Positions 1 through 64,000 of a DNA stretch of 64,000 nucleotides are shown here, in pieces. The DNA is from Caldalkalibacillus uzonensis (GTDB taxonomy: Bacteria > Bacillota > Bacilli > Caldalkalibacillales > Caldalkalibacillaceae): contig NZ_JAUSUQ010000003.1 of the NCBI RefSeq assembly GCF_030814135.1, positions 1 through 64,000 on the forward strand, written 5' to 3'. A model generated the notes under the pieces. The model searched no databases and was not told the DNA's origin. It saw only the letters and a list, made by a program, of their open reading frames with translations. Each line of letters starts with the position of its first letter. The stretch's first letter is position 1. The position numbers were made by a program, and so were the translations under genes.

Positions 1-27
1 CAATGAATTCTGCTAACTCAGTATCCT

Positions 28-291
28 TTACTTTTTGGCGAATATGGCCATAGCCTTTTTTAAGATCTCATTCTCTTGTTGGAGACGGAGCATTTCCTTC
101 TTCATCTCAACCATCTCTTTCTGGGTGATGGACTCATCTCCAGAACCCACTGGAGTCAACTGCTTAATCCATCTGTAAACCGTCACTTCAGATACGCCAT
201 ATTCGCCGGACAGATCTTTAACAGAAGTTCCTGAGTGGTAGAAATCCACAATCATTTTTTTAAAGTCGTCATTGAATTTCTTACGGTTCAT
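28..291 (-). CDS. IS3-family transposase OrfA (helix-turn-helix subunit)
   Basis: An 87-aa protein from the ATG at 291, which follows a GAGAGGA ribosome-binding site; an in-frame upstream ATG at 312 is less likely. It has the HTH_Tnp_1 layout: a basic start (MNRKKF), a helix-turn-helix with GVSEVTVYRWIKQ at about residues 33-45, then a leucine-zipper-like tail (LRLQQENEILKKA) as in IS150/IS3 OrfA proteins. In this family OrfA binds the terminal inverted repeats and a -1 frameshift joins it to the DDE catalytic OrfB. OrfB would lie below position 28, outside the window, so whether the element is complete cannot be judged. Confidence 0.85.
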   Translation of the reverse strand: MNRKKFNDDFKKMIVDFYHSGTSVKDLSGEYGVSEVTVYRWIKQLTPVGSGDESITQKEMVEMKKEMLRLQQENEILKKAMAIFAKK

Positions 292-328
292 ATTGGACAC
301 ATCCTCTCCCAATTTTTATTGTAAGGGA

Positions 329-347
329 CTTAACTAAAATGTGTCCA
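329..347 (-). repeat. Probable terminal end of the IS3-type element
   Basis: On the minus strand the stretch just upstream of the OrfA gene begins TGGACACATTTTAGTTAAG. IS3-family ends typically start with TG and lie a few tens of bases before orfA. This makes 347 the likely outer boundary of the element. The matching inverted repeat is outside the window, so the call rests on position and the TG start only. Confidence 0.45.
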
Positions 348-386
348 TGAAACTATACTAACACCAATGATCGCTGGTTTAGATGT

Positions 387-725
387 TCAAGAATTTCTTA
401 TAATTTCTTCTATTACGGGCTTTATCTTTTTTAAATCACTCGATACGATCTCCCAAACAATTTCTTCATCAATCCCGAAGTACTCGTGTATGAGAATATT
501 CCTTAAGCCAATCATGCTTTTCCAAGGCACACTTGGATAACTTTCACGAATCTCATCAGGCACGTATTTGCTTGCTTCACCGATAACTTCCAAATTGCGA
601 ATAACCGCATCAATGACGAGCTGATTATTTCTAAACTTTTCGAAATCCATTCCTTTTGTATATTCCTCAATTTTATCTATACATTTCAGAATGTCTTCTA
701 AAAACATGATATATTTCTTTGTCAT
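387..725 (-). CDS. hepT: HepT-like HEPN ribonuclease toxin (DUF86)
   Basis: A 112-aa all-helical HEPN protein. It contains RNILIHEY at about residues 75-82, an exact RX4HXY motif: the Arg and His form the RNase site and the Tyr is the residue AMPylated by the partner nucleotidyltransferase in characterised MntA-HepT pairs. The ATG overlaps the stop of the upstream MNT gene by four bases (ATGA), so the two are translationally coupled in the usual order antitoxin then toxin. The expected role is cleavage of RNA (tRNA in known cases) when the antitoxin is lost. The pair sits in a degraded mobile region but both frames are intact. Confidence 0.88.
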   Translation of the reverse strand: MTKKYIMFLEDILKCIDKIEEYTKGMDFEKFRNNQLVIDAVIRNLEVIGEASKYVPDEIRESYPSVPWKSMIGLRNILIHEYFGIDEEIVWEIVSSDLKKIKPVIEEIIRNS

Positions 726-1015
726 TGATAAATGACCTCGCTTAAAATCACTTCCTTTAATTGTGGTTTTAGTGCATTAACTGTTACAAGATCTACTTTC
801 TTGCCTAATGTTTTTTCCAGAAAGTTTTTAAGCTCAACAAAATCCAGGCCAATCGGTTTTGAAAATTCAACCAGTATGTCAATATCACTCTTCCCCGTTT
901 GTTCTCCACGTGCAAATGATCCAAAAACACCAATTTTTCTTACATTGTACTTTTCCTGGAGAATGGGTTTGATTAACTGGAGCCGATATTCAATGTTTTT
1001 ATCAAGAGACATCAT
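722..1015 (-). CDS. MNT-type minimal nucleotidyltransferase antitoxin
   Basis: A 97-aa protein from the ATG at 1015 (or the adjacent ATG at 1012), preceded by AAAGGTG. The nucleotidyltransferase fold is shown by GSFARGEQTGKSDIDILVEF, the GSX10DXD motif with two Mg-binding Asp residues. In the HepT/MntA family this enzyme transfers AMP to a Tyr of HepT and so neutralises it. The gene directly precedes hepT with a four-base overlap. An upstream in-frame extension to 1096 has no ribosome-binding site and runs into the end of the neighbouring nuclease pseudogene, so I rejected it. Confidence 0.88.
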   Translation of the reverse strand: MMSLDKNIEYRLQLIKPILQEKYNVRKIGVFGSFARGEQTGKSDIDILVEFSKPIGLDFVELKNFLEKTLGKKVDLVTVNALKPQLKEVILSEVIYQ

Positions 1016-1074
1016 GATCACACCTTTCACACCCACCACTATTTTCTTTGTAATTATTATAGCAAAAAAGCGGC

Positions 1075-1778
1075 CTAAAAAGACCGCTGATAACACTCAA
1101 TTGCAAATGGACAATGACTGCACTGAGAAGATGGTTTGGCTGGAAACAGCCTATCACGGGCATCCGGCTCCAAATCAAGAAGAAACAACTTTTCCTCTAT
1201 CTCCATCGCCAGATCATATGCCTATTGACGGGCCGCTTCTGCTTCAACTCTTGTGAAGCTGTATCCGCTCTCCTTTCCATAGCGCAGGAAGTACAGTTTT
1301 CCATATACTTCGCCCAGCCCCTTCATCTCCATCAACACCCACGCATACAGGGCAAGCTGCATGTTGTCGAAAACGTTGTACGGTTGCCAATTGGTTTTCC
1401 AATCGACAAACCATACACCAGATTCGTTTTCGACAACCAGATCAATGTAGCCCTGTAACTGTGGGGCTGAAGGAGAATGGGAGAGGGGAGTTGGAAATGT
1501 ACTTCTGTCTCCCCCATTCCCGCGTGTACTGGGGATTTTTTTACTAGACTTTCCACCTCCGAACGTTCAACCTGGGGGTGGAAGTCTGCTTCAATAAAGC
1601 CTTCGCAAACCGCTTCTTCCAAGGTGTATCCCTGTATGAGCATTTCAATGCCTTTGTGGACAGCCTTTCCGAGTGCCAGCGGCTTTGTCACCGGCTCCTC
1701 CCGACCGTCCACGTATTTCAGGTAGAATCTTAATGGGCACTGCTCATATAGGGACAGGCGTGAATAGGAGTATATCAC
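1075..1778 (-). pseudogene. Broken RecB/Cas4-like PD-(D/E)XK nuclease with Fe-S cysteines
   Basis: The N-terminal part reads SRLSLYEQCPLRFYLKY and ALGKAVHKGIEML, the start of a PDDEXK_1/RecB-family exonuclease. Around 1463-1475 the frame changes. The new frame holds the catalytic core GYIDLVV...WFVDWKTN (D...DXK) and is then cut by TAG at 1222-1224. The same frame continues to CSHCPFAIEC, the C-terminal cysteines that with the first Cys would bind a 4Fe-4S cluster, and stops at 1075. One missing C in a CCCC run would repair the first lesion; the TAG replaces a codon such as CAG. The start is probably the GTG at 1778, behind AAGGGGGTG. Such nucleases accompany phage or plasmid recombination genes, which fits the SSB and primase-like neighbours. 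Confidence 0.75.
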
Positions 1779-1846
1779 AGAGATTTTCACCCCCTTAAAC
1801 TAAAAAGAGGGATATACCTGCATACAGCAAGCATATCCCTCTATTT

Positions 1847-2101
1847 TTACTCTATCCCAAGGGTATTGAGGATTTTTTGCAGCGTTTCCTCATTTGGGAT
1901 AGACCCACTTTCTATTTTCGCAATTTCTGATTCTTTTAATCCAGCATGTCTGGCTAATTCGGCCCGGCTCCAGCCCAGTTCGGCTCTCCGATCAATGACA
2001 GCAGAAGCTATTTTGACGGCCAGGCTTATTTCGTCTCTTTCTTTTCGGTCTATGGCATCCAACTTTTTATAAATGTCATCCCACTGGATCACCGATGGCA
2101 T
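1847..2101 (-). CDS. XRE-family helix-turn-helix regulator
   Basis: An 84-aa protein from the ATG at 2101 (GGAG nine bases upstream); an earlier ATG at 2119 is possible. The C-terminal half is a Cro/CI-type HTH: RAELGWSRAELARHAGLKES, then EIAKIESGSIPNEETLQKIL. The N-terminal half is helical, as in HigA/RelB-associated XRE antitoxins, but no toxin gene adjoins it. It is likely a DNA-binding repressor of the surrounding mobile genes or a leftover antitoxin. Confidence 0.8.
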   Translation of the reverse strand: MPSVIQWDDIYKKLDAIDRKERDEISLAVKIASAVIDRRAELGWSRAELARHAGLKESEIAKIESGSIPNEETLQKILNTLGIE

Positions 2102-2216
2102 CCCCCTTTGCTCCACCATAATTCCGAAGAGACCCCTATCTTTAGGTGTGGGTAGGAATCTGCGTTATTATACCATAAGCAAGGGCGTACTTAAATTACG
2201 AGTGGGACACCATTTT

Positions 2217-2624
2217 TTAAAAAGGCAATTCATCTTCGTCAATATCAACTTCTTCAGAATCAGCCACAAACGGATCTTCGACCGATTCTTCTTCCGGCCT
2301 TCCTTTCGTTCCGCTGAGGAAACGGACGTTTTCTGCCACCACTTCGGTGACATACACCCGTCGGCCTTCGTTATTCTCATAATTGCGGATTTGCAAACGG
2401 CCTTCCACAGCGGTCAGACTGCCTTTTTTCAGATACTCGGCGCAATTTTCGGCTAACTTTCGCCAAGTCACAATGTTAATGAAGTCCGCCTCCCGCTCCC
2501 CCTGCTGGTTCACAAACGGGCGGTCAACAGCCAGGGTAAAGGTGGCCACTGCCGTCCCGTTTGGGGTGTAACGCAGTTCAGGGTCACGGGTCAAACGACC
2601 AATCAAAACCACTCTGTTCAACAT
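2217..2624 (-). CDS. ssb: Single-stranded DNA-binding protein (accessory copy)
   Basis: A 135-aa OB-fold SSB beginning [20 protein letters not shown], with the conserved FTLAVDRPF and [15 protein letters not shown] segments. It ends in the acidic tail DEDELPF, a variant of the DDIPF tip that docks replication and repair partners. It is shorter than the usual chromosomal Bacillus SsbA (about 170 aa), and the chromosomal ssb normally lies between rpsF and rpsR. This copy is therefore an accessory one tied to the nuclease and primase-like genes around it. The start has the ribosome-binding site AAGGAGG. Confidence 0.92.
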
Positions 2625-2798
2625 TTTTAACCTCCTTGTTAAATCTGCCGTACTTTTAATCGCCCGGCAGGCGGCGATTTTAATCTATTTAACATAATCT
2701 TTTGAATCTAGGATAAATCCACAATCCACGCAAACAATCATTTCTGTATATGCAACTCCAATAGCCCACCAAGACTTTATACTTTTTGTTTTTTATGC

Positions 2799-2924
2799 TT
2801 ACATTTTTTCATCATCATCAAATCTTTCCTCCGGTTCGAACAATCGGATGATGTCACCGACTTTAACCTTGTTTGGCGGAACGTCCACCCAACCGCCGGA
2901 CGCTTTCCGCTGCACCATTCGCAC
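2799..2924 (-). CDS. Small hypothetical protein, 41 aa
   Basis: The frame supports a 41-aa protein starting at GTG 2924, six bases after a strong AGGAGGTG ribosome-binding site. It reads WVDVPPNKVKVGDIIRLFEP, a compact beta-rich pattern, followed by an acidic tail (FDDDEKM). The gene overlaps the end of the frameshifted primase-like gene upstream. I do not recognise the family; it is probably part of the same mobile module. Confidence 0.5.
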   Translation of the reverse strand: MRMVQRKASGGWVDVPPNKVKVGDIIRLFEPEERFDDDEKM

Positions 2925-3567
2925 TTTTTTCACCTCCTGAAAAGAGCAGAAGAACATTTTGCTCCGCTTCCTCGGCCCATTTCGGACGTTCACTCATGGA
3001 GTAAACGTTCAAAATGGGTTCCAACAGCGGTTCGCCAATCTCCTGCTCCCGTTTTTTATCATACTGACCACTTTCTGGTATTTACCGTTCCGTATGCCCA
3101 GGACAAGCTGTTGGAAAGCAAAATATTTTTCATTTGCCACAAACGCTTTCCACTCTTTCCACAGGCGAGAACGGAAATCCAGATAGTAGTCGTAGTACAG
3201 CTTTCTCACTTCCGCCCACTGGGGTTTTTAACTTGTACCCAAGCAGCCGAAGCTGGGACAGCGTCAGACGTTCTGCTGGATGTGGCTTGTATTTGCCCTT
3301 TTTTCCACGGTATCTTTCTATTACCTCACTCTCCGGGATGTTTTCCAAGAGTGAGATGAAACGAAAGACACCTCCGGCCTCACCACAAAACCAGCATTTG
3401 AACACCTGATCCTGGGTGTTCAAGGAGAGATAAAATTTCTTCTCCTTCCCCGGCTTGCTGTCCTCTTCACAGAAGGGGCACTTGGCCAGCACTTCCCGTT
3501 TCTCCCGTGTACGTTCATTGATGATCAAACCGTGTTGTTCGGCATTAGGGAGGATTTCAGGAAGCAC
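2863..3567 (-). pseudogene. CHC2 zinc-finger (DnaG-like) protein, two frameshifts
   Basis: The first 110 residues contain CPFCEEDSKPGKEKKFYLSL and CWFCGEAGGVFRF, a CHC2-like zinc ribbon as at the N-terminus of DNA primases, without a TOPRIM domain. The frame then breaks at the AAAAACCCC run near 3222-3230 and again at AAAAAA near 3055-3060. Correcting each by one base gives a continuous product through LKTQWAEVRKLYYDYYLDF, RSRLWKEWKAFVANEKYFAF and EPLLEPILNVYSMSERPKW, ending about 2863. Start is GTG 3567, overlapping the gene upstream. Both lesions lie in homopolymers, so sequencing error is as likely as true decay. It may bind DNA in a phage- or plasmid-type replication module. Confidence 0.65.
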
Positions 3568-3889
3568 GACTTTCTACCCCCATCGCCGCCTCAATTACTT
3601 CCTCCATACTGGCGGGAACAGGAATTTGTTCCCAATGGGGCTGGAGGATGATGCGCTGGCGGCGTTCAATAACCTCTCGCTTCGGCTCCCAATACCGCCA
3701 GTTGCGGTAGCATTGCACCGCTTCTTCCACATGGCTGCATTGGTTCCTGAAACGGTATGCCGGGCAGAAGTGAGAGACAACAAGAAAGGGGCCTTCCGGC
3801 TCCACTCTGACCAGATAAACCCCATTTTTTGTCTTGGACGGGATACAACAAATCAGTGCCTTCCCATCCTTGAGTGTGGCGGTGATCAT
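3557..3889 (-). CDS. Hypothetical protein with SWIM-like zinc-finger motif
   Basis: A 110-aa protein whose middle part reads CPAYRFRNQCSHVEEAV, close to the CXC...CXH pattern of SWIM domains that bind DNA or protein. The N-terminus (DGKALICCIPSKTKNGVYLV) is beta-rich. Its ATG overlaps the stop of the upstream broken gene (ATGA) and its end overlaps the start of the CHC2 gene, so the three were one operon. The function is unknown; association with the SSB and primase-like genes suggests DNA metabolism of a mobile element. Confidence 0.6.
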   Translation of the reverse strand: MITATLKDGKALICCIPSKTKNGVYLVRVEPEGPFLVVSHFCPAYRFRNQCSHVEEAVQCYRNWRYWEPKREVIERRQRIILQPHWEQIPVPASMEEVIEAAMGVESRAS

Positions 3890-4119
3890 AGCGTATCACC
3901 GCTTTTTTTCGTCACTTCACGAACGGACTGGAGGAACCGGAAACCATGTTTCTCCTGCCAGGTCATCTCAAAGGGACGATCTTTGGGAATGGACATGGCT
4001 GCCGCAATCTACTCCGGTTTATGGGCCAAAACCCTGATCTCTTTCTCAACATCCTCAATGGATTTTCCATTGACGGACATCAGGAATTTAAAGCCGTTGT
4101 CAGCATCTTTCCATGTCAT
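3886..4119 (-). pseudogene. Remnant of a small hypothetical gene interrupted by TAG
   Basis: From ATG 4119 the frame reads MTWKDADNGFKFLMSVNGKS and IEDVEKEIRVLAHKPE, hits TAG at 4009-4011, then resumes in the same frame as IAAAMSIPKDRPFEMTWQEK and FRFLQSVREVTKKSGDTL. It stops four bases into the next gene. Even codon use on both sides of the TAG suggests a single ancestral gene of about 78 aa. I do not recognise the family. Confidence 0.45.
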
Positions 4120-4502
4120 GCTGAACGGCTACACTTTGTTCCTTGTTGGTTCTAGTATCCATCTAATAACCCCCTTGCAAAATTTTGGAACGTGATGTGA
4201 AAAATAATGTCTAGTGGATATTAAAGAAATGGAGTGATACATGATAACCATAAAGCAGACAATGTGTAGCCAGGTTATTCACCAAACGGGGCCATCCACT
4301 TGTCCGCGAAGCAATCGATTCAATGGCTGCTTCTTGAAACACCATATACGTAGGGGTTGCTTAAAAACCAAAAAATGTTGATATAAAAAGGAAAAGACGT
4401 GTTTTTGTCGAAAAAAGTGCAATGGTTTTTCAAAAATCCCCCACAAAAACCTTGCACTTGGAGGTATTGTTGTGTATCGCCATAAACCAGGATCAACTCA
4501 TC
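4120..4502. other. Gene-free stretch between element remnants
   Basis: No convincing coding frame is seen here. The stretch is AT-rich near 4380-4440 and leads into the transposase fragment; GGAG at 4461 sits shortly before its first codons. It probably contains the left end of the IS5/IS1182-type remnant, but I could not define the terminal repeat. Confidence 0.4.
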
Positions 4503-4942
4503 ATGCCGCATGAATTCTTCTTGCCTTTTGGTGGTCAACTGGACCCCAACAATCGCTGGGTGTTACTCGCTCAAAGGATTCCCTGGGGCAAAGTGGAAGA
4601 TCTGTGTATATCGGGCAGCTCAAATCAACAAGTGAAGGCCGTCAGGCCTTTTCTGTGCGCATGGCTTTGGGTGCGCTTATCATTAAAGAGCGTTTAGGCA
4701 CTAGCGATCGTGAAACAGTGGAGCAGATCAAAGAAAATCCCTATCTGCGGTACTTTATCGGTCTAACTGAATTCAAACAAGAAGAGCCCTTTTACCATAC
4801 CATGATGACCCATTTCCGCAAACGGTTAGGTCCTGATATCATCAATCAAATCAACGAATGGCTTGTCACAGAAGAAGTGAACCAGATGACATCAGACCGT
4901 GATGAAGTGACAAATGATGACGATCACGAACATATCCGATAA
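4503..4942 (+). pseudogene. IS5/IS1182-type transposase, N-terminal remnant
   Basis: The first frame reads EFFLPFGGQLDPNNRWVLLA and RIPWGKVED. A frameshift at about 4600 moves to a frame with RMALGALIIKERLGTSDRET, ENPYLRYFIGL and FHYHTMMTHFRKRLGP-like residues (FYHTMMTHFRKRLGPDI). This is the DUF772 N-terminal domain of IS5/IS1182-type transposases. The DDE catalytic domain that should follow the acidic linker (DDDHEH) is absent, so the copy is inactive. The true start may be an earlier TTG or GTG near 4470. Confidence 0.8.
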
Positions 4943-5079
4943 CCAAAACCATTCAGGCAGCCAACCCACAGCTGGGCAACAATCCAAACAGCAACCACAT
5001 TCAAACCAATCTGCCCTCAAAAGATCTGTTTGCCGAAACGCTGCAAGACATGTTAGAAGGTGAGCTGGAAGATAAATAA
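4943..5079 (+). pseudogene. Unassigned C-terminal coding remnant
   Basis: Immediately after the transposase fragment stops, the neighbouring frame reads ITKTIQAANPQLGNNPNSNH and ends LFAETLQDMLEGELEDK before TAA at 5077-5079. It has protein-like composition but no start codon of its own. It may be a frameshifted continuation of the transposase region or the end of another gene fused by deletion. The stop lies in the terminator of the opposite-strand tRNA. Confidence 0.35.
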
Positions 5080-5102
5080 AAAATCCCTTGATAGACAAGG
5101 GA
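5077..5102 (-). terminator. Rho-independent terminator of tRNA-Pro
   Basis: Read on the minus strand, TCCCTTG-TCTAT-CAAGGGA is followed directly by TTTTTT. It begins about 20 bases beyond the CCA end of the tRNA. Confidence 0.85.
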
Positions 5103-5120
5103 CTTCATGGTCGTATGTAA

Positions 5121-5197
5121 TGGTCGGAACGGCGGGATTTGAACCCGCGACCTCACCCACCCCAAGGGTGCGCGCTACCGGGCTGCGCCACGTCCCG
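5121..5197 (-). tRNA. tRNA-Pro (anticodon GGG)
   Basis: The minus strand folds as a complete 77-nt cloverleaf with encoded CCA. The acceptor stem pairs CGGGACG with CGTTCCG, the D stem GCGC with GCGC, the anticodon stem CACCC with GGGTG around loop TTGGGGT, and the T stem GCGGG with CCCGC. Position 33 is T and positions 34-36 are GGG, reading CCC and CCU. The 3' end faces the decayed mobile region at 1-5.1 kb, the usual side for elements integrated into a tRNA. Confidence 0.95.
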
Positions 5198-5299
5198 ATC
5201 ATGTGCAGAAAATGTGTTGTGAATCAGACAATGAATAATTTATCATAAAACATAAACGGAATCAACCCCCTTTGAACAAGATTTTAAGGAGGAAGTTTT

Positions 5300-5783
5300 A
5301 TGCAAATCCACAACCGGCCAAAACCTTGGAACCTTGAACCATTTCTGCCCCTCTCCACCCCCCCGGGTGATGGTCCACTATGCCACCTTGCTCAATAATA
5401 TTGCAGAGATGAATGGCTTTGCCCGCCGGCACAACTTGGCCCTGCGGCCCCATTTTAAAACCCACAAGACACTTGAAATCGTCCGCATGCAATTAGAATA
5501 TGGGGCTACAGGTGTGACAGTGGCCTCATTAAGCGAAGCGGAAGCACTCATTTCCGCCTGGGAAACAGACCCATCAACGGGCACACAGCCGCTTGGAAAG
5601 TTAGATCTATTAATCGCTTTTCCCATTGTAGGTGAAGACCAGTTCACTCGTGCAGTACGGCTTAACGAGCAGGCCCGTCTGACGCTGATGGTGGACCACA
5701 TGGAAGCAGCCCGCTCATTACATGCTTTCGCCCGGCGAAATGGCTGCAATGCTCATCATTGGATTGAAGTGATGTTTCTATAG
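5300..5783 (+). pseudogene. Truncated D-threonine aldolase / alanine-racemase-fold gene
   Basis: ATG 5300 follows a strong AAGGAGG. The product starts MQIHNRPKPWNLEPFLPLST, then frameshifts at the CCCCCC run near 5360; removing one C restores LSTPRVMVHYATLLNNI. It continues through LRPHFKTHKTLEIVRMQLEY, where the Lys of FKTHKT is the PLP Schiff-base position in D-threonine aldolase/D-serine dehydratase-like proteins. After HHWIEV the reading stops at MFL, so only about 160 of roughly 370 residues remain and the C-terminal barrel half and beta domain are missing. Confidence 0.75.
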
Positions 5784-5903
5784 AAGTGGGAGTATCCTTG
5801 CCGATTTTTGATGAATCCCCTGTTGTAATCAGTTTTATGCAATAATCCTGTTTCCCCGGGCAAACTAAAGTTATACACCCAGAATGTGAGGGAGGAAATA
5901 TCC

Positions 5904-7553
5904 TTGAAAAAGTGGTGGATTCTTGGCGTTGTCCTGTTGATCTGTACAACCATAAGTTTTATCTATTTCGGCACCTCCCTTCTTGAGCAGACGGGGGAAT
6001 CATCTTTATTGCCTTCCGGACCCGGAAAGCTTACGGCTCAAGAACAAAAAGATGATCAGATACAAGACGGCCATAAAAAGGTTATTATGATTATCATGGA
6101 TTCCATGTCAGCTCCTCTGGTCAATAGCGCTGTGGAAAAAGGGACCATGCCGGCCCTTAAATTTTTGATGGACCACGGTCATTTTTATCCAGAGCTGGTT
6201 TCCCCCTTTCCTACTATGTCGGTCACCATTGAGAGCACCTTGCTTACCGGAAAAATGCCAGATAAACACCACATTCCCGGCCTGTCCTGGTATTCCCCTG
6301 ACGAAGGCCGCTTAATCAACTACGGCACCACATTCCTGTTTTGGATGAAAAACGGCTTCCGCCAAGGAATTGGTGATACCCTGTTTAACCTGAATAACCA
6401 GCATTTAAACCCTGCGATCCCCACCATTTTTGAAGAATTGGCCAAGCGTGGCAAAACAAGTGGCAGTGTCAATCTTATCGTTTATCGTGGGCCCGCACAG
6501 CATCGGTTGCAGTTGCCAGCCTGGTCTCATAAATTGTTCGGCTTACCGGACACCATCGAGACGAAAGGACCTCATGCATTGGCTTTTGGCCGCTTTAATC
6601 GCCCTGTTACTATCCAAGGATCACTGCCAGATGGTTTAACACAGCGTTTGGGACTAAACGATGAATATTCGGCCCGTGTTGTGAGCCATGTGATTGAACA
6701 AGGAGAACAACCGGACTTTTTGCTTGCTTTCTTTCCTGACTTTGACAATATCGCTCACCGCCACGGCCCCCATTACCGAAAAGGACTGGAAAAAACGGAC
6801 CGTTTCTTGCAGGAGATATTGAACAGCTATGACAGCTGGGAACAGGCATTGGAGAAAAATATTTTTATTGTATTAGGGGATCACGGCCAGGATCAATTGG
6901 TGGAGGATAAGGAGCAGGCTGGAATTAATTTGGAGACGATTTACGCCGACTATAACTTTCACCGTTTAGGAGAACAAACGATGGGCAGTGACATTGCCTT
7001 TGGGGTAAACGGACGAATGAGTTATGTCTACGCGATTGAGACCAAAGACTCCCTTGCACATCTGGCCAGTCAAGCCCTGGAAGATGAGCGGGTAGCTTTT
7101 GCCGCCTGGTTGGAAGGGGAGTGGGGTGTTGCACAAGCACCCGGATCAAAACAAACACTGCGTTTTAAGCCCATTGGTCCGCTGACCGACATATATGGCG
7201 GGCGGTGGACAATCCATGGTGACGAGCAGATCTTGGGGCTTAAACTGGATCAAAATAAATGGCAAATCGCCTTTACCGATTTTCCTGATATTCTCAATCA
7301 TCTTTATACAGCGCTTAAAGCCAGCGCTTCATCCACAGTGGTTTTGACGGCCAAACCCGGTTATTCGTTTAAAGCAGAGGGCATCTCAGTTCACGCCGGT
7401 GGAGGTGAGCACGGAGGCGCCCACAAACATGATGTGTTAGCTGCCATGGTTGTGGCCGGAACGGACAAAAGGCCTGAACATTCACGGATTGTGGATTTAA
7501 AAGCATTTGTTTTAAGCCTGTTTGAGCTAGATGATAAAAACGGCAGGGGTTAA
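5904..7553 (+). CDS. Membrane-anchored alkaline-phosphatase-superfamily phosphodiesterase
   Basis: A 549-aa protein from TTG 5904, placed eight bases after GGAGG; the upstream GTG at 5886 overlaps that site. An N-terminal hydrophobic segment (WWILGVVLLICTTISFIYF) anchors it outside the membrane. The catalytic domain has VIMIIMDSM (metal-binding Asp), FPTMSVTIESTLLTGKMP with the Thr/Ser nucleophile, FFPDFDNIAHRHGP and VLGDHGQDQ, the metal-ligand pattern of type I phosphodiesterase/nucleotide pyrophosphatase proteins. A late HAGGGEHGG supplies another His. The family hydrolyses phosphate esters of nucleotides, lipids or teichoic acids; the substrate here is unknown. The gene stands alone and converges on yuzB. 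Confidence 0.85.
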   Translation: MKKWWILGVVLLICTTISFIYFGTSLLEQTGESSLLPSGPGKLTAQEQKDDQIQDGHKKVIMIIMDSMSAPLVNSAVEKGTMPALKFLMDHGHFYPELVSPFPTMSVTIESTLLTGKMPDKHHIPGLSWYSPDEGRLINYGTTFLFWMKNGFRQGIGDTLFNLNNQHLNPAIPTIFEELAKRGKTSGSVNLIVYRGPAQHRLQLPAWSHKLFGLPDTIETKGPHALAFGRFNRPVTIQGSLPDGLTQRLGLNDEYSARVVSHVIEQGEQPDFLLAFFPDFDNIAHRHGPHYRKGLEKTDRFLQEILNSYDSWEQALEKNIFIVLGDHGQDQLVEDKEQAGINLETIYADYNFHRLGEQTMGSDIAFGVNGRMSYVYAIETKDSLAHLASQALEDERVAFAAWLEGEWGVAQAPGSKQTLRFKPIGPLTDIYGGRWTIHGDEQILGLKLDQNKWQIAFTDFPDILNHLYTALKASASSTVVLTAKPGYSFKAEGISVHAGGGEHGGAHKHDVLAAMVVAGTDKRPEHSRIVDLKAFVLSLFELDDKNGRG

Positions 7554-7795
7554 GACAATAGCTCTTCCTCCTGCCGTTCAATCTCGGCACGGATCTTATT
7601 CAGCAAATCCTTGGTGGATTTCCCCGTCACCATTGTACCGTTGACCAAGGCATAGGGATAAGAAGCACAATCCACACAATACCCAAGACAATCATATTCA
7701 ACAACATCTATGTTTGGATCTTTCTCCAATTCTTCTTTGACCCGTTGTGTTCCGGAAGCAAGATTCGTCTGACAAAATTCAACAATTGGTCTCAT
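7550..7795 (-). CDS. yuzB: YuzB-like protein (UPF0349/DUF1450)
   Basis: An 81-aa protein. I chose the third of three adjacent ATGs (7795), which gives MRPIVEFCQTNLASGT, like the family start. It has conserved Cys residues in EFCQTN and in YDCLGYCVDCASYPYALVNG, a thioredoxin-like ferredoxin pattern (C, CXXXCXXC). The function is unknown, probably redox or metal related. It lies divergently beside yutJ, the same pairing as in Bacillus subtilis. Confidence 0.88.
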   Translation of the reverse strand: MRPIVEFCQTNLASGTQRVKEELEKDPNIDVVEYDCLGYCVDCASYPYALVNGTMVTGKSTKDLLNKIRAEIERQEEELLS

Positions 7796-7961
7796 CATCA
7801 TCCCTGCCTTTCTACTGCCTATGCTACTTATTCTGCCTCTTGAAGTCAATCTTTGGCCACTTTTTAAGGAGACGTTCACCAATTTGTCACATGGTTATTG
7901 CTTTTTTTTCGACACTTCTTTACAATGTAATGTTGTGATTATGCAGGAAAGGAAGTCGGCG

Positions 7962-9029
7962 ATGGACAAACACATCCTTATCTTGGGTGGCGGTTATGGC
8001 GGGTTGCGCATTATCCAGCGCTTGCTGGCAGCCAACTTGCCCCGGTATACGCAACTAACCTTAATTGACCGTATGCCTTATCATGGGCTGAAAACAGAGT
8101 ATTATGCACTGGCGGCAGGCACTGAGTCAGAAGCCAAGTTGAGAGTGGCTTTTCCTGAAGATCCCCGCCTTAAAGTGCAATTAGGTGAAGTGACCTCCAT
8201 TGACTTGGAGCAAAATATGGTCCATTTGCTAGATGGGGACCCCATTCCCTACGATTACCTCATCATCGCTCTGGGCTGTGAAGACAAATATCACGGTGTG
8301 CCTGGTGCCGATCAATATACTCACAGTATACAAACCATGCCTCAAACACGGGAAACGTATCAAGCTTTAAATAACATTAAGCCTTATGGTCAGGTGGCCA
8401 TCGTCGGCGGAGGCTTGAGCGGTGTTGAATTGGCATCGGAACTGAGAGAGAGCCGCCCCGACTTAAACATTACGATTTACGACCGCGGGGAGTCTATCTT
8501 AAATCCGTTTCCCGAAAAACTTAAGCGCTATGTAAGCCAATGGTTTCATGAAAATGATGTGGACCTCGTTCATAAAGCCAATATAACCAAAGTAGAACCG
8601 CAGATTCTTTTTAATCATGACCAGCCTATTGAGGTGGATGAAATCGTCTGGACCGCTGGCATTCAAGCCAGCCGGATCGTACAAGCCCTACCTGTAGAAA
8701 AAGACAGTATGGGCCGTGTGGCACTCAGTCCTCATCATTACCTGGAAGATTATCCCCATGTCTTTGTGGTTGGTGATTGCGCCAGCCTGCCCCATGCGCC
8801 CAGCGCACAGCTGGCCGAAGCACAAGGGGATCAAATTGCCCAAGTGTTGTTGAACATGTTACATGGTGAACCTCTGCCCCAATTGCCCAAAATCAAGCTT
8901 AAAGGGGTGCTGGGCTCCCTCGGCAAGAAACACGGGTTTGGTGTGATGGGCGACACAACTTTACTTGGCCGGGTTCCCCGGGTGCTTAAATCAGGCGTAT
9001 TGTGGATGTATAAGTACCATTTGGGTTAG
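7962..9029 (+). CDS. yutJ: YutJ, type II NADH dehydrogenase-like flavoprotein
   Basis: A 355-aa protein, the same length as Bacillus subtilis YutJ, from ATG 7962 behind AAAGGAAG. It has two Rossmann folds: ILILGGGYGGLRIIQRL binds FAD at residues 4-20 and VAIVGGGLSGVELASEL binds NAD(P)H near residue 150. VFVVGDCASLPHAPSAQLAE is the C-terminal FAD-contact motif of NDH-2 enzymes. The enzyme should oxidise NADH at the membrane face, reducing quinone without pumping protons. A terminator follows at once, so it is monocistronic. Confidence 0.92.
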   Translation: MDKHILILGGGYGGLRIIQRLLAANLPRYTQLTLIDRMPYHGLKTEYYALAAGTESEAKLRVAFPEDPRLKVQLGEVTSIDLEQNMVHLLDGDPIPYDYLIIALGCEDKYHGVPGADQYTHSIQTMPQTRETYQALNNIKPYGQVAIVGGGLSGVELASELRESRPDLNITIYDRGESILNPFPEKLKRYVSQWFHENDVDLVHKANITKVEPQILFNHDQPIEVDEIVWTAGIQASRIVQALPVEKDSMGRVALSPHHYLEDYPHVFVVGDCASLPHAPSAQLAEAQGDQIAQVLLNMLHGEPLPQLPKIKLKGVLGSLGKKHGFGVMGDTTLLGRVPRVLKSGVLWMYKYHLG

Positions 9030-9049
9030 TTTTTTTATGTAACAGACAA

Positions 9050-9077
9050 CCCCTCCTATCATACAGGAGGGGTTTTT
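9050..9077 (+). terminator. Rho-independent terminator of yutJ
   Basis: CCCCTCCT, a seven-base loop, AGGAGGGG, then TTTTT. It lies 20 bases after the yutJ stop and also separates it from the convergent PBP gene. Confidence 0.9.
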
Positions 9078-9114
9078 GGCATGTACACCAGGTTGTACTG
9101 GTCATAGCAGCCGA

Positions 9115-11154
9115 TTATTGCCCACCTTGTGACCGAAGATAAGCTTCAATCGCCTGTCTTACTTTGGGAACAACGTAGCCACTTCCCCCTTTTTCCTCAA
9201 CTCCTTCAATCATCATGGCCACCAACACCTGTGCCTGTTCCGCTTCAAAAGCGACAAACCAGCCATATTCCTCCCCTTGTTCACCCTGAGCTGTTTTCAG
9301 CTCTGCCGTACCTGTTTTTCCGCCAATGGTCCAGTCAGGAAGACGGGCATCGCGCCCCGTTCCCTGGGGATGCTCCACAACCTCAATCAACGTTTGCCGG
9401 ATGAGATCAGCGGTGGCTGGGGAGATGATCTGTTCTTTCCATATCTCCTGCCCGCTATTAAGCTCCAACTGCGGGGCAGTCAGATGACCCTGATTTAAAA
9501 ACGGGGTGTAGGCCAGCGCCAGATGAAGCGGACTCATCAACACTTCCCCCTGCCCAAACCCGCTGACAGCTAATTGAACGTCATCCCATTGCTGGTCCCC
9601 AGAGCTTAGCTTTGAGGTGACAACAGGCAAGTCCAAGGGGAGTGGTTCGTTAAAACCGAAAGCTTCTGCTCCCCGTTTAAATGCCTCTTCCCCCAATTTC
9701 AAAGCAGCCTGGGCAAAATAAACATTGTCTGAAAAAACCATGGCTGCTGTCAAGTCCACAGGCTGACCCGGATCAGTGACACGGGTGACATGGTATTGAC
9801 CCCATGATGAATCTGGCTGCCATCTTAAACCGGAAACATCCATAGTTTCATCTGGTGAAAGGGCACCTTGTTCCAAAGCAATGGCTGCTGTCACAGGTTT
9901 AAATGCGGATCCAGGGGGATAGGTCTGATTAAAACGGTTAAACAAGGGCTTAGCCGGATCTTCAGACCATGCCTGCCATTGTTCGGCTGAGAGGCCAACA
10001 ATAAACAAATTGGGGTCATAGGCAGGCTGATTGACCAAAGCCAGGATTTCCCCTGTCTGGGGATGAATAGCGACTGCTGTTCCCTGATCCCCTTCCAGCT
10101 GCCGGTACAGCTCCTGCTGCAAGGTCATATCGATCGTCAAGCGAATATCCTCGCCGTGCACCGGATCTTGATGAGCGATGATCTCCTTTCTGTTGTTGTT
10201 TTCGTCCGTGGTATAAATGGTCGCCCCATGCACGCCACGCAAACGTTCCTCAAACAACTGCTCCAATCCCGTTTTACCAATAACGTCTGTTTGGCGGTAT
10301 CCCTCTTCCCTCAGCTCATTCCATTCCTCTTCTGACAGAGGCTGTATATATCCGGTTAAATGGGCTGCCATCTCTTTGTACGGATAAACGCGCCCTGGTC
10401 TGTCCTGGATCATCACCCCGTCGATAGATAGCAATCTTGCTTTTTTGTCCTCATCATCCTTAGCAATGGTGGCTAGCGGCACAAACCAGTCAGGTTGGAC
10501 CCATGACGCATTCAGTTCTTGTTCGATCCTTTCGACAGACAGGCCCAGTTCTTCTGCCAATTGTTCCAGGGCTTGTTCAGGATCCTCTGCTTCTTCCAAT
10601 CTGGCCGGAACGACGCCCACTGAACCAAGTGTGCCGTTAATGGCCAGTCCTTCACCCTTGCGGTCGGTTATTTCTCCCCTTTCAGCTTCCAAGAACTCCA
10701 CTCTGACTTTATCTTCACCCTCCAGCTGGGGAAAAATCATATGGGGGCCCCAGTTGATTCCCCACCTTGGCACACCCGTTTCTTCATCCTCTTCCTGAAC
10801 GAGGGTGACGGTGTGCTCAAAACTGACTTCCCCGACAACCGTCTCCAAGGTGACGGCAAAGGGAAAATGAATTTGTCCCTCCTCGTCTGCTTCTGCCTCC
10901 TCAGGGTAGGAGGGTGTGACCTCTAGGCCGGCTGCCCCGATACCAGCGTAAATGTTTTCATAGCGCTCCACCATATAATCAAGGTCGTACTGTGCTTTAG
11001 CCTCCGAACTCAACAGTTCGTACATGGCTGAATAATCTCCTTTTTCCCAGAAAGAGACATATTGGTCAAATGTCTCTTCAGGTGTCGGCCCATCTGCAGA
11101 ACAGCCCGCAGCAAAAAGTAGCAGCCCCACAACGGCCAAGGTTACCCGCTTCAT
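9115..11154 (-). CDS. pbpC: Class B penicillin-binding protein (PBP3/MecA-like lipoprotein)
   Basis: A 679-aa lipoprotein from ATG 11154, nine bases after AAAGGGGG. The signal peptide ends LLLFAAGC, a lipobox. Next comes an NTF2-like MecA_N domain (ETFDQYVSFWEKGDYSAMYE), a PBP dimer domain, and the transpeptidase domain with GSAFKPV (SXXK nucleophile), SDN (SXN) and GGKTGTAE (KTG). It cross-links peptidoglycan outside the membrane. The NTF2-like domain places it with Bacillus PbpC and staphylococcal PBP2a; whether it has low beta-lactam affinity cannot be read here. Confidence 0.9.
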   Translation of the reverse strand: MKRVTLAVVGLLLFAAGCSADGPTPEETFDQYVSFWEKGDYSAMYELLSSEAKAQYDLDYMVERYENIYAGIGAAGLEVTPSYPEEAEADEEGQIHFPFAVTLETVVGEVSFEHTVTLVQEEDEETGVPRWGINWGPHMIFPQLEGEDKVRVEFLEAERGEITDRKGEGLAINGTLGSVGVVPARLEEAEDPEQALEQLAEELGLSVERIEQELNASWVQPDWFVPLATIAKDDEDKKARLLSIDGVMIQDRPGRVYPYKEMAAHLTGYIQPLSEEEWNELREEGYRQTDVIGKTGLEQLFEERLRGVHGATIYTTDENNNRKEIIAHQDPVHGEDIRLTIDMTLQQELYRQLEGDQGTAVAIHPQTGEILALVNQPAYDPNLFIVGLSAEQWQAWSEDPAKPLFNRFNQTYPPGSAFKPVTAAIALEQGALSPDETMDVSGLRWQPDSSWGQYHVTRVTDPGQPVDLTAAMVFSDNVYFAQAALKLGEEAFKRGAEAFGFNEPLPLDLPVVTSKLSSGDQQWDDVQLAVSGFGQGEVLMSPLHLALAYTPFLNQGHLTAPQLELNSGQEIWKEQIISPATADLIRQTLIEVVEHPQGTGRDARLPDWTIGGKTGTAELKTAQGEQGEEYGWFVAFEAEQAQVLVAMMIEGVEEKGGSGYVVPKVRQAIEAYLRSQGGQ

Positions 11155-11190
11155 ATTCAGTTTCCCCCTTTGCATCCTCCTGCCCCATGC

Positions 11191-12324
11191 TTAAGCCAAG
11201 GCTTGCTCCAGATCTGCGATCAAATCTTCGCTATCTTCCAAGCCAACAGAGATACGGATCAGGCCGTCACTAATCCCCAGTTCTGCCCTGCGCTCCGGCG
11301 GAATAGAAGCATGGGTCATTTTGGCCGGAACAGAGATTAGGCTTTCCACTGCACCCAAGCTCTCAGCCAAAGTAAAGTATTTTACCTTCCGTAGTACCTG
11401 CTCCGCCCGTTCAGCGCTGCCCACATCAAAGGAAAGCATGCCCCCAAAGCCGCGTGCTTGCCTTTGTTGCACCTGATGACCAGGGTGATCAGACAATCCC
11501 GGATAAAAAACAGCCTGAATATCTGTGCGGGACACCAAATAATTCACAATCTCCCGGGTGTTCTCTTCATGAGCTTTCATCCGTACCCCCAGGGTTTTAA
11601 TGCCACGAATCAACAACCAGGCGTCTTGGGGACCCAAAATCCCGCCTGTGGAATTTTGAATATGGTGCAACCGCTCAGCCGATTCATCATCCTTGACAAC
11701 CACCAGACCGGCTACCACATCGCTATGGCCCCCCAGATACTTGGTAGCGCTGTGCACCACAATATCAGCGCCCAGTTGCAACGGATTTTGCCAGTACGGG
11801 GTCATAAATGTATTGTCTACGATTAACTTTAATCCATGGGCCCGGCACAAATCGGCCACCGCCGGGATATCTGACACCTTGAGCAAGGGATTGCTTGGGG
11901 TCTCCAAGAAAACAGCTTTGGTTTTGTCATTAATGGCGTCTTCCACCTGATTAATCCTGCTGGTGTCTACAAAGCTGACATCAATACCAAACCTGTTAAA
12001 CACGGTGCTTAAGACGCGGTAAGTGCCACCGTAGACATCATCCCCAACAATAAAGTGATCCCCTTGCTCAAAAAGCATAACTACAGCGCTGATGGCTGCC
12101 ATCCCCGATGAAAAAGCAAACCCTCTCTGACCTCCCTCAATATCTTTGATCAGCTCCTCGCAGGCAAAGCGGGTGGGATTGCCTGTACGGGAGTATTCGT
12201 ATCCCTTATGCTCCCCAACCCCTTCCTGACGGTAGGTGCTCACCTGGTAAATGGGTACTGTAACCGCACCTGTATGGGGATCTCCATCAATCCCGCCGTG
12301 AATAAGTTTAGTATTTAACTTCAT
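11191..12324 (-). CDS. mccB: Cystathionine/homocysteine gamma-lyase MccB
   Basis: A 377-aa fold-type I PLP enzyme of the Cys/Met metabolism family. It has YSRTGNPTRFACEELI, SSGMAAISAVVMLF, VDNTFMTPYWQNPL and SATKYLGGHSDVVAG, the last holding the PLP lysine. Its ATG overlaps the mccA stop by four bases, so the two are coupled. With MccA it forms the reverse transsulfuration route: MccA makes cystathionine from homocysteine and O-acetylserine, and MccB cleaves it to cysteine, 2-oxobutyrate and ammonia. Confidence 0.93.
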   Translation of the reverse strand: MKLNTKLIHGGIDGDPHTGAVTVPIYQVSTYRQEGVGEHKGYEYSRTGNPTRFACEELIKDIEGGQRGFAFSSGMAAISAVVMLFEQGDHFIVGDDVYGGTYRVLSTVFNRFGIDVSFVDTSRINQVEDAINDKTKAVFLETPSNPLLKVSDIPAVADLCRAHGLKLIVDNTFMTPYWQNPLQLGADIVVHSATKYLGGHSDVVAGLVVVKDDESAERLHHIQNSTGGILGPQDAWLLIRGIKTLGVRMKAHEENTREIVNYLVSRTDIQAVFYPGLSDHPGHQVQQRQARGFGGMLSFDVGSAERAEQVLRKVKYFTLAESLGAVESLISVPAKMTHASIPPERRAELGISDGLIRISVGLEDSEDLIADLEQALA

Positions 12325-13253
12325 ACGTAATGGCCTCCCTGATAAATGTTTTGACTGAGATAACGCTCACTGCTGTCTGGAAAAATGGTGACGATATTGG
12401 TGCCGGGCTGAGCTTGTTTAGCCTCTTTCAAACAAGCCGCCATGGCTGCTCCGGAGGAACTGGCCACCAACAGACCCTCTCTTTTGGCCAGCTCCCGCAC
12501 ATAGAAAAAGGCTTCTTCATCTGTAATAGTATGAATCGCATCGAAGTAACCGGGGTCCATATACTCAGGCAAAAATTCCATCCCGATCCCCTCCGTTTTG
12601 TGGGGGCCCGGCTCCCCGCCGTTTAAAATCGATCCTTCCGGTTCCACAATGACTGTTTTAATCTCCCGGTTGTGTTCTTTCAAATAACGGGCCACGCCCA
12701 TAAAAGTGCCACCCGTTCCGGCACCGGCCACAAAAATGTGCACCTGTCCCTCCATCTGTTCCCAAATTTCAGGGCCCGTCGTCTGATAATGGGCCAGTGG
12801 ATTGGCAGGATTGGCAAATTGTTGCGGACAGAAAGCGTTTTCAACTTCCTGCTCCAGCTCTTTGGCCTTCTTGATGGCCCCGCGCATCCCTTCTTCCGTA
12901 GGTGTGTTAACCACTTGGGCTCCCAAGGCCCGCATAAGTTGCTGTTTTTCCACACTAAACTTCTCCGGAACAACAAAAATCACTTGGTAATCGGTCTGCA
13001 CAGCAGCAAGGGCCAGACCAATACCGGTATTACCTGCTGTCGGTTCAATGATCGTTCCGCCTGGTTTCAACTTCCCGCTTGCTTCCGCATCACGGATTAA
13101 GGCTAAACCGAGACGGTCCTTCACACTTCCTCCCGGGTTGAAATACTCCAGCTTGGCAAACAACCGCACTCCTTCCGGCAATTGAAACTGGGTCAGCTCC
13201 ACAATAGGCGTGTTACCGACCAAATCTTTCACGTTTTTATATACATGCTTCAT
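12321..13253 (-). CDS. mccA: O-acetylserine-dependent cystathionine beta-synthase MccA
   Basis: A 310-aa fold-type II PLP enzyme of the CysK/CBS family. LVGNTPIVEL begins the fold, FNPGGSVKDRLGLALI carries the PLP lysine, TAGNTGIGLALAA binds the substrate carboxylate, and GAGTGGTFMGVARYL holds the PLP phosphate. The mccB partner downstream favours cystathionine beta-synthase over plain cysteine synthase. The ATG has AAGGGTG upstream and a good sigma-A-like promoter. Confidence 0.9.
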   Translation of the reverse strand: MKHVYKNVKDLVGNTPIVELTQFQLPEGVRLFAKLEYFNPGGSVKDRLGLALIRDAEASGKLKPGGTIIEPTAGNTGIGLALAAVQTDYQVIFVVPEKFSVEKQQLMRALGAQVVNTPTEEGMRGAIKKAKELEQEVENAFCPQQFANPANPLAHYQTTGPEIWEQMEGQVHIFVAGAGTGGTFMGVARYLKEHNREIKTVIVEPEGSILNGGEPGPHKTEGIGMEFLPEYMDPGYFDAIHTITDEEAFFYVRELAKREGLLVASSSGAAMAACLKEAKQAQPGTNIVTIFPDSSERYLSQNIYQGGHYV

Positions 13254-13296
13254 TAGTGTTCACCCTTATGCGTTCTCTATTGTTCTTAACACTTCA

Positions 13297-13325
13297 ATGA
13301 TATGCAAAAAGCGCCCTGTTTGCAA
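13297..13325 (-). promoter_or_regulatory. Sigma-A-type promoter of mccAB
   Basis: On the minus strand TTGCAA and TATCAT are separated by 17 bases, about 45 bases before the mccA start. Confidence 0.6.
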
Positions 13326-13342
13326 TGCAAAACTCCTTTTAG

Positions 13343-13366
13343 TGTTCATTAATGTTATAATGAACA
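13343..13366. promoter_or_regulatory. Palindrome in the mccA-yutI intergenic region
   Basis: TGTTCATT and AATGAACA form perfect 8-base arms around 8 bases. The palindrome sits upstream of the mccA promoter and may be an operator for either divergent gene. It does not match the CymR consensus I know. Confidence 0.45.
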
Positions 13367-13449
13367 TATAGCAACACTTCATCCAAATGTTTGGTTAGAT
13401 TTTTTGTGCTGTTCAATATATAATAAGGAAAGAAGGAGGAGTGATGATC

Positions 13450-13677
13450 ATGGAACTTGAAGCCAGAGTACAAGAAGTGTTGGACAAACTGCGTCCTTTC
13501 CTCCAGCGCGACGGCGGAGACTGTGAGCTTGTTGGCGTGGAGGACGGCGTTGTCAAATTGAGACTGTTAGGAGCCTGCGGCAGCTGCCCTGCTTCAACCA
13601 TGACATTAAAGGCCGGGATTGAACGGGCGTTGATGGAAGAAATCCCTGAAGTTAAAGAAGTGGAACAGGTTTTATAA
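13450..13677 (+). CDS. yutI: NifU C-terminal-domain Fe-S carrier YutI
   Basis: A 75-aa Nfu-type scaffold with [20 protein letters not shown] and the cluster-binding CGSCPAS (CXXC). Such proteins accept or carry 4Fe-4S clusters for target enzymes; LipA, encoded nearby, is a typical client family. Starts at 13441 (GTG), 13444 and 13450 are all in frame behind AAGGAGG; 13450 matches the family length and 13444 is also possible. It is followed directly by a terminator. Confidence 0.92.
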
Positions 13678-13690
13678 CACGATCAGTGTA

Positions 13691-13720
13691 CCCCCTTCTC
13701 TAATGCAGAAGGGGGTTCTT
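13691..13720 (+). terminator. Terminator after yutI
   Basis: CCCCCTTCT, seven-base loop, AGAAGGGGG, then TTCTTT. Confidence 0.85.
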
Positions 13721-13797
13721 TATGTATAAAGGGTTCAGGTCCTGAACATGCTATAGCTTACGGTAACGAGTTGTTCAGAAGGAAGAGGAGTAGCGCG

Positions 13798-14289
13798 ATG
13801 CCAATCAACCACATTGAGACATATGCGTTGCAATTGCTTGAGGAGCGCGGTGTAAGCATTGATGAAATTGGGGAGTTAGTCTTTTTTTTACAGGAAAAAT
13901 ATATCCCCAACCTTGATCTTGCCACCTGTATTGAACAGGTTCATCATGTGTTGAGTAAACGAGAGGTGCAAAACGCAATTATTACCGGTATTACGCTGGA
14001 TAAACTGGCTGAAAACAAGCAGCTTGAAGAGCCGCTGCAGTCCATGATTTACAATGACGAAGGTTTATATGGCATCGATGAAGTGGTTGCCCTGGCTATC
14101 GTTAATATCTACGGCAGTATAGGTTTTACCAATTACGGTTATATCGACAAGGTGAAACCGGGGCTTTTAGCCCGGCTGGATGATAAAAGAGAAGGGTGCC
14201 ATACGTTTCTGGATGATATTATCGGCGCCATTGCAGCCGCTGCCTCCAGCCGTCTGGCCCATGCGCTGGCCCACAAGGCAAATCATTAG
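13798..14289 (+). CDS. yutG: PgpA-like protein (YutG family)
   Basis: A 163-aa protein from ATG 13798 after GAGGAG. The C-terminal half resembles PgpA phosphatidylglycerophosphatase-like proteins: DEGLYGIDEVVALAIVNIYG, FTNYGYIDKVKPG and CHTFLDDIIGAIAAAASSRL, with several conserved acidic residues. There are no strong membrane helices, unlike Escherichia coli PgpA, but Bacillus YutG is similar. The enzymatic role is inferred from the family. It converges with yutF, overlapping by four bases. Confidence 0.8.
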   Translation: MPINHIETYALQLLEERGVSIDEIGELVFFLQEKYIPNLDLATCIEQVHHVLSKREVQNAIITGITLDKLAENKQLEEPLQSMIYNDEGLYGIDEVVALAIVNIYGSIGFTNYGYIDKVKPGLLARLDDKREGCHTFLDDIIGAIAAAASSRLAHALAHKANH

Positions 14290-15065
14290 CAAAAGGCATC
14301 TAACAGTGACTCCCATTGATAAGTCGGTTGCTCGTGTACATGTTCTAGGTCACCTTGAGTGGTAAAGCCGGTAAAAACGATGGCCGTATCCACCCCAGCC
14401 CGGATCCCCGCCAAAATATCAGTCTCATAGTTATCCCCAATCATCAGAATGTCTTCTTGGGCCAAGCCCTTTTCCTCCATGATCATCTCCAACATAAACG
14501 GCTCAGGCTTGCCGATATAGGTCGGTTCGATTCCAGTAGCCGTACGCACCACGGCTGTCAGGGAACCGTTACCCGGCAACAGGCCCCGTTCTGTGGGCAG
14601 GGCTTTATCCGCATTGGTAGAGATAAAAGTGGCCCCAGCCCTGACAGCCAGTGCTGCTTTAGCCAGTTTATCGTAGGTGATTTGGCGGTCCAAGCCCATC
14701 ACCACAAAATCACAACGCCCCAGATCCTTCTCCTCTGAAACTAACTGACATCCCGCTTCCCTAAGGGAGTTGGCCAGGGCTGCTTCACCAACAACATAAA
14801 CTGTTGGACTCTTTTTCATTTTGGTCAAGAAACGGGCAGCCGCCACGCTTGTCGTGTACACTTTCTCCGGCTGGGTAAGAATATCAAACTTGGCCAGATG
14901 GTTTACGACATCTTGGGGAGTTTTGGTTGCATTATTGGTCAAAAACACATAATCTTGCCCCCTCTTATTCAATTCTTTGATAAAAACTGGGGCTTCTGCA
15001 ATTTTTTCTTCTCCCCGGTACATGGTTCCATCCAGGTCAAGTACAAACAGTTTATAGTTTCGCAT
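14286..15065 (-). CDS. yutF: HAD-superfamily phosphatase YutF (NagD-like)
   Basis: A 259-aa class IIA HAD hydrolase. LFVLDLDGTMYRGEEKI holds the DXD nucleophile, FLTNNATKTP motif II, YIGKPEP the motif III lysine and MIGDNYETDILAGIRAG the Mg-binding acids. NagD-type enzymes dephosphorylate small phosphometabolites such as nucleotides. ATG 15065 follows AAAGGA; an upstream GTG at 15092 is less well placed. It lies directly behind yutE in the same orientation. Confidence 0.92.
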   Translation of the reverse strand: MRNYKLFVLDLDGTMYRGEEKIAEAPVFIKELNKRGQDYVFLTNNATKTPQDVVNHLAKFDILTQPEKVYTTSVAAARFLTKMKKSPTVYVVGEAALANSLREAGCQLVSEEKDLGRCDFVVMGLDRQITYDKLAKAALAVRAGATFISTNADKALPTERGLLPGNGSLTAVVRTATGIEPTYIGKPEPFMLEMIMEEKGLAQEDILMIGDNYETDILAGIRAGVDTAIVFTGFTTQGDLEHVHEQPTYQWESLLDAFC

Positions 15066-15101
15066 CGGGTAGTCATCCTTTCTCTCTCCCACGTTTACTC
15101 C

Positions 15102-15551
15102 TCAAGTATTGGTTTGACGAAAGGCGTGAACAGGTCCCAAATGATGTTCTAGATAGTGACGGATCCGTTCAGGATAACAGGCCAGTGCCCCTTTAGTCTC
15201 TTGGTACAACTGCCACAGCTCTTCATGATTCACATCCACATAGTGTTGAACCAGCATTTTACGACAGGCAACCAGCTTTTTTAAGCTTTCCGCCTCGCTA
15301 TTGGGCAGGACTTTCTCCCCGGTTAAGATCTCCACCACATCCTCATAACTGCCCGGATCCCTCATCATAAACCCGTCAATCATCTGATTGCCCACATCCA
15401 CCACGGCCTCAATGGACATGTGCAGGCCCCGTTCAAAAGCCAGACGCTCCAGCTCGGCTTGTGGACAAGCCTCCAAACAGTTTAATACTCCGATTTGCCT
15501 TTCAATATAGTCCAAACGTTGATGTAAAAGGTTCAAATCAACGAAATACAT
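15102..15551 (-). CDS. yutE: YutE, HEPN/DUF86 protein without an MNT partner
   Basis: A 149-aa helical protein with the DUF86 signature VVDVGNQMIDGFMMRDPGSY. The RNase motif position reads CRKMLVQHYV: the Arg and Tyr are present, but Gln stands where RX4HXY has His, with a His one residue later. No nucleotidyltransferase gene adjoins it, unlike the pair at 387-1015. It may be a domesticated HEPN protein with altered activity. It is preceded by a 38-aa membrane peptide gene and followed by yutF. Confidence 0.85.
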   Translation of the reverse strand: MYFVDLNLLHQRLDYIERQIGVLNCLEACPQAELERLAFERGLHMSIEAVVDVGNQMIDGFMMRDPGSYEDVVEILTGEKVLPNSEAESLKKLVACRKMLVQHYVDVNHEELWQLYQETKGALACYPERIRHYLEHHLGPVHAFRQTNT

Positions 15552-15562
15552 GGCTCTCCCCC

Positions 15563-15679
15563 TTATACCTCATCATCTTGACGGTCCGTTGTTCTGTTTC
15601 GTTTGCCCACCCAGATCGTGATACCGAAAGTGAGAATAATGGCCAGTAAAATGATCATGGCAATGCCCAATTCTTCCAT
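15563..15679 (-). CDS. 38-aa single-pass membrane protein
   Basis: ATG 15679 follows AAGGAG at a normal distance. The product starts MEELGIAMIILLAIILTFGI, one transmembrane helix with an outside N-terminus by the positive-inside rule, followed by the basic WVGKRNRTTDR and an acidic end. The stop is 11 bases before yutE, whose ribosome-binding site fills the gap, so they are cotranscribed. I do not recognise the family; small membrane peptides like this often tune larger complexes. Confidence 0.65.
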   Translation of the reverse strand: MEELGIAMIILLAIILTFGITIWVGKRNRTTDRQDDEV

Positions 15680-15757
15680 GAAGTCTGACTCCTTTTTTGT
15701 TTTATTAACACATCTATTTTATACTATAGGGGTAAGCAAGTAAAAGGAGGCGCACTG

Positions 15758-16027
15758 ATGAACGGCGACATGCTCATCTATGATGAAACGGAAGAAACCA
15801 AAACACGGTACATAGGCTTTTTTGGTGAACATAAACGTTATGACCTGGCTGTAACCCAAACAGACCGGTTTTATGGCAAAATGCTGGTTATTGACATCCA
15901 GTCAGGCCGCTCTGCCATCATTGGACCGGACGATCTGGAGGAGGAAGGTTATTTGGCCCATGCCTTTGAATTAACCGAGGATCAAGCGGCGGAGTTGCAT
16001 GAACTGTTATCCCAGATTATCTTTTAG
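15758..16027 (+). CDS. DUF3055 family protein
   Basis: An 89-aa soluble protein, with RYIGFFGEHKRYDLAVTQTD, YGKMLVIDIQSGRSAIIGPD and an acidic C-terminal helix. This is a small family of unknown function confined to Bacilli. The ATG has AAAAGGAGG upstream. It is divergent from yutE and closed by a terminator shared with yutD. Confidence 0.8.
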   Translation: MNGDMLIYDETEETKTRYIGFFGEHKRYDLAVTQTDRFYGKMLVIDIQSGRSAIIGPDDLEEEGYLAHAFELTEDQAAELHELLSQIIF

Positions 16028-16106
16028 AAACGGATACCAAATCTTTGGCCTGTGCCACTGATAACCTTGGTACTGGACACAGTACATAACATTAAGATCA
16101 CAGTCT

Positions 16107-16167
16107 AAAGCGCGAGGTGTGCAAAGAAGGTAACCTTCTTTACGCCTCGCGCTTTTTGATCTTTTTT
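16107..16167 (+). terminator. Terminator of the DUF3055 gene, overlapping the end of yutD
   Basis: AAAGCGCGAGG pairs with CCTCGCGCTTT around an inner AAGAAGGT/ACCTTCTT hairpin, then TTTTTGATCTTTTTT. The distal arm is also the last codons of the convergent yutD, so the hairpin can end both transcripts. Confidence 0.8.
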
Positions 16168-16445
16168 AAGACAAAATAAGCACAGCCAAAGTTGCAGTAT
16201 TCATAAATATATTCATCCAAAGTGCTGATCTTAGCATCAAAAGCCGGCTTTACTTTCTTGTTATGGTCATCATAAAAACCTCTCAGCCTCAACTGGGAAT
16301 AACCCCAATCCCCCACAATATAGTCATACTTGGTTAATACCTCACTGTAACGCTGGCGAAAAGCCTCCGGATTCCAGCCCTGCCGCACATCTTTAACCAC
16401 TTCGTATGCTTGACCTTTAATCACAATGTCAGCCACTTCACTCAC
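16140..16445 (-). CDS. yutD: YutD (DUF1027)
   Basis: A 101-aa protein with GWNPEAFRQRYSEVLTKYDY, VGDWGYSQLRLRGFYDD and YIYEYCNFGCAYFVLKK, the DUF1027 signature. The function is unknown. It is convergent with the DUF3055 gene and divergent from yutC, matching the Bacillus subtilis order. Confidence 0.9.
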   Translation of the reverse strand: MSEVADIVIKGQAYEVVKDVRQGWNPEAFRQRYSEVLTKYDYIVGDWGYSQLRLRGFYDDHNKKVKPAFDAKISTLDEYIYEYCNFGCAYFVLKKIKKREA

Positions 16446-16572
16446 CTCACTTAACCTTGCCCGCTTGCTTTGTTTCTTACTATAACGGCTTTAGGGACGA
16501 AAGTAAAGGAAATAATTGATACAAAAATTCTTCTCTCCTTGTGGGCATGTTAAAGTTAGGAGGTGAATGATC

Positions 16573-17439
16573 ATGGTTAAAAAGGGACTGATTGCGGCCT
16601 TGGCACTGGGAGTGGGGATCAGTCTCTCGGCCTGCCGCGATGTTGATGAAACAGCGCCTTATGATACAAAATATTTCATGGCTCAAGACCAAGACGCTAC
16701 TGGTCACAGAGGAGGTGCCCACGAGGGCCCTAAAGGAAGACAATACCGCTCTTTGTACCGCGATGGTGGAGAGCGGAGAGAAGCTGATCGTTTTGGCAAC
16801 CGTTTCTTTGGCTTTGACCGTGACTCAGGATTAAGAGACCATCTGTTAGATGATGACGGGCCTCTCGGTTCCCGGCGTTTACAGGAAGAACGGCCAGGAT
16901 TTAGCCAGCCCCTTGGCTTTAGGGAATATACGGCTAATGATGCTGAAGCCAATTACCGGGGCTTCGGTGCTCAAACCTATATTGACCGCCAGCTCTTGGC
17001 CGATACGATTGCCCAAGTGCTAGTAGGCCTTCCTGACGTGGAGACCGCCACTGTACTGGTCACCGATGAAGAATGTCTCATTGGTTACACTGCCAACAGA
17101 CAGGGAGAAGAGATCGAGCAGCAAGTGGAAATGTCAGCCTTGAGTGCAGCTCCAAGATGGTACAAAGTATATGCTACTGATGATCCCCGCTTAACCGATC
17201 ATATCCGTCAAATTGCCAACGAGTATACACGAAATTTTGACCCTGAAAACTTGAATAATGAAGTTAATGCTCTTGTGGAACAACTGGGAGGTCCTCAAAC
17301 GGCCACAGAGCAGGAACAAAAACTGAGGGAAAATAACAAGACCCGTATGAGACCGGAAGAAATAGACAAAGAAAATCCCACCGAGCGTAACCAGAGGTTT
17401 GGCAACCTAAACCGCAAGGGAAACATTAACCAGCAATAG
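16573..17439 (+). CDS. yutC: YhcN/YlaJ-type sporulation lipoprotein (YutC-like)
   Basis: A 288-aa lipoprotein from ATG 16573, nine bases behind GGAGG; the in-frame ATG at 16567 is too close to that site. The signal peptide ends ISLSAC. A low-complexity, Arg/Gly/Asp-rich stretch follows, then the YhcN/YlaJ domain (RQLLADTIAQVLVGLPDVET, VLVTDEECLIGYT, DPRLTDHIRQIANEY). Family members are forespore or spore-associated lipoproteins. Its place beside yutD and lipA matches yutC. A terminator at 17464 ends it. Confidence 0.85.
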   Translation: MVKKGLIAALALGVGISLSACRDVDETAPYDTKYFMAQDQDATGHRGGAHEGPKGRQYRSLYRDGGERREADRFGNRFFGFDRDSGLRDHLLDDDGPLGSRRLQEERPGFSQPLGFREYTANDAEANYRGFGAQTYIDRQLLADTIAQVLVGLPDVETATVLVTDEECLIGYTANRQGEEIEQQVEMSALSAAPRWYKVYATDDPRLTDHIRQIANEYTRNFDPENLNNEVNALVEQLGGPQTATEQEQKLRENNKTRMRPEEIDKENPTERNQRFGNLNRKGNINQQ

Positions 17440-17463
17440 GGTAAAGTAGATCTAAAATTTTTT

Positions 17464-17493
17464 GGCGACCCCTACAGGTCGCCATTCTTCTTT
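17464..17493 (+). terminator. Terminator between yutC and lipA
   Basis: GGCGACC, loop CCTACA, GGTCGCC, then ATTCTTCTTT. It mainly serves yutC. Confidence 0.8.
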
Positions 17494-17506
17494 CTACAAA
17501 ATACGC

Positions 17507-18406
17507 TTAATTGTATGTGTTTGCTTCCGCTGATTGCACCTGTTCGTGTGCATGGTAAGAGGAACGGACAAGGGGACCTGATTCCACATGTTTAAAGCCC
17601 CGTTTGTAGCCTTCTTCCCTCAAGCGGTCAAAATCATCAGGGTGCCAGTACTTGACCACTTTCAAATGGCCTTTGGTGGGCTGCAAATATTGGCCGATCG
17701 TGAGAATATCCACATCATGGGCACGCAGATCATCCATCGCTTCCAAAATTTCCTCGTATGTTTCTCCAACGCCAATCATGATACTGGATTTGGTGGGAAT
17801 GGACGGTTGCATTTCCTTAGCCCGCTTTAACAAGCGCAATGAACGGTCATACTTGGCCCGGGCCCGAACACGGTCGGATAAGCGGCGGACTGTCTCAATA
17901 TTGTGGTTTAAAATATCCGGTTTGGCGTCCATGACAATTTGCAATGCTTCATCACTGCCCATGAAATCTGGAATGAGCACTTCTACACTACATAAAGGGA
18001 GCCGTTTGCGGATGGCCTTAATGGTCTCGGCAAAAATGGTAGCCCCCCCGTCCTTCAAGTCATCCCTAGCCACAGAAGTGACAACGCAGTGCTTCAGATT
18101 CATTTGTTCAGCCGCTTGGGCCACCCGCTCCGGTTCAGCCCAATCCAATTCTGTCGGCAGGCCGGTTTTAACTGCACAAAAGCGGCAGGCGCGGGTACAA
18201 ATATCCCCAAGAATCATAAAGGTAGCGGTTTTATGAACAGCCCAACACTCATAGATGTTAGGGCAACGAGCCTCTTCACAAACGGTATGTAAACTCTTGG
18301 AACGCATCATGCGCTTCAATTCATGATAGTTCTCATTGGTATTTAATTTTATCTTCAGCCACTCAGGCTTGCGCTCAAACTTGGATTCTGGCTTGCATCC
18401 GGACAT
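17507..18406 (-). CDS. lipA: Lipoyl synthase LipA
   Basis: A 299-aa radical-SAM enzyme. The auxiliary cluster motif is [12 protein letters not shown] (CX4CX5C) and the radical-SAM cluster motif CTRACRFC (CX3CX2C). [26 protein letters not shown] and [11 protein letters not shown]-like ([13 protein letters not shown]) segments are typical, as is the C-terminal RSSYHA that supplies the auxiliary-cluster Ser ligand. It inserts two sulfurs into octanoyl groups on E2 or GcvH proteins. The ATG follows AAGGAG. Confidence 0.96.
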
Positions 18407-18612
18407 AAGTAGACACTCCTTTATTCATAAGGCTTATCATGCTACGATAACATCTCTATTATACCCTTTTTTGCGTCTCAGACCAAATAGGAGGCAGCAA
18501 TGGTACATGACTTGCCATGAAGTGGCATTATGAATCTTTCCGTTCCAAACCAAACTAAAACATGTGAAACAGAAGGCATAAAGTTTGAATGAAGAAAATG
18601 GAGGTTGTCCCC

Positions 18613-19635
18613 GTGAAACGCAGCATCCTGTACTTGCTGGCGATCATTGTGCTGTTATTTTCTTTATTCCCTGCTCAAGGTTTGGCTAACATGAAATCAA
18701 ACCAAGGGCTCAATGAAGAGGACTTGCCTACAGAGCGGATGGCTCTGTATCTAAAATATGAAGCGCTGACAGGAGTGCCTTGGTATTATTTGGCTGCGGT
18801 TGATCAGTTTGAGCGTAATATTGCCCGTGTCCGCAAGGATATACCTGAACGGGACTCCTTAATTGCCATCTATTTCAGCTCAGACGACTGGGCAGGACCG
18901 CTTAACCCCAATCCTGATGATGATGAGCCGGAAACGATTCAGTTTTTTGGTGGAAAAGGATTGGACGGAAATGGAGATGGCAAAGCAAACCGCTCAGATG
19001 ATGAAGACGTGTTATATACCATGAGCGTTCATCTGGCCCAGTATGGCCCGGCTGAAGAAGATTTTCGCATTGCCCTGTGGGATTATTACAAGCGGGAACA
19101 ATCAGTGAACATCATCCTGACCATTGCCCAGATATTTAAACATTATGGACGCTTGGATCTGGATCAAAAAATGTTCCCCATTCCATTGCAATATAACTAC
19201 AGTTACCGCAGCACCTGGGGTGACCGCCGCGGCTGGGGTGGGCGGCGGATCCACGAAGGTACGGACATATTTGCCGGATACGGTACCCCTGTGCGGTCCA
19301 CCACCTACGGAAAAGTCGAAGTAATGGGCTGGAACAAGTATGGTGGCTGGCGAGTAGGTATCCGAGACATTTACAACAACTACCATTATTTCGCTCACTT
19401 ATCCAGTTTTAACAAAGAGATCAAGGAAGGCGACTTAGTTGAACCGGGCACCGTCATCGGCTACGTGGGTAGCAGTGGGTACGGAAAGCCTGGAACCAGC
19501 GGAAAATTCCCTCCCCATCTCCACTACGGCATTTACAAGGATAACGGCCGGACAGAATGGTCCTTTGACCCCTACCCCTTGCTGCGGCGCTGGGAGCTGG
19601 CCGAGCGGAAAAGACGCCAGAAAGGACGGCGTTAA
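18613..19635 (+). CDS. lytH: LytH-type M23 endopeptidase (YunA)
   Basis: A 340-aa secreted peptidase from GTG 18613, eight bases after GGAGG; the ATG at 18589 has a poor site. It has an N-terminal signal (SILYLLAIIVLLFSLFPAQG), a helical middle domain (ALTGVPWYYLAAVDQFERNI) and a C-terminal LytM/M23 domain with HEGTD, YFAH and HLHYG as zinc and catalytic residues. LytH removes L-alanine side peptides in spore cortex peptidoglycan. The facing yunB is another sporulation gene. Confidence 0.92.
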   Translation: MKRSILYLLAIIVLLFSLFPAQGLANMKSNQGLNEEDLPTERMALYLKYEALTGVPWYYLAAVDQFERNIARVRKDIPERDSLIAIYFSSDDWAGPLNPNPDDDEPETIQFFGGKGLDGNGDGKANRSDDEDVLYTMSVHLAQYGPAEEDFRIALWDYYKREQSVNIILTIAQIFKHYGRLDLDQKMFPIPLQYNYSYRSTWGDRRGWGGRRIHEGTDIFAGYGTPVRSTTYGKVEVMGWNKYGGWRVGIRDIYNNYHYFAHLSSFNKEIKEGDLVEPGTVIGYVGSSGYGKPGTSGKFPPHLHYGIYKDNGRTEWSFDPYPLLRRWELAERKRRQKGRR

Positions 19636-19640
19636 AAATC

Positions 19641-20351
19641 TTACCTTTCTTCCGTCATATCGTCCACGGGAATGGAAATGGGAGGTTGAGTCACTTGGCC
19701 GTCACTCCCCTGAAAATAGACATTGGGCACCTCACCCTGTAATAAATGCCATTCAATGGGATATCTTGTGCTCACCACAGCCTCATCGGAGGAAAAGGGG
19801 ATCACAATGCGCACATCTGCTTCAATTTCGATATAGGCTGTCACCATGACCATATTGATCCCCGCTTCTTCCAACTCAACGGTGATATCTGCTTTGGCGA
19901 AGCCAATGGGAAACAGGCTGACAGGCACTCTAGGACCAAACTGGGCCAAAATATTACTGTCCAGCGCCTGGCCAAGGGGAATTTGAAGGGGTTCCTTCTC
20001 CAGCTGGAGCAACTCAAAATTGGCCCGTTCAATCACTTGGTTTAAAATCCTAGCCTGATTTCTTGAGTTAAATGAAATCAGCTGGGTTTTCCCATCATTG
20101 GACCTTTCAATGTTCAACACACCGCCATCATCAAATTCTTCACTGATTTTTTTGGAAATGGCTTCGTTGATCGCCAAAGTGGCCATTTGCTTCACATAGG
20201 TATTGGCGATTTCAATCAAAGCCGGTTCCAAATTGCGCTCCACAAAAACAAAGCCTAGCACTGACATGAACGTGAACAGGAGCAATATGATCAGAAAAAG
20301 GTATTTTTTCTTTAAGGGGCCTCCTTTTTTGACTTTAAACCGGCGTGCCAT
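19641..20351 (-). CDS. yunB: Sporulation protein YunB
   Basis: A 236-aa protein from ATG 20351 behind GGGGGGTGGGG. A basic N-terminus and one transmembrane helix (YLFLIILLLFTFMSVLGFVF) are followed by an extracytoplasmic domain with LGQALDSNILAQFGPRVPVS and NMVMVTAYIEIEADVRIVIP. YunB is a mother-cell sporulation protein of unclear biochemical role, with weak likeness to SpoIIR/YtrI-class secreted proteins. It converges with lytH. Confidence 0.88.
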   Translation of the reverse strand: MARRFKVKKGGPLKKKYLFLIILLLFTFMSVLGFVFVERNLEPALIEIANTYVKQMATLAINEAISKKISEEFDDGGVLNIERSNDGKTQLISFNSRNQARILNQVIERANFELLQLEKEPLQIPLGQALDSNILAQFGPRVPVSLFPIGFAKADITVELEEAGINMVMVTAYIEIEADVRIVIPFSSDEAVVSTRYPIEWHLLQGEVPNVYFQGSDGQVTQPPISIPVDDMTEER

Positions 20352-20419
20352 ATCCCCACCCCCCTGCATCTATGTGTATGCATATTGGCTTGTCTATCTG
20401 GACAAATTTTTTGGAATCA

Positions 20420-20441
20420 AAAGTTGAACTAAGGCAACTTT
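20420..20441. promoter_or_regulatory. Palindromic operator 1, MntR/DtxR-like
   Basis: AAAGTTG and CAACTTT flank AACTAAGG. The site lies immediately upstream of the -35 box. The GGCAAC core is shared with the second palindrome. Confidence 0.6.
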
Positions 20442-20447
20442 TTTATA

Positions 20448-20476
20448 TTGACTAAACTTTTGATTCGTTGTAAACT
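20448..20476 (+). promoter_or_regulatory. Sigma-A promoter of the metal ABC operon
   Basis: TTGACT and TAAACT are separated by 17 bases. The start point would lie some 200 bases before the first gene. Confidence 0.65.
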
Positions 20477-20592
20477 AAAACTGGGCAATAATTATAAGCA
20501 CCAGGTGTCATGCTTTTCAGTACCTGCATAACTTAACTATATACTTTGCAGCAATACACCTTCGCGTTAGCGATTTTTCTTTCACTCTAAAT

Positions 20593-20608
20593 GTTGCCCT
20601 GGGGCAAC
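20593..20608. promoter_or_regulatory. Palindromic operator 2, MntR/DtxR-like
   Basis: GTTGCCCTGGGGCAAC is a perfect palindrome in the leader, 75 bases before the start codon. Confidence 0.6.
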
Positions 20609-20683
20609 TTTATTGGCAAAGACAAACAAAGGTGTCCATGATTTTACAAGTAAGCAGTGACAAAACAGTAGGGGGAATCACAC

Positions 20684-21442
20684 ATGTCTCACACGGTCGT
20701 TGAAGTGCAAAATTTATCAGTGGCCTATCATGATGAAATGGCCTTGCAACAGGTTTCGTTTACGGTGACTAATCAAACACTGGTGGGGATCATCGGCCCT
20801 AACGGTGCGGGAAAATCCACCTTGATCAAAGCGATCATGGGACTGGTTCCTTCCTTAACAGGAAAAGTCACTATCTTTAACCAGCCGGTCTCAAAAGTAC
20901 GCAAACGTATTGCTTATGTGCCTCAGCGCAATACCATCGATCAGGATTTTCCAGTTCTAGTGGAAGATGTGGTCTTGATGGGGCGTTATCCCCACCTGAA
21001 ATGGTGGCAACGCCCGACAGCCAAAGACAGGCAGATTGCTGAGCAATGCCTTGAGCAAGTTGGGATGCTGAACCTGCGCAAACGCCAAATTGGTGAGCTT
21101 TCCGGCGGGCAGCAGCAACGTGTTTTTTTAGCCCGTGCACTGGCTCAGGAGGCAGACTTATTCTTCCTTGATGAACCATTTGCCGGAATCGATATCACCA
21201 GTGAACAGATTATCATTAATTTGCTGCGGACACTGCGTGAGAAGGGTAAAACATTGTTTGTGGTTCACCATGACTTGAGTAAAGTGGAAGAGTACTTTGA
21301 CCAGATTGTGTTGTTAAATAAACAGCTGATTGGTTACGGTGCCAAAGAAGAGGTCTTTCAGCTTGATTTAATCAGCAAAGCCTATAACGGGCAAGTCGCT
21401 TTGGTGGGTAAGCGTGACAGTGCACTGGTGGTGAGCGGATAA
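20684..21442 (+). CDS. mntB: Manganese/zinc-type ABC transporter ATPase
   Basis: A 252-aa ABC ATPase: GPNGAGKST (Walker A), LSGGQQQRVFLARAL (signature), LFFLDEPFAGID (Walker B) and VVHHDLS (H-loop). It energises the permease that begins at its last stop base (TAATG overlap). The manganese assignment comes from the binding protein downstream and the MntR-like palindromes upstream; zinc is the alternative. It works in the cytoplasm as a homodimer. Confidence 0.88.
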   Translation: MSHTVVEVQNLSVAYHDEMALQQVSFTVTNQTLVGIIGPNGAGKSTLIKAIMGLVPSLTGKVTIFNQPVSKVRKRIAYVPQRNTIDQDFPVLVEDVVLMGRYPHLKWWQRPTAKDRQIAEQCLEQVGMLNLRKRQIGELSGGQQQRVFLARALAQEADLFFLDEPFAGIDITSEQIIINLLRTLREKGKTLFVVHHDLSKVEEYFDQIVLLNKQLIGYGAKEEVFQLDLISKAYNGQVALVGKRDSALVVSG

Positions 21443-22326
21443 TGGATAACTTGTCCTTCTTCCTGTCAGCTGTAGGGCAGTATACCTACTTGCAACATGC
21501 CTTGCTAGCCGGGATTCTGGTTGGTATCATCTGTGGGGTGGTAGGTTGTTTCATTATTTTACGGGGCATGGCCTTAATGGGTGACGCCATTTCCCATGCC
21601 GTATTGCCCGGTGTCGTCGTCGCCTATATGCTGGGAGCCAGCTATTTTATCGGTGCGGTAATCACCGGGGTGTTAACGGCCTTGGCCATCGGCTATGTTT
21701 CCCAAAACAGCCGCATCAAAGAAGATTCCTCCATTGGCATCATGTTTACCGCTGCCTTTGCTTTGGGAGTTGTACTGATTACCTTAAACAGGGGGACAGG
21801 AGTCGACTTGTGGCACATTTTATTTGGCAATGTGCTGGCTGTCTCCCGTGCAGACTTGTGGCTCACAGTCATTATAGGACTGGTTGTGATCAGCGGCATC
21901 ATACTCTTTTACCGTCCCCTGCTGCTCAGCACATTTGATCCCACGATGGCCAAAGCAATCGGCTATTCGACTAAGCTTATCCATTATGCGCTTATGTTTG
22001 CTCTGGCCCTGGTCACTGTCGCTTCACTGAAAAGTGTGGGCATCATTTTAGTGGTGGCGATGCTGATCACGCCTGGCGCAACGGCCTATTTGTTAACAGA
22101 CCGTTTGCCGGTGATGCTGGTCCTCTCAGCTGTGTTTGGTGTAATCTCTGCCATTGTTGGTGTGTATTACTCCTTTATCTATGATGTAGCCACTGGAGCA
22201 TCTATTGTGCTAGTTGCATCCGTCTTGTTTGGGATGGCATTCTTGCTATCCCCTAAGCAAGGGTTGATTACCCGTGGCTACAAACGCTGGAAAACCAAAA
22301 AGCAGACAGCGGTGTCAGAACTGTAA
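21442..22326 (+). CDS. mntC: Manganese/zinc-type ABC transporter permease
   Basis: A 294-aa ABC-3 family permease with about eight to nine membrane helices. It has ILRGMALMGDAISHAVLPGV, the conserved ISHAVLPG motif, and a second repeat FDPTMAKAIGYSTKLIHY that contacts the ATPase. It forms the membrane channel for the metal. Its start overlaps the ATPase stop by one base. Confidence 0.9.
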   Translation: MDNLSFFLSAVGQYTYLQHALLAGILVGIICGVVGCFIILRGMALMGDAISHAVLPGVVVAYMLGASYFIGAVITGVLTALAIGYVSQNSRIKEDSSIGIMFTAAFALGVVLITLNRGTGVDLWHILFGNVLAVSRADLWLTVIIGLVVISGIILFYRPLLLSTFDPTMAKAIGYSTKLIHYALMFALALVTVASLKSVGIILVVAMLITPGATAYLLTDRLPVMLVLSAVFGVISAIVGVYYSFIYDVATGASIVLVASVLFGMAFLLSPKQGLITRGYKRWKTKKQTAVSEL

Positions 22327-22359
22327 GTGACACAATGATACTTGATAGGAGGAGAAACC

Positions 22360-23346
22360 ATGTTAGTTAACAAGAAAATTTTCCTTTTGGCCCTGAGCAT
22401 GGTGCTTATTCTAAGTGTTGGCTTATTGGGCTGCACAACAGAGGAACCCGCGTCTCAGGACCAGACCAGTGAAACAGAAACGGAGCAGGGGCAGCAGGAG
22501 AACCGGAAGGAGGATGAAGGTGTCTCTAATGCTGGTGAAGGCTTACATATCGCCACCAGCTTCTCCATCTTAGCTGACATCGTCCAAAACATTATTGGTG
22601 AACGGGGCCAAGTGGAATATGTCGTTCCCATTGGCGAAGAACCTCATGAATATGAGCCTGTACCCAGTGATTTTAAAACCATTAGTGATGCCGACGTCTT
22701 TTATGTGAACGGTCTTGATCTGGAACAATGGCTGGAGAAAGTTGTGTCCAATGTGACAGATACGGAAATGGTGTCTGTGTCTGAGGGCGTCACCACCATT
22801 TCCCTGGTTGGGGAAGATGGCACAGACCCACATGCCTGGTTAAACCCCAAACATGTGATCACTTATGTGGAAATTATAACAGAGGATTTAATTGCCCGTG
22901 ATCCTGCAGGTGAGGAGATTTACCGTCAAAATTCAGAACAGTACATTGCCCAGCTGAAAGAGCTGGATGCCTGGATTGAGGAACAAGTGGCAGCGATCCC
23001 TGAGGATCATCGCGTTATTGTCATTAGTGAAAATGCATTCAAATATTTTGGGGAACGCTATGGCTTGCAAACAGAAGGGATCTGGGAACTTAATTCGCAC
23101 GAAGAAGGAACGCCCCAGCAAATTGCAAGGGTCGTTGATCTGGTTAAAGCACAAGGTATACCTGCCGTGTTTGTGGAAACAACCGTTGATCAACGTTATA
23201 TGCAACGGGTAGCCCAGGAGACTGGGGTCGATATTGCTGGAGAGGTGTACACTGATGCCGTTGGGCCTGCTGGCAGCGGAGCCGAGACCTACATTGACCT
23301 GATGAAGCACAACGTAACGGTCTTTGCGGAAGGATTAACGCCTTAG
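22360..23346 (+). CDS. mntA: Metal-binding lipoprotein of cluster A-I (Mn-type)
   Basis: A 328-aa lipoprotein from ATG 22360 after GGAGGAG; the signal ends VGLLGC. A Glu/Gln-rich linker leads to the ZnuA/PsaA fold. Probable ligands are His in EEPHEYEP, His in DPHAWLNP, Glu in VISENAFKYFGERYG and Asp in TDAVGP. Glu rather than His at the third position resembles the Mn-binding PsaA/MntA group and argues against zinc. No His-rich loop of zinc-binding ZnuA proteins is present. It delivers metal to the permease outside the membrane. Confidence 0.86.
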   Translation: MLVNKKIFLLALSMVLILSVGLLGCTTEEPASQDQTSETETEQGQQENRKEDEGVSNAGEGLHIATSFSILADIVQNIIGERGQVEYVVPIGEEPHEYEPVPSDFKTISDADVFYVNGLDLEQWLEKVVSNVTDTEMVSVSEGVTTISLVGEDGTDPHAWLNPKHVITYVEIITEDLIARDPAGEEIYRQNSEQYIAQLKELDAWIEEQVAAIPEDHRVIVISENAFKYFGERYGLQTEGIWELNSHEEGTPQQIARVVDLVKAQGIPAVFVETTVDQRYMQRVAQETGVDIAGEVYTDAVGPAGSGAETYIDLMKHNVTVFAEGLTP

Positions 23347-23382
23347 CAGACCGGGTTTAGCAAAGAAAAAACAATAAGCAAC

Positions 23383-23415
23383 AAGCGCTCCTTTTCTTGC
23401 CGAAAAGGAGCGCTT
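23383..23415. terminator. Bidirectional terminator, metal ABC operon / thyX
   Basis: AAGCGCTCCTTTTC, loop TTGCC, GAAAAGGAGCGCTT: 14-base perfect arms between two convergent genes. Confidence 0.88.
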
Positions 23416-23419
23416 TCAT

Positions 23420-24142
23420 TTAAATCTCTTCATTCTTCAACAGTTCGGAGAGGCTGTGCTCAAAATAAGGCTTCACCAACTCATACACAGCCTGGGCATA
23501 GGCTTGAAATTCAGCTTGCGCATCATGGGCCAGACGCTGGTTTAACATGTGGGCCACACTTTGCAAACTGGCTGTCCAGTACCAAGGCGTATACATGCCA
23601 TAGGCTGAGGGAAGTAACAAACGGGCTTGTTCAGGCGCAATGCCTTGTTCAAGCGCCCATTCATAATCTTTTAAGCCCTCTTCCAGCTGTTTCAGCAAGC
23701 GCTGTGTGGCTTCCCGGCCGGTATTGGGATCCACTGGCTCTGCGGACCCCTGTTTGGAATGGGCCGGTTTGCTCCGCCAGGCATTCTCAGCAGGTACATA
23801 CCACTCTGGCTCCATGGTGATATATCGTCTGGACGCTTCGTTCCAGGCATCCATCACATGATCTGAACCAACCACATATTTCCACCATTGACGGGCAATC
23901 ATCAATGGTGCATAAATTTCAAAAGAGAGCATGGCATGCCGAAAGGGAGAGGTATGGCCTTCCCTGGCTAAAAATTTAATTAAGCGAATATCTTTTTCAT
24001 CCAATTGTTTTGATTCTTTCGCATAAGAGACGCGTGCTGCGTTAACCACACGCAAGTCATCACCCATTACATCAACCAGGCGCACATACCCCTTGTCCAA
24101 GACGTCGATTTTGTGCTGCTTATCCACCACTTGTTTATCCAA
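23420..24142 (-). CDS. thyX: Flavin-dependent thymidylate synthase ThyX, divergent motif
   Basis: A 240-aa protein from TTG 24142 after AGGAGAGG. HTSPFRHAMLSFEIYAPLMI and ARQWWKY are ThyX-like, and NEASRRY matches the end of the ThyX signature. The canonical RHRX7S stretch is altered: KYV stands where RHR is expected and about ten residues (VGSDHVMDAW) precede NEASRRY. ThyX makes dTMP from dUMP with FAD, NADPH and methylenetetrahydrofolate. This form could be a recognised subclass or a paralogue; the rest of the fold is intact. Confidence 0.85.
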   Translation of the reverse strand: MDKQVVDKQHKIDVLDKGYVRLVDVMGDDLRVVNAARVSYAKESKQLDEKDIRLIKFLAREGHTSPFRHAMLSFEIYAPLMIARQWWKYVVGSDHVMDAWNEASRRYITMEPEWYVPAENAWRSKPAHSKQGSAEPVDPNTGREATQRLLKQLEEGLKDYEWALEQGIAPEQARLLLPSAYGMYTPWYWTASLQSVAHMLNQRLAHDAQAEFQAYAQAVYELVKPYFEHSLSELLKNEEI

Positions 24143-24244
24143 ACCGCATCCTCTCCTTCAGATTATCCAATACCATAGCTTATTATAAAACAATGACTGA
24201 TGAATGCAAACCCACAGTCTGCGGGCAATATACGACCACTAAAG

Positions 24245-24265
24245 GAAAAAACGGCATCGTAGCCG
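24245..24265 (-). terminator. Weak terminator after yunC
   Basis: On the minus strand CGGC-TACGAT-GCCG is followed by TTTTTT. Confidence 0.6.
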
Positions 24266-24270
24266 CCCCT

Positions 24271-24576
24271 TTAAAGCATTTTTAGAATAGCGTCCTTCCC
24301 TTTCATTCCTGCCTTGATACCCAATTTTTCAGCGGCAAGGGTCACTGATTCCAACGGGGCTTCCAGTAATTGCTCGATGTTGCGCACCCCAACAGCCCTG
24401 CCAGCAATAATTCCCCGGTCAGCCACCTTGTCGTTTAACAACTGCACATCCAGGGCCCCGCACATAATATACCCTTTGGCCGTGGTTACCACCAGCAAGT
24501 TGGTTTTGGGCAGTTTGACCTCGATAGCAAGCACTTGCCGGCCTTCTACTTCTATTGGTGTTAAGGACATCATCAT
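24271..24576 (-). CDS. yunC: YunC (DUF1805)
   Basis: A 101-aa protein with VKLPKTNLLVVTTAKGYIMC, GALDVQLLNDKVADRGIIAG and RAVGVRNIEQLLEAPL, closely following the DUF1805 signature. Structures of the family show a small alpha/beta protein of unknown role. The start follows AGAGGTGATCG. Confidence 0.92.
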   Translation of the reverse strand: MMMSLTPIEVEGRQVLAIEVKLPKTNLLVVTTAKGYIMCGALDVQLLNDKVADRGIIAGRAVGVRNIEQLLEAPLESVTLAAEKLGIKAGMKGKDAILKML

Positions 24577-24678
24577 CGATCACCTCTGCTCCTCACTTTT
24601 CACTAGTAACCTATGACCCGTTAAGTAAAAAGGTGAGGGAAAAGAGATCGGCTCCAGCCCTTAGTTAAAGATCCATCC

Positions 24679-24933
24679 TCAGTGTAGTCTCTCTTTGTCC
24701 TCTGGCGAACGGTGCTGCCCCACTCCTTCCCGTGCCATTTTTTCTTTGAGCTGGTCAATCAGGAACTGGCCCACCATTTGATATACTTCCTCATCACTCA
24801 TTTCTGTGATCAGCCTCATTAAATCCTCACGGCTATGTTCCTGGAGCGTGTACAGGACGAGAGCAACGGCATCTTCTTCATCCCCTGTTAACTTTTCCTT
24901 GTAAAATTCATATAAATCGTCAATAAATTTCAT
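24679..24933 (-). CDS. Small conserved Bacillales protein (DUF6154-like)
   Basis: An 84-aa acidic helical protein: MKFIDDLYEFYKEKLTGDEE, then REDLMRLITEMSDEEVYQMV. The ATG overlaps the yunD stop by four bases, so it is translationally coupled to yunD. The assignment to DUF6154 is from memory of the N-terminal pattern and is tentative; no catalytic motif is visible. Confidence 0.6.
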   Translation of the reverse strand: MKFIDDLYEFYKEKLTGDEEDAVALVLYTLQEHSREDLMRLITEMSDEEVYQMVGQFLIDQLKEKMAREGVGQHRSPEDKERLH

Positions 24934-26390
24934 GTGTCACGCCTCCTTCTGCTTGACCAGGTGTCCTTGATCCAGCGTTTTTCTGCGGCACGCTCCAACT
25001 TTCCTTGCTTCAATCGTTCAACCAACAAATCCCTCAAAAATTCGGGGAGGAAATAGTCAATGTTTTCTTTTTCATGAATTTCCGGAAAGATACCACCGAA
25101 CGTAAACATATCCACCGTAGCCACGGTATAGATTTTCTGCCTGTCTAGCGGACCGTGTGCCGTATATATGTTGGTAATGACTGCAGCACCGCTGTGCTGC
25201 TCGTGGTATTCCACCTTTAAACCGTTTATAGCCATCATCCCCAGCTTTTTCCCTCGGAAACCAAAGCCTTTGATTTCCAATGTCTGCAGCTCATGATCCA
25301 GGGAACGCTCCAAAATAGCCCAGATCTCCTCTCCCGTTAAATGCACACGGCAGGCATTAATGGGGTGGGGACAAATCCGGTGTATATCCCTGAAGGTGAC
25401 ATCCCCTTGGGGCAGGTGGTCAAGGATTAACCCGGTGTTGACCATGGACAGTTCTGTTTGGCACCAGTCATTAATCGCTTCGGCCAGCAAATTGCCCAAT
25501 GTTGTCTCCTCATGCCAACTAATATCCAGCGGTTGATCAAGAACGGTCACCGGCTGCGCCAAGTGCTGCTCAGCCTGTGCTGCCCAACTGGCCAAAACTT
25601 GTACTGCCTCCGCATCCTCCTTCATCTCTTGGACGGTCTCAGCCTGTGGATAACAGCTGAACCGGTTAAGGGACGTGTCATAGTAAACCTTGACACAACC
25701 TACATACTGACCAAATTTACCCACTTGATGTATCCAGGTCCGGCCAATCTTCAGTCCGTTGGGCAAAAAATGATGAGTATGGGCTCCAAGAATAAGATCG
25801 ATGCCCTGTACCTGTTCAGCCAGCTTCTTATCCCGTGGGAAACCCAAATGGGACAGCACAAGAACGAAATCAACCTGTTCCTTTAGTTGCGTTACCGATT
25901 GGGCCACGGCCTTAAATGGGTCCTTAATCTGCCAGCCCAGTTGCTCGTAGAAACGGGTGAAGTTAACAGTCGTTCCAATCACCCCCACATTAAAACAACC
26001 AAGTGTGGCCACATCGTAAGGTAAGCACCAAGACGGACGGCTGCCCTCAGATTCAAACAGATTGTTAATCAACACTTTAAACCGGGCATCCTGGTACAAG
26101 GAAGATAATTGCTCATAATCGAACGTGATACCTTCATTATTACCAATGGTAACATAATCATAGGCTAATTGATTCAATAAGGCAACATTCGCTTTGCCAC
26201 AGGTCCCTTCGGTAATAAAATGGGACCGGTCCAGATGATCACCGATGTCAACCAATAGATACGGCTCCTTGTTCAGGCGTCGTGCTTCGGTTAGCTGTTT
26301 TATTTTTGACGCTACTTTAGGCCAGTTTTCAAAATGACTATGTAAATCATGGGTAAAAATCACTTCAAACACAAAGCGTTCGATCCCCAT
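24930..26390 (-). CDS. yunD: YunD, 5'-nucleotidase/phosphoesterase family protein
   Basis: A 486-aa protein from ATG 26390. The N-terminal metallophosphatase domain has TNDLH-like IFTHDLHSHFENWP, VDIGDHLDRS, TIGNNEGI, LSHLG and LGAHTHH as metal and catalytic ligands. The C-terminal domain (ETTLGNLLAEAINDWC, MVNTG) is the 5'-nucleotidase substrate domain. There is no signal peptide, as in Bacillus YunD, which implies a cytoplasmic role. It lies between yunE and the small coupled gene downstream. Confidence 0.9.
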   Translation of the reverse strand: MGIERFVFEVIFTHDLHSHFENWPKVASKIKQLTEARRLNKEPYLLVDIGDHLDRSHFITEGTCGKANVALLNQLAYDYVTIGNNEGITFDYEQLSSLYQDARFKVLINNLFESEGSRPSWCLPYDVATLGCFNVGVIGTTVNFTRFYEQLGWQIKDPFKAVAQSVTQLKEQVDFVLVLSHLGFPRDKKLAEQVQGIDLILGAHTHHFLPNGLKIGRTWIHQVGKFGQYVGCVKVYYDTSLNRFSCYPQAETVQEMKEDAEAVQVLASWAAQAEQHLAQPVTVLDQPLDISWHEETTLGNLLAEAINDWCQTELSMVNTGLILDHLPQGDVTFRDIHRICPHPINACRVHLTGEEIWAILERSLDHELQTLEIKGFGFRGKKLGMMAINGLKVEYHEQHSGAAVITNIYTAHGPLDRQKIYTVATVDMFTFGGIFPEIHEKENIDYFLPEFLRDLLVERLKQGKLERAAEKRWIKDTWSSRRRRDT

Positions 26391-26397
26391 TCCCCCC

Positions 26398-27222
26398 TTA
26401 TCCCACAATCCCTTGCCAGATCAAGCGGATACCGATCACTATCAGCAGAATCCTTAAAATCAAGACAATCCAATTGGCATGAAGTTTAGTTGAAATCCAG
26501 GGACCCAGCCGTCCGCCAACCCAGGCCCCTGGGGCTAAGGCCAGAACATACCACCAGTTAATATTGCCATAGTAAAGATGTGTGAAGCTGCCTATGATCG
26601 AAGAGAGTAAAATAATGAACATAGAGGTCGCTGTAGCGACATGGGGCGGAAAATGAAACAATAAAATCATCATACTTATAATAAAAGCACCGCCTCCAAG
26701 ACCAAATAAACCGGTTAAGATCCCGACTAAAAAAGAGACGATCAGCCCGATGCCGCGGTGATATCCATAGCGATACTCCTCACCCGTTCTTGGATCTATG
26801 TAACGCTTCGTCACACTCCAAGAAATTTCCTTCTTCTTTTTTAATCTACCCCTGAGCATCAGCATAAATGACATAAAAATCATAAAAAGGCCGCAAACAA
26901 TTGCAAAACGATCGACTTCCATCCTTTGATTAATCATAGCTCCCGCAATGGCGCCTGGTCCGCTGGCCAGGAAAAAAAGCAGTCCGCACTGCACCTCCAC
27001 TCGTTTTTGCTTGAGATAGGATAAGGTAGATGAGAGGGCGGTGACAATAATAACGATCAAAGAGGTGCCTACCGCAACCTGGTGGCTGACATCAAGCCAG
27101 CCAATTAATCCCAGATACAAAAGGACGGGAACCAGTATCACCCCTCCGCCCAGGCCGACCAAACTGCCAATAGTGGCCGCCGTAAGACCTAATAGCATTA
27201 AGGACAAAAAAACTGAAATCAC
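26398..27222 (-). CDS. yunE: YunE, TauE/SafE (TSUP) family permease
   Basis: A 274-aa membrane protein with about eight helices and the two internal repeats of the TSUP family: SLVGLGGGVILVPVLLYLG and LTGLFGLGGGAFIISMMILL. TSUP proteins export or import sulfite, sulfoacetate or related anions; the substrate here is unknown. The GTG start at 27222 has GGAGTGA upstream. The glcF terminator separates it from the catabolic island. Confidence 0.9.
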   Translation of the reverse strand: MISVFLSLMLLGLTAATIGSLVGLGGGVILVPVLLYLGLIGWLDVSHQVAVGTSLIVIIVTALSSTLSYLKQKRVEVQCGLLFFLASGPGAIAGAMINQRMEVDRFAIVCGLFMIFMSFMLMLRGRLKKKKEISWSVTKRYIDPRTGEEYRYGYHRGIGLIVSFLVGILTGLFGLGGGAFIISMMILLFHFPPHVATATSMFIILLSSIIGSFTHLYYGNINWWYVLALAPGAWVGGRLGPWISTKLHANWIVLILRILLIVIGIRLIWQGIVG

Positions 27223-27274
27223 TCATATCACTCCAAATACCCAAATTAAAGTCACTTTTGATAATTTAATTATA

Positions 27275-27345
27275 AACAAAAAAGACACCTTCCGCTCTTC
27301 ATAGTTCTTAATCACTTTATCATTGGTGAAAGGAAGGTGCCTTTT
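27275..27345 (-). terminator. Long-loop terminator after glcF
   Basis: On the minus strand AAAAGGCACCTTCC and GGAAGGTGTCTTTT pair with one wobble around a loop of about 38 bases, then the T-run continues. It ends the glc operon before yunE. Confidence 0.65.
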
Positions 27346-27355
27346 ATCAGAGACA

Positions 27356-28666
27356 TTATCCTGTTGAAGCTTGTTTTTCAGCCCGTTCAACTGATTCGGC
27401 CAAAAGATCAACAATATGCACCACTTTTACCGAGTTCTGTAACCCTTCACTGTGCACGCCCGCCTTCATTTGCAACAGGCATCCCGGGTTGGCTGTGATA
27501 ATCACATGGGCACTTGTCTCCTTGACATACCCCATCTTTTTATGAAGAATGTCGCCCGCCATTTTGGGTTGAAGTAAGTTATAGATCCCAGCTGACCCGC
27601 AACACAGGTTTGATTCTGGTAAGGGGCGATAATGGAGGTTGGCCACTCTCGAAAGAAGCTGTTCAGGAGCACGTTTAACCTGCATCACATATTGCAAATG
27701 ACAAGAGGGCTGATAAGTCACCGTTTCTCCGTTTCCAACGGCTTTGGGAAGGGTCCCCTGTTCAACAATGACTTCGCTAATATCACGAATTTTATGGCAA
27801 AACGCTCTTGCCCGCTCCAACCATTCCGGTTCATGACGAAACAATTCTTCATATTCTTTTAACATGGCGCCGCATCCTCCGGCGTTGGAAATGATGTAAT
27901 CCACGTCCAGCTTTTCAAACACTTCAATGTTTTTCTTGGCCAGTTCCAAGGTGGTATCTTTTTGGCCATTATGATACATGAGTGCACCGCAGCAGACTTG
28001 GTCATCTGGTACCACCACATCAAACCCTGAACGTGCCAAAAGCTCAATAGAATGGCGATTTGTTTCTCTAAACATGACATCCATGATACAGCCCCGAAAA
28101 AGGGCAACTTTGCCGGCTCGCTTGTTTTGTTCGGAGCAGCCAGGTGTAAAACTGGGAAGAGGTTTACGCTCAGATGGAGGGAGCAAATCGGGAAGCACTG
28201 CTTCCATCTGCTGGGCAGAATCGGGAAAGAGCTTTAAGATTCCCAGTTTGTGCACCAGCCACCTCAACCCGCTCTGCTGATACAGCCAAAGCAGATGTCC
28301 CAAGAACTGCAGCCGTCGGGGGTGTGGCAGGAGATGGTTGAAGAAAAAACGCTTCAATGTACGTACAAGAAACGGCGATTTTTTATGCTCCGCTATCTTT
28401 TCTTTGGCTAACATCACAATTTCAGGCACTTGCACATTGACCGGACAAGCATCCACACAAGCTGAACACAGCAAGCAGCGGCTCATCTGCTCCTCAATTT
28501 CAGCATTGACTGGAATCCTGTCTTCTAACAGGCTCCGTGCCATCAGCACCCGTCCTCTGGGCCCGTCGGCTTCTCTGCCGGTGATATCCAGAGTAGGGCA
28601 GGCGTCTCGGCAAGCACCGCACCGCACGCAGGTGTACATGGACTGTTCCGGGGTTAATGGTTTCAC
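27356..28666 (-). CDS. glcF: Glycolate oxidase iron-sulfur subunit GlcF
   Basis: A 436-aa protein with two 4Fe-4S ferredoxin motifs near the N-terminus (CVRCGACRDACP and CLLCSACVDACP). Two CCG domains follow, with FRGCIMDVMF, CCGALMYHNG and CCGSAGIYNL. It passes electrons from the FAD subunit GlcD towards quinone. It starts 16 bases after glcD and is the last gene of the operon. Because GlcD/GlcF-like pairs also oxidise D-lactate or other 2-hydroxyacids, glycolate is the best but not the only substrate. Confidence 0.9.
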   Translation of the reverse strand: MKPLTPEQSMYTCVRCGACRDACPTLDITGREADGPRGRVLMARSLLEDRIPVNAEIEEQMSRCLLCSACVDACPVNVQVPEIVMLAKEKIAEHKKSPFLVRTLKRFFFNHLLPHPRRLQFLGHLLWLYQQSGLRWLVHKLGILKLFPDSAQQMEAVLPDLLPPSERKPLPSFTPGCSEQNKRAGKVALFRGCIMDVMFRETNRHSIELLARSGFDVVVPDDQVCCGALMYHNGQKDTTLELAKKNIEVFEKLDVDYIISNAGGCGAMLKEYEELFRHEPEWLERARAFCHKIRDISEVIVEQGTLPKAVGNGETVTYQPSCHLQYVMQVKRAPEQLLSRVANLHYRPLPESNLCCGSAGIYNLLQPKMAGDILHKKMGYVKETSAHVIITANPGCLLQMKAGVHSEGLQNSVKVVHIVDLLAESVERAEKQASTG

Positions 28667-28682
28667 ATGCTTCGCCTCCTTC

Positions 28683-30089
28683 TTAAGTTGGTAACGCCAT
28701 TTTTCCAGGATTAAGGATATTATTGGGATCTAAAGTTTTTTTCAGCCGCCGCATCACATCTAAAGCCTGCCCATGCTCAATCTCCATGTACGGAGCCCGA
28801 ACAATGCCCACACCGTGTTCGGCTGTTGTGGTTCCACCCAGTTCAATGGCCAGATGGTGAATCTCCTCAATCATTTGCTTAGCCTTTTCCACTTCTTGCT
28901 GATTATTGATATCAATAATCGGGGCTGTATGCAGGTTGCCATCGCCAACATGACCATAGATTCCGCAAACAATATTATAAGAGTTGGTAATCTCGTGAAT
29001 GCGACGTATCGCCTCCGGCAACCTGGAGAATGGCACACATATGTCTTCCCCTCCGTAAACACGGATCCCTCCTGGTTTCAGATTACCCACTGCGGCTCCT
29101 ACAATTTTTCTTGATTGCCATAAATTCTCGCATTGTTCTGGATCGTCACTAAACTTGACATAATCGGTATGAGATTTGAGCGCTTCCGAAATGGTTTTGA
29201 CCTGCAAGGCAACGATATCTTTGTTTCCATCCACTTCGAACAAAAGCAGGGCTTCAGTTTCCGGTAAATTCAGGTCTGGACGCATCTTGTTAGCTGCCCG
29301 GGTAGCATAAATGTCCATAATTTCGATCGCTGACGGAATAATTCCGGAATGATAGACTGCCCTTACGCCTTCAATGGCCTGCTCGATCTTTGGAAATGAA
29401 CAGAGGACAATCCCTCGTGCAGGCGGCAGAGGGAGAAGTTTTAACCTGATCCGGGTCACAATGCCTAGTGTGCCTTCCGAGCCGATCATCAAATGGGCCA
29501 GATCATAGCCAGAAACCGACTTTAGCGCTCTCGATTTTTCCCCGCCGGTCACAATCACTTCCCCGGTGGGAAGCACAATTTCCAGTCCAAGCACATATTG
29601 ACGGGTAACACCGTATTTGACTGCTCGCAATCCGCTGGAATTATTAGAGATCATACCACCTACTGTACACATTTTTGAACTGCCGGGATCAGGAGGAAAA
29701 AAAAGACCGTACTTTTTGAGTGCCGCATTTAAATTGGCCTGAATGATACCTGGCTCTACAATCACTTGGAAATTTTCGTCATCCACTTCGATAATGCGGT
29801 CCATTTTGGACATATCCAGCACGATGCCCCCCTTGATTGGGACCGCTCCTCCGGTTTGACCCGTGGCTGCTCCGCGGGGGTAGAGAGGAACTTGATATTT
29901 ATTGGCGAGCTGTACACAAGCCTGCACCTCGTCAGTAGAGAGGGGTATGACGACCGCTTCCGGCTCTTTGGGTTCCAGTTGGGTGGCAAAAGAAGCATCG
30001 TAGGCATAAGTCATCATATCCGTTTTGCGCCATAATACCCTCTCTTTATCGATTACACGTTGCAATTCCGAAATTATTTTTTCAATCAT
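28683..30089 (-). CDS. glcD: Glycolate oxidase FAD-binding subunit GlcD
   Basis: A 468-aa FAD-linked oxidase from ATG 30089, after GGGAGG. PRGAATGQTGGAVPIKGGIV is the PP-loop FAD motif. GGMISNNSSGLRAVKYG and GSEGTLGIVTRIRLKLLPL follow, and HVGDGNLH near the C-terminus with the later TAEHGVG matches the lactate/glycolate oxidase family. The two neighbours, a glyoxylate-type aminotransferase and GlcF, support glycolate to glyoxylate oxidation. Confidence 0.9.
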   Translation of the reverse strand: MIEKIISELQRVIDKERVLWRKTDMMTYAYDASFATQLEPKEPEAVVIPLSTDEVQACVQLANKYQVPLYPRGAATGQTGGAVPIKGGIVLDMSKMDRIIEVDDENFQVIVEPGIIQANLNAALKKYGLFFPPDPGSSKMCTVGGMISNNSSGLRAVKYGVTRQYVLGLEIVLPTGEVIVTGGEKSRALKSVSGYDLAHLMIGSEGTLGIVTRIRLKLLPLPPARGIVLCSFPKIEQAIEGVRAVYHSGIIPSAIEIMDIYATRAANKMRPDLNLPETEALLLFEVDGNKDIVALQVKTISEALKSHTDYVKFSDDPEQCENLWQSRKIVGAAVGNLKPGGIRVYGGEDICVPFSRLPEAIRRIHEITNSYNIVCGIYGHVGDGNLHTAPIIDINNQQEVEKAKQMIEEIHHLAIELGGTTTAEHGVGIVRAPYMEIEHGQALDVMRRLKKTLDPNNILNPGKMALPT

Positions 30090-30139
30090 CACTGAACCTC
30101 CCTTACTCGCATCTGTTGAAGTTTTGCATATGGCAACCA

Positions 30140-32101
30140 CTACAGCTTATTTCGTTTTGCTTCCTTTAACTTACGCCATAACGTCGTCCTGCTGATGCCA
30201 AGGATTTGAGCCGCTTTGGTCTGATTATAATGAGTTTCCTTGAGAACGCGAAAAATTTGATCGTATTCATGATCTCTTAAACGGCCGGGGGATAACTGCT
30301 TTTGTCCGCTTGGTTTATGAACGGTATTTTCATCAACTGGAGGAACGTTTTTTTCCGTTTCTTTTTTGTACAGTGTTTGAAACGGGGCACCGCCTGCTTC
30401 CAACACTGTTTCAAGATCAATCCAGTCATGCTGAGACAAGATCATAGCCCGCTCAATAAAATTGCGTAATTCCCGAATGTTACCAGGCCACTCGTACTGT
30501 TTCATCAAGTCCATTGCCTTTTTCTCAATGCCTTTGATTTGGCGCCGGACATATGGACGCAATTCTTTGATCAGATGTTCACAGAGCAGAGGAAAATCTT
30601 CTTTCCTTTCCCTTAGCGGGGGAACATCGATCCGTAATACATTGATGCGATAAAAGAGATCAGCTCGAAACCTCCCCTCTGCCACCATGTCTTCGAGATT
30701 CCGATTAGAAGCAGCGATCACCCGTACATCGACCGGGACAACCCGCTCATCCCCCAAACGCATGACCTGTCTCTCCTGCAATACTCTTAATAGCCGTACC
30801 TGCAAGGTTTCGTCCAGCTCTCCAATTTCATCTAGAAAAATGGTACCTCGGTGGGCCAATTCAAAGTAGCCTGCTTTTCCCTTTTTTCTGGCGCCTGTAA
30901 ACGCCCCCTCCACATAGCCGAACAATTCACTTTCCAAAAGCTGTTCAGGAATCGCTGCACAATTCACAGCCACAAACGGCCCACGGGAGCGAGGACTTAA
31001 ACTGTGAATAAGGTGAGCCAACACTTCCTTGCCCACCCCCGTCTCTCCTGTCACAAGAACGGTAGAGTCCACGCCGGCATACTTCTTTACTTTATTCAGG
31101 GTTTGTTGGAAAACTGGGCTTTGACCGACCACATCCCTTAATTGATAACGGGTGACATGTCCTTTGTGGTATAACTTTTGACGGATTTCCTGTTCTTGTT
31201 TTTGAAATTGGCTTAATTCATTAAACGTGCACAACACACCAATCACATTCATATTGAAATGGATTGGGACCAAATGACCAATCAGTTTCAGAGGATGCAT
31301 ATCGATAATTTGGTTCAGTCTCTCTTCACCGCTTTGAAGCACCTCAGTCATCTTGAAGGAAGGAAGTACTTTGTCAATCGGCCGGCCCTTAACCGACTGA
31401 GCGGAAAGATTGAGCAGCCTCTCAGCCGCTGGGTTGAATACGGTGACCGCCCCCTGTTGATCGATGGCGATCACCCCTTCTGTAATAAAATCCAATACCG
31501 TCTGCAATTGCTCTGTTTGAGCAACCTCTTTGCGCCGAACTGAAATAAGCTGCTCCGCTTCGCAGATGGCCTGGATAATCGATTCGATCCCACTGGACAA
31601 AATCACTGTGGAAATGGGTCGCCCTTTCACACTTTTTACTCTGTTTACATAAACGGATTTGCCGATTAATACATCGATCCCTTCCTGCAGAAGAGCCTCA
31701 ACGGCTGATTCTACATCCTCCAATGAGTAAATAGTGTATTTTTTAATCTTGCAATTAAAAATAGCCTCTAAACTTTCAACTCCGCGCAAAACCTCTTCAG
31801 TATCCGCAATTCCAATCCGTCCACCCAAAGCAGTTGCTTGCACATAGGCACGAAGCAAGTCATATCCTGAAATGGGAATAGAGACAACTGGGATAGAGAG
31901 GTTAGCTTCACTGATCTTCCATGCCGCAGTGCCCCGGCTGATAATCACTTCTGCCCCATTTCTTTCTGCTTCTTTCGCTCTCGTGACCGCCTCATCGACC
32001 GAACAGGTTATAATAGGAATCTCTTTCCCTAATGTTTCACACGCTTTGTTCGCAGTTTGAGCCAGCTCTTCGAATGGTGCGATGATGACGATGGAAGCCA
32101 T
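30140..32101 (-). CDS. PrpR-type sigma-54-dependent activator
   Basis: A 653-aa protein. Residues 1-165 resemble the PrpR_N sensor domain (ISRGTAAWKISEANLSIPVV). A PAS domain lies at about 195-300. The AAA+ domain has Walker A GETGVGKE at 352, the sigma-54 contact loop GAFTGA at 399-404 and Walker B FLDEIGEL. A Fis-type helix-turn-helix (TKAAQILGISRTTLWRKLKE) ends it. It lies between the aminotransferase and glcD, so it probably controls its own operon, which has a -24/-12 promoter at 33379-33394. The ligand is unknown; PrpR_N domains sense small organic acids. Confidence 0.92.
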   Translation of the reverse strand: MASIVIIAPFEELAQTANKACETLGKEIPIITCSVDEAVTRAKEAERNGAEVIISRGTAAWKISEANLSIPVVSIPISGYDLLRAYVQATALGGRIGIADTEEVLRGVESLEAIFNCKIKKYTIYSLEDVESAVEALLQEGIDVLIGKSVYVNRVKSVKGRPISTVILSSGIESIIQAICEAEQLISVRRKEVAQTEQLQTVLDFITEGVIAIDQQGAVTVFNPAAERLLNLSAQSVKGRPIDKVLPSFKMTEVLQSGEERLNQIIDMHPLKLIGHLVPIHFNMNVIGVLCTFNELSQFQKQEQEIRQKLYHKGHVTRYQLRDVVGQSPVFQQTLNKVKKYAGVDSTVLVTGETGVGKEVLAHLIHSLSPRSRGPFVAVNCAAIPEQLLESELFGYVEGAFTGARKKGKAGYFELAHRGTIFLDEIGELDETLQVRLLRVLQERQVMRLGDERVVPVDVRVIAASNRNLEDMVAEGRFRADLFYRINVLRIDVPPLRERKEDFPLLCEHLIKELRPYVRRQIKGIEKKAMDLMKQYEWPGNIRELRNFIERAMILSQHDWIDLETVLEAGGAPFQTLYKKETEKNVPPVDENTVHKPSGQKQLSPGRLRDHEYDQIFRVLKETHYNQTKAAQILGISRTTLWRKLKEAKRNKL

Positions 32102-32123
32102 ACCATTCCCCCATTTTCACCAA

Positions 32124-33317
32124 TTAAACTTGAGCAAAAGGATTTTCTACCTTTTCATAGTGATGATCAGCCCAGTAGCGTTGGGCTGCCTCGACAGCTG
32201 TACCAAATTTCACATCATAACCAATAACATGTAATCCCAGCTCCAACGTGCTGAGCATTTTGAGTACATCGGCGGTATCTGTATAGCCCATATGTCCAAG
32301 CCGGAGTAACTTGCCTTTTAATTGACCCAATCCTCCGCCTACTGCTACATGAAAGGTCTGTCTCAGCATTTTGCGGAATTCATTTGCATCGTACCGGTCA
32401 AAAATGACAGAAGTGAGTGTAGGACTGGCTGCATGGTCTTCCACTAGAAGAGGAAGTCCCAGAGCGCGTACTCCGGCACGGGTCATTTCGCGCAAACAAG
32501 CATGACGTTTATAGGCGTTTTCGATCCCTTCCTCAGCAATCATCTTGCAAGATTGGAGCAATCCATTGACCAGAGCGATATTAGGGGTATAGGGGGTGTG
32601 TCCTCCTGGCAACAAGTCCCGGTACTTTTTCAAATCAAGATAAAATGATGGACATTGATGTTGATCCATGACTCGCCAGGCTTTTTCGCTCACAGTGACG
32701 AGAGCAATACCTGGGGGGAGCATCAAGGCTTTTTGCCCTCCTGTTGCCACCACATCCAAATGCCAATCATCCATATACAGAGGGGTCCCGACGATCGAAC
32801 TGACCGCATCCACAACCAGCACAGCATCGTAATTTTTCACGATAGCCCCAATCGATTGAATGTCATTGATCGCTCCTGTAGAAGTTTCACAATGAGTGAC
32901 AAAGACTGCTTTCACTTCAGGGTTAGCATCAAGAGTGCGCCGCACATCTTCTGGGTCTATGATCTGGCCCCATGGAGCATCGATGCGAATCACCTTGGCC
33001 CCAATATGCTCGGCGATCCCCACCAGATACTCGCCAAAGTAGCCGATGACACAAATGACAATTGTATCTGCAGGACCCACCAAATTGACCATGGCCGTCT
33101 CAAGGGCTGAAGCCCCGCTTCCACACAGCAAATAGACATCGTTTTCCGTTTGAAACACCATTTTGGAAGCTTCGGAGGCCTCTTTCAGCACTTCCTGGAA
33201 TTCCTCATTCCGATAATCCATCATAGGGTGATCAAACGAACGCAATATTGTTCTCTGTATTTCCCGCGGCACTTGAACGGGACCGGGTAAGCGTAAATCC
33301 ATCTTTTCACCAAACAT
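32124..33317 (-). CDS. Alanine-glyoxylate-type aminotransferase (class V)
   Basis: A 397-aa fold-type I PLP enzyme from ATG 33317, nine bases after GGAG. An earlier in-frame ATG at 33389 would overlap the sigma-54 promoter and is rejected. It contains PGPVQVPREI, GSGASALETAMVNL, VTHCETSTGAIND, VVDAVSSIVGTPL and ATGGQKALMLPPG with the PLP lysine. This is the serine-pyruvate / alanine-glyoxylate / purine-catabolism (PucG) group. With glcDF downstream it most likely aminates glyoxylate to glycine. Confidence 0.87.
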   Translation of the reverse strand: MFGEKMDLRLPGPVQVPREIQRTILRSFDHPMMDYRNEEFQEVLKEASEASKMVFQTENDVYLLCGSGASALETAMVNLVGPADTIVICVIGYFGEYLVGIAEHIGAKVIRIDAPWGQIIDPEDVRRTLDANPEVKAVFVTHCETSTGAINDIQSIGAIVKNYDAVLVVDAVSSIVGTPLYMDDWHLDVVATGGQKALMLPPGIALVTVSEKAWRVMDQHQCPSFYLDLKKYRDLLPGGHTPYTPNIALVNGLLQSCKMIAEEGIENAYKRHACLREMTRAGVRALGLPLLVEDHAASPTLTSVIFDRYDANEFRKMLRQTFHVAVGGGLGQLKGKLLRLGHMGYTDTADVLKMLSTLELGLHVIGYDVKFGTAVEAAQRYWADHHYEKVENPFAQV

Positions 33318-33378
33318 GCTATCACTCTCCTTTTCCTTGTCACTCGTTTTTAACTCAGGTTCTTCGAAAAATTTTATT

Positions 33379-33394
33379 GCAAGATCCATGCCAA
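33379..33394 (-). promoter_or_regulatory. Sigma-54 promoter (-24/-12)
   Basis: The minus strand reads TGGCATGGATCTTGCA: TGGCA, then TTGCA, with GG and GC ten bases apart, as required for sigma-54. It is 62 bases before the aminotransferase ATG. The downstream gene for a GAFTGA-containing activator makes the call strong. Confidence 0.85.
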
Positions 33395-33453
33395 ATTTTG
33401 ATGGCGTTCAAAACCCTGTCACAATAAGTGATTCACTTCCTCTCAACTTGGAG

Positions 33454-33516
33454 TTGAAACAATTCTTTTTTTGATATGTTTCATAATTGAACAGCAAATT
33501 AAATGTTTTGTTTCAA
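33454..33516. promoter_or_regulatory. Candidate upstream activator sites for the sigma-54 regulator
   Basis: TTGAAACAA (33454-33462) and its exact reverse complement TTGTTTCAA (33508-33516) flank TATGTTTCATA (33475-33485). They lie 60-125 bases upstream of the -24 element, the usual enhancer distance for sigma-54 activators. Confidence 0.6.
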
Positions 33517-33590
33517 TTTTAAACTTTTTTTCTTACATTGGCTAGACCGATAGCCTCAATAAACCAAGGGGGGCGGCACATATCCTCCAG

Positions 33591-35093
33591 CTAAGCCCCA
33601 AAGGTTTGATTTTCCCGTTTTCTTCTGCTTAACAAACTCTTGATTAAAGGATAAAAGAGCGACAACAAGGCTAATACGATCAAAGTGGCACTGATGGGAC
33701 GGTTGAAAAAGACCAGAAAATCACCACCCGCCATTTGAACTGCCCGACGGAATTGGTCTTCAGCCAAGGGACCCAATACCACCCCAAGGACAATGGGGGC
33801 AATGGGGAATTTGGCCTTTTCCAAGAAGTAGCCTAAAACCCCAAAAGCAAACATCACCCACAGATCAAATACATTGTTGCGGATGGCAAATGTGCCTATG
33901 ATGCAGAACATCAAAATCACAGGACCTAAATAGTAATATGGGATTTTGAGCACCTGGGCAAAGAGCATGATGAACGGCTTGGCTAACACCAAAATAAAAA
34001 TAATAGAGAGCAACAGACCGATAAAAATACTGTAAACCAACTGTGAATTATTGGTGATCAGGAGAGGACCGGGCTGTATGCCGTGTAAGATGAAGGCTCC
34101 CAGGATGACAGCAGTGGTGGCACTTCCCGGTATGCCTAAAGCAAGCAGGGGGACCATTGCGCCCATGGCCGCCGCATTATTTCCCGACTCAGGTGCTGCA
34201 ATCCCTTCCGGAACACCTGTGCCAAATTTTTTGGGGTGTTTAGACCAGCGAACGGCCTCACTGTAACACATCATCGCTGCGGTGGTTGCACCCGCGCCAG
34301 GCAGTATACCTATCATTGTACCGATAATAGAGGACCGGCCAATCGTGGCGGTTAAACTTTTAATCAGATTTAGCCCTGGAATCTTAGAGGTCACCTTTTT
34401 GATTTGTTCTTTAATGGCGTGATCTTGTTGGGCCCGGCGCAAGACTTCCGATACGGCAAATAATCCGATCAAGATCGGAATAAAATTAATCCCGCCTGTC
34501 AGCTTGGGCATGTCAAACGTGAAACGTTGAACGCCGGACATGGAGTCAATCCCTATAGTGGCGATAAACAGGCCAAACAGAACACCGATTAGTCCTTTGA
34601 TTACCTGCTTGTTACTCAAGGCGGCAACAACGGTTAATCCCAAAAAGGCCAAAGCAAAGTATTCAGGTGCTGCAAATTCCAAAGCCACTTTGGCTAAATA
34701 CGGCGTGAGGAAAATTAAGATCAACGTTCCGATCAAGCCGCCTGAGGCGGAACTGAAAATGGCAATCCCCAATGCTTTTCCCGCTTCTCCCCTGCGAGCC
34801 ATCGGGTACCCGTCAAAGACAGTAGCGACCGCCTCCGGTGCCCCAGGTGTGCGGAACAAAATGGCACTGATTGAACCGGAAAACACAGCAGTGGCATAGA
34901 TGGCTGTCAGGATGAGAAAGGCAGAAGTGGTATCCATCCCATATGTGATCGGAATAAGAATAATAACAAGCATGGTGCCGCTGATCCCCGGAGTAGCACC
35001 GCCAAAAAAACCAATCAGGACACCGAAAAACAAGGCAATCAGATAGATTGGGTGTAGTACATTAAGCAAACCCGCCAAGAGCTCGGCAAACAT
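33591..35093 (-). CDS. tctA: Tripartite tricarboxylate transporter large membrane subunit TctA (system 1)
   Basis: A 500-aa protein with about twelve membrane helices. It carries the TctA signatures GFFGGATPGISGTMLVIILI, the twin later loop ILPGAGATTAAMMCYSEAV and PLLALGIPGSATTAVILGAF. TctA forms the transport channel and takes substrate from TctC using an ion gradient. It follows tctB in the order tctC-tctB-tctA. The substrate is an unidentified carboxylate. Confidence 0.93.
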   Translation of the reverse strand: MFAELLAGLLNVLHPIYLIALFFGVLIGFFGGATPGISGTMLVIILIPITYGMDTTSAFLILTAIYATAVFSGSISAILFRTPGAPEAVATVFDGYPMARRGEAGKALGIAIFSSASGGLIGTLILIFLTPYLAKVALEFAAPEYFALAFLGLTVVAALSNKQVIKGLIGVLFGLFIATIGIDSMSGVQRFTFDMPKLTGGINFIPILIGLFAVSEVLRRAQQDHAIKEQIKKVTSKIPGLNLIKSLTATIGRSSIIGTMIGILPGAGATTAAMMCYSEAVRWSKHPKKFGTGVPEGIAAPESGNNAAAMGAMVPLLALGIPGSATTAVILGAFILHGIQPGPLLITNNSQLVYSIFIGLLLSIIFILVLAKPFIMLFAQVLKIPYYYLGPVILMFCIIGTFAIRNNVFDLWVMFAFGVLGYFLEKAKFPIAPIVLGVVLGPLAEDQFRRAVQMAGGDFLVFFNRPISATLIVLALLSLFYPLIKSLLSRRKRENQTFGA

Positions 35094-35131
35094 GCACCCA
35101 TCCTCCTTTTTTCACTAATCTCTCTTAATAG

Positions 35132-35665
35132 TTAGTAGAAAAACAGGCTGAGTTCCCTGAAGAAGCCAACCCCTCTGGGCAAAGGTAAATGAAGGAGCTT
35201 GGTAAAAATAAACACAAAAACAGCGGTGCTGATAACAGAGGCTCCCAACAACGGAATCCATTTTTTCACACCCATCACCCAAGAGACGACGAGAATGAAC
35301 AATAAAGAGGCGAGAATAAAGCCTAGGTAAGGAAGGGTGATAATAAACACCGTTAAGGACAATATGATCGCCCATAACCGAAAAGGATACTTCAGTTCTG
35401 GTTCATATACGGATACATGTTCTTCTTCCTCTACTGTTTGCTCGGTCTCAGTTTGACCAGATTCCCGTTTTTGCATGCGGGCTTCTATCAATGTTTTGGC
35501 CAATAGAATGATGCCCAGCACTAACATCAGACTCAAGATAAACGTGGGCCAAAAGTTTGGTGGAACAGCCGTTTGAGCACGCGAATCAGGAATCTGAATG
35601 GCCTGAATCAGGAAAAAGAATGAAAACACGATGGTCACAATGGCGATGACCAAGTTGGATTTCAT
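35132..35665 (-). CDS. tctB: Tripartite tricarboxylate transporter small membrane subunit TctB (system 1)
   Basis: A 177-aa membrane protein with four predicted helices (IAIVTIVFSFFFLIQAIQIP; FILSLMLVLGIILLAKTLI; LWAIILSLTVFIITLPYLGF; ASVISTAVFVFIFTKLLH). The ending LPLPRGVGFFRELSLFFY recurs almost unchanged in the other two TctB proteins here. A charged cytoplasmic loop separates helices two and three. Confidence 0.9.
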   Translation of the reverse strand: MKSNLVIAIVTIVFSFFFLIQAIQIPDSRAQTAVPPNFWPTFILSLMLVLGIILLAKTLIEARMQKRESGQTETEQTVEEEEHVSVYEPELKYPFRLWAIILSLTVFIITLPYLGFILASLLFILVVSWVMGVKKWIPLLGASVISTAVFVFIFTKLLHLPLPRGVGFFRELSLFFY

Positions 35666-35707
35666 ACGTCTACCTCCCTGTTCAAGTTCTTAAAGCTTAG
35701 AAGCAAA

Positions 35708-35736
35708 AGGAAAAAGAGGAAGGTCCTCTTTTTCCT
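35708..35736 (-). promoter_or_regulatory. Hairpin between tctC and tctB, system 1
   Basis: AGGAAAAAGAGGA-AGG-TCCTCTTTTTCCT has 13-base arms right at the tctC stop. On the minus strand it is followed by TTTGC. It can partly terminate or protect the tctC message. Confidence 0.75.
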
Positions 35737-36763
35737 ACTCTTCCAGGCTTTTGATAATCTCGGTATAGGTTTCAATCTGTTCAGCTAACAGCGCCCGGTA
35801 ATCTTCAGCATTTAACCATCCCTCTCTTAGATGTAAAAATGAATTTTGTTCATATTCCTTATAGCCAGGGCGGTCCTTTGCTTCTTCTAAAGCTTTTTCC
35901 AAAATTTCAACAATTTCTTGAGGGGTATCACCATGAACCATAATACCGCGGGAAAGCCCGTCTGTTAAATTGATTCCTATTTCAACAGTAGTCGGAATAT
36001 CTGGGAACTCATCCACTCGTTCTTCAGCAAATACAACCAGGGGGATGATTTCTTCAGTTCTGATATAGTCAATGGTGGGCCCGAACTCTTCAAACTGGGC
36101 ATCAATATGTCCTCCCAGGAGCGCCGCATGCATTTCCCCTGCGCCCTCAAAAGGAACATAATTCAGCTCAATTCCAGCTTCTTGTTCAAAGCGACGAACA
36201 GTAAGCTCATCAAAAGCTCCGGCACCTGTTCCGCCAATGCTGACTTGGCCAGGGTTTTCCTTAGCATAATCAATTAACTCTTCAATCGTTGCAAAGGAAC
36301 CTCCTGCCTTAACCTGGATGGTTGCCGTATCAGCTTGAATACGGGCTACCGGAGTGTAGGAGTCCAGGCCATAGGGATTCAGCCCGTTAGCATGGGCTAT
36401 CGTATAGTTTGAAGTGGGATACAACGTATAGCCATCTGCTGGTTGTTCTTGTACATACATCCCGGCCACCGCCTCTGAAGATCCTTCCATGTTTACCACA
36501 TTGATCGTCACACCGAGAAGATCCTCCAATTCAGCCGCGATGGCCCTGGCAAAGTTGTCAGTTCCTCCTCCTGCTCCCCAGCCAACGACCATCTCAATTG
36601 GGCGTGTAGGATAATCGACTGCAGCAGTGTCTTGTGGCCCTTCAGCTTCTTGATCTCCTTCCTGCTCCACTGACTGTCCGGTTTCAGTTCCACCACAGCC
36701 ATACAACACCACACTTACCGCCAGCGTCAGAATGAGTAATAGGATCCATTGCTTTTTGAGCAT
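35735..36763 (-). CDS. tctC: TctC-family solute-binding lipoprotein (system 1)
   Basis: A 342-aa lipoprotein from ATG 36763, behind AAGGGGG. The signal ends VVLYGC. The TctC/Bug fold begins YPTRPIEMVVGWGAGGGTDN, the conserved loop that hydrogen-bonds a substrate carboxylate, and continues with GAGAFDELTVRRFEQEAGI, VPFEGAGEMHAALLGGHIDA and the C-terminal LHLREGWLNAEDY. It captures the substrate outside the cell. Confidence 0.93.
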   Translation of the reverse strand: MLKKQWILLLILTLAVSVVLYGCGGTETGQSVEQEGDQEAEGPQDTAAVDYPTRPIEMVVGWGAGGGTDNFARAIAAELEDLLGVTINVVNMEGSSEAVAGMYVQEQPADGYTLYPTSNYTIAHANGLNPYGLDSYTPVARIQADTATIQVKAGGSFATIEELIDYAKENPGQVSIGGTGAGAFDELTVRRFEQEAGIELNYVPFEGAGEMHAALLGGHIDAQFEEFGPTIDYIRTEEIIPLVVFAEERVDEFPDIPTTVEIGINLTDGLSRGIMVHGDTPQEIVEILEKALEEAKDRPGYKEYEQNSFLHLREGWLNAEDYRALLAEQIETYTEIIKSLEE

Positions 36764-37073
36764 CTTTTCTTTCCCCCTTGTGAGAGATTTTTGATGGGTT
36801 GCGTCAAACATGTCATTCAAACCATCCCCTTTCTCCCTGCGGACATCCCTCCTTTCAGTTTTCCTCTGCCTTGAGGATATGGGCGTTAATCTTACCAAAA
36901 ATGATAACAATCTACTGTTTTAGAATCCACTATATTTTCTATAAATTTAAAAAAGATGATCCCTCTTAAAAGATTTATCGATAGTCGACAAAATAGGGGG
37001 ACAAACGAGCCACAGCGTCCGGATGATTCACTATCATGCTTGTTTGGCCCCCTTCACATCAATCACTCTTCAT
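36764..37073. other. Upstream region of tct system 1
   Basis: This 310-base gap is AT-rich, with no coding frame. It holds the palindrome TAGTCGACAA (36982-36991), part of the recurring GTCGAC motif. A possible but weak promoter on the minus strand is TTGTCC, 17 bases, TCGATA overlapping that palindrome. Confidence 0.45.
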
Positions 37074-38288
37074 TTAGTTATTAACCTTCTGACCATTGTA
37101 GACCTTGACGATATTTTTTTCAGCCAGTTCCTTAATTTTCTTTTCTTCCAAACCAACATATTTAGTCAAAATCTCTTCCGTATGCTGGCCAAGGAGCGGT
37201 GGATGATCTTTAATCTCACCCGGTGTGTCAGACAATTTAACTGGTATGCCTGTCATTTTGACTTTCCCGGCAGTTGGGTGTTCAACTTCAACCAGTTGTT
37301 CACGGGCAAGGACATGGGGATCGGTAAATATTTCGCTTAATTTGAGAACAGGTCCAGCAGGAATACCCGCTTCCTCAAACGCCTCCACCCATTCCTTGCT
37401 TGTTCTTTTCAGGAAGATGTTCTGCAGATATGGAATGAGTTCCTCCCGGTGGCGCACCCGGTCAGCATTGGTTTTATACTTGGGGTGATCAATTAACTCC
37501 TCTTCCCCGATCACTTGGCAGAACTTGGCCCATAAGGAGTCATTGCCAACAGCCACGTTAAAATATCCATCAGCCGATTCAAATAATTGATAAGGGACGA
37601 TATTGGGATGCGCCCCTCCTTGAGGCTCAGGATCCTTGCCGCTGGCAAAATAATTCCCAGCGAGATAGGTTTGCCAGGAAATCATTGTATCGAGTAAGGA
37701 AACATCAATCCATTGCCCCTGACCTGTTTTCTCACGGGCAATTAAGGCACTCTGAATCCCGATTACAGCCCACATTCCTGTGCCAATATCAGCGATTGAA
37801 AAACCGGCTTTAACGGGAGGGCGTCCAGGCTCTCCAGTGACGCTCGTTAGTCCGCCCACGCCTTGAGCGATGACATCATAACCTGGTTTGTTCCGGTAGG
37901 GACCTGTTTGCCCATATCCTGAAATGGAAGCCAGGATGATGCGGGGATTAACTTCCTTCAGTACATCATAGCCAATCTTCAAACGATCAAGGGTACCAGG
38001 GCGGAAGTTTTCGACAACAACATCTGCTTCTTTTACCATTTTTAGAAATATCTCCCGCCCTTCTTCTGTTTTCAGATTGAGCACGATGCTTTTTTTATTT
38101 CGGTTAACACTCAGAAAATAAGCGCTTTCCTCAACGACAAATGGCGGCCCCCACCCGCGGGTATCATCACCGTTTGGGGGCTCAACCTTAATCACTTCTG
38201 CTCCCAGATCAGCAAGGGTCATCGTGCAATAAGGGCCGCTCAATATTCGGGATAAATCAATAACTCTAATTCCATCCAAGGGTCTCAT
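37074..38288 (-). CDS. Class III (CaiB/BaiF) acyl-CoA transferase 1
   Basis: A 404-aa family III CoA-transferase: GIRVIDLSRILSGPYCTMTL, EVIKVEPPNGDDTRGWGPPF, NRNKKSIVLNLKTEEGREIF and GYGQTGPYRNKPGYDVIAQG. IDVSLLDTMISW places an Asp at the position of the catalytic Asp of formyl-CoA transferase. It moves CoA between two carboxylic acids through a covalent aspartyl-CoA intermediate. It is last in the four-gene run with CoA-transferase 2, the crotonase and the hexapeptide protein. The actual acids are unknown. Confidence 0.9.
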   Translation of the reverse strand: MRPLDGIRVIDLSRILSGPYCTMTLADLGAEVIKVEPPNGDDTRGWGPPFVVEESAYFLSVNRNKKSIVLNLKTEEGREIFLKMVKEADVVVENFRPGTLDRLKIGYDVLKEVNPRIILASISGYGQTGPYRNKPGYDVIAQGVGGLTSVTGEPGRPPVKAGFSIADIGTGMWAVIGIQSALIAREKTGQGQWIDVSLLDTMISWQTYLAGNYFASGKDPEPQGGAHPNIVPYQLFESADGYFNVAVGNDSLWAKFCQVIGEEELIDHPKYKTNADRVRHREELIPYLQNIFLKRTSKEWVEAFEEAGIPAGPVLKLSEIFTDPHVLAREQLVEVEHPTAGKVKMTGIPVKLSDTPGEIKDHPPLLGQHTEEILTKYVGLEEKKIKELAEKNIVKVYNGQKVNN

Positions 38289-38301
38289 GGTTGTTCACTC
38301 C

Positions 38302-38820
38302 TCACTCTTTTATCTGTTCCTCGGTGTATAACTTGCCTCTTTCGATATAATGAGAAGCACCTTCTTGTACTCTCTTCATATTTTCCTCCGACAGTTTGCG
38401 TAATGGCTTGGCAGGAACTCCTGCAACAAGCATTCCCGGCTCAATCACCTTCCCCTCGGGTACAACTGCGCCCGCAGCAATAAGGGCTCCTTTTCCGATG
38501 ACCGCCCCATTTAAAATGGTCGCTCCCATCCCGATCAAAGCCCCATCTTCAACGGTACAGCCATGTAAGATTACATTATGCCCCACTGTCACGTTATCTC
38601 CTACCTTCACCGGATAGCCTGGATCTACGTGAACGATGGTCCCGTCCTGGATATTGGATCCTTTTCCAATGATAATAGGAGCATTATCTCCGCGGAGGAC
38701 CGCATTAAACCAAATAGTTGAATCCTCCCCTACGGTGATGTCTCCGATCAGTTTTGCTCCTGGCGCAATGTAAGCGGACGGATGTAACTGAGGGGTTTTT
38801 CCTTTAAATGAGTAAAGCAT
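38302..38820 (-). CDS. Gamma-carbonic-anhydrase-like hexapeptide protein (PaaY/CaiE type)
   Basis: A 172-aa left-handed beta-helix protein with repeated hexads such as IIIGKGSNIQDGTIVHVDPG and VTVGHNVILHGCTVEDGALI. His residues in IVHVD, VGHNV and LHGC match the three zinc ligands of gamma-class anhydrases. PaaY and CaiE relatives sit in CoA-ester pathways and PaaY hydrolyses misformed thioesters. That role would suit its place between a CoA-transferase and a crotonase. Confidence 0.88.
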   Translation of the reverse strand: MLYSFKGKTPQLHPSAYIAPGAKLIGDITVGEDSTIWFNAVLRGDNAPIIIGKGSNIQDGTIVHVDPGYPVKVGDNVTVGHNVILHGCTVEDGALIGMGATILNGAVIGKGALIAAGAVVPEGKVIEPGMLVAGVPAKPLRKLSEENMKRVQEGASHYIERGKLYTEEQIKE

Positions 38821-38835
38821 ATGCCAACTCCCTTT

Positions 38836-39633
38836 CTATACTTCTTTAAAGTTAGGTTTTCTTTTCTCCAAGAAGGCACGGACGCCTTCTTTGTAATCAT
38901 CCGACTCGAACGAGTCTAAAATCATCTGGGCAATCTCAGGTGATTCATCCTGAGCCCCGTTTAAAATTTCATGGATAATACGTTTGGATCCTTTAATGGA
39001 GCGCTGGGCCCTTTCTGTTAACGTCTTGGCATACTCATACGTTTTTTCCACAATCTCATCATCGGCATAAACCCGTTCGACTAAACCATACTCATACGCT
39101 TCTTTGGCATCCAGCAGACGTCCGGAGAACAAGATGTCCTTGGCACGTGCCGGCCCAACAAGGTCGACCAGATTTTTCGTTGGAGATAAATTGTAGACAA
39201 TTCCCAACTTGGCCGGTGTAATTCCAAACAGCCCCGTTTCTGAGCTGAAACGCATATCGCAAGCGAGCGCCAGTTCCAACCCTCCACCAACACAATATTT
39301 CTGGATCATTGCGATCGTAGGCTTTGGAAAATGGATCAGTTTTTCTTCAACAGCAAGCACACTGTCATTATAGGTTTTGGCCCCTTCAGCCGTATAACGT
39401 ACAGTTTTAAACTCACTGATATCTGCTCCGGCTGCAAAGGCGGTTTCATCAACACCGCGAATGATCAAAACTTTTACTTCCCTATCTTCTTGCAATTCTT
39501 CCAATGCGTCCCCAATCATGTTCCACATCCCTAGATAGAACGCATTGCGCTTTTCTGGACGATTAAAATAAAGAGTGGCAATTCCTTCTTTTTTTTCATA
39601 GAAAACATCGGGCTTTGACTCTACTTTTGGCAT
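38836..39633 (-). CDS. Enoyl-CoA hydratase/isomerase family protein 1
   Basis: A 265-aa crotonase-fold protein. FAAGADISEFKTV forms part of the oxyanion hole and GGGLELALACDMRFSSET the second part, retaining the first catalytic Glu (GGLELA). The second Glu of mitochondrial-type hydratases is replaced (TPAKLGI). It could hydrate, isomerise or dehydrate an acyl-CoA with one general acid/base. It lies between CoA-transferase 2 and the hexapeptide protein in one operon. Confidence 0.87.
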   Translation of the reverse strand: MPKVESKPDVFYEKKEGIATLYFNRPEKRNAFYLGMWNMIGDALEELQEDREVKVLIIRGVDETAFAAGADISEFKTVRYTAEGAKTYNDSVLAVEEKLIHFPKPTIAMIQKYCVGGGLELALACDMRFSSETGLFGITPAKLGIVYNLSPTKNLVDLVGPARAKDILFSGRLLDAKEAYEYGLVERVYADDEIVEKTYEYAKTLTERAQRSIKGSKRIIHEILNGAQDESPEIAQMILDSFESDDYKEGVRAFLEKRKPNFKEV

Positions 39634-39707
39634 TCTATTTCCTCCTTTAGACTAATGTTCTATATATAATAAAAACTAAAAAATTGATAATCATGTCCTA
39701 AATAGGA

Positions 39708-40892
39708 TTAGATCACCTCATCCTTTTTCAAACGTGCAATTTCTTCCCCTGAAAAATTCAATTCTTTAAGCACTTCTTCGGTATGTTGTCCAAGGGTAGG
39801 GGCAGGACGGTGAATCGTTCCTGGGGTTCCGGACAGTTTAGCCGGAATGCCAAGCATTTTAATGGTCCCTGCCACCGGATGTTCCACCTCTTCTACCATA
39901 TTGCGGGACAGGATATGCTCATTATTTAAGGTTTGATCATAGGTGAGAATTGGTCCGCCAGGTACTCCGGCTTGCTCCATTTTAGTGACCCAATACTCAG
40001 TGGTCTCATTCACGAAGATCTCTTCAATTAATTTCTCTAATTCGTCCACATGTTTTTGGCGGTCCTGATTCGTGACAAAGCGCGGATCCTCAATCCATTC
40101 CGGCTTATTCACCACAAGCTTGCAAAAATTTTCCCATGTTCTCTGATTGGCTGCTCCTACCAATACATACCCGTCTTTCGTTTTGATTCCTTGATAAGGT
40201 GCGCTGACCCGATGACGTGTCCCGGTGCGCTGGGGCACTTCTCCAGCTCCGAAATAAGCTGCAGCTTCCCAGATGGTCCAGGCCAGGCCAGATTCAACCA
40301 ATGAGACATCAATATATTGTCCCTGGCCTGTCTCCAGCTTATGGATATATGCGGCCAAAATATTGTATACCGCCGTCATGGACGCAGCGATATCATGTAT
40401 GGCAATCCCCACCTTACAAGGCCCTCCATCCTTTTCACCGGTCATGCTCATAATACCTGACATCCCCTGCGCCATGATGTCAAATCCGCCCTTATGGCTG
40501 TAAGGACCTGTTTGTCCGTAACCGGATATGGAGCAATAGATCAGTCCCGGATTAATTTTCCTAAGAGTGTCATAATCAATACCCAGCTTTTTTGTCACGC
40601 CTGGCCGAAAATTTTCGACAAACACATCAGCTGTCTCTACCAATTTGAGTAAAATTTCTTTCCCTTGTTCTTTTTTTAAATTAAGCCGGATTCCTTTTTT
40701 GTTCCGGTTAATCATCATATAACAATAACTTTCTCCGTTGACATAGGGGCCCATGTCCCGGGTATCGTCACCTTTTGGATATTTTTCTACTTTGATCACT
40801 TCTGCACCCAGATCACCAAGTACCATTGTGCAATAGGGCCCAGCCATGACCTGAGTTACGTCGACAATCTTCATCTTGTGTAACGCTTTCAA
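39708..40892 (-). CDS. Class III (CaiB/BaiF) acyl-CoA transferase 2, Glu at nucleophile position
   Basis: A 394-aa CoA-transferase-fold protein: KIVDVTQVMAGPYCTMVLGD, EVIKVEKYPKGDDTRDMGPY, NRNKKGIRLNLKKEQGKEIL and GYGQTGPYSHKGGFDIMAQG. The stretch aligned with the catalytic Asp reads IDVSLVESGLAW, with Glu instead of Asp. It begins the four-gene operon and has a clear sigma-A promoter. The two CoA-transferases could work as two subunits or on different acids. Confidence 0.88.
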   Translation of the reverse strand: MKALHKMKIVDVTQVMAGPYCTMVLGDLGAEVIKVEKYPKGDDTRDMGPYVNGESYCYMMINRNKKGIRLNLKKEQGKEILLKLVETADVFVENFRPGVTKKLGIDYDTLRKINPGLIYCSISGYGQTGPYSHKGGFDIMAQGMSGIMSMTGEKDGGPCKVGIAIHDIAASMTAVYNILAAYIHKLETGQGQYIDVSLVESGLAWTIWEAAAYFGAGEVPQRTGTRHRVSAPYQGIKTKDGYVLVGAANQRTWENFCKLVVNKPEWIEDPRFVTNQDRQKHVDELEKLIEEIFVNETTEYWVTKMEQAGVPGGPILTYDQTLNNEHILSRNMVEEVEHPVAGTIKMLGIPAKLSGTPGTIHRPAPTLGQHTEEVLKELNFSGEEIARLKKDEVI

Positions 40893-40946
40893 CTGTTCCC
40901 CTCCTTTGATCTAGAATCTGTCGAAAATCATAATCTGTTGTTTTTA

Positions 40947-40976
40947 ATTATAAACATTTTAATCTTTCGCTTTCAA
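40947..40976 (-). promoter_or_regulatory. Sigma-A promoter of the CoA-transferase 2 operon
   Basis: TTGAAA and TATAAT on the minus strand with an 18-base spacer. A TTCGACA half-site follows about 25 bases after the -10 box, at 40919-40926. Confidence 0.75.
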
Positions 40977-41363
40977 CATAATGTTAAGATAATTAGAAAC
41001 AAATTTCCCAGTCCATTTTATTTTGTAAGGTCACGTCTCCTTTGACAGAAAGACAATCCAGATTCTTCATATTACCAGTCTCTTTTTACAGTTTGGTTTT
41101 ATCATATAGTGTTTTATTTTACTCAACTTATTAAAACCTATTACAAAGCTGACCTACCTCTAGCAAAACTAAACTGGATTATTACTTACAAAATGTTTAC
41201 ACTGAGAGCTTTTTTCTGAAAAATTCTTTACATCACACATTTGTTATTATATAATATTCTTAAATTTTACAAAGTATACGATATTATAAAACATAGTTTT
41301 TGTTTTTGATTTCTGGTTAACCCCACATTTAGCCGACTCACTATTTTTTGCTGGGGCGGGATA

Positions 41364-41377
41364 TGTAAGCGCTATAT
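41364..41377 (+). promoter_or_regulatory. cre-like site before pdxA-tctCBA
   Basis: TGTAAGCGCTATAT matches 12 of 14 positions of the CcpA site TGWAANCGNTNWCA. It is about 55 bases before the pdxA-like start and overlaps a possible -10 (TATATT). Confidence 0.6.
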
Positions 41378-41432
41378 TCACATGTTTATCATTTCATTAC
41401 AACACAACATAGAAAAGAAAGGGGTCATCTTA

Positions 41433-42437
41433 ATGTCTAGACACAATAAGCCAACTATGGGGCTAACCCTTGGTGAAGCACCAGGAATTGGCCCTGAACT
41501 TGTGGTCAAGGCCTTACAAGATGATGAAATCAAAGCTTTAGCAACATGGGTGATCATTGGAGATGAACGTGTACTGCATCAGGGAGAGGCCATTGCCAAG
41601 CTGTCATTACCATACCAAAAAGCTTCATCTATTGATGAGGTTAACGATTCCCATCCGGTATGGCTAATCGATTTAGGAAATCTTGATCCTCAATCTTATG
41701 AATTAGGTGTCCTCTCTATCCACTCCGGAAAAATAACTGGAGAAACCTTGATTTTTGCCCTTGAATTAGCCAAAACGCAAAAGCTGGATGGAGTGGTTTA
41801 TGCACCGCTTAATAAAGAGGCATTGCACAAGGGAGGATTTCATTTTCAGGACGAAATCCATTTTTTTGCCGACCTGCTAAACTGTCAGGAAGGATTTGGC
41901 GAAATTAACGTCATGGATACTTTATGGGTCACTCGCGTCACTTCTCATGTTCCCTTAAAAGAGGTGAGTGCTTTAGTCACCAAGGAAAATGTTTTAAAGA
42001 CGATTCAATTTGCAGATGAAAACCTAAGAAAAGCCGGATACCAAAAACCAAAAATTTGCGTTGCAGCCTTGAATCCTCATGCAGGCGATGGCGGGCTGCT
42101 TGGAACTGAAGAAATAGAAGAAATTATTCCTGCTGTGGAAGAAGCCAAGGATAAAGGCATTGAGGTGAACGGTCCCTTTCCTGCTGATACGATTCTTTTA
42201 CGTCGTGACACAGATCCATTTGACTGTTTGGTCGGGATGTATCATGACCAGGCTCAAATTGGTATGAAATTACTTGGATTTAACCGCGGCGTAACGATCA
42301 GCGGAGGTTTACCCGTCGTCTTAACCACACCGGCTCATGGTACTGCCTTTGATATTGCCGGACAGGGGATAGCTGATCCTCAACCCATGAAGGTAGCAAT
42401 GAAATTAGGTGTCCGTCTCTCACAAAATTTAAATTAA
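41433..42437 (+). CDS. PdxA2-like 4-phosphohydroxy-acid dehydrogenase
   Basis: A 334-aa protein from ATG 41433, after AAAGGGG. GLTLGEAPGIGPELVVKAL starts the PdxA fold (GDPAGIGPE in PdxA; here GEAPGIGPE). DEIHFFADLL, ALNPHAGDGGLLGTEE, GPFPADTIL and MYHDQAQIGMKLLGF supply the substrate and metal-binding residues (His, His, Asp). PdxA makes the B6 precursor, while PdxA2 proteins oxidise 4-phospho-threonate or erythronate in catabolic clusters. Its position before a Tct transporter favours the catabolic role, though the usual DUF1537 kinase is not present. Confidence 0.85.
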   Translation: MSRHNKPTMGLTLGEAPGIGPELVVKALQDDEIKALATWVIIGDERVLHQGEAIAKLSLPYQKASSIDEVNDSHPVWLIDLGNLDPQSYELGVLSIHSGKITGETLIFALELAKTQKLDGVVYAPLNKEALHKGGFHFQDEIHFFADLLNCQEGFGEINVMDTLWVTRVTSHVPLKEVSALVTKENVLKTIQFADENLRKAGYQKPKICVAALNPHAGDGGLLGTEEIEEIIPAVEEAKDKGIEVNGPFPADTILLRRDTDPFDCLVGMYHDQAQIGMKLLGFNRGVTISGGLPVVLTTPAHGTAFDIAGQGIADPQPMKVAMKLGVRLSQNLN

Positions 42438-42518
42438 TGCATCATTGTTAGTCGTTTATTATTCAATATTTACTATATTTTAATATTCCAATATTCTAAC
42501 GAAAGGATGAGTTTAATC

Positions 42519-43553
42519 ATGAGTAAAAAATTGTACCTCCTAATCAGTATTCTTGTAGTTTTCAGCTTAGCTCTTATGGCCTGTAGTTCCGACAGCACGA
42601 CCCAATCAACAGACGAAGCGGGAAATGGACAGGAAAATGGACAAGCTAACGAGTCTGCCAATAATGCTAGTGATTATCCTAGCCGCACAATTGAAATCTA
42701 TGTTGGACATGGAGCAGGGGGAGGAACAGATATTTTTGCCCGCACGATTGGTGAACTGCTAGAAGATATCTTAGGTGTTAATATTAATGTCGTTAATCTT
42801 GAAGGTGCAGGTGGAGTTATAGCCAAAGAACATGTGGCTAATCAACCGGCAGACGGATATACCATTGCAGCCATCTCCTCCTTCCCTGTCAGTACAGCTC
42901 TAGGGACCAACCCAGCAGGATTGGATGTACTCACTCCTATCGCTCGTGTACAAGCTGATACGTACACCATTATGGTAAGATCTGATCAGTTTGAAGACTT
43001 GGATGAGTTCCTGAAGTACGCCGAAGAAAACCCGGGCCAAGTTCGAATTGGCGGTGTAAGTACCGGAAGCATGGATGAAATTAATGCAGCAAGGTTTATA
43101 GATGCTACTGGCCTTGATATGGCTTACGTTCCCTTTGATGGTTCAGGTGACATGCAAGCAGCTTTACTTGGCGGCCATGTTGAAGCGATCCTTGAAGAGC
43201 TTGGACCCGTTATTGATTATGTGGATTCAGGTGAAATAAAGCCCATTATTGTCTTTGCAGAAGAGCGTTTGGACGAGTTCCCGGATGTGCCGACCACTGT
43301 AGAAAATGGTTGGGATCTTACTCAAGGGGTTGAGAGAGGTTTCGCCATCCATATAGATACACCGCAAGAAATTATTGATCTGCTAGAAGATGCTATACGA
43401 CAAGCCTACGAAACTGAAGCCTATAAAGAACATGAGAAGCAACGCTATCTCCATTTGCGCGAAGGATGGCTAGGTTCTCAAGAATACAGGGAAAAATTGG
43501 AGCAGGACATCGCCATTTACCGTGAAGTTATACAACAATTAGAATCTCAATAA
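42519..43553 (+). CDS. tctC: TctC-family solute-binding lipoprotein (system 2)
   Basis: A 344-aa lipoprotein from ATG 42519; an in-frame ATG at 42507 overlaps the likely ribosome-binding site. The signal ends LALMAC, followed by a Gln/Asn/Glu-rich linker. YPSRTIEIYVGHGAGGGTDI is the carboxylate loop and VPFDGSGDMQAALLGGHVEA matches systems 1 and 3. It is closer to system 1 than to system 3, both in length and in the ending LHLREGWLGSQEY. Confidence 0.93.
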   Translation: MSKKLYLLISILVVFSLALMACSSDSTTQSTDEAGNGQENGQANESANNASDYPSRTIEIYVGHGAGGGTDIFARTIGELLEDILGVNINVVNLEGAGGVIAKEHVANQPADGYTIAAISSFPVSTALGTNPAGLDVLTPIARVQADTYTIMVRSDQFEDLDEFLKYAEENPGQVRIGGVSTGSMDEINAARFIDATGLDMAYVPFDGSGDMQAALLGGHVEAILEELGPVIDYVDSGEIKPIIVFAEERLDEFPDVPTTVENGWDLTQGVERGFAIHIDTPQEIIDLLEDAIRQAYETEAYKEHEKQRYLHLREGWLGSQEYREKLEQDIAIYREVIQQLESQ

Positions 43554-43573
43554 ATATAACCGAATCAAACAAG

Positions 43574-43592
43574 GGGGCAAATTATTTGCCCC
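43574..43592 (+). promoter_or_regulatory. Hairpin between tctC and tctB, system 2
   Basis: GGGGCAAA-TTA-TTTGCCCC with 8-base arms, followed by TCTCC and no T-run. It is placed like the hairpins in systems 1 and 3. Confidence 0.7.
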
Positions 43593-43623
43593 TCTCCATT
43601 CATTCATTGGGAGGGAAACTTCA

Positions 43624-44169
43624 ATGGCAGTCCCCAATCTCATACTTTCATGCATCACACTCATCTTTGCCACTGTATTTCTTATTATCGCTCAACAGTT
43701 ACCTCCTGGAAGACCGGGTGCCACAACTTTAGGTCCTTCTGCCTGGCCTACGGTGATCTTAACCATCATGTGGGTGATGGGTGCTTTGCTCTTAATTAAA
43801 GCGATTATTCAATTGCGTAAAGACAAAGAAAATCAGCAGTCATCAAATGACGTCCTGAAAGACATCGTTCCAGACGATATTGATACACAAGTAAAGAAAC
43901 CACAAATCGCTCATCCACACCGCCACTGGATCATTTATACCCTAATTATCCTTTATGCTCTCATCATGGGTTATATTGGCTTTACTCTCGCTTCATTTTT
44001 ATTTGTGATTGCAGCAGCATGGGTGTTCGGTATGCGGAAATGGTATTTACTTGTTTTGAACGGTGCAGTTAGTACAGCAGTTATCGTCCTTTTGTTCGGA
44101 AATCTGCTCGGCGTACCCCTACCCAGAGGAATTGGAATATTAAGAGAAATAAGCTTCTTACTATATTAA
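43624..44169 (+). CDS. tctB: Tripartite tricarboxylate transporter small subunit TctB (system 2)
   Basis: A 181-aa protein with four membrane helices (LILSCITLIFATVFLIIAQQ; TVILTIMWVMGALLLIKAII; WIIYTLIILYALIMGYIGFT; VLNGAVSTAVIVLLFGNLL) and the ending PLPRGIGILREISFLLY. The ATG has GGGAGG upstream. The central loop is longer and more charged than in system 1. Confidence 0.9.
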   Translation: MAVPNLILSCITLIFATVFLIIAQQLPPGRPGATTLGPSAWPTVILTIMWVMGALLLIKAIIQLRKDKENQQSSNDVLKDIVPDDIDTQVKKPQIAHPHRHWIIYTLIILYALIMGYIGFTLASFLFVIAAAWVFGMRKWYLLVLNGAVSTAVIVLLFGNLLGVPLPRGIGILREISFLLY

Positions 44170-44200
44170 TGACACTAGGTTGTCAAGGGGGATCAACATT

Positions 44201-45703
44201 ATGTGGGAAAATCTATTAGGCGGGTTCCTCTCCGTTATAGAACCCATACACCTTTTGGTTCTTCTTTCCGCTGTGTTCATTGGTTTTCTCGGAGGAGCCT
44301 TACCAGGGATTAGCGGGACGATGCTCGTTATTATCCTGTTACCCGTTACCTATGGCATGGATACGATTAGCGCTTTTCTTATGCTAACAGCGATCTACGC
44401 CGCTACTGTTTTTTCAGGTATGATTAGCGCTATCATGTTTCGTACACCTGGAACACCGGAAGCGGTCGCTACAGTTTTTGACGGCTACCCGATGGCCAAA
44501 AAAGGGAAAGCAGGAGAAGCTCTAGGCATCGCCATCTTCAGCTCAGCTGCGGGAGGAATGATCGGAACACTCATTTTGATCTTCCTGACACCAGTTCTGA
44601 GCAGATTTGCCCTTAGTTTTTCCTCACCGGAGTATTTTGCATTGGCCATCTTAGGGCTGACAGTTGTCGCCTCTTTAAGCGGAGGAGATATTATTAAAGG
44701 TTTTATTGGGGTTTGCTTTGGTTTATTTATTGCCACCATTGGCATGGATACTTTATCAGGAACACCGCGATTTCATTTTGGCACATCAAATCTGATGACA
44801 GGGGTTGAACTTCTTTCTGTGCTTATAGGCCTTTTTGCCATATCTGAAATCTTGCGCAGAACACGTGAAGATCAAAATCTCGAAGAAACAACAGGTAAGA
44901 TTAAAACTCGCATTTTCAATTCCGCTATTATTAAAAAGATTTCAACCACCATTGGTCGTTCCTCACTGCTGGGTACCTTTATTGGCATCCTTCCAGGGGT
45001 AGGAGCTACCACAGCCTCCATGCTCAGTTACAGCGAAGCTGTCCGTTGGTCCAAACATCCTCAAAAATTTGGTACGGGGGTTCCGGAGGGAATCGCCGCT
45101 CCCGAATCAGCCAACAATTCTGCTGCCATGGGAGCTCTTGTGCCATTGTTAGCCTTAGGAATACCAGGCAGTGCTACAACAGCCGTCATATTAGGAGCTT
45201 TCATCTTGCACGGTCTTCAGCCTGGTCCCAATTTATTGATTAAAGAAAGCAGTTTAGTTTATGCCATTTTTGTAGGTTTATTACTTGTCAACATTATGAT
45301 TATTGTCTTTTCTAAACCTTTTATCGCCTTATTTACAAAGATTATGCGAATTCCTTACACTGTATTAGGACCGATTATTATCATCCTGTGTATGATTGGA
45401 ACTTATGCAGTACGCAACTCCCTGTTTGATGTATGGGTCATGTTACTGTTCGGGATCATCGGGTTCTTGCTGGAAAAATATCGTTTTCCGATTGCCACTG
45501 TTATCTTGGGCGTAGTATTAGGCCCGATCGCCGAGTCAGAATTTCGCCGGGGGTTACAAATGGCCGGGGGGGATTATTCTGTCTTTTTCACTCGTCCAAT
45601 CAGTGCTACATTGCTAATCATCGCCATTTTAGTGATCGCACTGCCAATTTTCAAATCGTTGTTCAAATCACGAACGAATCAAACCGGGCAGATCTCTTCC
45701 TAA
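44201..45703 (+). CDS. tctA: Tripartite tricarboxylate transporter large subunit TctA (system 2)
   Basis: A 500-aa multi-pass protein from ATG 44201, after AAGGGGG. GFLGGALPGISGTMLVIILL, TVFDGYPMAKKGKAGEALGI and GIPGSATTAVILGAFILHGL are TctA signatures. The sequence is strikingly close to system 1 TctA along its length, so the two likely arose by duplication. A bidirectional terminator follows at 45783. Confidence 0.94.
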   Translation: MWENLLGGFLSVIEPIHLLVLLSAVFIGFLGGALPGISGTMLVIILLPVTYGMDTISAFLMLTAIYAATVFSGMISAIMFRTPGTPEAVATVFDGYPMAKKGKAGEALGIAIFSSAAGGMIGTLILIFLTPVLSRFALSFSSPEYFALAILGLTVVASLSGGDIIKGFIGVCFGLFIATIGMDTLSGTPRFHFGTSNLMTGVELLSVLIGLFAISEILRRTREDQNLEETTGKIKTRIFNSAIIKKISTTIGRSSLLGTFIGILPGVGATTASMLSYSEAVRWSKHPQKFGTGVPEGIAAPESANNSAAMGALVPLLALGIPGSATTAVILGAFILHGLQPGPNLLIKESSLVYAIFVGLLLVNIMIIVFSKPFIALFTKIMRIPYTVLGPIIIILCMIGTYAVRNSLFDVWVMLLFGIIGFLLEKYRFPIATVILGVVLGPIAESEFRRGLQMAGGDYSVFFTRPISATLLIIAILVIALPIFKSLFKSRTNQTGQISS

Positions 45704-45782
45704 ATGATCAGATTCCACATGCCATTTAATTGAAATCCCAATATCCGTCCAAAATCAAGTCGTATCTGTCCTATTAAAAAAT

Positions 45783-45812
45783 ACCTCACGAATGACGTGA
45801 GGTTAATTTTTT
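45783..45812. terminator. Bidirectional terminator, tctA(2) / UGSC gene
   Basis: ACCTCACG-AATGA-CGTGAGGT followed by TAATTTTTTT on the plus strand and ATTTTTTAA on the minus strand. Confidence 0.88.
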
Positions 45813-46330
45813 TCTATGATTGCTTTAAGCACATCAGGTAAAATTCGCATTGCTTCTTGTAGCATTGTTTCCTCTGCGGCTGTGGACAGAGGATGATTGA
45901 TCTCTACTAGTGGCAGATGGCTATAACCATGTACTCGAGCCATATTCTGACACTGAATCGAAAATGCTTCGGTGCAAATCACCACAGCTGGAACCTTATG
46001 TTCTTCTGCATAAATCCCATCAAGCAAACTGCTTGAGCTGCATGACCCTCAGTCCCCTACACCTGAAATGACAGCATCACATTGTTGTACTTTTTCAAGT
46101 TCTTCAGCATTAATCGGCAGTGAGTGGTTCTTTTTATTTATCCATATGACATCCTTAATGTTCTGACGCTTCTTCATCTGCTCTGCTAGATAATGGAGGA
46201 ATACAGGTGCATTTGTTTTATTATTATTAATGACACCCAACACTTTTCCATCCAATGTCTTCAGTCGTTCTGCAAGCGGTTTGGCTGTTGCTAGAGGTTT
46301 TTCCGTTGGATTTAATACGATAATGGACAA
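45803..46330 (-). CDS. UGSC-motif selenoprotein (in-frame TGA read as selenocysteine)
   Basis: The reading frame from TTG 46330 (behind GGGGGAG) runs 93 codons to TGA at 46049-46051. It then continues in the same frame for 81 more codons to TAA at 45803, giving 175 aa. Around the TGA the product reads GVGD-U-GSCSSSLLDGIYAEE, placing selenocysteine at residue 94 of a U-G-S-C (UXXC) redox motif, the name-giving motif of the UGSC family. A hairpin with a G in its loop begins 12 bases after TGA, as bacterial SECIS elements do. The N-terminal part (VLNPTEKPLATAKPLAERLK, KVLGVINNNKTNA) and C-terminal part (VPAVVICTEAF, LPLVEINHPLS) look like one Rossmann-like domain. It follows its 346-aa partner by 98 bases. 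The biochemical role is unknown. Confidence 0.83.
46020..46036 (-). promoter_or_regulatory. Bacterial SECIS-like hairpin
   Basis: On the minus strand TCAAGCA-GTT-TGCTTGA forms a 7-bp stem with a G-starting loop, about 19 bases after the TGA. This matches the stem, loop G and spacing expected for SelB binding in bacterial selenoprotein messages. Confidence 0.75.
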
Positions 46331-46428
46331 CTTTATCTCCCCCCTCTCATTGCTCAGACTCCGTCCATACTACCGCTGATCCTAACAACACTATTGGAAA
46401 ACCTACAGTTTTCCGTCTAGCACCCCTG

Positions 46429-47469
46429 TCAAACAAACCCTGAGTGAGTAATAAGTTTAGTCACCGGCTGGCTTTGATTCAGGCTTCCCCAGCCAGGGAT
46501 AAAGGCTGAAAACGGGCCTCCCTTTCCTCCCCCAGCGATGAGATAAAGAGCTTCCGGGGACGGAACAGCACGAACCCACTCCCCATCAATTCCTGCCAGA
46601 TAATCAGAACTAAAGCCAAAATCCAACAGATCAGTTTTGGGTCTTTTAGCGTGTTCAAATAAATAATCTTTGACTTCCTGTTTTGACCATTTTTCCTGTA
46701 CAAGCAGCTGCCAATGTTCGTCGCCGATGACCACTACACATGGGGTGTTGCGTTGAATATTAAACGTCCCCGCTGATACCATTCGATCAGCGATCGTCCT
46801 TAATAGGACTTCTGGGGTTTTGGCCGCCGGTTGGTAAATCTGATTTGGCCCTTCCGTTGCTATGACAGTGACAGTACTTTCTTCTTTCCTGAAACCTTGT
46901 TCAACATTGAGTGTTTCCCACTCCTCTTGTTCACGCTCAGCTAGACAGAAACCAATCTTTCCGGGGTGCCCGAGAGTCGTTTGATCAAACTCTTTAGTTC
47001 CCCCAGCATTAATTAGGGCCAATTGCACAGCACGGCCAATCACGAGATTTGTCCGATGTCCCGGACCAAGCAGATTATGCCCTGTATTGAAGCCCAGTTG
47101 AGACACGATCGGGCCACTTACGATAAGCAAAAGAGAAGCCCCTCCGGTGCTCGCAGTGGGACCATGTACTCCAAAACGTGGATCTAAGACAGCTTCAAGT
47201 CCAGCAATCACAACAGGGAAGTGAGCCGGTAAACACCCCGCCATCACTGCATTAATAGCGGCTTTTTCCGCAGTTATTTGTAAGTTACGTTCCGGGATTG
47301 ATCCGATCACTTCTTGACCCGTTAGCGAGAGGGACGAGAGCATTTCCTCCACCTTATGAGGCGTTGGCGGTACTATGGGCAACCCATCTGTCCAGCCCTT
47401 TTCAAAAAAAAGCTCCATCCCCTCAAACAGATCACCAACCTTAATCTGCTCTGATCTCCATCTGTTCAA
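46429..47469 (-). CDS. Conserved partner of the UGSC protein, 346 aa
   Basis: The TTG at 47469 overlaps the upstream crotonase stop (TTGA) and has AGGAG nine bases before it. The protein reads FFEKGWTDGLPIVPPTPHKV, INAVMAGCLPAHFPVVIAGL, GPTASTGGASLLLIVSGPIV and GRTNLVIGRAVQLALINAGG-like (HRTNLVIGRAVQLALINAGG) segments, Gly-rich and soluble, with no signal or membrane helix. I know no biochemical function for this family. Conserved Cys in MAGCLPAHFP and in KIGFCLAERE could work with the UXXC protein. Operon position between a crotonase and the selenoprotein suggests a shared reaction. Confidence 0.75.
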   Translation of the reverse strand: MNRWRSEQIKVGDLFEGMELFFEKGWTDGLPIVPPTPHKVEEMLSSLSLTGQEVIGSIPERNLQITAEKAAINAVMAGCLPAHFPVVIAGLEAVLDPRFGVHGPTASTGGASLLLIVSGPIVSQLGFNTGHNLLGPGHRTNLVIGRAVQLALINAGGTKEFDQTTLGHPGKIGFCLAEREQEEWETLNVEQGFRKEESTVTVIATEGPNQIYQPAAKTPEVLLRTIADRMVSAGTFNIQRNTPCVVVIGDEHWQLLVQEKWSKQEVKDYLFEHAKRPKTDLLDFGFSSDYLAGIDGEWVRAVPSPEALYLIAGGGKGGPFSAFIPGWGSLNQSQPVTKLITHSGFV

Positions 47470-48269
47470 TGTTGGCCTCTCCTATCCTTAAATTGAGGGG
47501 AACGTTTCTCAACAAAGGCACGAATCCCTTCCGGAAAATCATAAGGATCCACAAACACCTGGCGCGGATCTCCCCAGGGAACATTGATTCCCGGAATACT
47601 TGAAGCCACTGATCTCTTAACGGCATAAACGGAGGCCGGTGACTGAGAACTAATCTTTTTACCCAGTTCGAAAGCAAAGCGATCCAGACGTTCAGTTTCC
47701 ACTAGATAGTTGATCAAACCAAGCTGATAACATTCTTCCGCGTTGAACAAGCGCCCAGTATACACCAGATCTTTGGCACGGCTTGGACCGATTAAATCCA
47801 CAATCCGTTTGACAAATTTATCGTTTAACGTAATGCCTAGGCGTCCCACCGGAATTCCCATCTGAGTGTTGTTCGAGCCAATGCGGAGATCACAAGCAAG
47901 GGCGAACACAAATCCGGCCCCCATCGCTGGGCCATTAACCACCCCGATCGTCGGCAGAGGCAATCTTTCAAAGGTGGAAATCGCCTTCTCCATTCGCACA
48001 AATGCTTCTTCTGCCTCTTCAAGCGTCATTTGTGAAAACTCCTTAATATCTGAACCAGCGGTAAAATGCGGTCCGTTCCCCCGGATGATCACCACTCTAT
48101 TTTTTGGGTTATCCAGTATGCGTTTGCCTAAGTGAGTCAATTCATCCCACATCCGTGACGTTAGTGCATTGCGAAGGTGAGGGCGGTTTATGGTGATAAT
48201 GGCTAAACCAGCTGACTCCTGAAGTGTAATTTTTGATTGGGGCTCCACCCGTTTTATTGACACTTGCAT
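47466..48269 (-). CDS. Crotonase-fold protein 2, lacking the usual catalytic Glu residues
   Basis: A 267-aa enoyl-CoA hydratase/isomerase-family protein. FTAGSDIKEFSQM and GPAMGAGFVFALACDLRIGS are the CoA and oxyanion-hole loops. Where hydratases have Glu (GGXEXA), this has GAGFVFA, and the second Glu position is also replaced (GIPVGRLGITL). It should still bind acyl-CoA but probably catalyses another reaction, such as decarboxylation, isomerisation or C-C cleavage. It heads the operon with the UGSC partner and selenoprotein. Confidence 0.86.
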   Translation of the reverse strand: MQVSIKRVEPQSKITLQESAGLAIITINRPHLRNALTSRMWDELTHLGKRILDNPKNRVVIIRGNGPHFTAGSDIKEFSQMTLEEAEEAFVRMEKAISTFERLPLPTIGVVNGPAMGAGFVFALACDLRIGSNNTQMGIPVGRLGITLNDKFVKRIVDLIGPSRAKDLVYTGRLFNAEECYQLGLINYLVETERLDRFAFELGKKISSQSPASVYAVKRSVASSIPGINVPWGDPRQVFVDPYDFPEGIRAFVEKRSPQFKDRRGQH

Positions 48270-48295
48270 ATGTTGACCCTCCTTTTCCAGTTAAA

Positions 48296-48404
48296 TTGTC
48301 GACTTTTTATAATATTTCACTATTTATTATAAAGCATATTCATTATATTTTTCAAACAAATAGGAGATAATTAAATGCTATTTTCTTTATTTCTTGTCGA
48401 CAAG
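48296..48404. promoter_or_regulatory. Two GTCGAC operator-like sites around the crotonase 2 promoter
   Basis: TTGTCGAC (48296-48303) lies about 25 bases downstream of the -10 box. The perfect palindrome CTTGTCGACAAG (48393-48404) lies 38 bases upstream of the -35 box. The TNGTNNNACNA pattern is that of FCD-type GntR regulators, and such a gene is encoded at 49687-50352. Confidence 0.6.
48326..48355 (-). promoter_or_regulatory. Sigma-A promoter of the crotonase 2-UGSC operon
   Basis: TTGAAA, 18 bases, TATAAT on the minus strand. Both boxes and the spacer length are the same as in the CoA-transferase 2 promoter. Confidence 0.78.
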
Positions 48405-48529
48405 CTCCATACCGATAAGCGTTTTATGCACTAACAGCCCTAATGACAAAAACAGTAAATTGGCGATGTTTAAATTCAGGTCAATTGCATGTACCTTTCT
48501 GAAAATATTGACAAGTAATCGCCATACGT

Positions 48530-49569
48530 TTAACCAATATAATCCTCTCCCTTCATCCATTCTACATATTTACTTATTTGGATTAGTTCCGTATCGTTTC
48601 CTGGTGCCGCAGCGAGCATGACGGCCAACGGAAGTCCATTAGAGTCCAATGCCGCCGGAATAACTGAAAGAGGACCTCCCAACACTGTCCAGGGTGTCGT
48701 AAAATTCGGCGGACCCGTTGTATCAAGCCCTTCTGGAACGGATGAAGGAACAGGGGGAGCCATCAGCAAATCATAAGGTTGAAAGGCTTTCCAGGTTTCT
48801 GCTTTCATCTCTTCTAATGACCGACGTGCTTTTTCATAGTTTTCTTTCGTCATTGCCATGCCACTTTCAACCAATTCCACAAAATGATCACCGATGTTAG
48901 TTTTGTTGGTTTGAACTGTCGATCCATGATATGCTGCCGCTTCATAAGCAACTGCTTGTCTGTGTAGAGAAATAAAATCATCAAACGGATGAGGAGGTTT
49001 AACCCGTTCTACAGCATGTCCTGCTTCTTCCAATAATTTGTCAACTTGCTCAACCACTTTAATTGCATGTGGTGAACCCTCTCTTTGATAAAGAGGGTCT
49101 TCTACAATCCCTATCTTTAGAGCTTGTACAGAAGGATGAGACAGATCCCGATTTTCTCGATGATCTTGTTGATGAAAGACATCATAGGCTAAGCTCACGT
49201 CATCCCAAGTCCGGCCAAAAAAACCAAGTGAATCAAAAGTTGGAGCAAGAGGAAAAACCCCATCTGTTGGGAGGTTGCCCCAACCTTGCTCCCTACTTGT
49301 GTCTGTAAACCGGCCACATCAATATTATCCTTTACTCCAATTGGAATGCCGTGCAGAAGACTTCTGATCCTTCCTTGTCTCGCCTCTTTGGCAAGGAACT
49401 TGGCAGTCTCCAAGGTCCTTCTTCTGTCGATGAGTTTCCAGGCCTTGATTTTAGCCTCCATCCGGTCAATGTGTTCCAGATGTGCTTTGACAATCTCTAC
49501 AGGAGAAAGTACACCTTTGGAAATGTGTTCTGCCATTTGGCGAACACTAAGCTGTGTGATTTTATCCAT
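48530..49569 (-). pseudogene. Amidase-signature enzyme with internal deletion
   Basis: ATG 49569 (GAGAGGTG upstream) gives MDKITQLSVRQMAEHISKGV up to HGIPIGVKDNIDVAGL, which holds the catalytic Lys. At about 49275-49290 the sequence jumps to a different frame reading WGNLPTDGVFPLAPTFDSLG and FGRTWDDVSLAYDVF, which is normally about 100 residues further on. The missing stretch contains the GGSSGG loop with the catalytic Ser and cis-Ser. The C-terminal part (YDLLMAPPVP, GPLSVIPAALDSNGLPLAVM) is intact. The gene is therefore dead; it once hydrolysed an amide in the same cluster. Confidence 0.85.
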
Positions 49570-49686
49570 CTTGTACACCTCTCTCCTAAAATTCACCTTG
49601 TCATTCAACTTTAATGTTCCTATGATTTTTTTCAAATAAATGGGGAGATAATCTGACACTATTATCTCCCCCATACGAAGAGTTGC

Positions 49687-50352
49687 TTATTTTAAGATAT
49701 GCTTTTTCTCTTTCAAAATCTTATCTAACCTGTTTAACGCCTCATCATGGTGTTCTTTAAGCACGGTTTGAGCCGCCGTACGTTTTCCTGATTGCAGCAG
49801 TTGCCAGATGACCCTATGATCATCCAATGATTCCTTGATGTTTTGAACCGTATAAAACGATAATTTTTGCAAAACAATCAGCGGTGAACCCAGACGGCGG
49901 TAAAGGATCTTAAAGACCTCACTCTTCGAAAGTACAATCAGTTGAAAATGAAATTGACTGTTGAGTGAGGTATAACGTTCATAACTTTCCTCTTCCAGCG
50001 TATTTTCCATCTCCTTTAAGATGCGTTCTATTTTTTTTCGGTCAGGTTCACTAATCGGGTACTGAATCCGGTCAATGGCCATCATTTCAAGCATCAGCCG
50101 GATTTCATATAAATCGCGGATATCCCGTTGCGTGTATTGTTTAACAAACGCACCTTTGCGAGGTTTGCGCTCAATCAGTCCATCTATAGCCAATAAGTAC
50201 AGCGCCTCCCGGACGGGAGCCCGACTAGACCCAAACAATTCGGCATAACGGTCTTCAATGATTCGCTCCCCCTGCTCCAACTTGCCATTAAATATATCTG
50301 TCGCAATTTTCTCAGCTATTAAACGCGGCAAGGAGTTGTCAATCCCCTCCAT
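49687..50352 (-). CDS. GntR-family regulator, FCD (FadR) subfamily
   Basis: A 221-aa regulator from ATG 50352. The winged helix has GKLEQGERIIEDRYAELFGS, SRAPVREALYLLAIDGLIER and GAFVKQYTQRDI. The C-terminal FCD domain (DLYEIRLMLEMMAIDRIQYP; SQFHFQLIVLSKSEVFKILY) binds organic acids or metal. It is between the methyltransferase and the broken amidase, in the tct-3 operon direction. GTCGAC sites before several nearby units are its best candidate operators. Confidence 0.9.
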   Translation of the reverse strand: MEGIDNSLPRLIAEKIATDIFNGKLEQGERIIEDRYAELFGSSRAPVREALYLLAIDGLIERKPRKGAFVKQYTQRDIRDLYEIRLMLEMMAIDRIQYPISEPDRKKIERILKEMENTLEEESYERYTSLNSQFHFQLIVLSKSEVFKILYRRLGSPLIVLQKLSFYTVQNIKESLDDHRVIWQLLQSGKRTAAQTVLKEHHDEALNRLDKILKEKKHILK

Positions 50353-50374
50353 TCGACCACCCCTGTCCAATTGT

Positions 50375-51142
50375 TCATTTAGATTTCACTGTCTGAACAC
50401 TATACCAGTGATGGGTAAACACAATGTCATTCATTTCATACCGTATCTGTAAACCAAAGGCATCCTCTTCCATACCTTCCTCCATCATTTTTACGATGTC
50501 GTGTTGCTTATCACTACCTGTAACAGCCAGCCATTCAGCAAGAGTGCGATTTGTCTCCCATCTCTTAGTACTTATCAAGGAGAACCCAGTTGTGAGCAAC
50601 AATTCCTCTATTTCCTGTTCTGTTAGAAACTTGACATGCGAGGGATCTCTTAATTGTTCTAACTGGTTATGACGTTTTTGTTTCTCAGGATCAGCATCGG
50701 CGATGATATCCGCCAGAATCAATCTTCCCGAAGGTTTCAAAACCCTTTTGATTTCCCATATCAAACGTTCCGGTTCCGTCATATGATGCAGGGTTAGCCG
50801 AGTAACGACACAATCGAACATCTCGCTTATAAACGGTGTCTGGCAAGCATCTCCTTGAACATATAACGGGGCTAGACCCTGCTTATCACCTTGCTCCTTT
50901 GCCTTCTCTAGCATTTGGAGTGTTAAATCTAACCCAACCACTTGTGAAGACCTTCGAGCAAGGGCACGAGTGATGAGACCAGTGCCACATCCGAGATCTA
51001 ACACCCACTCACCTTCCTGAATCCCTGCCATGTCAACGATGGCTTCAATCTGCCGAACGTCCCCCAACACTGGACTATCTGGAAAAGAAGAGGCTTGCTT
51101 GCTAAACGATTGTTTTATCAATTCATGATTTATCTTGTTCAC
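50375..51142 (-). CDS. Class I SAM-dependent methyltransferase
   Basis: A 255-aa methyltransferase of the UbiE/Methyltransf_11 type. WVLDLGCGTGLITRALARRS binds SAM, VGLDLTLQMLEKAKEQGD is motif Post-I, and FDCVVTRLTLHHMTEPERLI follows. The substrate is not evident. It begins 26 bases after tctA of system 3, so it may modify or detoxify the imported compound. The GTG start has GGGAGG very close; a slightly later start is possible. Confidence 0.83.
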   Translation of the reverse strand: MNKINHELIKQSFSKQASSFPDSPVLGDVRQIEAIVDMAGIQEGEWVLDLGCGTGLITRALARRSSQVVGLDLTLQMLEKAKEQGDKQGLAPLYVQGDACQTPFISEMFDCVVTRLTLHHMTEPERLIWEIKRVLKPSGRLILADIIADADPEKQKRHNQLEQLRDPSHVKFLTEQEIEELLLTTGFSLISTKRWETNRTLAEWLAVTGSDKQHDIVKMMEEGMEEDAFGLQIRYEMNDIVFTHHWYSVQTVKSK

Positions 51143-51167
51143 CTCCCGGCTTCAGCTATGCCCGTTA

Positions 51168-52691
51168 TTACGTATCCTTTGAGATGTTCTGTTGCGATCC
51201 CAGCACTCGGTTTTCCAGTATTTTCTTCAAAACAGGGGCAAATAAGACCAGTATGGTTAACACCAAAATGGTACCACTGACAGGACGAGTGAAAAAGGCA
51301 AAGAAATTGCCACCTGTCATCATCAGACCTTGTCTTAATCCATTCTCAATAATGTCACCGAGCACCAATCCCAAGATGATCGAGGCGAGTGAGAATTTGT
51401 ATTTTTTTAAGAAAAATCCCACCACTCCGCAAACAAACATGATCCACACGTCACCAAGCCGGTTGTTAATGGCGAAAGTCCCCACAACGGACAATATTAA
51501 AATGAGAACACCCAGGTATTCGTAGCGCACGTTTAAGATACGGATAATGTAGCGAATACTGAGAAGGACCAAAATGGCCATGAAGATATTGGCCAGGAAC
51601 AACCCAATAAAAATGGAATAAGCAATGTCTGGATTGTATTGGAACAGCAAAGGGCCTGGACGCAGACCATGAATCAAAAACGCACTTAGAATGACAGCAG
51701 TCACAGCTCCTCCCGGGATTCCCAATGTTAATAATGGAATGAGCGCCCCGCCAACCGCAGCGTTGTTCGCTGCTTCTGGAGCAGCCACCCCCTCGATATT
51801 CCCTTTACCAAACGATTGTTTATCTTTGGAAGCCCTTAAGGCACTTCCATAACCTAGAAAAGAGGCGATCGTGGCTCCAGCACCGGGTAAAATGCCGATA
51901 ATTGTTCCCAGCACACTGGAACGGGCAAGGGTCCATTTCACTTTGCTAATATCCCTCTTTTCCGGCAGGGCAAATCGTTTTTGATTGGTCTCTGTGAAAT
52001 CATACTTCACATTAAAATAACGCTGATGAAAGCGGCTCAACACTTCAGAAACAGCAAACAAACCGATAATGACTGGGATAAAGTCCACCCCTGCTTGCAA
52101 AAAACTGATGTTAAATGTATACCGGCTGACCCCTGAGACCGTATCCAAACCGATGGTAGCGATAAATAAGCCGATCAAGACAGAGATAAACGCCTTAATT
52201 TGATTTTCTGAGTCTATGCTAGCCACCACAAACAGGGCCAACATACCCAAAGCAAAATATTCCGGAGCTCCAAATGAAAGGGCTACTTTAGCAGCCTGAG
52301 GAGCCAGCAAAGTAAGGACTACAGCACTGAATAAACCACCTACTAATGAGGCAAAGGCAGCCATCCCCAAGGCTCGAAAAGCTTCTCCCTTTTGCGTCAA
52401 TGGATATCCATCCAATGTGGTCACCGCCGCAGGAGCATCACCGGGGGTATTGAAAAGAATGGCGCTAATCCCTCCTCCGTAAACGGAGGCCGCATATATG
52501 CCGACCATGACCAGAAAACCACTGATCGGGTCCATCGCATACGTAAAAGGGATGAGCAAACTGACTGCTGTCACCCCGGAGAGTCCCGGAACCATACCAA
52601 ACATAATCCCTATGACAACTCCGAGCAAGATCATAAACAAATGCAGTGGTTCAAAGACAATTTGTAGGCCGAGCAGTAAATATTCCAGCAC
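51168..52691 (-). CDS. tctA: Tripartite tricarboxylate transporter large subunit TctA (system 3)
   Basis: A 507-aa multi-pass protein: GIMFGMVPGLSGVTAVSLLI, LFNTPGDAPAAVTTLDGYPL, GILPGAGATIASFLGYGSAL and LTLGIPGGAVTAVILSAFLI. Substitutions in all signature loops (VPGLSGV, GDAPAA, GIPGGAV) mark it as a different branch from systems 1 and 2, consistent with another substrate. It follows tctB by 12 bases. Confidence 0.93.
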   Translation of the reverse strand: MLEYLLLGLQIVFEPLHLFMILLGVVIGIMFGMVPGLSGVTAVSLLIPFTYAMDPISGFLVMVGIYAASVYGGGISAILFNTPGDAPAAVTTLDGYPLTQKGEAFRALGMAAFASLVGGLFSAVVLTLLAPQAAKVALSFGAPEYFALGMLALFVVASIDSENQIKAFISVLIGLFIATIGLDTVSGVSRYTFNISFLQAGVDFIPVIIGLFAVSEVLSRFHQRYFNVKYDFTETNQKRFALPEKRDISKVKWTLARSSVLGTIIGILPGAGATIASFLGYGSALRASKDKQSFGKGNIEGVAAPEAANNAAVGGALIPLLTLGIPGGAVTAVILSAFLIHGLRPGPLLFQYNPDIAYSIFIGLFLANIFMAILVLLSIRYIIRILNVRYEYLGVLILILSVVGTFAINNRLGDVWIMFVCGVVGFFLKKYKFSLASIILGLVLGDIIENGLRQGLMMTGGNFFAFFTRPVSGTILVLTILVLFAPVLKKILENRVLGSQQNISKDT

Positions 52692-52703
52692 TGTTTTCCC
52701 TCC

Positions 52704-53228
52704 CTAGTACAAGAAAAAGCTGATTTCCCTTAACAAACCTGTTCCTCTGGGCAAAGGAATCTGTAAAAAATGACCAAAGACAAAAATAAGTGCTGCCGTA
52801 ATAACTACTGTGGAGAGAAGATTTTTCCACCACGGGCGAACACCGACAAGCCAGCTAATAAACAACAAAAGCACAGGTGTCAAAAGAATAAACCCCAGCT
52901 GTGGGAGCAAAACAATATACACAAAAATCAGAGCGATCATGCTGACCAGCCGCACATCGGTAAGTTGACGGATATACGCCTGTTCCCCCTGCTCATCCCT
53001 GTCTTTTCTGAGACTCTCAACAATAGTTTTAACTAGTTGAACCAAGGTTAATATCACAATCCCCAACAACAAGAGCTTGGGCCAAAACTTGGGTCCTAAC
53101 TGTTCACTCGCCACCCGTGCTGCTGATACCTTAATAATCTGATCTGTAAATAATAGGAGCAGCAAACTGACGATAAATAAGGACCCGGTTACCATGATTT
53201 CCCCATAACGATGAAAAATCAATTTCAT
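52704..53228 (-). CDS. tctB: Tripartite tricarboxylate transporter small subunit TctB (system 3)
   Basis: A 174-aa membrane protein with four helices (MVTGSLFIVSLLLLLFTDQI; LLLGIVILTLVQLVKTIVES; MIALIFVYIVLLPQLGFILL; LSTVVITAALIFVFGHFLQI) and the ending PLPRGTGLLREISFFLY. A hairpin precedes it. Confidence 0.9.
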   Translation of the reverse strand: MKLIFHRYGEIMVTGSLFIVSLLLLLFTDQIIKVSAARVASEQLGPKFWPKLLLLGIVILTLVQLVKTIVESLRKDRDEQGEQAYIRQLTDVRLVSMIALIFVYIVLLPQLGFILLTPVLLLFISWLVGVRPWWKNLLSTVVITAALIFVFGHFLQIPLPRGTGLLREISFFLY

Positions 53229-53268
53229 GATTTCCGTCCCCTTCCTGTGTTGTTAAGACAAATATGGC

Positions 53269-53307
53269 ATCCAGCCATTCCATAAATTATTTGTGGAATG
53301 GCTGGAT
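53269..53307 (-). promoter_or_regulatory. Hairpin between tctC and tctB, system 3
   Basis: ATCCAGCCATTCCA and TGGAATGGCTGGAT are perfect 14-base arms around 11 bases, with no T-run. It is the strongest of the three tctC-tctB hairpins. Confidence 0.82.
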
Positions 53308-53318
53308 TGGCTAACACT

Positions 53319-54458
53319 TTATTCTATATATCCTAAGTCTCTTAACATCTCCCGAACTATTTCAACTTCTTCTTTGGCAGCTTTTTCATAATCCTCTGAA
53401 TTGAGATAACCAGGAACAATATCCAAGTAGGATTCTTTTTCATATTGTTTATACCCAGGCATTAACGAGGCAGCATAAAACACATTGTGTAAGTATTGCT
53501 GAATCTCGGGATCAAGTCCGCCAGGAGCATTAATTCCTCTCCAGCGTCCCACTGATACAGTCAAGCCATAATCGGCCGTTGTCGGCGCATCAATTCCTTC
53601 AAACGGAACATCACTAGGAATGAGAATCGGACGAATTTGCCCATCGTGATACAAATCAATAACAGCACCAGCTGTTTCATGCAACACATCGATATGTCCT
53701 CCAAGCAAACTTGCCACTCTCTCACCTGATTCTTGGCTGGGAATATAGGTGAATTTGACATCGCCTAGTTGCTGAACAAGTTCAGCAATACGCAACTCAT
53801 CATCTCCGGGGGACCCCGCTCCGGTAAACGTCACTTCATTTTGCTTAGCATGTTCGACAAGGTCGTCCCATGTTTCAAAGGGGCTGTCCTCTCTGACCCA
53901 AAACACTTCAGTAGCACCCTGGTTACGAATAATGAATGTGGTTTCTTCTGTAAAACTATACGGTTGCTCACCCAATGCTTCATTGATCACTTGAGATGTA
54001 ATGGCACCATAAATGGTGTAACCATCGGCCGGTTGATCCAACATATAAGCTAAAGCCACTTCACCGGCGCCACCCGGCATATTGTTAATGATGATCTTGG
54101 TGTCCATGATTTTTTCCGCTTCCATGGCGATATGGCGGGCATAGCGGTCAGATCCACCGCCTTCACCCCACCCCACAACATATTCAATGTTCCGGGAGGG
54201 ATAACCTTCAGGCTTTGGTATAACTGCCTTTAATTCCTCGATTCCTTCTTCTTCCGACAAATCCCCGCTGTTAATTTGGTCTGTAATACGCTCAATCTCA
54301 GCTAACACTTCTTCCTGGCTTAATGTCGACTCCGGTGCAGTCTCCCCTTCCTGGTTGTTCGGTTCCTCTGAGGAGGAAGAGGGTTCACTACCACATGCAG
54401 CAGCGATTAAGACTAAAGCAAGCATTACAAACATTAATAATCCTAATTTTTTGTTCAT
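53319..54458 (-). CDS. tctC: TctC-family solute-binding lipoprotein (system 3)
   Basis: A 379-aa lipoprotein; the signal ends VLIAAAC. About 35 residues longer than its two paralogues, it has a Ser/Glu-rich linker and a helical insert (SQEEVLAEIERITDQINSGD) before the binding domain starts YPSRNIEYVVGWGEGGGSDR. IPSQESGERVASLLGGHIDV replaces the VPF-GAG motif of systems 1 and 2. A sigma-A promoter and cre-like site lie upstream. Confidence 0.92.
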   Translation of the reverse strand: MNKKLGLLMFVMLALVLIAAACGSEPSSSSEEPNNQEGETAPESTLSQEEVLAEIERITDQINSGDLSEEEGIEELKAVIPKPEGYPSRNIEYVVGWGEGGGSDRYARHIAMEAEKIMDTKIIINNMPGGAGEVALAYMLDQPADGYTIYGAITSQVINEALGEQPYSFTEETTFIIRNQGATEVFWVREDSPFETWDDLVEHAKQNEVTFTGAGSPGDDELRIAELVQQLGDVKFTYIPSQESGERVASLLGGHIDVLHETAGAVIDLYHDGQIRPILIPSDVPFEGIDAPTTADYGLTVSVGRWRGINAPGGLDPEIQQYLHNVFYAASLMPGYKQYEKESYLDIVPGYLNSEDYEKAAKEEVEIVREMLRDLGYIE

Positions 54459-54535
54459 AAATTTTCCCCCTTCTGCTATCGTTTTATTTTTTCTAGCATT
54501 TAATCATAAAAAAGCACATGACTGTTTTGTATTTT

Positions 54536-54549
54536 TGGTTGCGCTTACA
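54536..54549 (-). promoter_or_regulatory. cre-like site before tct system 3
   Basis: TGTAAGCGCAACCA on the minus strand matches 12 of 14 cre positions and shares TGTAAGCGC with the site before pdxA. It lies 10 bases after the -10 box, over the expected start point, where CcpA would repress. Confidence 0.65.
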
Positions 54550-54559
54550 TTATTGATCT

Positions 54560-54588
54560 TGTATAGCATCCCCCCCCTAATGGGTCAA
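54560..54588 (-). promoter_or_regulatory. Sigma-A promoter of tct system 3
   Basis: TTGACC, 17 bases, TATACA on the minus strand. Confidence 0.78.
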
Positions 54589-54882
54589 AGAATTCCTAAC
54601 CACTTTTTTATAGTAATTAATATTTAGCTGATTTTATCTACTACTCTATTGATCGTATCTACTACTCTTTTTATTTATAGTTCTACTATGGCAAAAGTCG
54701 ATTGTCGAAAATTGAATTTTTCATACAATGATGTTATTACAATTTTCTAACTTTGTCAATTGTTAAATTATCAAAGTTTATAGCTTATAATATTATTAAA
54801 AAGTTTTAAATGAGTTTGATATTTATGAAAGGCGTTCTAGTGACGAGATTTGGAGAATCTTCAGTTTTGAAATATGAATTCC

Positions 54883-55707
54883 TTACTCCTTAAACCCCCT
54901 CTCCTTCCCTGTGACTTTTAAATGTGTCACATAAATACTAGGGCTGGGGATCGAGAGGCATAACATTTGCGTGATGATTTCCTGAACCTGCTGTTGTATT
55001 TCTTGACAAACGTCCGGAATGGGTTTCCGGTCATACAAACCTACTTCAAGCTGAATCGGTTCATTTAAGTCAAGAGAAACATTTATCGCCTTCACTAATG
55101 CAATGTGTTCATTACTTTTCAAGGTATACAGGATAATTTTTTTCAAACACGATCGTCTGATCAGAATTTTTCCACCCTGGAAGCGCGGATAGACAATCGT
55201 GTTCTCTCCTAAAGGTTTAGCATTGTTGTCAAATACTGATTTTACCTTTTCAATCAGCTGAAAAAAGCGATCGTTTTCAACCTGGATGTGGGGAATGGGA
55301 ATGACATGCTGTCCATACATTTCTCGTGCAAATTTAGCCTTTTGAATATCTTCTGGTGTAGAAATTTGTTCAATAAAAAGCCAATGGGTCGGAGCTGGAA
55401 GATTAAGTGCTTCTGCAATCCGCCGGACCATTTTTTTTGACGTACCAATAATAAGGATTTTCTTAGGTTTTTTTCTCTGAATCTCTGATCTGACTTCATC
55501 CCGATGGCAAGGGTCAAGGAATATCGCCCGTTTAACGGCAGCAACACGGTTCTGTTCGTATTTGGCTGACTTTCCTGCCACCTTTACTCCGTTGTGTATA
55601 TACAGTCCGTCATCAATAAAGTCATGAATATTAAGACGATGACAAAGGGACAACGCTAAAGCACTTTTTCCGGTTCCACTCGCCCCAACAAAACCATAGA
55701 CGATCAC
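54883..55707 (-). CDS. P-loop NTPase fused to an Asp23-like domain
   Basis: A 274-aa protein from GTG 55707, after GGAGGG. The N-terminal 150 residues are a P-loop domain: YGFVGASGTGKSALALSL is Walker A, followed by IDDGLYIHNGVKVAGKSAKY, resembling kinase-type P-loop proteins. The last 100 residues (GGKILIRRSCLKKIILYTLK; IQLEVGLYDRKPIPDVCQEI; VQEIITQMLCLSIPSPSIYV) look like a degenerate Asp23/Gls24 domain. I know no characterised function. It precedes no obvious operon partner except the DUF2062 gene upstream. Confidence 0.7.
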   Translation of the reverse strand: MIVYGFVGASGTGKSALALSLCHRLNIHDFIDDGLYIHNGVKVAGKSAKYEQNRVAAVKRAIFLDPCHRDEVRSEIQRKKPKKILIIGTSKKMVRRIAEALNLPAPTHWLFIEQISTPEDIQKAKFAREMYGQHVIPIPHIQVENDRFFQLIEKVKSVFDNNAKPLGENTIVYPRFQGGKILIRRSCLKKIILYTLKSNEHIALVKAINVSLDLNEPIQLEVGLYDRKPIPDVCQEIQQQVQEIITQMLCLSIPSPSIYVTHLKVTGKERGFKE

Positions 55708-55741
55708 TGTCGTTTCCCTCCATTTCCCGCATTATTGTGAA

Positions 55742-56236
55742 TCACCTGCTTCTATGCTTATCCTTTTCCAGCCAAACCCGTCTGATGTGTTGCAGCATGG
55801 CCCGCCGAAAACGAGTCAACAGCACATAGAGAGTTGCATAGAGGATAATCCCTGTCATTAACATATTTAGGAGCATACCCACAAAAAACGCCCGTCCCAG
55901 TTCCACTCCCGCTTCCAGGGCCTCTCCTGCTCCTTCAATATCCTCCACAAGTTCATCTACTTCGATGGGGAGCAGGGCATGGCCGACAGCAAAATTAAAA
56001 TACATGAGCAGAGGAAAAACCCAGATCAGTGAGATACCGCCCAATAACCCGGCAACGGCATTGCCCCTGAATAGCCGGGCGAAGGCAACTGAGACCAAGG
56101 GACCAAAGCCAAAGGTGGGCACAAAGTTAATCAATAGTCCCAAGGTAAAGCCCAAGGCAATTTTATGGGCTTTGTCTTTGATTCTCAGCAACTTAATGAT
56201 AAAGTATTTGATTCGGCGTTTAGCTTTGCGGAGCAT
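55742..56236 (-). CDS. DUF2062 membrane protein
   Basis: A 164-aa protein from ATG 56236, after AGGTG; an earlier ATG at 56275 lacks a site. It has a basic start (MLRKAKRRIKYFIIKLLRIK), then the DUF2062 pattern HKIALGFTLGLLINFVPTFG, GPLVSVAFARLFRGNAVAGL and three membrane helices. The family is of unknown function, sometimes fused to glycosyltransferases. The C-terminus is strongly basic. Confidence 0.82.
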   Translation of the reverse strand: MLRKAKRRIKYFIIKLLRIKDKAHKIALGFTLGLLINFVPTFGFGPLVSVAFARLFRGNAVAGLLGGISLIWVFPLLMYFNFAVGHALLPIEVDELVEDIEGAGEALEAGVELGRAFFVGMLLNMLMTGIILYATLYVLLTRFRRAMLQHIRRVWLEKDKHRSR

Positions 56237-56346
56237 TTTGCACCTGTTCTTTCTGGAATTAAATGATATTAACATATGATGTATTGCTTTTGTTTCTATT
56301 ATCTTAGCTGAACAGGCTGGTGTCTACAATTTCCCTTAAACTCCAA

Positions 56347-56391
56347 CGAAAAATTCAAAAGGGCTTCCCTTAATCACTATGGGGGAAGCCC
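56347..56391 (-). terminator. Terminator after the acyl-CoA dehydrogenase gene
   Basis: On the minus strand GGGCTTCCC, a 13-base loop, GGGAAGCCC, then TTTTGAATTTTT. Confidence 0.85.
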
Positions 56392-56437
56392 CTCTTTTGG
56401 AAATCACACGTCGCAGACTTTATACATTTGTTACCTG

Positions 56438-58210
56438 CTAATCCAGCCGACTCACCTTGCCGTAATGAACCAGAGCCTCAAAATGGTCGAGATCAAGATG
56501 GTACTCAGTACAGAGGTTCCGCTTGCGAGGAGTGCCGAACGCTTTGTCTTTAAAAAGCTCTGCCACGATAAACTTTCGCAGGCTGCCCTCATTTCCGGCT
56601 TGGTCTTCTGCTTCCTTCACTATTTGCAGCAGCAAATAAACGTCAATCATCAGATTGGCCAACGGTTTTAATTTGTAAGTGAGCCGGTCATAGTCAAGGG
56701 AATTTAATTTTTGCAATACTGTCTGGATATCACTCAGGGCATTTTGGATCACAGGCTTAAACGGCTGACTGGCTGAATGGCTGAGCAACTCCAGTTCCTC
56801 TTGCACGACTTGGAAGAAAACCTCGTGGCCCCTCTCTTTTTGAATCACCCGCAGCAAATCAAGGGCCAAAATATTGGAGGTCCCTTCCCACACCGTCGTC
56901 ACTTGGGCATCACGGAGCAGCCTGGGTGTCACATATTCTTCAATATAGCCATTGCCGCCATGGAGTTCAATGGAGGTATGGCATCCCTTGACAGCCACTT
57001 CACCCGCTCTGTATTTGAGCAAGGGAATCAGCAGCCGGGCCATCACCTGCTCCTCCCTGGAAGCATCTTGAGAAGTGACCACTTGATCAAAGTAGTTAAT
57101 CATTTGAAAAATAGCTCCTGTTGTCACTTCCAGATCAACCAACATATCCACCAGCATTTCTTTGACCATGCTGTAACGGATCACAGGCTGGCCAAAAGCC
57201 TGGCGGTGCGTGGTATAATACAATGCCTCAGCAAAGGCCCGTCTCAAAATGCCCACTGAAGCCACTGCATTGCAAATCCGGGAAATGTTCAAGGCTTCAG
57301 CCATATATTTAAATCCCTTTTCCGCCTCACCGATCAGGTACCCTTCCGCCTCTTCTAAGATCACCTCTGCGGAAGGAACCGCATTGACGCCCAATTTATC
57401 CTTCAGGCGGCGGACATAAATGCTGTTTCGCTCTCCATTGGGCTTGATCCAAGGCACCAGAAACAATCCCAATCCTTTGGTGCCCGGCTTGTCATTCACT
57501 CTGGCCAGCACTGTGGCTACCATCGCCCCAGCGTTGCTGGCAAAAAACTTTTCACCGGTCAAACGGTAAACGCCCGCTTGTTCATCGTAACGGGCCACGG
57601 TCAGATTGGCTCCTACATCCGATCCCCCCTGCCGCTCCGTTAACCACGTGGCCCCTTCATACACTTTTTCTCCATCCGTTGTGGTTAACCCGGGCAAATA
57701 ACGTTGCTTCAGTTCCGGGTCAGCATAGCGGTCTACCAGATAGGCGCAGGACATGGTCAGCGTCACCGGGCAATAAAAGCCGGGCTCACTCTCACTCAGC
57801 AGATAGCCCATCAGGTAGGAATAAAGATAGGGCACCTTTTCTCCCAATTCTTCCGGTGCATGATACAGATAACTGACAATCCCGTCACCGTACACTTCTC
57901 TCGCTGTCTGTTTATACCCTTCATTCTTCCAAATTTCCGAAATATCTTCCCCCAACCGGTTATATTTTTTGAGTACCGGCTTTCCCTCCCGGTCTGTATA
58001 AGCGGCCCGTTCATCAATAGGACCGGCCACCCGCTCCCCGAAACGGGTTAATTCCTGGTGAGCCCAATCATGCATGTGTTCCGGCAAATAACGGCGCATA
58101 AGATATTGAATGTTGTGATCTTCCAGGTAAAAGTTCTTGAGTTTTTCTTCTGGACGGGGAATATTGTCACTGTAAAGCCGCCGGTCAATATGGCTCTGCA
58201 CATTCATCAT
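56438..58210 (-). CDS. Acyl-CoA dehydrogenase, AidB-like, 590 aa
   Basis: A long acyl-CoA dehydrogenase. CPVTLTMSCAYLVDRYADPE leads to GATWLTERQGGSDVGANLTV and GEKFFASNAGAMVATVLARV, the FAD and substrate loops. VTTVWEGTSNILALDLLR carries the conserved WEGT motif seen in AidB-type members, with about 150 extra C-terminal residues. It should oxidise an acyl-CoA to an enoyl-CoA with FAD. It ends the MerR-thioesterase-ligase operon. Confidence 0.88.
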   Translation of the reverse strand: MMNVQSHIDRRLYSDNIPRPEEKLKNFYLEDHNIQYLMRRYLPEHMHDWAHQELTRFGERVAGPIDERAAYTDREGKPVLKKYNRLGEDISEIWKNEGYKQTAREVYGDGIVSYLYHAPEELGEKVPYLYSYLMGYLLSESEPGFYCPVTLTMSCAYLVDRYADPELKQRYLPGLTTTDGEKVYEGATWLTERQGGSDVGANLTVARYDEQAGVYRLTGEKFFASNAGAMVATVLARVNDKPGTKGLGLFLVPWIKPNGERNSIYVRRLKDKLGVNAVPSAEVILEEAEGYLIGEAEKGFKYMAEALNISRICNAVASVGILRRAFAEALYYTTHRQAFGQPVIRYSMVKEMLVDMLVDLEVTTGAIFQMINYFDQVVTSQDASREEQVMARLLIPLLKYRAGEVAVKGCHTSIELHGGNGYIEEYVTPRLLRDAQVTTVWEGTSNILALDLLRVIQKERGHEVFFQVVQEELELLSHSASQPFKPVIQNALSDIQTVLQKLNSLDYDRLTYKLKPLANLMIDVYLLLQIVKEAEDQAGNEGSLRKFIVAELFKDKAFGTPRKRNLCTEYHLDLDHFEALVHYGKVSRLD

Positions 58211-58272
58211 AGAAACCTCCCTAAACTACATTGGTATATTGCTCCAAACTGGCCTAATCCAATACTGAAAGT

Positions 58273-59829
58273 TTACACTTGTGTCTTTTGTTGACCTCTG
58301 CTTTTCAAGACATGTTTCAGCACTTTTCCAGTGGGATTGCGGGGAATTTCATCAATCACTTCACACAGTCTGGGGATTTTATATTCCGCTATCTTTTCTT
58401 GCAAATATGATTTTATTTCAGAGAGCCAGTCCGATGGTTCATCTTCCCCGCTTCCTTGTGGTACAATAAAGGCCTTAACTGTTTCTCCCCACTCAGGATG
58501 GGCAACCCCTACCACAGCAACGTCTTTGATTTTGGGGTGTTGCTCCAAATGTTGTTCTATTTCTTTAGGATAAATATTCTGACCCCCGCTAATAATCAGA
58601 TCTTTTTTGCGATCCATCACCCACATATATCCATCATCATCGTAACGGGCCAAGTCCCCGGTATAAATCCATCCGCCTTTCAAGGTCTCTTGGGTGGCCT
58701 CTTCGTTGTTCAGATAGCCTTGCATATTTCCCTCCCCCCTGATGCGAATTTCACCTGCTTCGCCGGGAGCAACTCTCTGACCTTGGTCATTAACGATTTC
58801 CACTTCAACAGACCAGGCTCCTCTCTTGCCTATGCTTCCTGCCTTGTGTCCTTCTGAGGCATGAAATAACAAAGTGCCGCTTGGTCCTGCCTCCGTCAAG
58901 CCATATACGCAACACAATCTATCCCTGCCATAAAATTGTTCCAGAAGGCGGCATTTGTCCGCCGATAAAGGCGCTCCGCCATAAATCCAATATTTAACTG
59001 AAGATAGATCATATTGCGAAAAATCAGGGTGTTTGGCAGTGAGCAAATAGGCAACAGGAGCACCAAAGAAATGAGTGACTTTCTCTTGTTGAACCAATTG
59101 AAGTAATAATTCTGGTGTAAATGTGGGTGCCAAAATGTGCGTGGCTCCCACATTGGTAGCAGCTACGAAAAAGAGATGCAACGGAGCCGAGTGGCTGAAC
59201 GGCATGAGGTGCAACACGCGGCTGTCCAAGTTAAGCCCCAGCTCAATATTAATCATTTGAGCAACTGTTAAAATGTTCCGATGAGAAAAAATAACCCCTT
59301 TCGGTCGTCCGGTGGTGCCAGAGGTATATAGAATACTGACCGTGTTATCTTCCTTTAACTCCGGCTCTTTCAGGTTAATATCAGTGACTTGCTCTAAGCA
59401 GTGGTGTATATTTTCCCACGATTTCGGCAATTCTGTTGAAGGTCCAGCAGAAGTAAAACAATGAACGTCTATCGCCTCTTGTGGTAAATCTTGAAATTGG
59501 GGCAGCAAAACTTCGTGCACAAAAATACCATAAGCATCACAGTCTTTTATAATATACAGCACTTCTTCCTTAGATAAGCGCGGGTTAACCGGCACCACAA
59601 TCCCTTCCGCTCGTATCACAGCATAATATAAACAGGCAAATTCCGGCGTATTGGGCGCCATGATGACCATACACTGTCCCGGTTGTAATCCTTTTTCTTG
59701 TAAATACCAGGCCAGACAGTCAACTTTGTCGTTCCACTCCCGATAGGTCAATCGTTGATGATTAAATACCATAGCCTCTTTATTGGGATATTTACGCGCA
59801 CTGATAGATAATAATTGTGAAAGATTCAT
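58273..59829 (-). CDS. Acyl-CoA ligase (AMP-forming)
   Basis: A 518-aa ANL-superfamily ligase. VSILYTSGTTGRPKGVIFSH is the AMP-binding P-loop, VYGLTEAGPSG motif A5, YTGDLARYDDDGYMWVMDRK motif A7-A8 and PRNPTGKVLKHVLKSRG the catalytic C-terminal Lys. It activates a fatty or aromatic acid to the CoA ester with ATP. Cotranscription with the acyl-CoA dehydrogenase and PaaI thioesterase suits medium-chain or branched substrates. Confidence 0.9.
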   Translation of the reverse strand: MNLSQLLSISARKYPNKEAMVFNHQRLTYREWNDKVDCLAWYLQEKGLQPGQCMVIMAPNTPEFACLYYAVIRAEGIVVPVNPRLSKEEVLYIIKDCDAYGIFVHEVLLPQFQDLPQEAIDVHCFTSAGPSTELPKSWENIHHCLEQVTDINLKEPELKEDNTVSILYTSGTTGRPKGVIFSHRNILTVAQMINIELGLNLDSRVLHLMPFSHSAPLHLFFVAATNVGATHILAPTFTPELLLQLVQQEKVTHFFGAPVAYLLTAKHPDFSQYDLSSVKYWIYGGAPLSADKCRLLEQFYGRDRLCCVYGLTEAGPSGTLLFHASEGHKAGSIGKRGAWSVEVEIVNDQGQRVAPGEAGEIRIRGEGNMQGYLNNEEATQETLKGGWIYTGDLARYDDDGYMWVMDRKKDLIISGGQNIYPKEIEQHLEQHPKIKDVAVVGVAHPEWGETVKAFIVPQGSGEDEPSDWLSEIKSYLQEKIAEYKIPRLCEVIDEIPRNPTGKVLKHVLKSRGQQKTQV

Positions 59830-59873
59830 CGTTAAGAACCCCCCCTGTTCCCCATGGCACTGGTCCGAGACAC

Positions 59874-60317
59874 CTAGCGACCAGTCTCTGGTATTTCAGA
59901 TGACATCTTGACGATCGTTCCCTGAGCGGTGGCACAAAGTGTTTCTTCTTCACTGTCCTTAACAACGAGGACATCGCAGCGGCATACGGCTTGGCGCTTG
60001 CCAGCGTAGACAACCGTAGCGCGGGCGACAAGTTTCTCCCCAATGGCGGGCCTTAGGTAGTTTATCTTGTATTCGGACGTCAAGACATTCGTCCCCAGAA
60101 CAGATCCGCCAGCGAAGGTCAGTGCATTATCGGCCGTATAACTGAGAACACCGCCATGAACGAATCCGTTTTGTTGCAACAAGTTTTCTTGCACCGGGAT
60201 CTCCAGCACAGCCTCACCGGGCTGAAACACCACGAGCTTCGTTCCGAGCAGTCTGCTGAAAGATTGAGCTGCCAAGGCCTGCTGACCAATGCTAAACAAC
60301 TCATTCCTCTCCATCAT
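59874..60317 (-). CDS. PaaI-type hotdog thioesterase
   Basis: A 147-aa hotdog-fold protein. NLLQQNGFVHGGVLSYTADN holds the NXXXXXHGG-type catalytic loop, and ALTFAGGSVLGTNVLTSEYK and INYLRPAIGEKLVARATVVY follow. PaaI-type enzymes hydrolyse acyl- or hydroxyphenylacetyl-CoA and prevent CoA trapping. The ATG has AAGGAG and lies 33 bases after the MerR gene. Confidence 0.88.
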   Translation of the reverse strand: MMERNELFSIGQQALAAQSFSRLLGTKLVVFQPGEAVLEIPVQENLLQQNGFVHGGVLSYTADNALTFAGGSVLGTNVLTSEYKINYLRPAIGEKLVARATVVYAGKRQAVCRCDVLVVKDSEEETLCATAQGTIVKMSSEIPETGR

Positions 60318-60349
60318 TTGAACACTCCTTGTATATTAAGAGACAGCCG

Positions 60350-60754
60350 TTATGCTTTGTTTTCTTTTCGCTTTAATTGACGCAACCGTGCTTCGAAGTC
60401 CTCCTTGAAACTGAGCAGCTCATCCCTTAAAGCCATTAATTCTTCGATCTGCTCTTCTACCTGCTTGATCTTCTCCACACCATATGCAATTGTCCGTTCC
60501 AGCTGTTTCACGCCGGTCCGGTCTTCATAAAAAAGATCGATCATCTCTTTGATCTCATCCAGACTAAAGCCAAAACGCTTCCCTCTCAGAATCAATTTCA
60601 ATCGGGCCCGGTCCCCTTTTGTATACCTGCGGGTGCCCCCGGGTGTCCGCTCAGGATTTAACAACCCCCTTTCCTCATAATAACGGATGGTACGGGTGGA
60701 AATATCGAATTCTTGAGCTAATTGGGATATGGAGTAAGTTTCCTGCTTCTTCAT
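60350..60754 (-). CDS. MerR-family regulator (LiuR-like)
   Basis: A 134-aa regulator: YSISQLAQEFDISTRTIRYY, EERGLLNPERTPGGTRRYTK, then the dimerising coiled coil (VEKIKQVEEQIEELMALRDE). It lacks the Cys ligands of metal-sensing MerR proteins. This class controls leucine or fatty-acid degradation operons, and here it heads the acyl-CoA operon. No operator could be assigned with confidence. Confidence 0.9.
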   Translation of the reverse strand: MKKQETYSISQLAQEFDISTRTIRYYEERGLLNPERTPGGTRRYTKGDRARLKLILRGKRFGFSLDEIKEMIDLFYEDRTGVKQLERTIAYGVEKIKQVEEQIEELMALRDELLSFKEDFEARLRQLKRKENKA

Positions 60755-60911
60755 CAGCTATAATCACCTGTTTTCTGAAATAACTTTTAGTTCAGATTAT
60801 ACATAACATTAATCTTAACGTCAACGTTAAATTTTCAATGGAGCGGTTTTAAAAACTGGCCGGTCCCGTGAGCCCCATTATTAACTTTCTTAACAAACGA
60901 GCTGATGGCAA

Positions 60912-60944
60912 ATAAAAAAGCGTGCCCGAGAAACTCAGACACGC
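60912..60944 (-). terminator. Terminator of the suf operon
   Basis: On the minus strand GCGTGTCTGAG-TTT-CTCGGGCACGC, paired with two wobbles, then TTTTTTATTTG. Confidence 0.85.
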
Positions 60945-60976
60945 AAGTGTAACAGGGGACTGTTGATCGATAAGGC

Positions 60977-62374
60977 TTAACCGATACTGCCTTCCATTTC
61001 AAACTTGATCAGGCGGTTCATTTCTACGGCATATTCCATTGGCAACTCTTTGGTGAACGGTTCAATGAAGCCCATCACAATCATTTCTGTAGCTTCCTCT
61101 TCCGAAAGGCCGCGGCTCATCAGATAGAAGAGCTGTTCTTCAGACACTTTGGAGACGCTGGCTTCGTGTTCCAGTGTGACGTTGTTGTTTAGAATTTCGT
61201 TGTAAGGGATTGTATCGGATGTGGATTCATTATCCATAATCAATGTGTCACACTCAATGTTGGCTTTGGCTCCGTCTGCTTTGCGGCCGAAGTGGACCAA
61301 TCCGCGATAAGTGACTTTGCCGCCTTGCTTACTGATGGACTTGGAAACAATGGTGGATGTAGTCTCAGGAGCCAGGTGAATCATCTTGGCACCAGCATCT
61401 TGATGCTGTCCTTTACCGGCGATTGCGATGGACAGCACACTTCCGCGGGCCCCGCGCCCTTTCATCACCACAGCCGGATATTTCATGGTCAAGCGGCTGC
61501 CAATGTTGCCGTCCACCCATTCCATCACAGCATTTTCTTCCGCAACGGCACGCTTAGTGACCAGATTGTAAATATTGGGTGCCCAGTTTTGGATGGTAGT
61601 GTAACGGCAGCGGGCATTTTTCTTAACAATGATCTCTACCACTGCGCTGTGCAGGGAGTTGGTGCCGTAAATCGGGGCGGTACAACCCTCTACATAGTGG
61701 ACAAAGCTGTCTTCATCAGCAATGATCAGGGTGCGCTCAAACTGCCCCATATTTTCAGAGTTAATGCGGAAGTAGGCTTGCAGCGGGGTTTCACACTTCA
61801 CCCCTTTGGGGACGTAGATGAAACTTCCGCCGGACCATACCGCACTGTTCAGCGCCGCAAATTTGTTGTCTGTGGGCGGAACAACGGTAGCCCAGTACTG
61901 CTTGAACAGTTCCTCATGCTCTTTCAGGGCCGTATCCGTATCCATAAAGATGACGCCCTGTTTCTCCAGGTCTTCCTTCATGTTATGGTAAACCACTTCA
62001 GATTCATACTGGGCGGATACACCAGCAAGGAACTTCTGTTCCGCTTCAGGAATTCCCAGTTTATCGAAGGTGCGCTTGATTTCTTCCGGTACTTCATCCC
62101 ATGACTTGGATTGTCTTTCAGAAGGCTTGACGTAATACACAATTTCGTTGAAGTTCAGTTCAGACAGATCCCCGCCCCACATGGGCATCGGCTTTTGATA
62201 AAAAATCTCTAAAGCCTTCAGGCGGAAATCCAGCATCCATTGCGGCTCGCCTTTGCGTTGGGAGATCTCTTTCACCACTTCAGGTGTCAGTCCCCGGTTG
62301 GCGCGGTACACGGACACATCTTTATCGACAAAGCCGTATTTGTACTCACCAATTTCCGGCATTTTTTTGGCCAT
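60977..62374 (-). CDS. sufB: Fe-S cluster assembly scaffold SufB
   Basis: A 465-aa SufB of normal length. [20 protein letters not shown]-like ([20 protein letters not shown]), [40 protein letters not shown] and the C-terminal [20 protein letters not shown] are characteristic. With SufC and SufD it forms the scaffold on which SufS-derived sulfur and iron become a cluster. It is the last gene in sufS-sufU-sufB, ending in a terminator. Confidence 0.97.
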
Positions 62375-62500
62375 CAGTTATACCTCCCTTTTCAGGATTA
62401 TCTTTATTATAACACACATCTCCGGTCAAACTACCAAATCGCTTAACCGATCCATCCCCGTTTGGGGCCTGCCACCTTCATTGTTGGTGTCACAGTTTGC

Positions 62501-64000
<1,500 letters not shown>

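Follow-up and report, generated by a model that had tools for sequence, protein, structure and literature searches.

A conserved sigma-54 promoter predicted to control an aminotransferase–regulator–glcDF operon in Caldalkalibacillus uzonensis

Four genes follow one another on the minus strand of the window, the 64,000-nucleotide stretch of Caldalkalibacillus uzonensis DNA analyzed here: a class-V aminotransferase gene, a sigma-54 activator gene, and two genes that resemble glcD and glcF. What switches these genes on, and does the activator encoded among them act on its own promoter? A preliminary description proposed a self-contained sigma-54 switch, and we examine that proposal by comparison with related operons and by pattern and family searches across the genome.

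The promoter element and its operon

The promoter was described as TGGCAT-N5-TTGCA with exact GG-N10-GC spacing, 62 bases before the aminotransferase start, and this is correct to the base. The motif lies at 33393-33378 on the minus strand, with GG at 33392-33391 and, after N10, GC at 33380-33379; 62 bases separate the −12 GC from the ATG at 33317. It is the sole zero-mismatch match to TGGCAYN5TTGCW in the 64 kb. The element and the genes are as follows.

33378 to 33394, minus strand: sigma-54 promoter −24/−12 element, TTGGCATGGATCTTGCA, identical to the consensus and conserved in orthologs
33367, minus strand: predicted transcription start, about 12 bases past the −12 GC, placed by sigma-54 promoter geometry
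33325 to 33339, minus strand: ribosome-binding region CAAGGAAAAGGAGAG before the ATG at 33317, read from the sequence
32124 to 33317, minus strand: class-V aminotransferase, first gene, start MFGEKMDLRLPGPVQVP (Pfam PF00266)
30140 to 32101, minus strand: sigma-54 activator, PrpR_N, PAS, AAA+ (GAFTGA) and Fis-type HTH (RTTLWRKL) (Pfam and orthologs)
28683 to 30086, minus strand: glcD-like FAD-linked 2-hydroxyacid dehydrogenase (Pfam; best NCBIfam model GlcD, below cut-off)
27356 to 28666, minus strand: glcF-like iron-sulfur subunit (Pfam; GlcF model below cut-off)

A one-mismatch match to the −24/−12 pattern at 38826-38811 was dismissed, since one-mismatch matches number at chance level; it also straddles the start of a hexapeptide-repeat gene and has an altered −12.

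The regulator had been read as a PrpR_N–AAA+–Fis activator with GAFTGA. Pfam and the sequence agree with this (Sigma54_activat, PF00158, 238.8 bits; HTH_8, PF02954, 49.1 bits; VEGAFTGA in the sequence), but a PAS domain between PrpR_N and the AAA+ domain had been missed. A gap of 22 bases separates the aminotransferase gene from the regulator gene, and the order, with the regulator second, fits a shared transcript. None of the encoded proteins reaches the cut-off of the family models to which it was compared. The regulator scores 402.2 bits with PrpR TIGR02329 (equivalog cut-off 499.2) and 428.6 bits with PrdR NF041552 (cut-off 795), the latter match running only from residue 173 on; the glcD-like protein scores 407.7 bits with GlcD TIGR00387 (cut-off 567.9), the glcF-like protein 241.4 bits with GlcF NF008434 (cut-off 333), and the aminotransferase 288.3 bits with the aspartate-glyoxylate aminotransferase BhcA, NF045640 (cut-off 650).

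Relatives of the operon were found outside the order. Searches of same-genus and same-order genomes gave no close aminotransferase ortholog, four class-level genomes contained one at 72-74% identity, and a contig scan with an alignment of aminotransferase orthologs found 22 loci; the same scan with the regulator sequence alone as the query gave no match. The full set of aminotransferase, PrpR_N/PAS/AAA+/Fis regulator, glcD and glcF is present at 17 of the 22 loci, in Ammoniphilus, Metabacillus, Cytobacillus and close strains, Peribacillus, Mesobacillus and close strains, and Halalkalibacter. These 17 relatives are partly non-independent and stand for about seven genera. Their regulators are 53-58% identical to that of the window by tblastn (60% in a full alignment with Ammoniphilus), and other regulator homologs in related genomes score far lower. 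In 14 relatives, a gene of 224-237 aa lies between aminotransferase and regulator (for example, L134:9188-9862, L126:9186-9881 and L139:9191-9904). Two examples had no Pfam match, and by eye the product resembles part of the aconitase/LeuC large subunit; the gene was not found in the window, in Halalkalibacter or in Metabacillus.

The preliminary description had let its case hang on conservation of the −24/−12 element in relatives. TTGGCAY-N5-TTGCW, with the GG-N10-GC spacing, occurs with zero mismatches in the window, in 17/17 orthologous operons and in one partial locus, that is, in every operon found to carry an orthologous regulator. In all 17 it lies 60-77 bases 5′ of the same aminotransferase ATG, and in an alignment anchored on it, the element reaches 1.6 bits of information per column, compared with 0.25-0.57 in the flanking stretches. 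The ATG itself, which had been placed at 33317, equals the conserved start: the aminotransferase orthologs, 72-75% identical, all begin at the equivalent position with the common sequence MFxEKMDLRLPGPVQVP, which supports this start. The start of the longer, mechanically called ORF, at 33389, lies within the promoter.

A sigma-54 gene, the absence of which had been named as fatal to the proposal, is present in the genome as a single rpoN (one PF04552 match, 223 bits). There are 25 strong sigma-54 activator domains, a count that leaves out four weak matches, all below 44 bits, and 38 perfect −24/−12 elements, compared with 4 for the reversed pattern. A perfect element lies within 3.5 kb of 21 of the 25 activator genes, where 1.7 would be expected. 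The usual layout among these places the promoter just 3′ of the activator gene on the same strand, or 5′ of it on the opposite strand; activators downstream of a same-strand promoter are limited to the regulator of the window and one on contig 18. The main reading of the preliminary description thus holds under those of its refuting conditions that sequence analysis can address. With the switch retained in 17 related operons, the predicted sigma-54 control of the four-gene operon is real, but it is of a well-known kind.

Predicted upstream activator sites

Inverted repeats had also been reported upstream of the promoter, and TTGAAACAA at 33516-33508 and TTGTTTCAA at 33462-33454 are indeed there. 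No second copy of the pair at this spacing exists in the genome, and the reversed control gives 0. The exact repeat unit, on the other hand, is better read otherwise: comparison with relatives led us to drop the outward-facing pair as the binding unit in favor of an inward palindrome, TGTTTC-N5-GAAACA (TGT-N11-ACA), which is the unit conserved in the aligned relatives. In the window there are three 17-base palindromic slots, 32 bases apart.

33509 to 33525, minus strand: slot at −131, AGTTTAAAATTGAAACA, 2 mismatches, holding most of TTGAAACAA
33477 to 33493, minus strand: slot at −99, TGTTCAATTATGAAACA, 2 mismatches to TGTTTC-N5-GAAACA
33445 to 33461, minus strand: slot at −67, TGTTTCAACTCCAAGTT, left half perfect and right half lost, holding most of TTGTTTCAA

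The slot at −131 is a direct repeat of that at −99. Of the two 9-mers noted earlier, TTGAAACAA covers the right half of the −131 copy and TTGTTTCAA the left half of the −67 slot. The −67 position is the one conserved in relatives, where the first base of the upstream activator site (UAS) is usually 66-69 bases before the T of the −24 element; the window keeps a half copy there, and its full-length copies, each with 2 mismatches, are weaker and lie farther from the promoter than the sites of most relatives. Looking to relatives for the repeats, as had been suggested, shows that upstream sites with PrpR-type half-sites are conserved: of 18 operons, 13 have, within 150 bases, a UAS with at most 2 mismatches, when 0.4 would be expected from first-order Markov sequences, and in the remaining five the copy at the −66 to −68 slot has 3 mismatches. 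At four loci (L129, L130, L134 and L138), additional TGTTYC half-sites flank the palindrome upstream of the aminotransferase, about one helical turn apart, which suggests helically phased multi-site binding.

The UAS motif is not a general feature of sigma-54 promoters in this genome, because only one other of the 38 perfect elements (C5:122257) has such sites at 2 mismatches or fewer. That promoter (G000:C5:122257-122272, L075) precedes genes like those for enoyl-CoA hydratase and 3-hydroxyacyl-CoA dehydrogenase and has GTTTCC-TTT-GGAAAC palindromes at −78 and −101; the nearest activator has a different recognition helix.

Signal, substrate and supply of the regulator

Taken together, we regard it as highly probable that this is a sigma-54 operon driven by its own regulator. 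RNA polymerase with sigma-54 would sit as a closed complex at 33394-33378, and the Fis-type helix of the encoded regulator would contact the sites of the TGTTTC-N5-GAAACA type found 67-131 bases upstream and predicted to lie on one face of the DNA at 32-base, three-turn intervals. The PrpR_N and PAS domains fit a sensor of a small acid, the probable signal being glycolate, glyoxylate or a 2-hydroxy or 2-oxo acid related to them, upon which the AAA+ ring would open the promoter. With its gene second in the operon, the regulator would also become more abundant on induction, a positive feedback. GlcDF would carry out the oxidation of the hydroxy acid, yielding the oxo acid, and glyoxylate would be turned into an amino acid by the aminotransferase.

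What is the acid? Glyoxylate metabolism is indicated by the genes after glcF in Halalkalibacter, a malate synthase G (1285 bits, cut-off 565) and a malic enzyme; in Peribacillus, a malic enzyme follows glcF, and the genome of the window has a malate synthase elsewhere. The acid handled is, therefore, probably glycolate or glyoxylate, and the neighbors fit a route from glycolate through glyoxylate and malate to pyruvate, from which the aminotransferase would draw off glyoxylate. The most serious competitor concerns signal and substrate only, and although we hold it to be the less likely reading, it has a considerable chance: a different 2-hydroxy or dicarboxylic acid might be handled via CoA thioesters. 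Such an acid is possible because the operon proteins, GlcD and GlcF among them, fall below the family cut-offs and because the region directly 5′ of the operon in the window encodes class III CoA-transferases, an enoyl-CoA hydratase and a Tct transporter. In Alicyclobacillus (L124:9107-13924, L133 and L137), aminotransferase orthologs of 72-75% identity stand, without an orthologous regulator, in a CoA-transferase/enoyl-CoA hydratase/CoA-transferase cluster. The malate synthase G and malic enzyme of Halalkalibacter speak against this competitor, as they fit a glyoxylate product.

The Alicyclobacillus cluster mirrors the genes 5′ of the operon in the window and has a sigma-54 promoter of its own, with a different activator nearby. 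By Pfam, the window holds Tct-type tripartite transporters at 33591-36910 (minus strand) and 42507-45703 (plus strand), and ORF sizes alone suggest a possible third at 51168-54458 (minus strand). A strong terminator-like hairpin at 35736-35708 (minus strand), between tctC and tctB, perhaps serves to make more binding protein than membrane components.

How self-contained is the switch? In its strict sense the term is too strong. Eight loci, one in Ammoniphilus and seven in the Cytobacillus group, have another sigma-54 element (0-1 mismatches) after glcF and ahead of the gene that follows, which encodes a TRAP or TctC transporter; in 7 of the 8, UAS copies occur about 135-200 bases upstream. Therefore, the regulator of these loci probably also controls transport. 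In the window, neither a sigma-54 promoter nor a UAS was found ahead of tctC, in the stretch 36806-37073, or ahead of the CoA-transferase at 40892. Furthermore, 13 of the 17 relatives have a sigma-A-like promoter within 110 bases 5′ of the regulator gene (3.2 expected), conserved in the alignment, which would provide a basal amount of regulator; a promoter with a strict need for its activator cannot do so. With a 22-base gap and no such promoter found within 300 bases upstream of the regulator gene in the window, basal regulator there would have to come from leak, read-through from tctCBA or an unrecognized promoter.

It might also be asked whether the working activator is another protein. Two paralogs (C10:77773 and C20:31325) have near-identical recognition helices, RTTLWRK[LI], and boxes of the same half-sites occur near their promoters, such as TGTTACAAATATGAAACA near C10:79534, so cross-activation is possible. 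That one of them is the main activator here, or that the sites are shared by several while the regulator of the operon serves mainly another target, seems unlikely to us, as this regulator always accompanies the conserved UAS across the 17 operons and the UAS recurs at the neighboring transporter promoter in the same relatives. Least probable is that the operon is expressed mainly by tctCBA read-through or a sigma-A promoter, with little contribution from the −24/−12 element in the organism: a search of the minus strand from the end of tctA (33591) to the promoter found no terminator-like site, and there are weak sigma-A-like matches in this interval, but the element and its UAS are conserved, the former perfectly, and the genes 5′ of the aminotransferase differ among lineages.

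Returning to control by the encoded regulator, it is tempting, if rather speculative, to propose that Bacilli possess an undescribed orthologous group of PrpR_N–PAS–AAA+–Fis activators that run glycolate/glyoxylate-type metabolism through sigma-54, and that the operon in the window, whose regulator has no recognized sigma-A-like promoter, forms a positive-feedback loop that is almost closed and might act as an all-or-none switch. The second promoter and the separate regulator promoter of the relatives make this feedback design directly testable. No description of the operon or of the activator group was found in the literature searched. The analysis offers a well-supported regulon prediction, comprising promoter, activator site, activator and targets, for a group of Bacilli activators, and would connect glycolate/glyoxylate-type metabolism of Gram-positive bacteria with sigma-54; the general understanding of sigma-54 control is not altered.

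Comparison with known systems

Glycolate utilization by GlcDF and GlcB is under a GntR-type regulator such as GlcC. The operon described here shares with that system the side-by-side GlcD- and GlcF-like genes and, in Halalkalibacter, the adjoining malate synthase G; it differs in its linked sigma-54 activator, in its sub-equivalog scores and in that no GlcE was found in the operon. In the listed layouts of the SigL operons of Bacillus thuringiensis, which have metabolic targets, the activator gene stands beside the −12/−24 promoter of the target (PMC4428206), whereas here it comes second within the operon that it would control.

The Clostridiales sigma-54 activator group that contains PrdR uses TGT-N10-12-ACA, often at multiple sites (PMC6615313). 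The TGT-N11-ACA layout with multiple sites is alike, and PrdR is the best NCBIfam model for the regulator, but the match is partial and far below the cut-off, and the targets are not proline reductase genes. Salmonella PrpR, the 2-methylcitrate sensor that activates prpBCDE, shares PrpR_N, an AAA+ domain with GAFTGA and a Fis-type HTH, and its published enhancer, CGTTTCATGAAACG (PMC4987338), has the same half-sites, GTTTCA/TGAAAC, 2 bases apart instead of 5. Since this enhancer and the TGT-N10-12-ACA group both match, the half-sites fit a PrpR-like activator, with a different spacing. The target genes also differ, the regulator lies inside its target operon, and its score is below the PrpR equivalog cut-off. 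As far as sequence can tell, the operon is of a known type, a PrpR-like sigma-54 activator with a target operon of its own.
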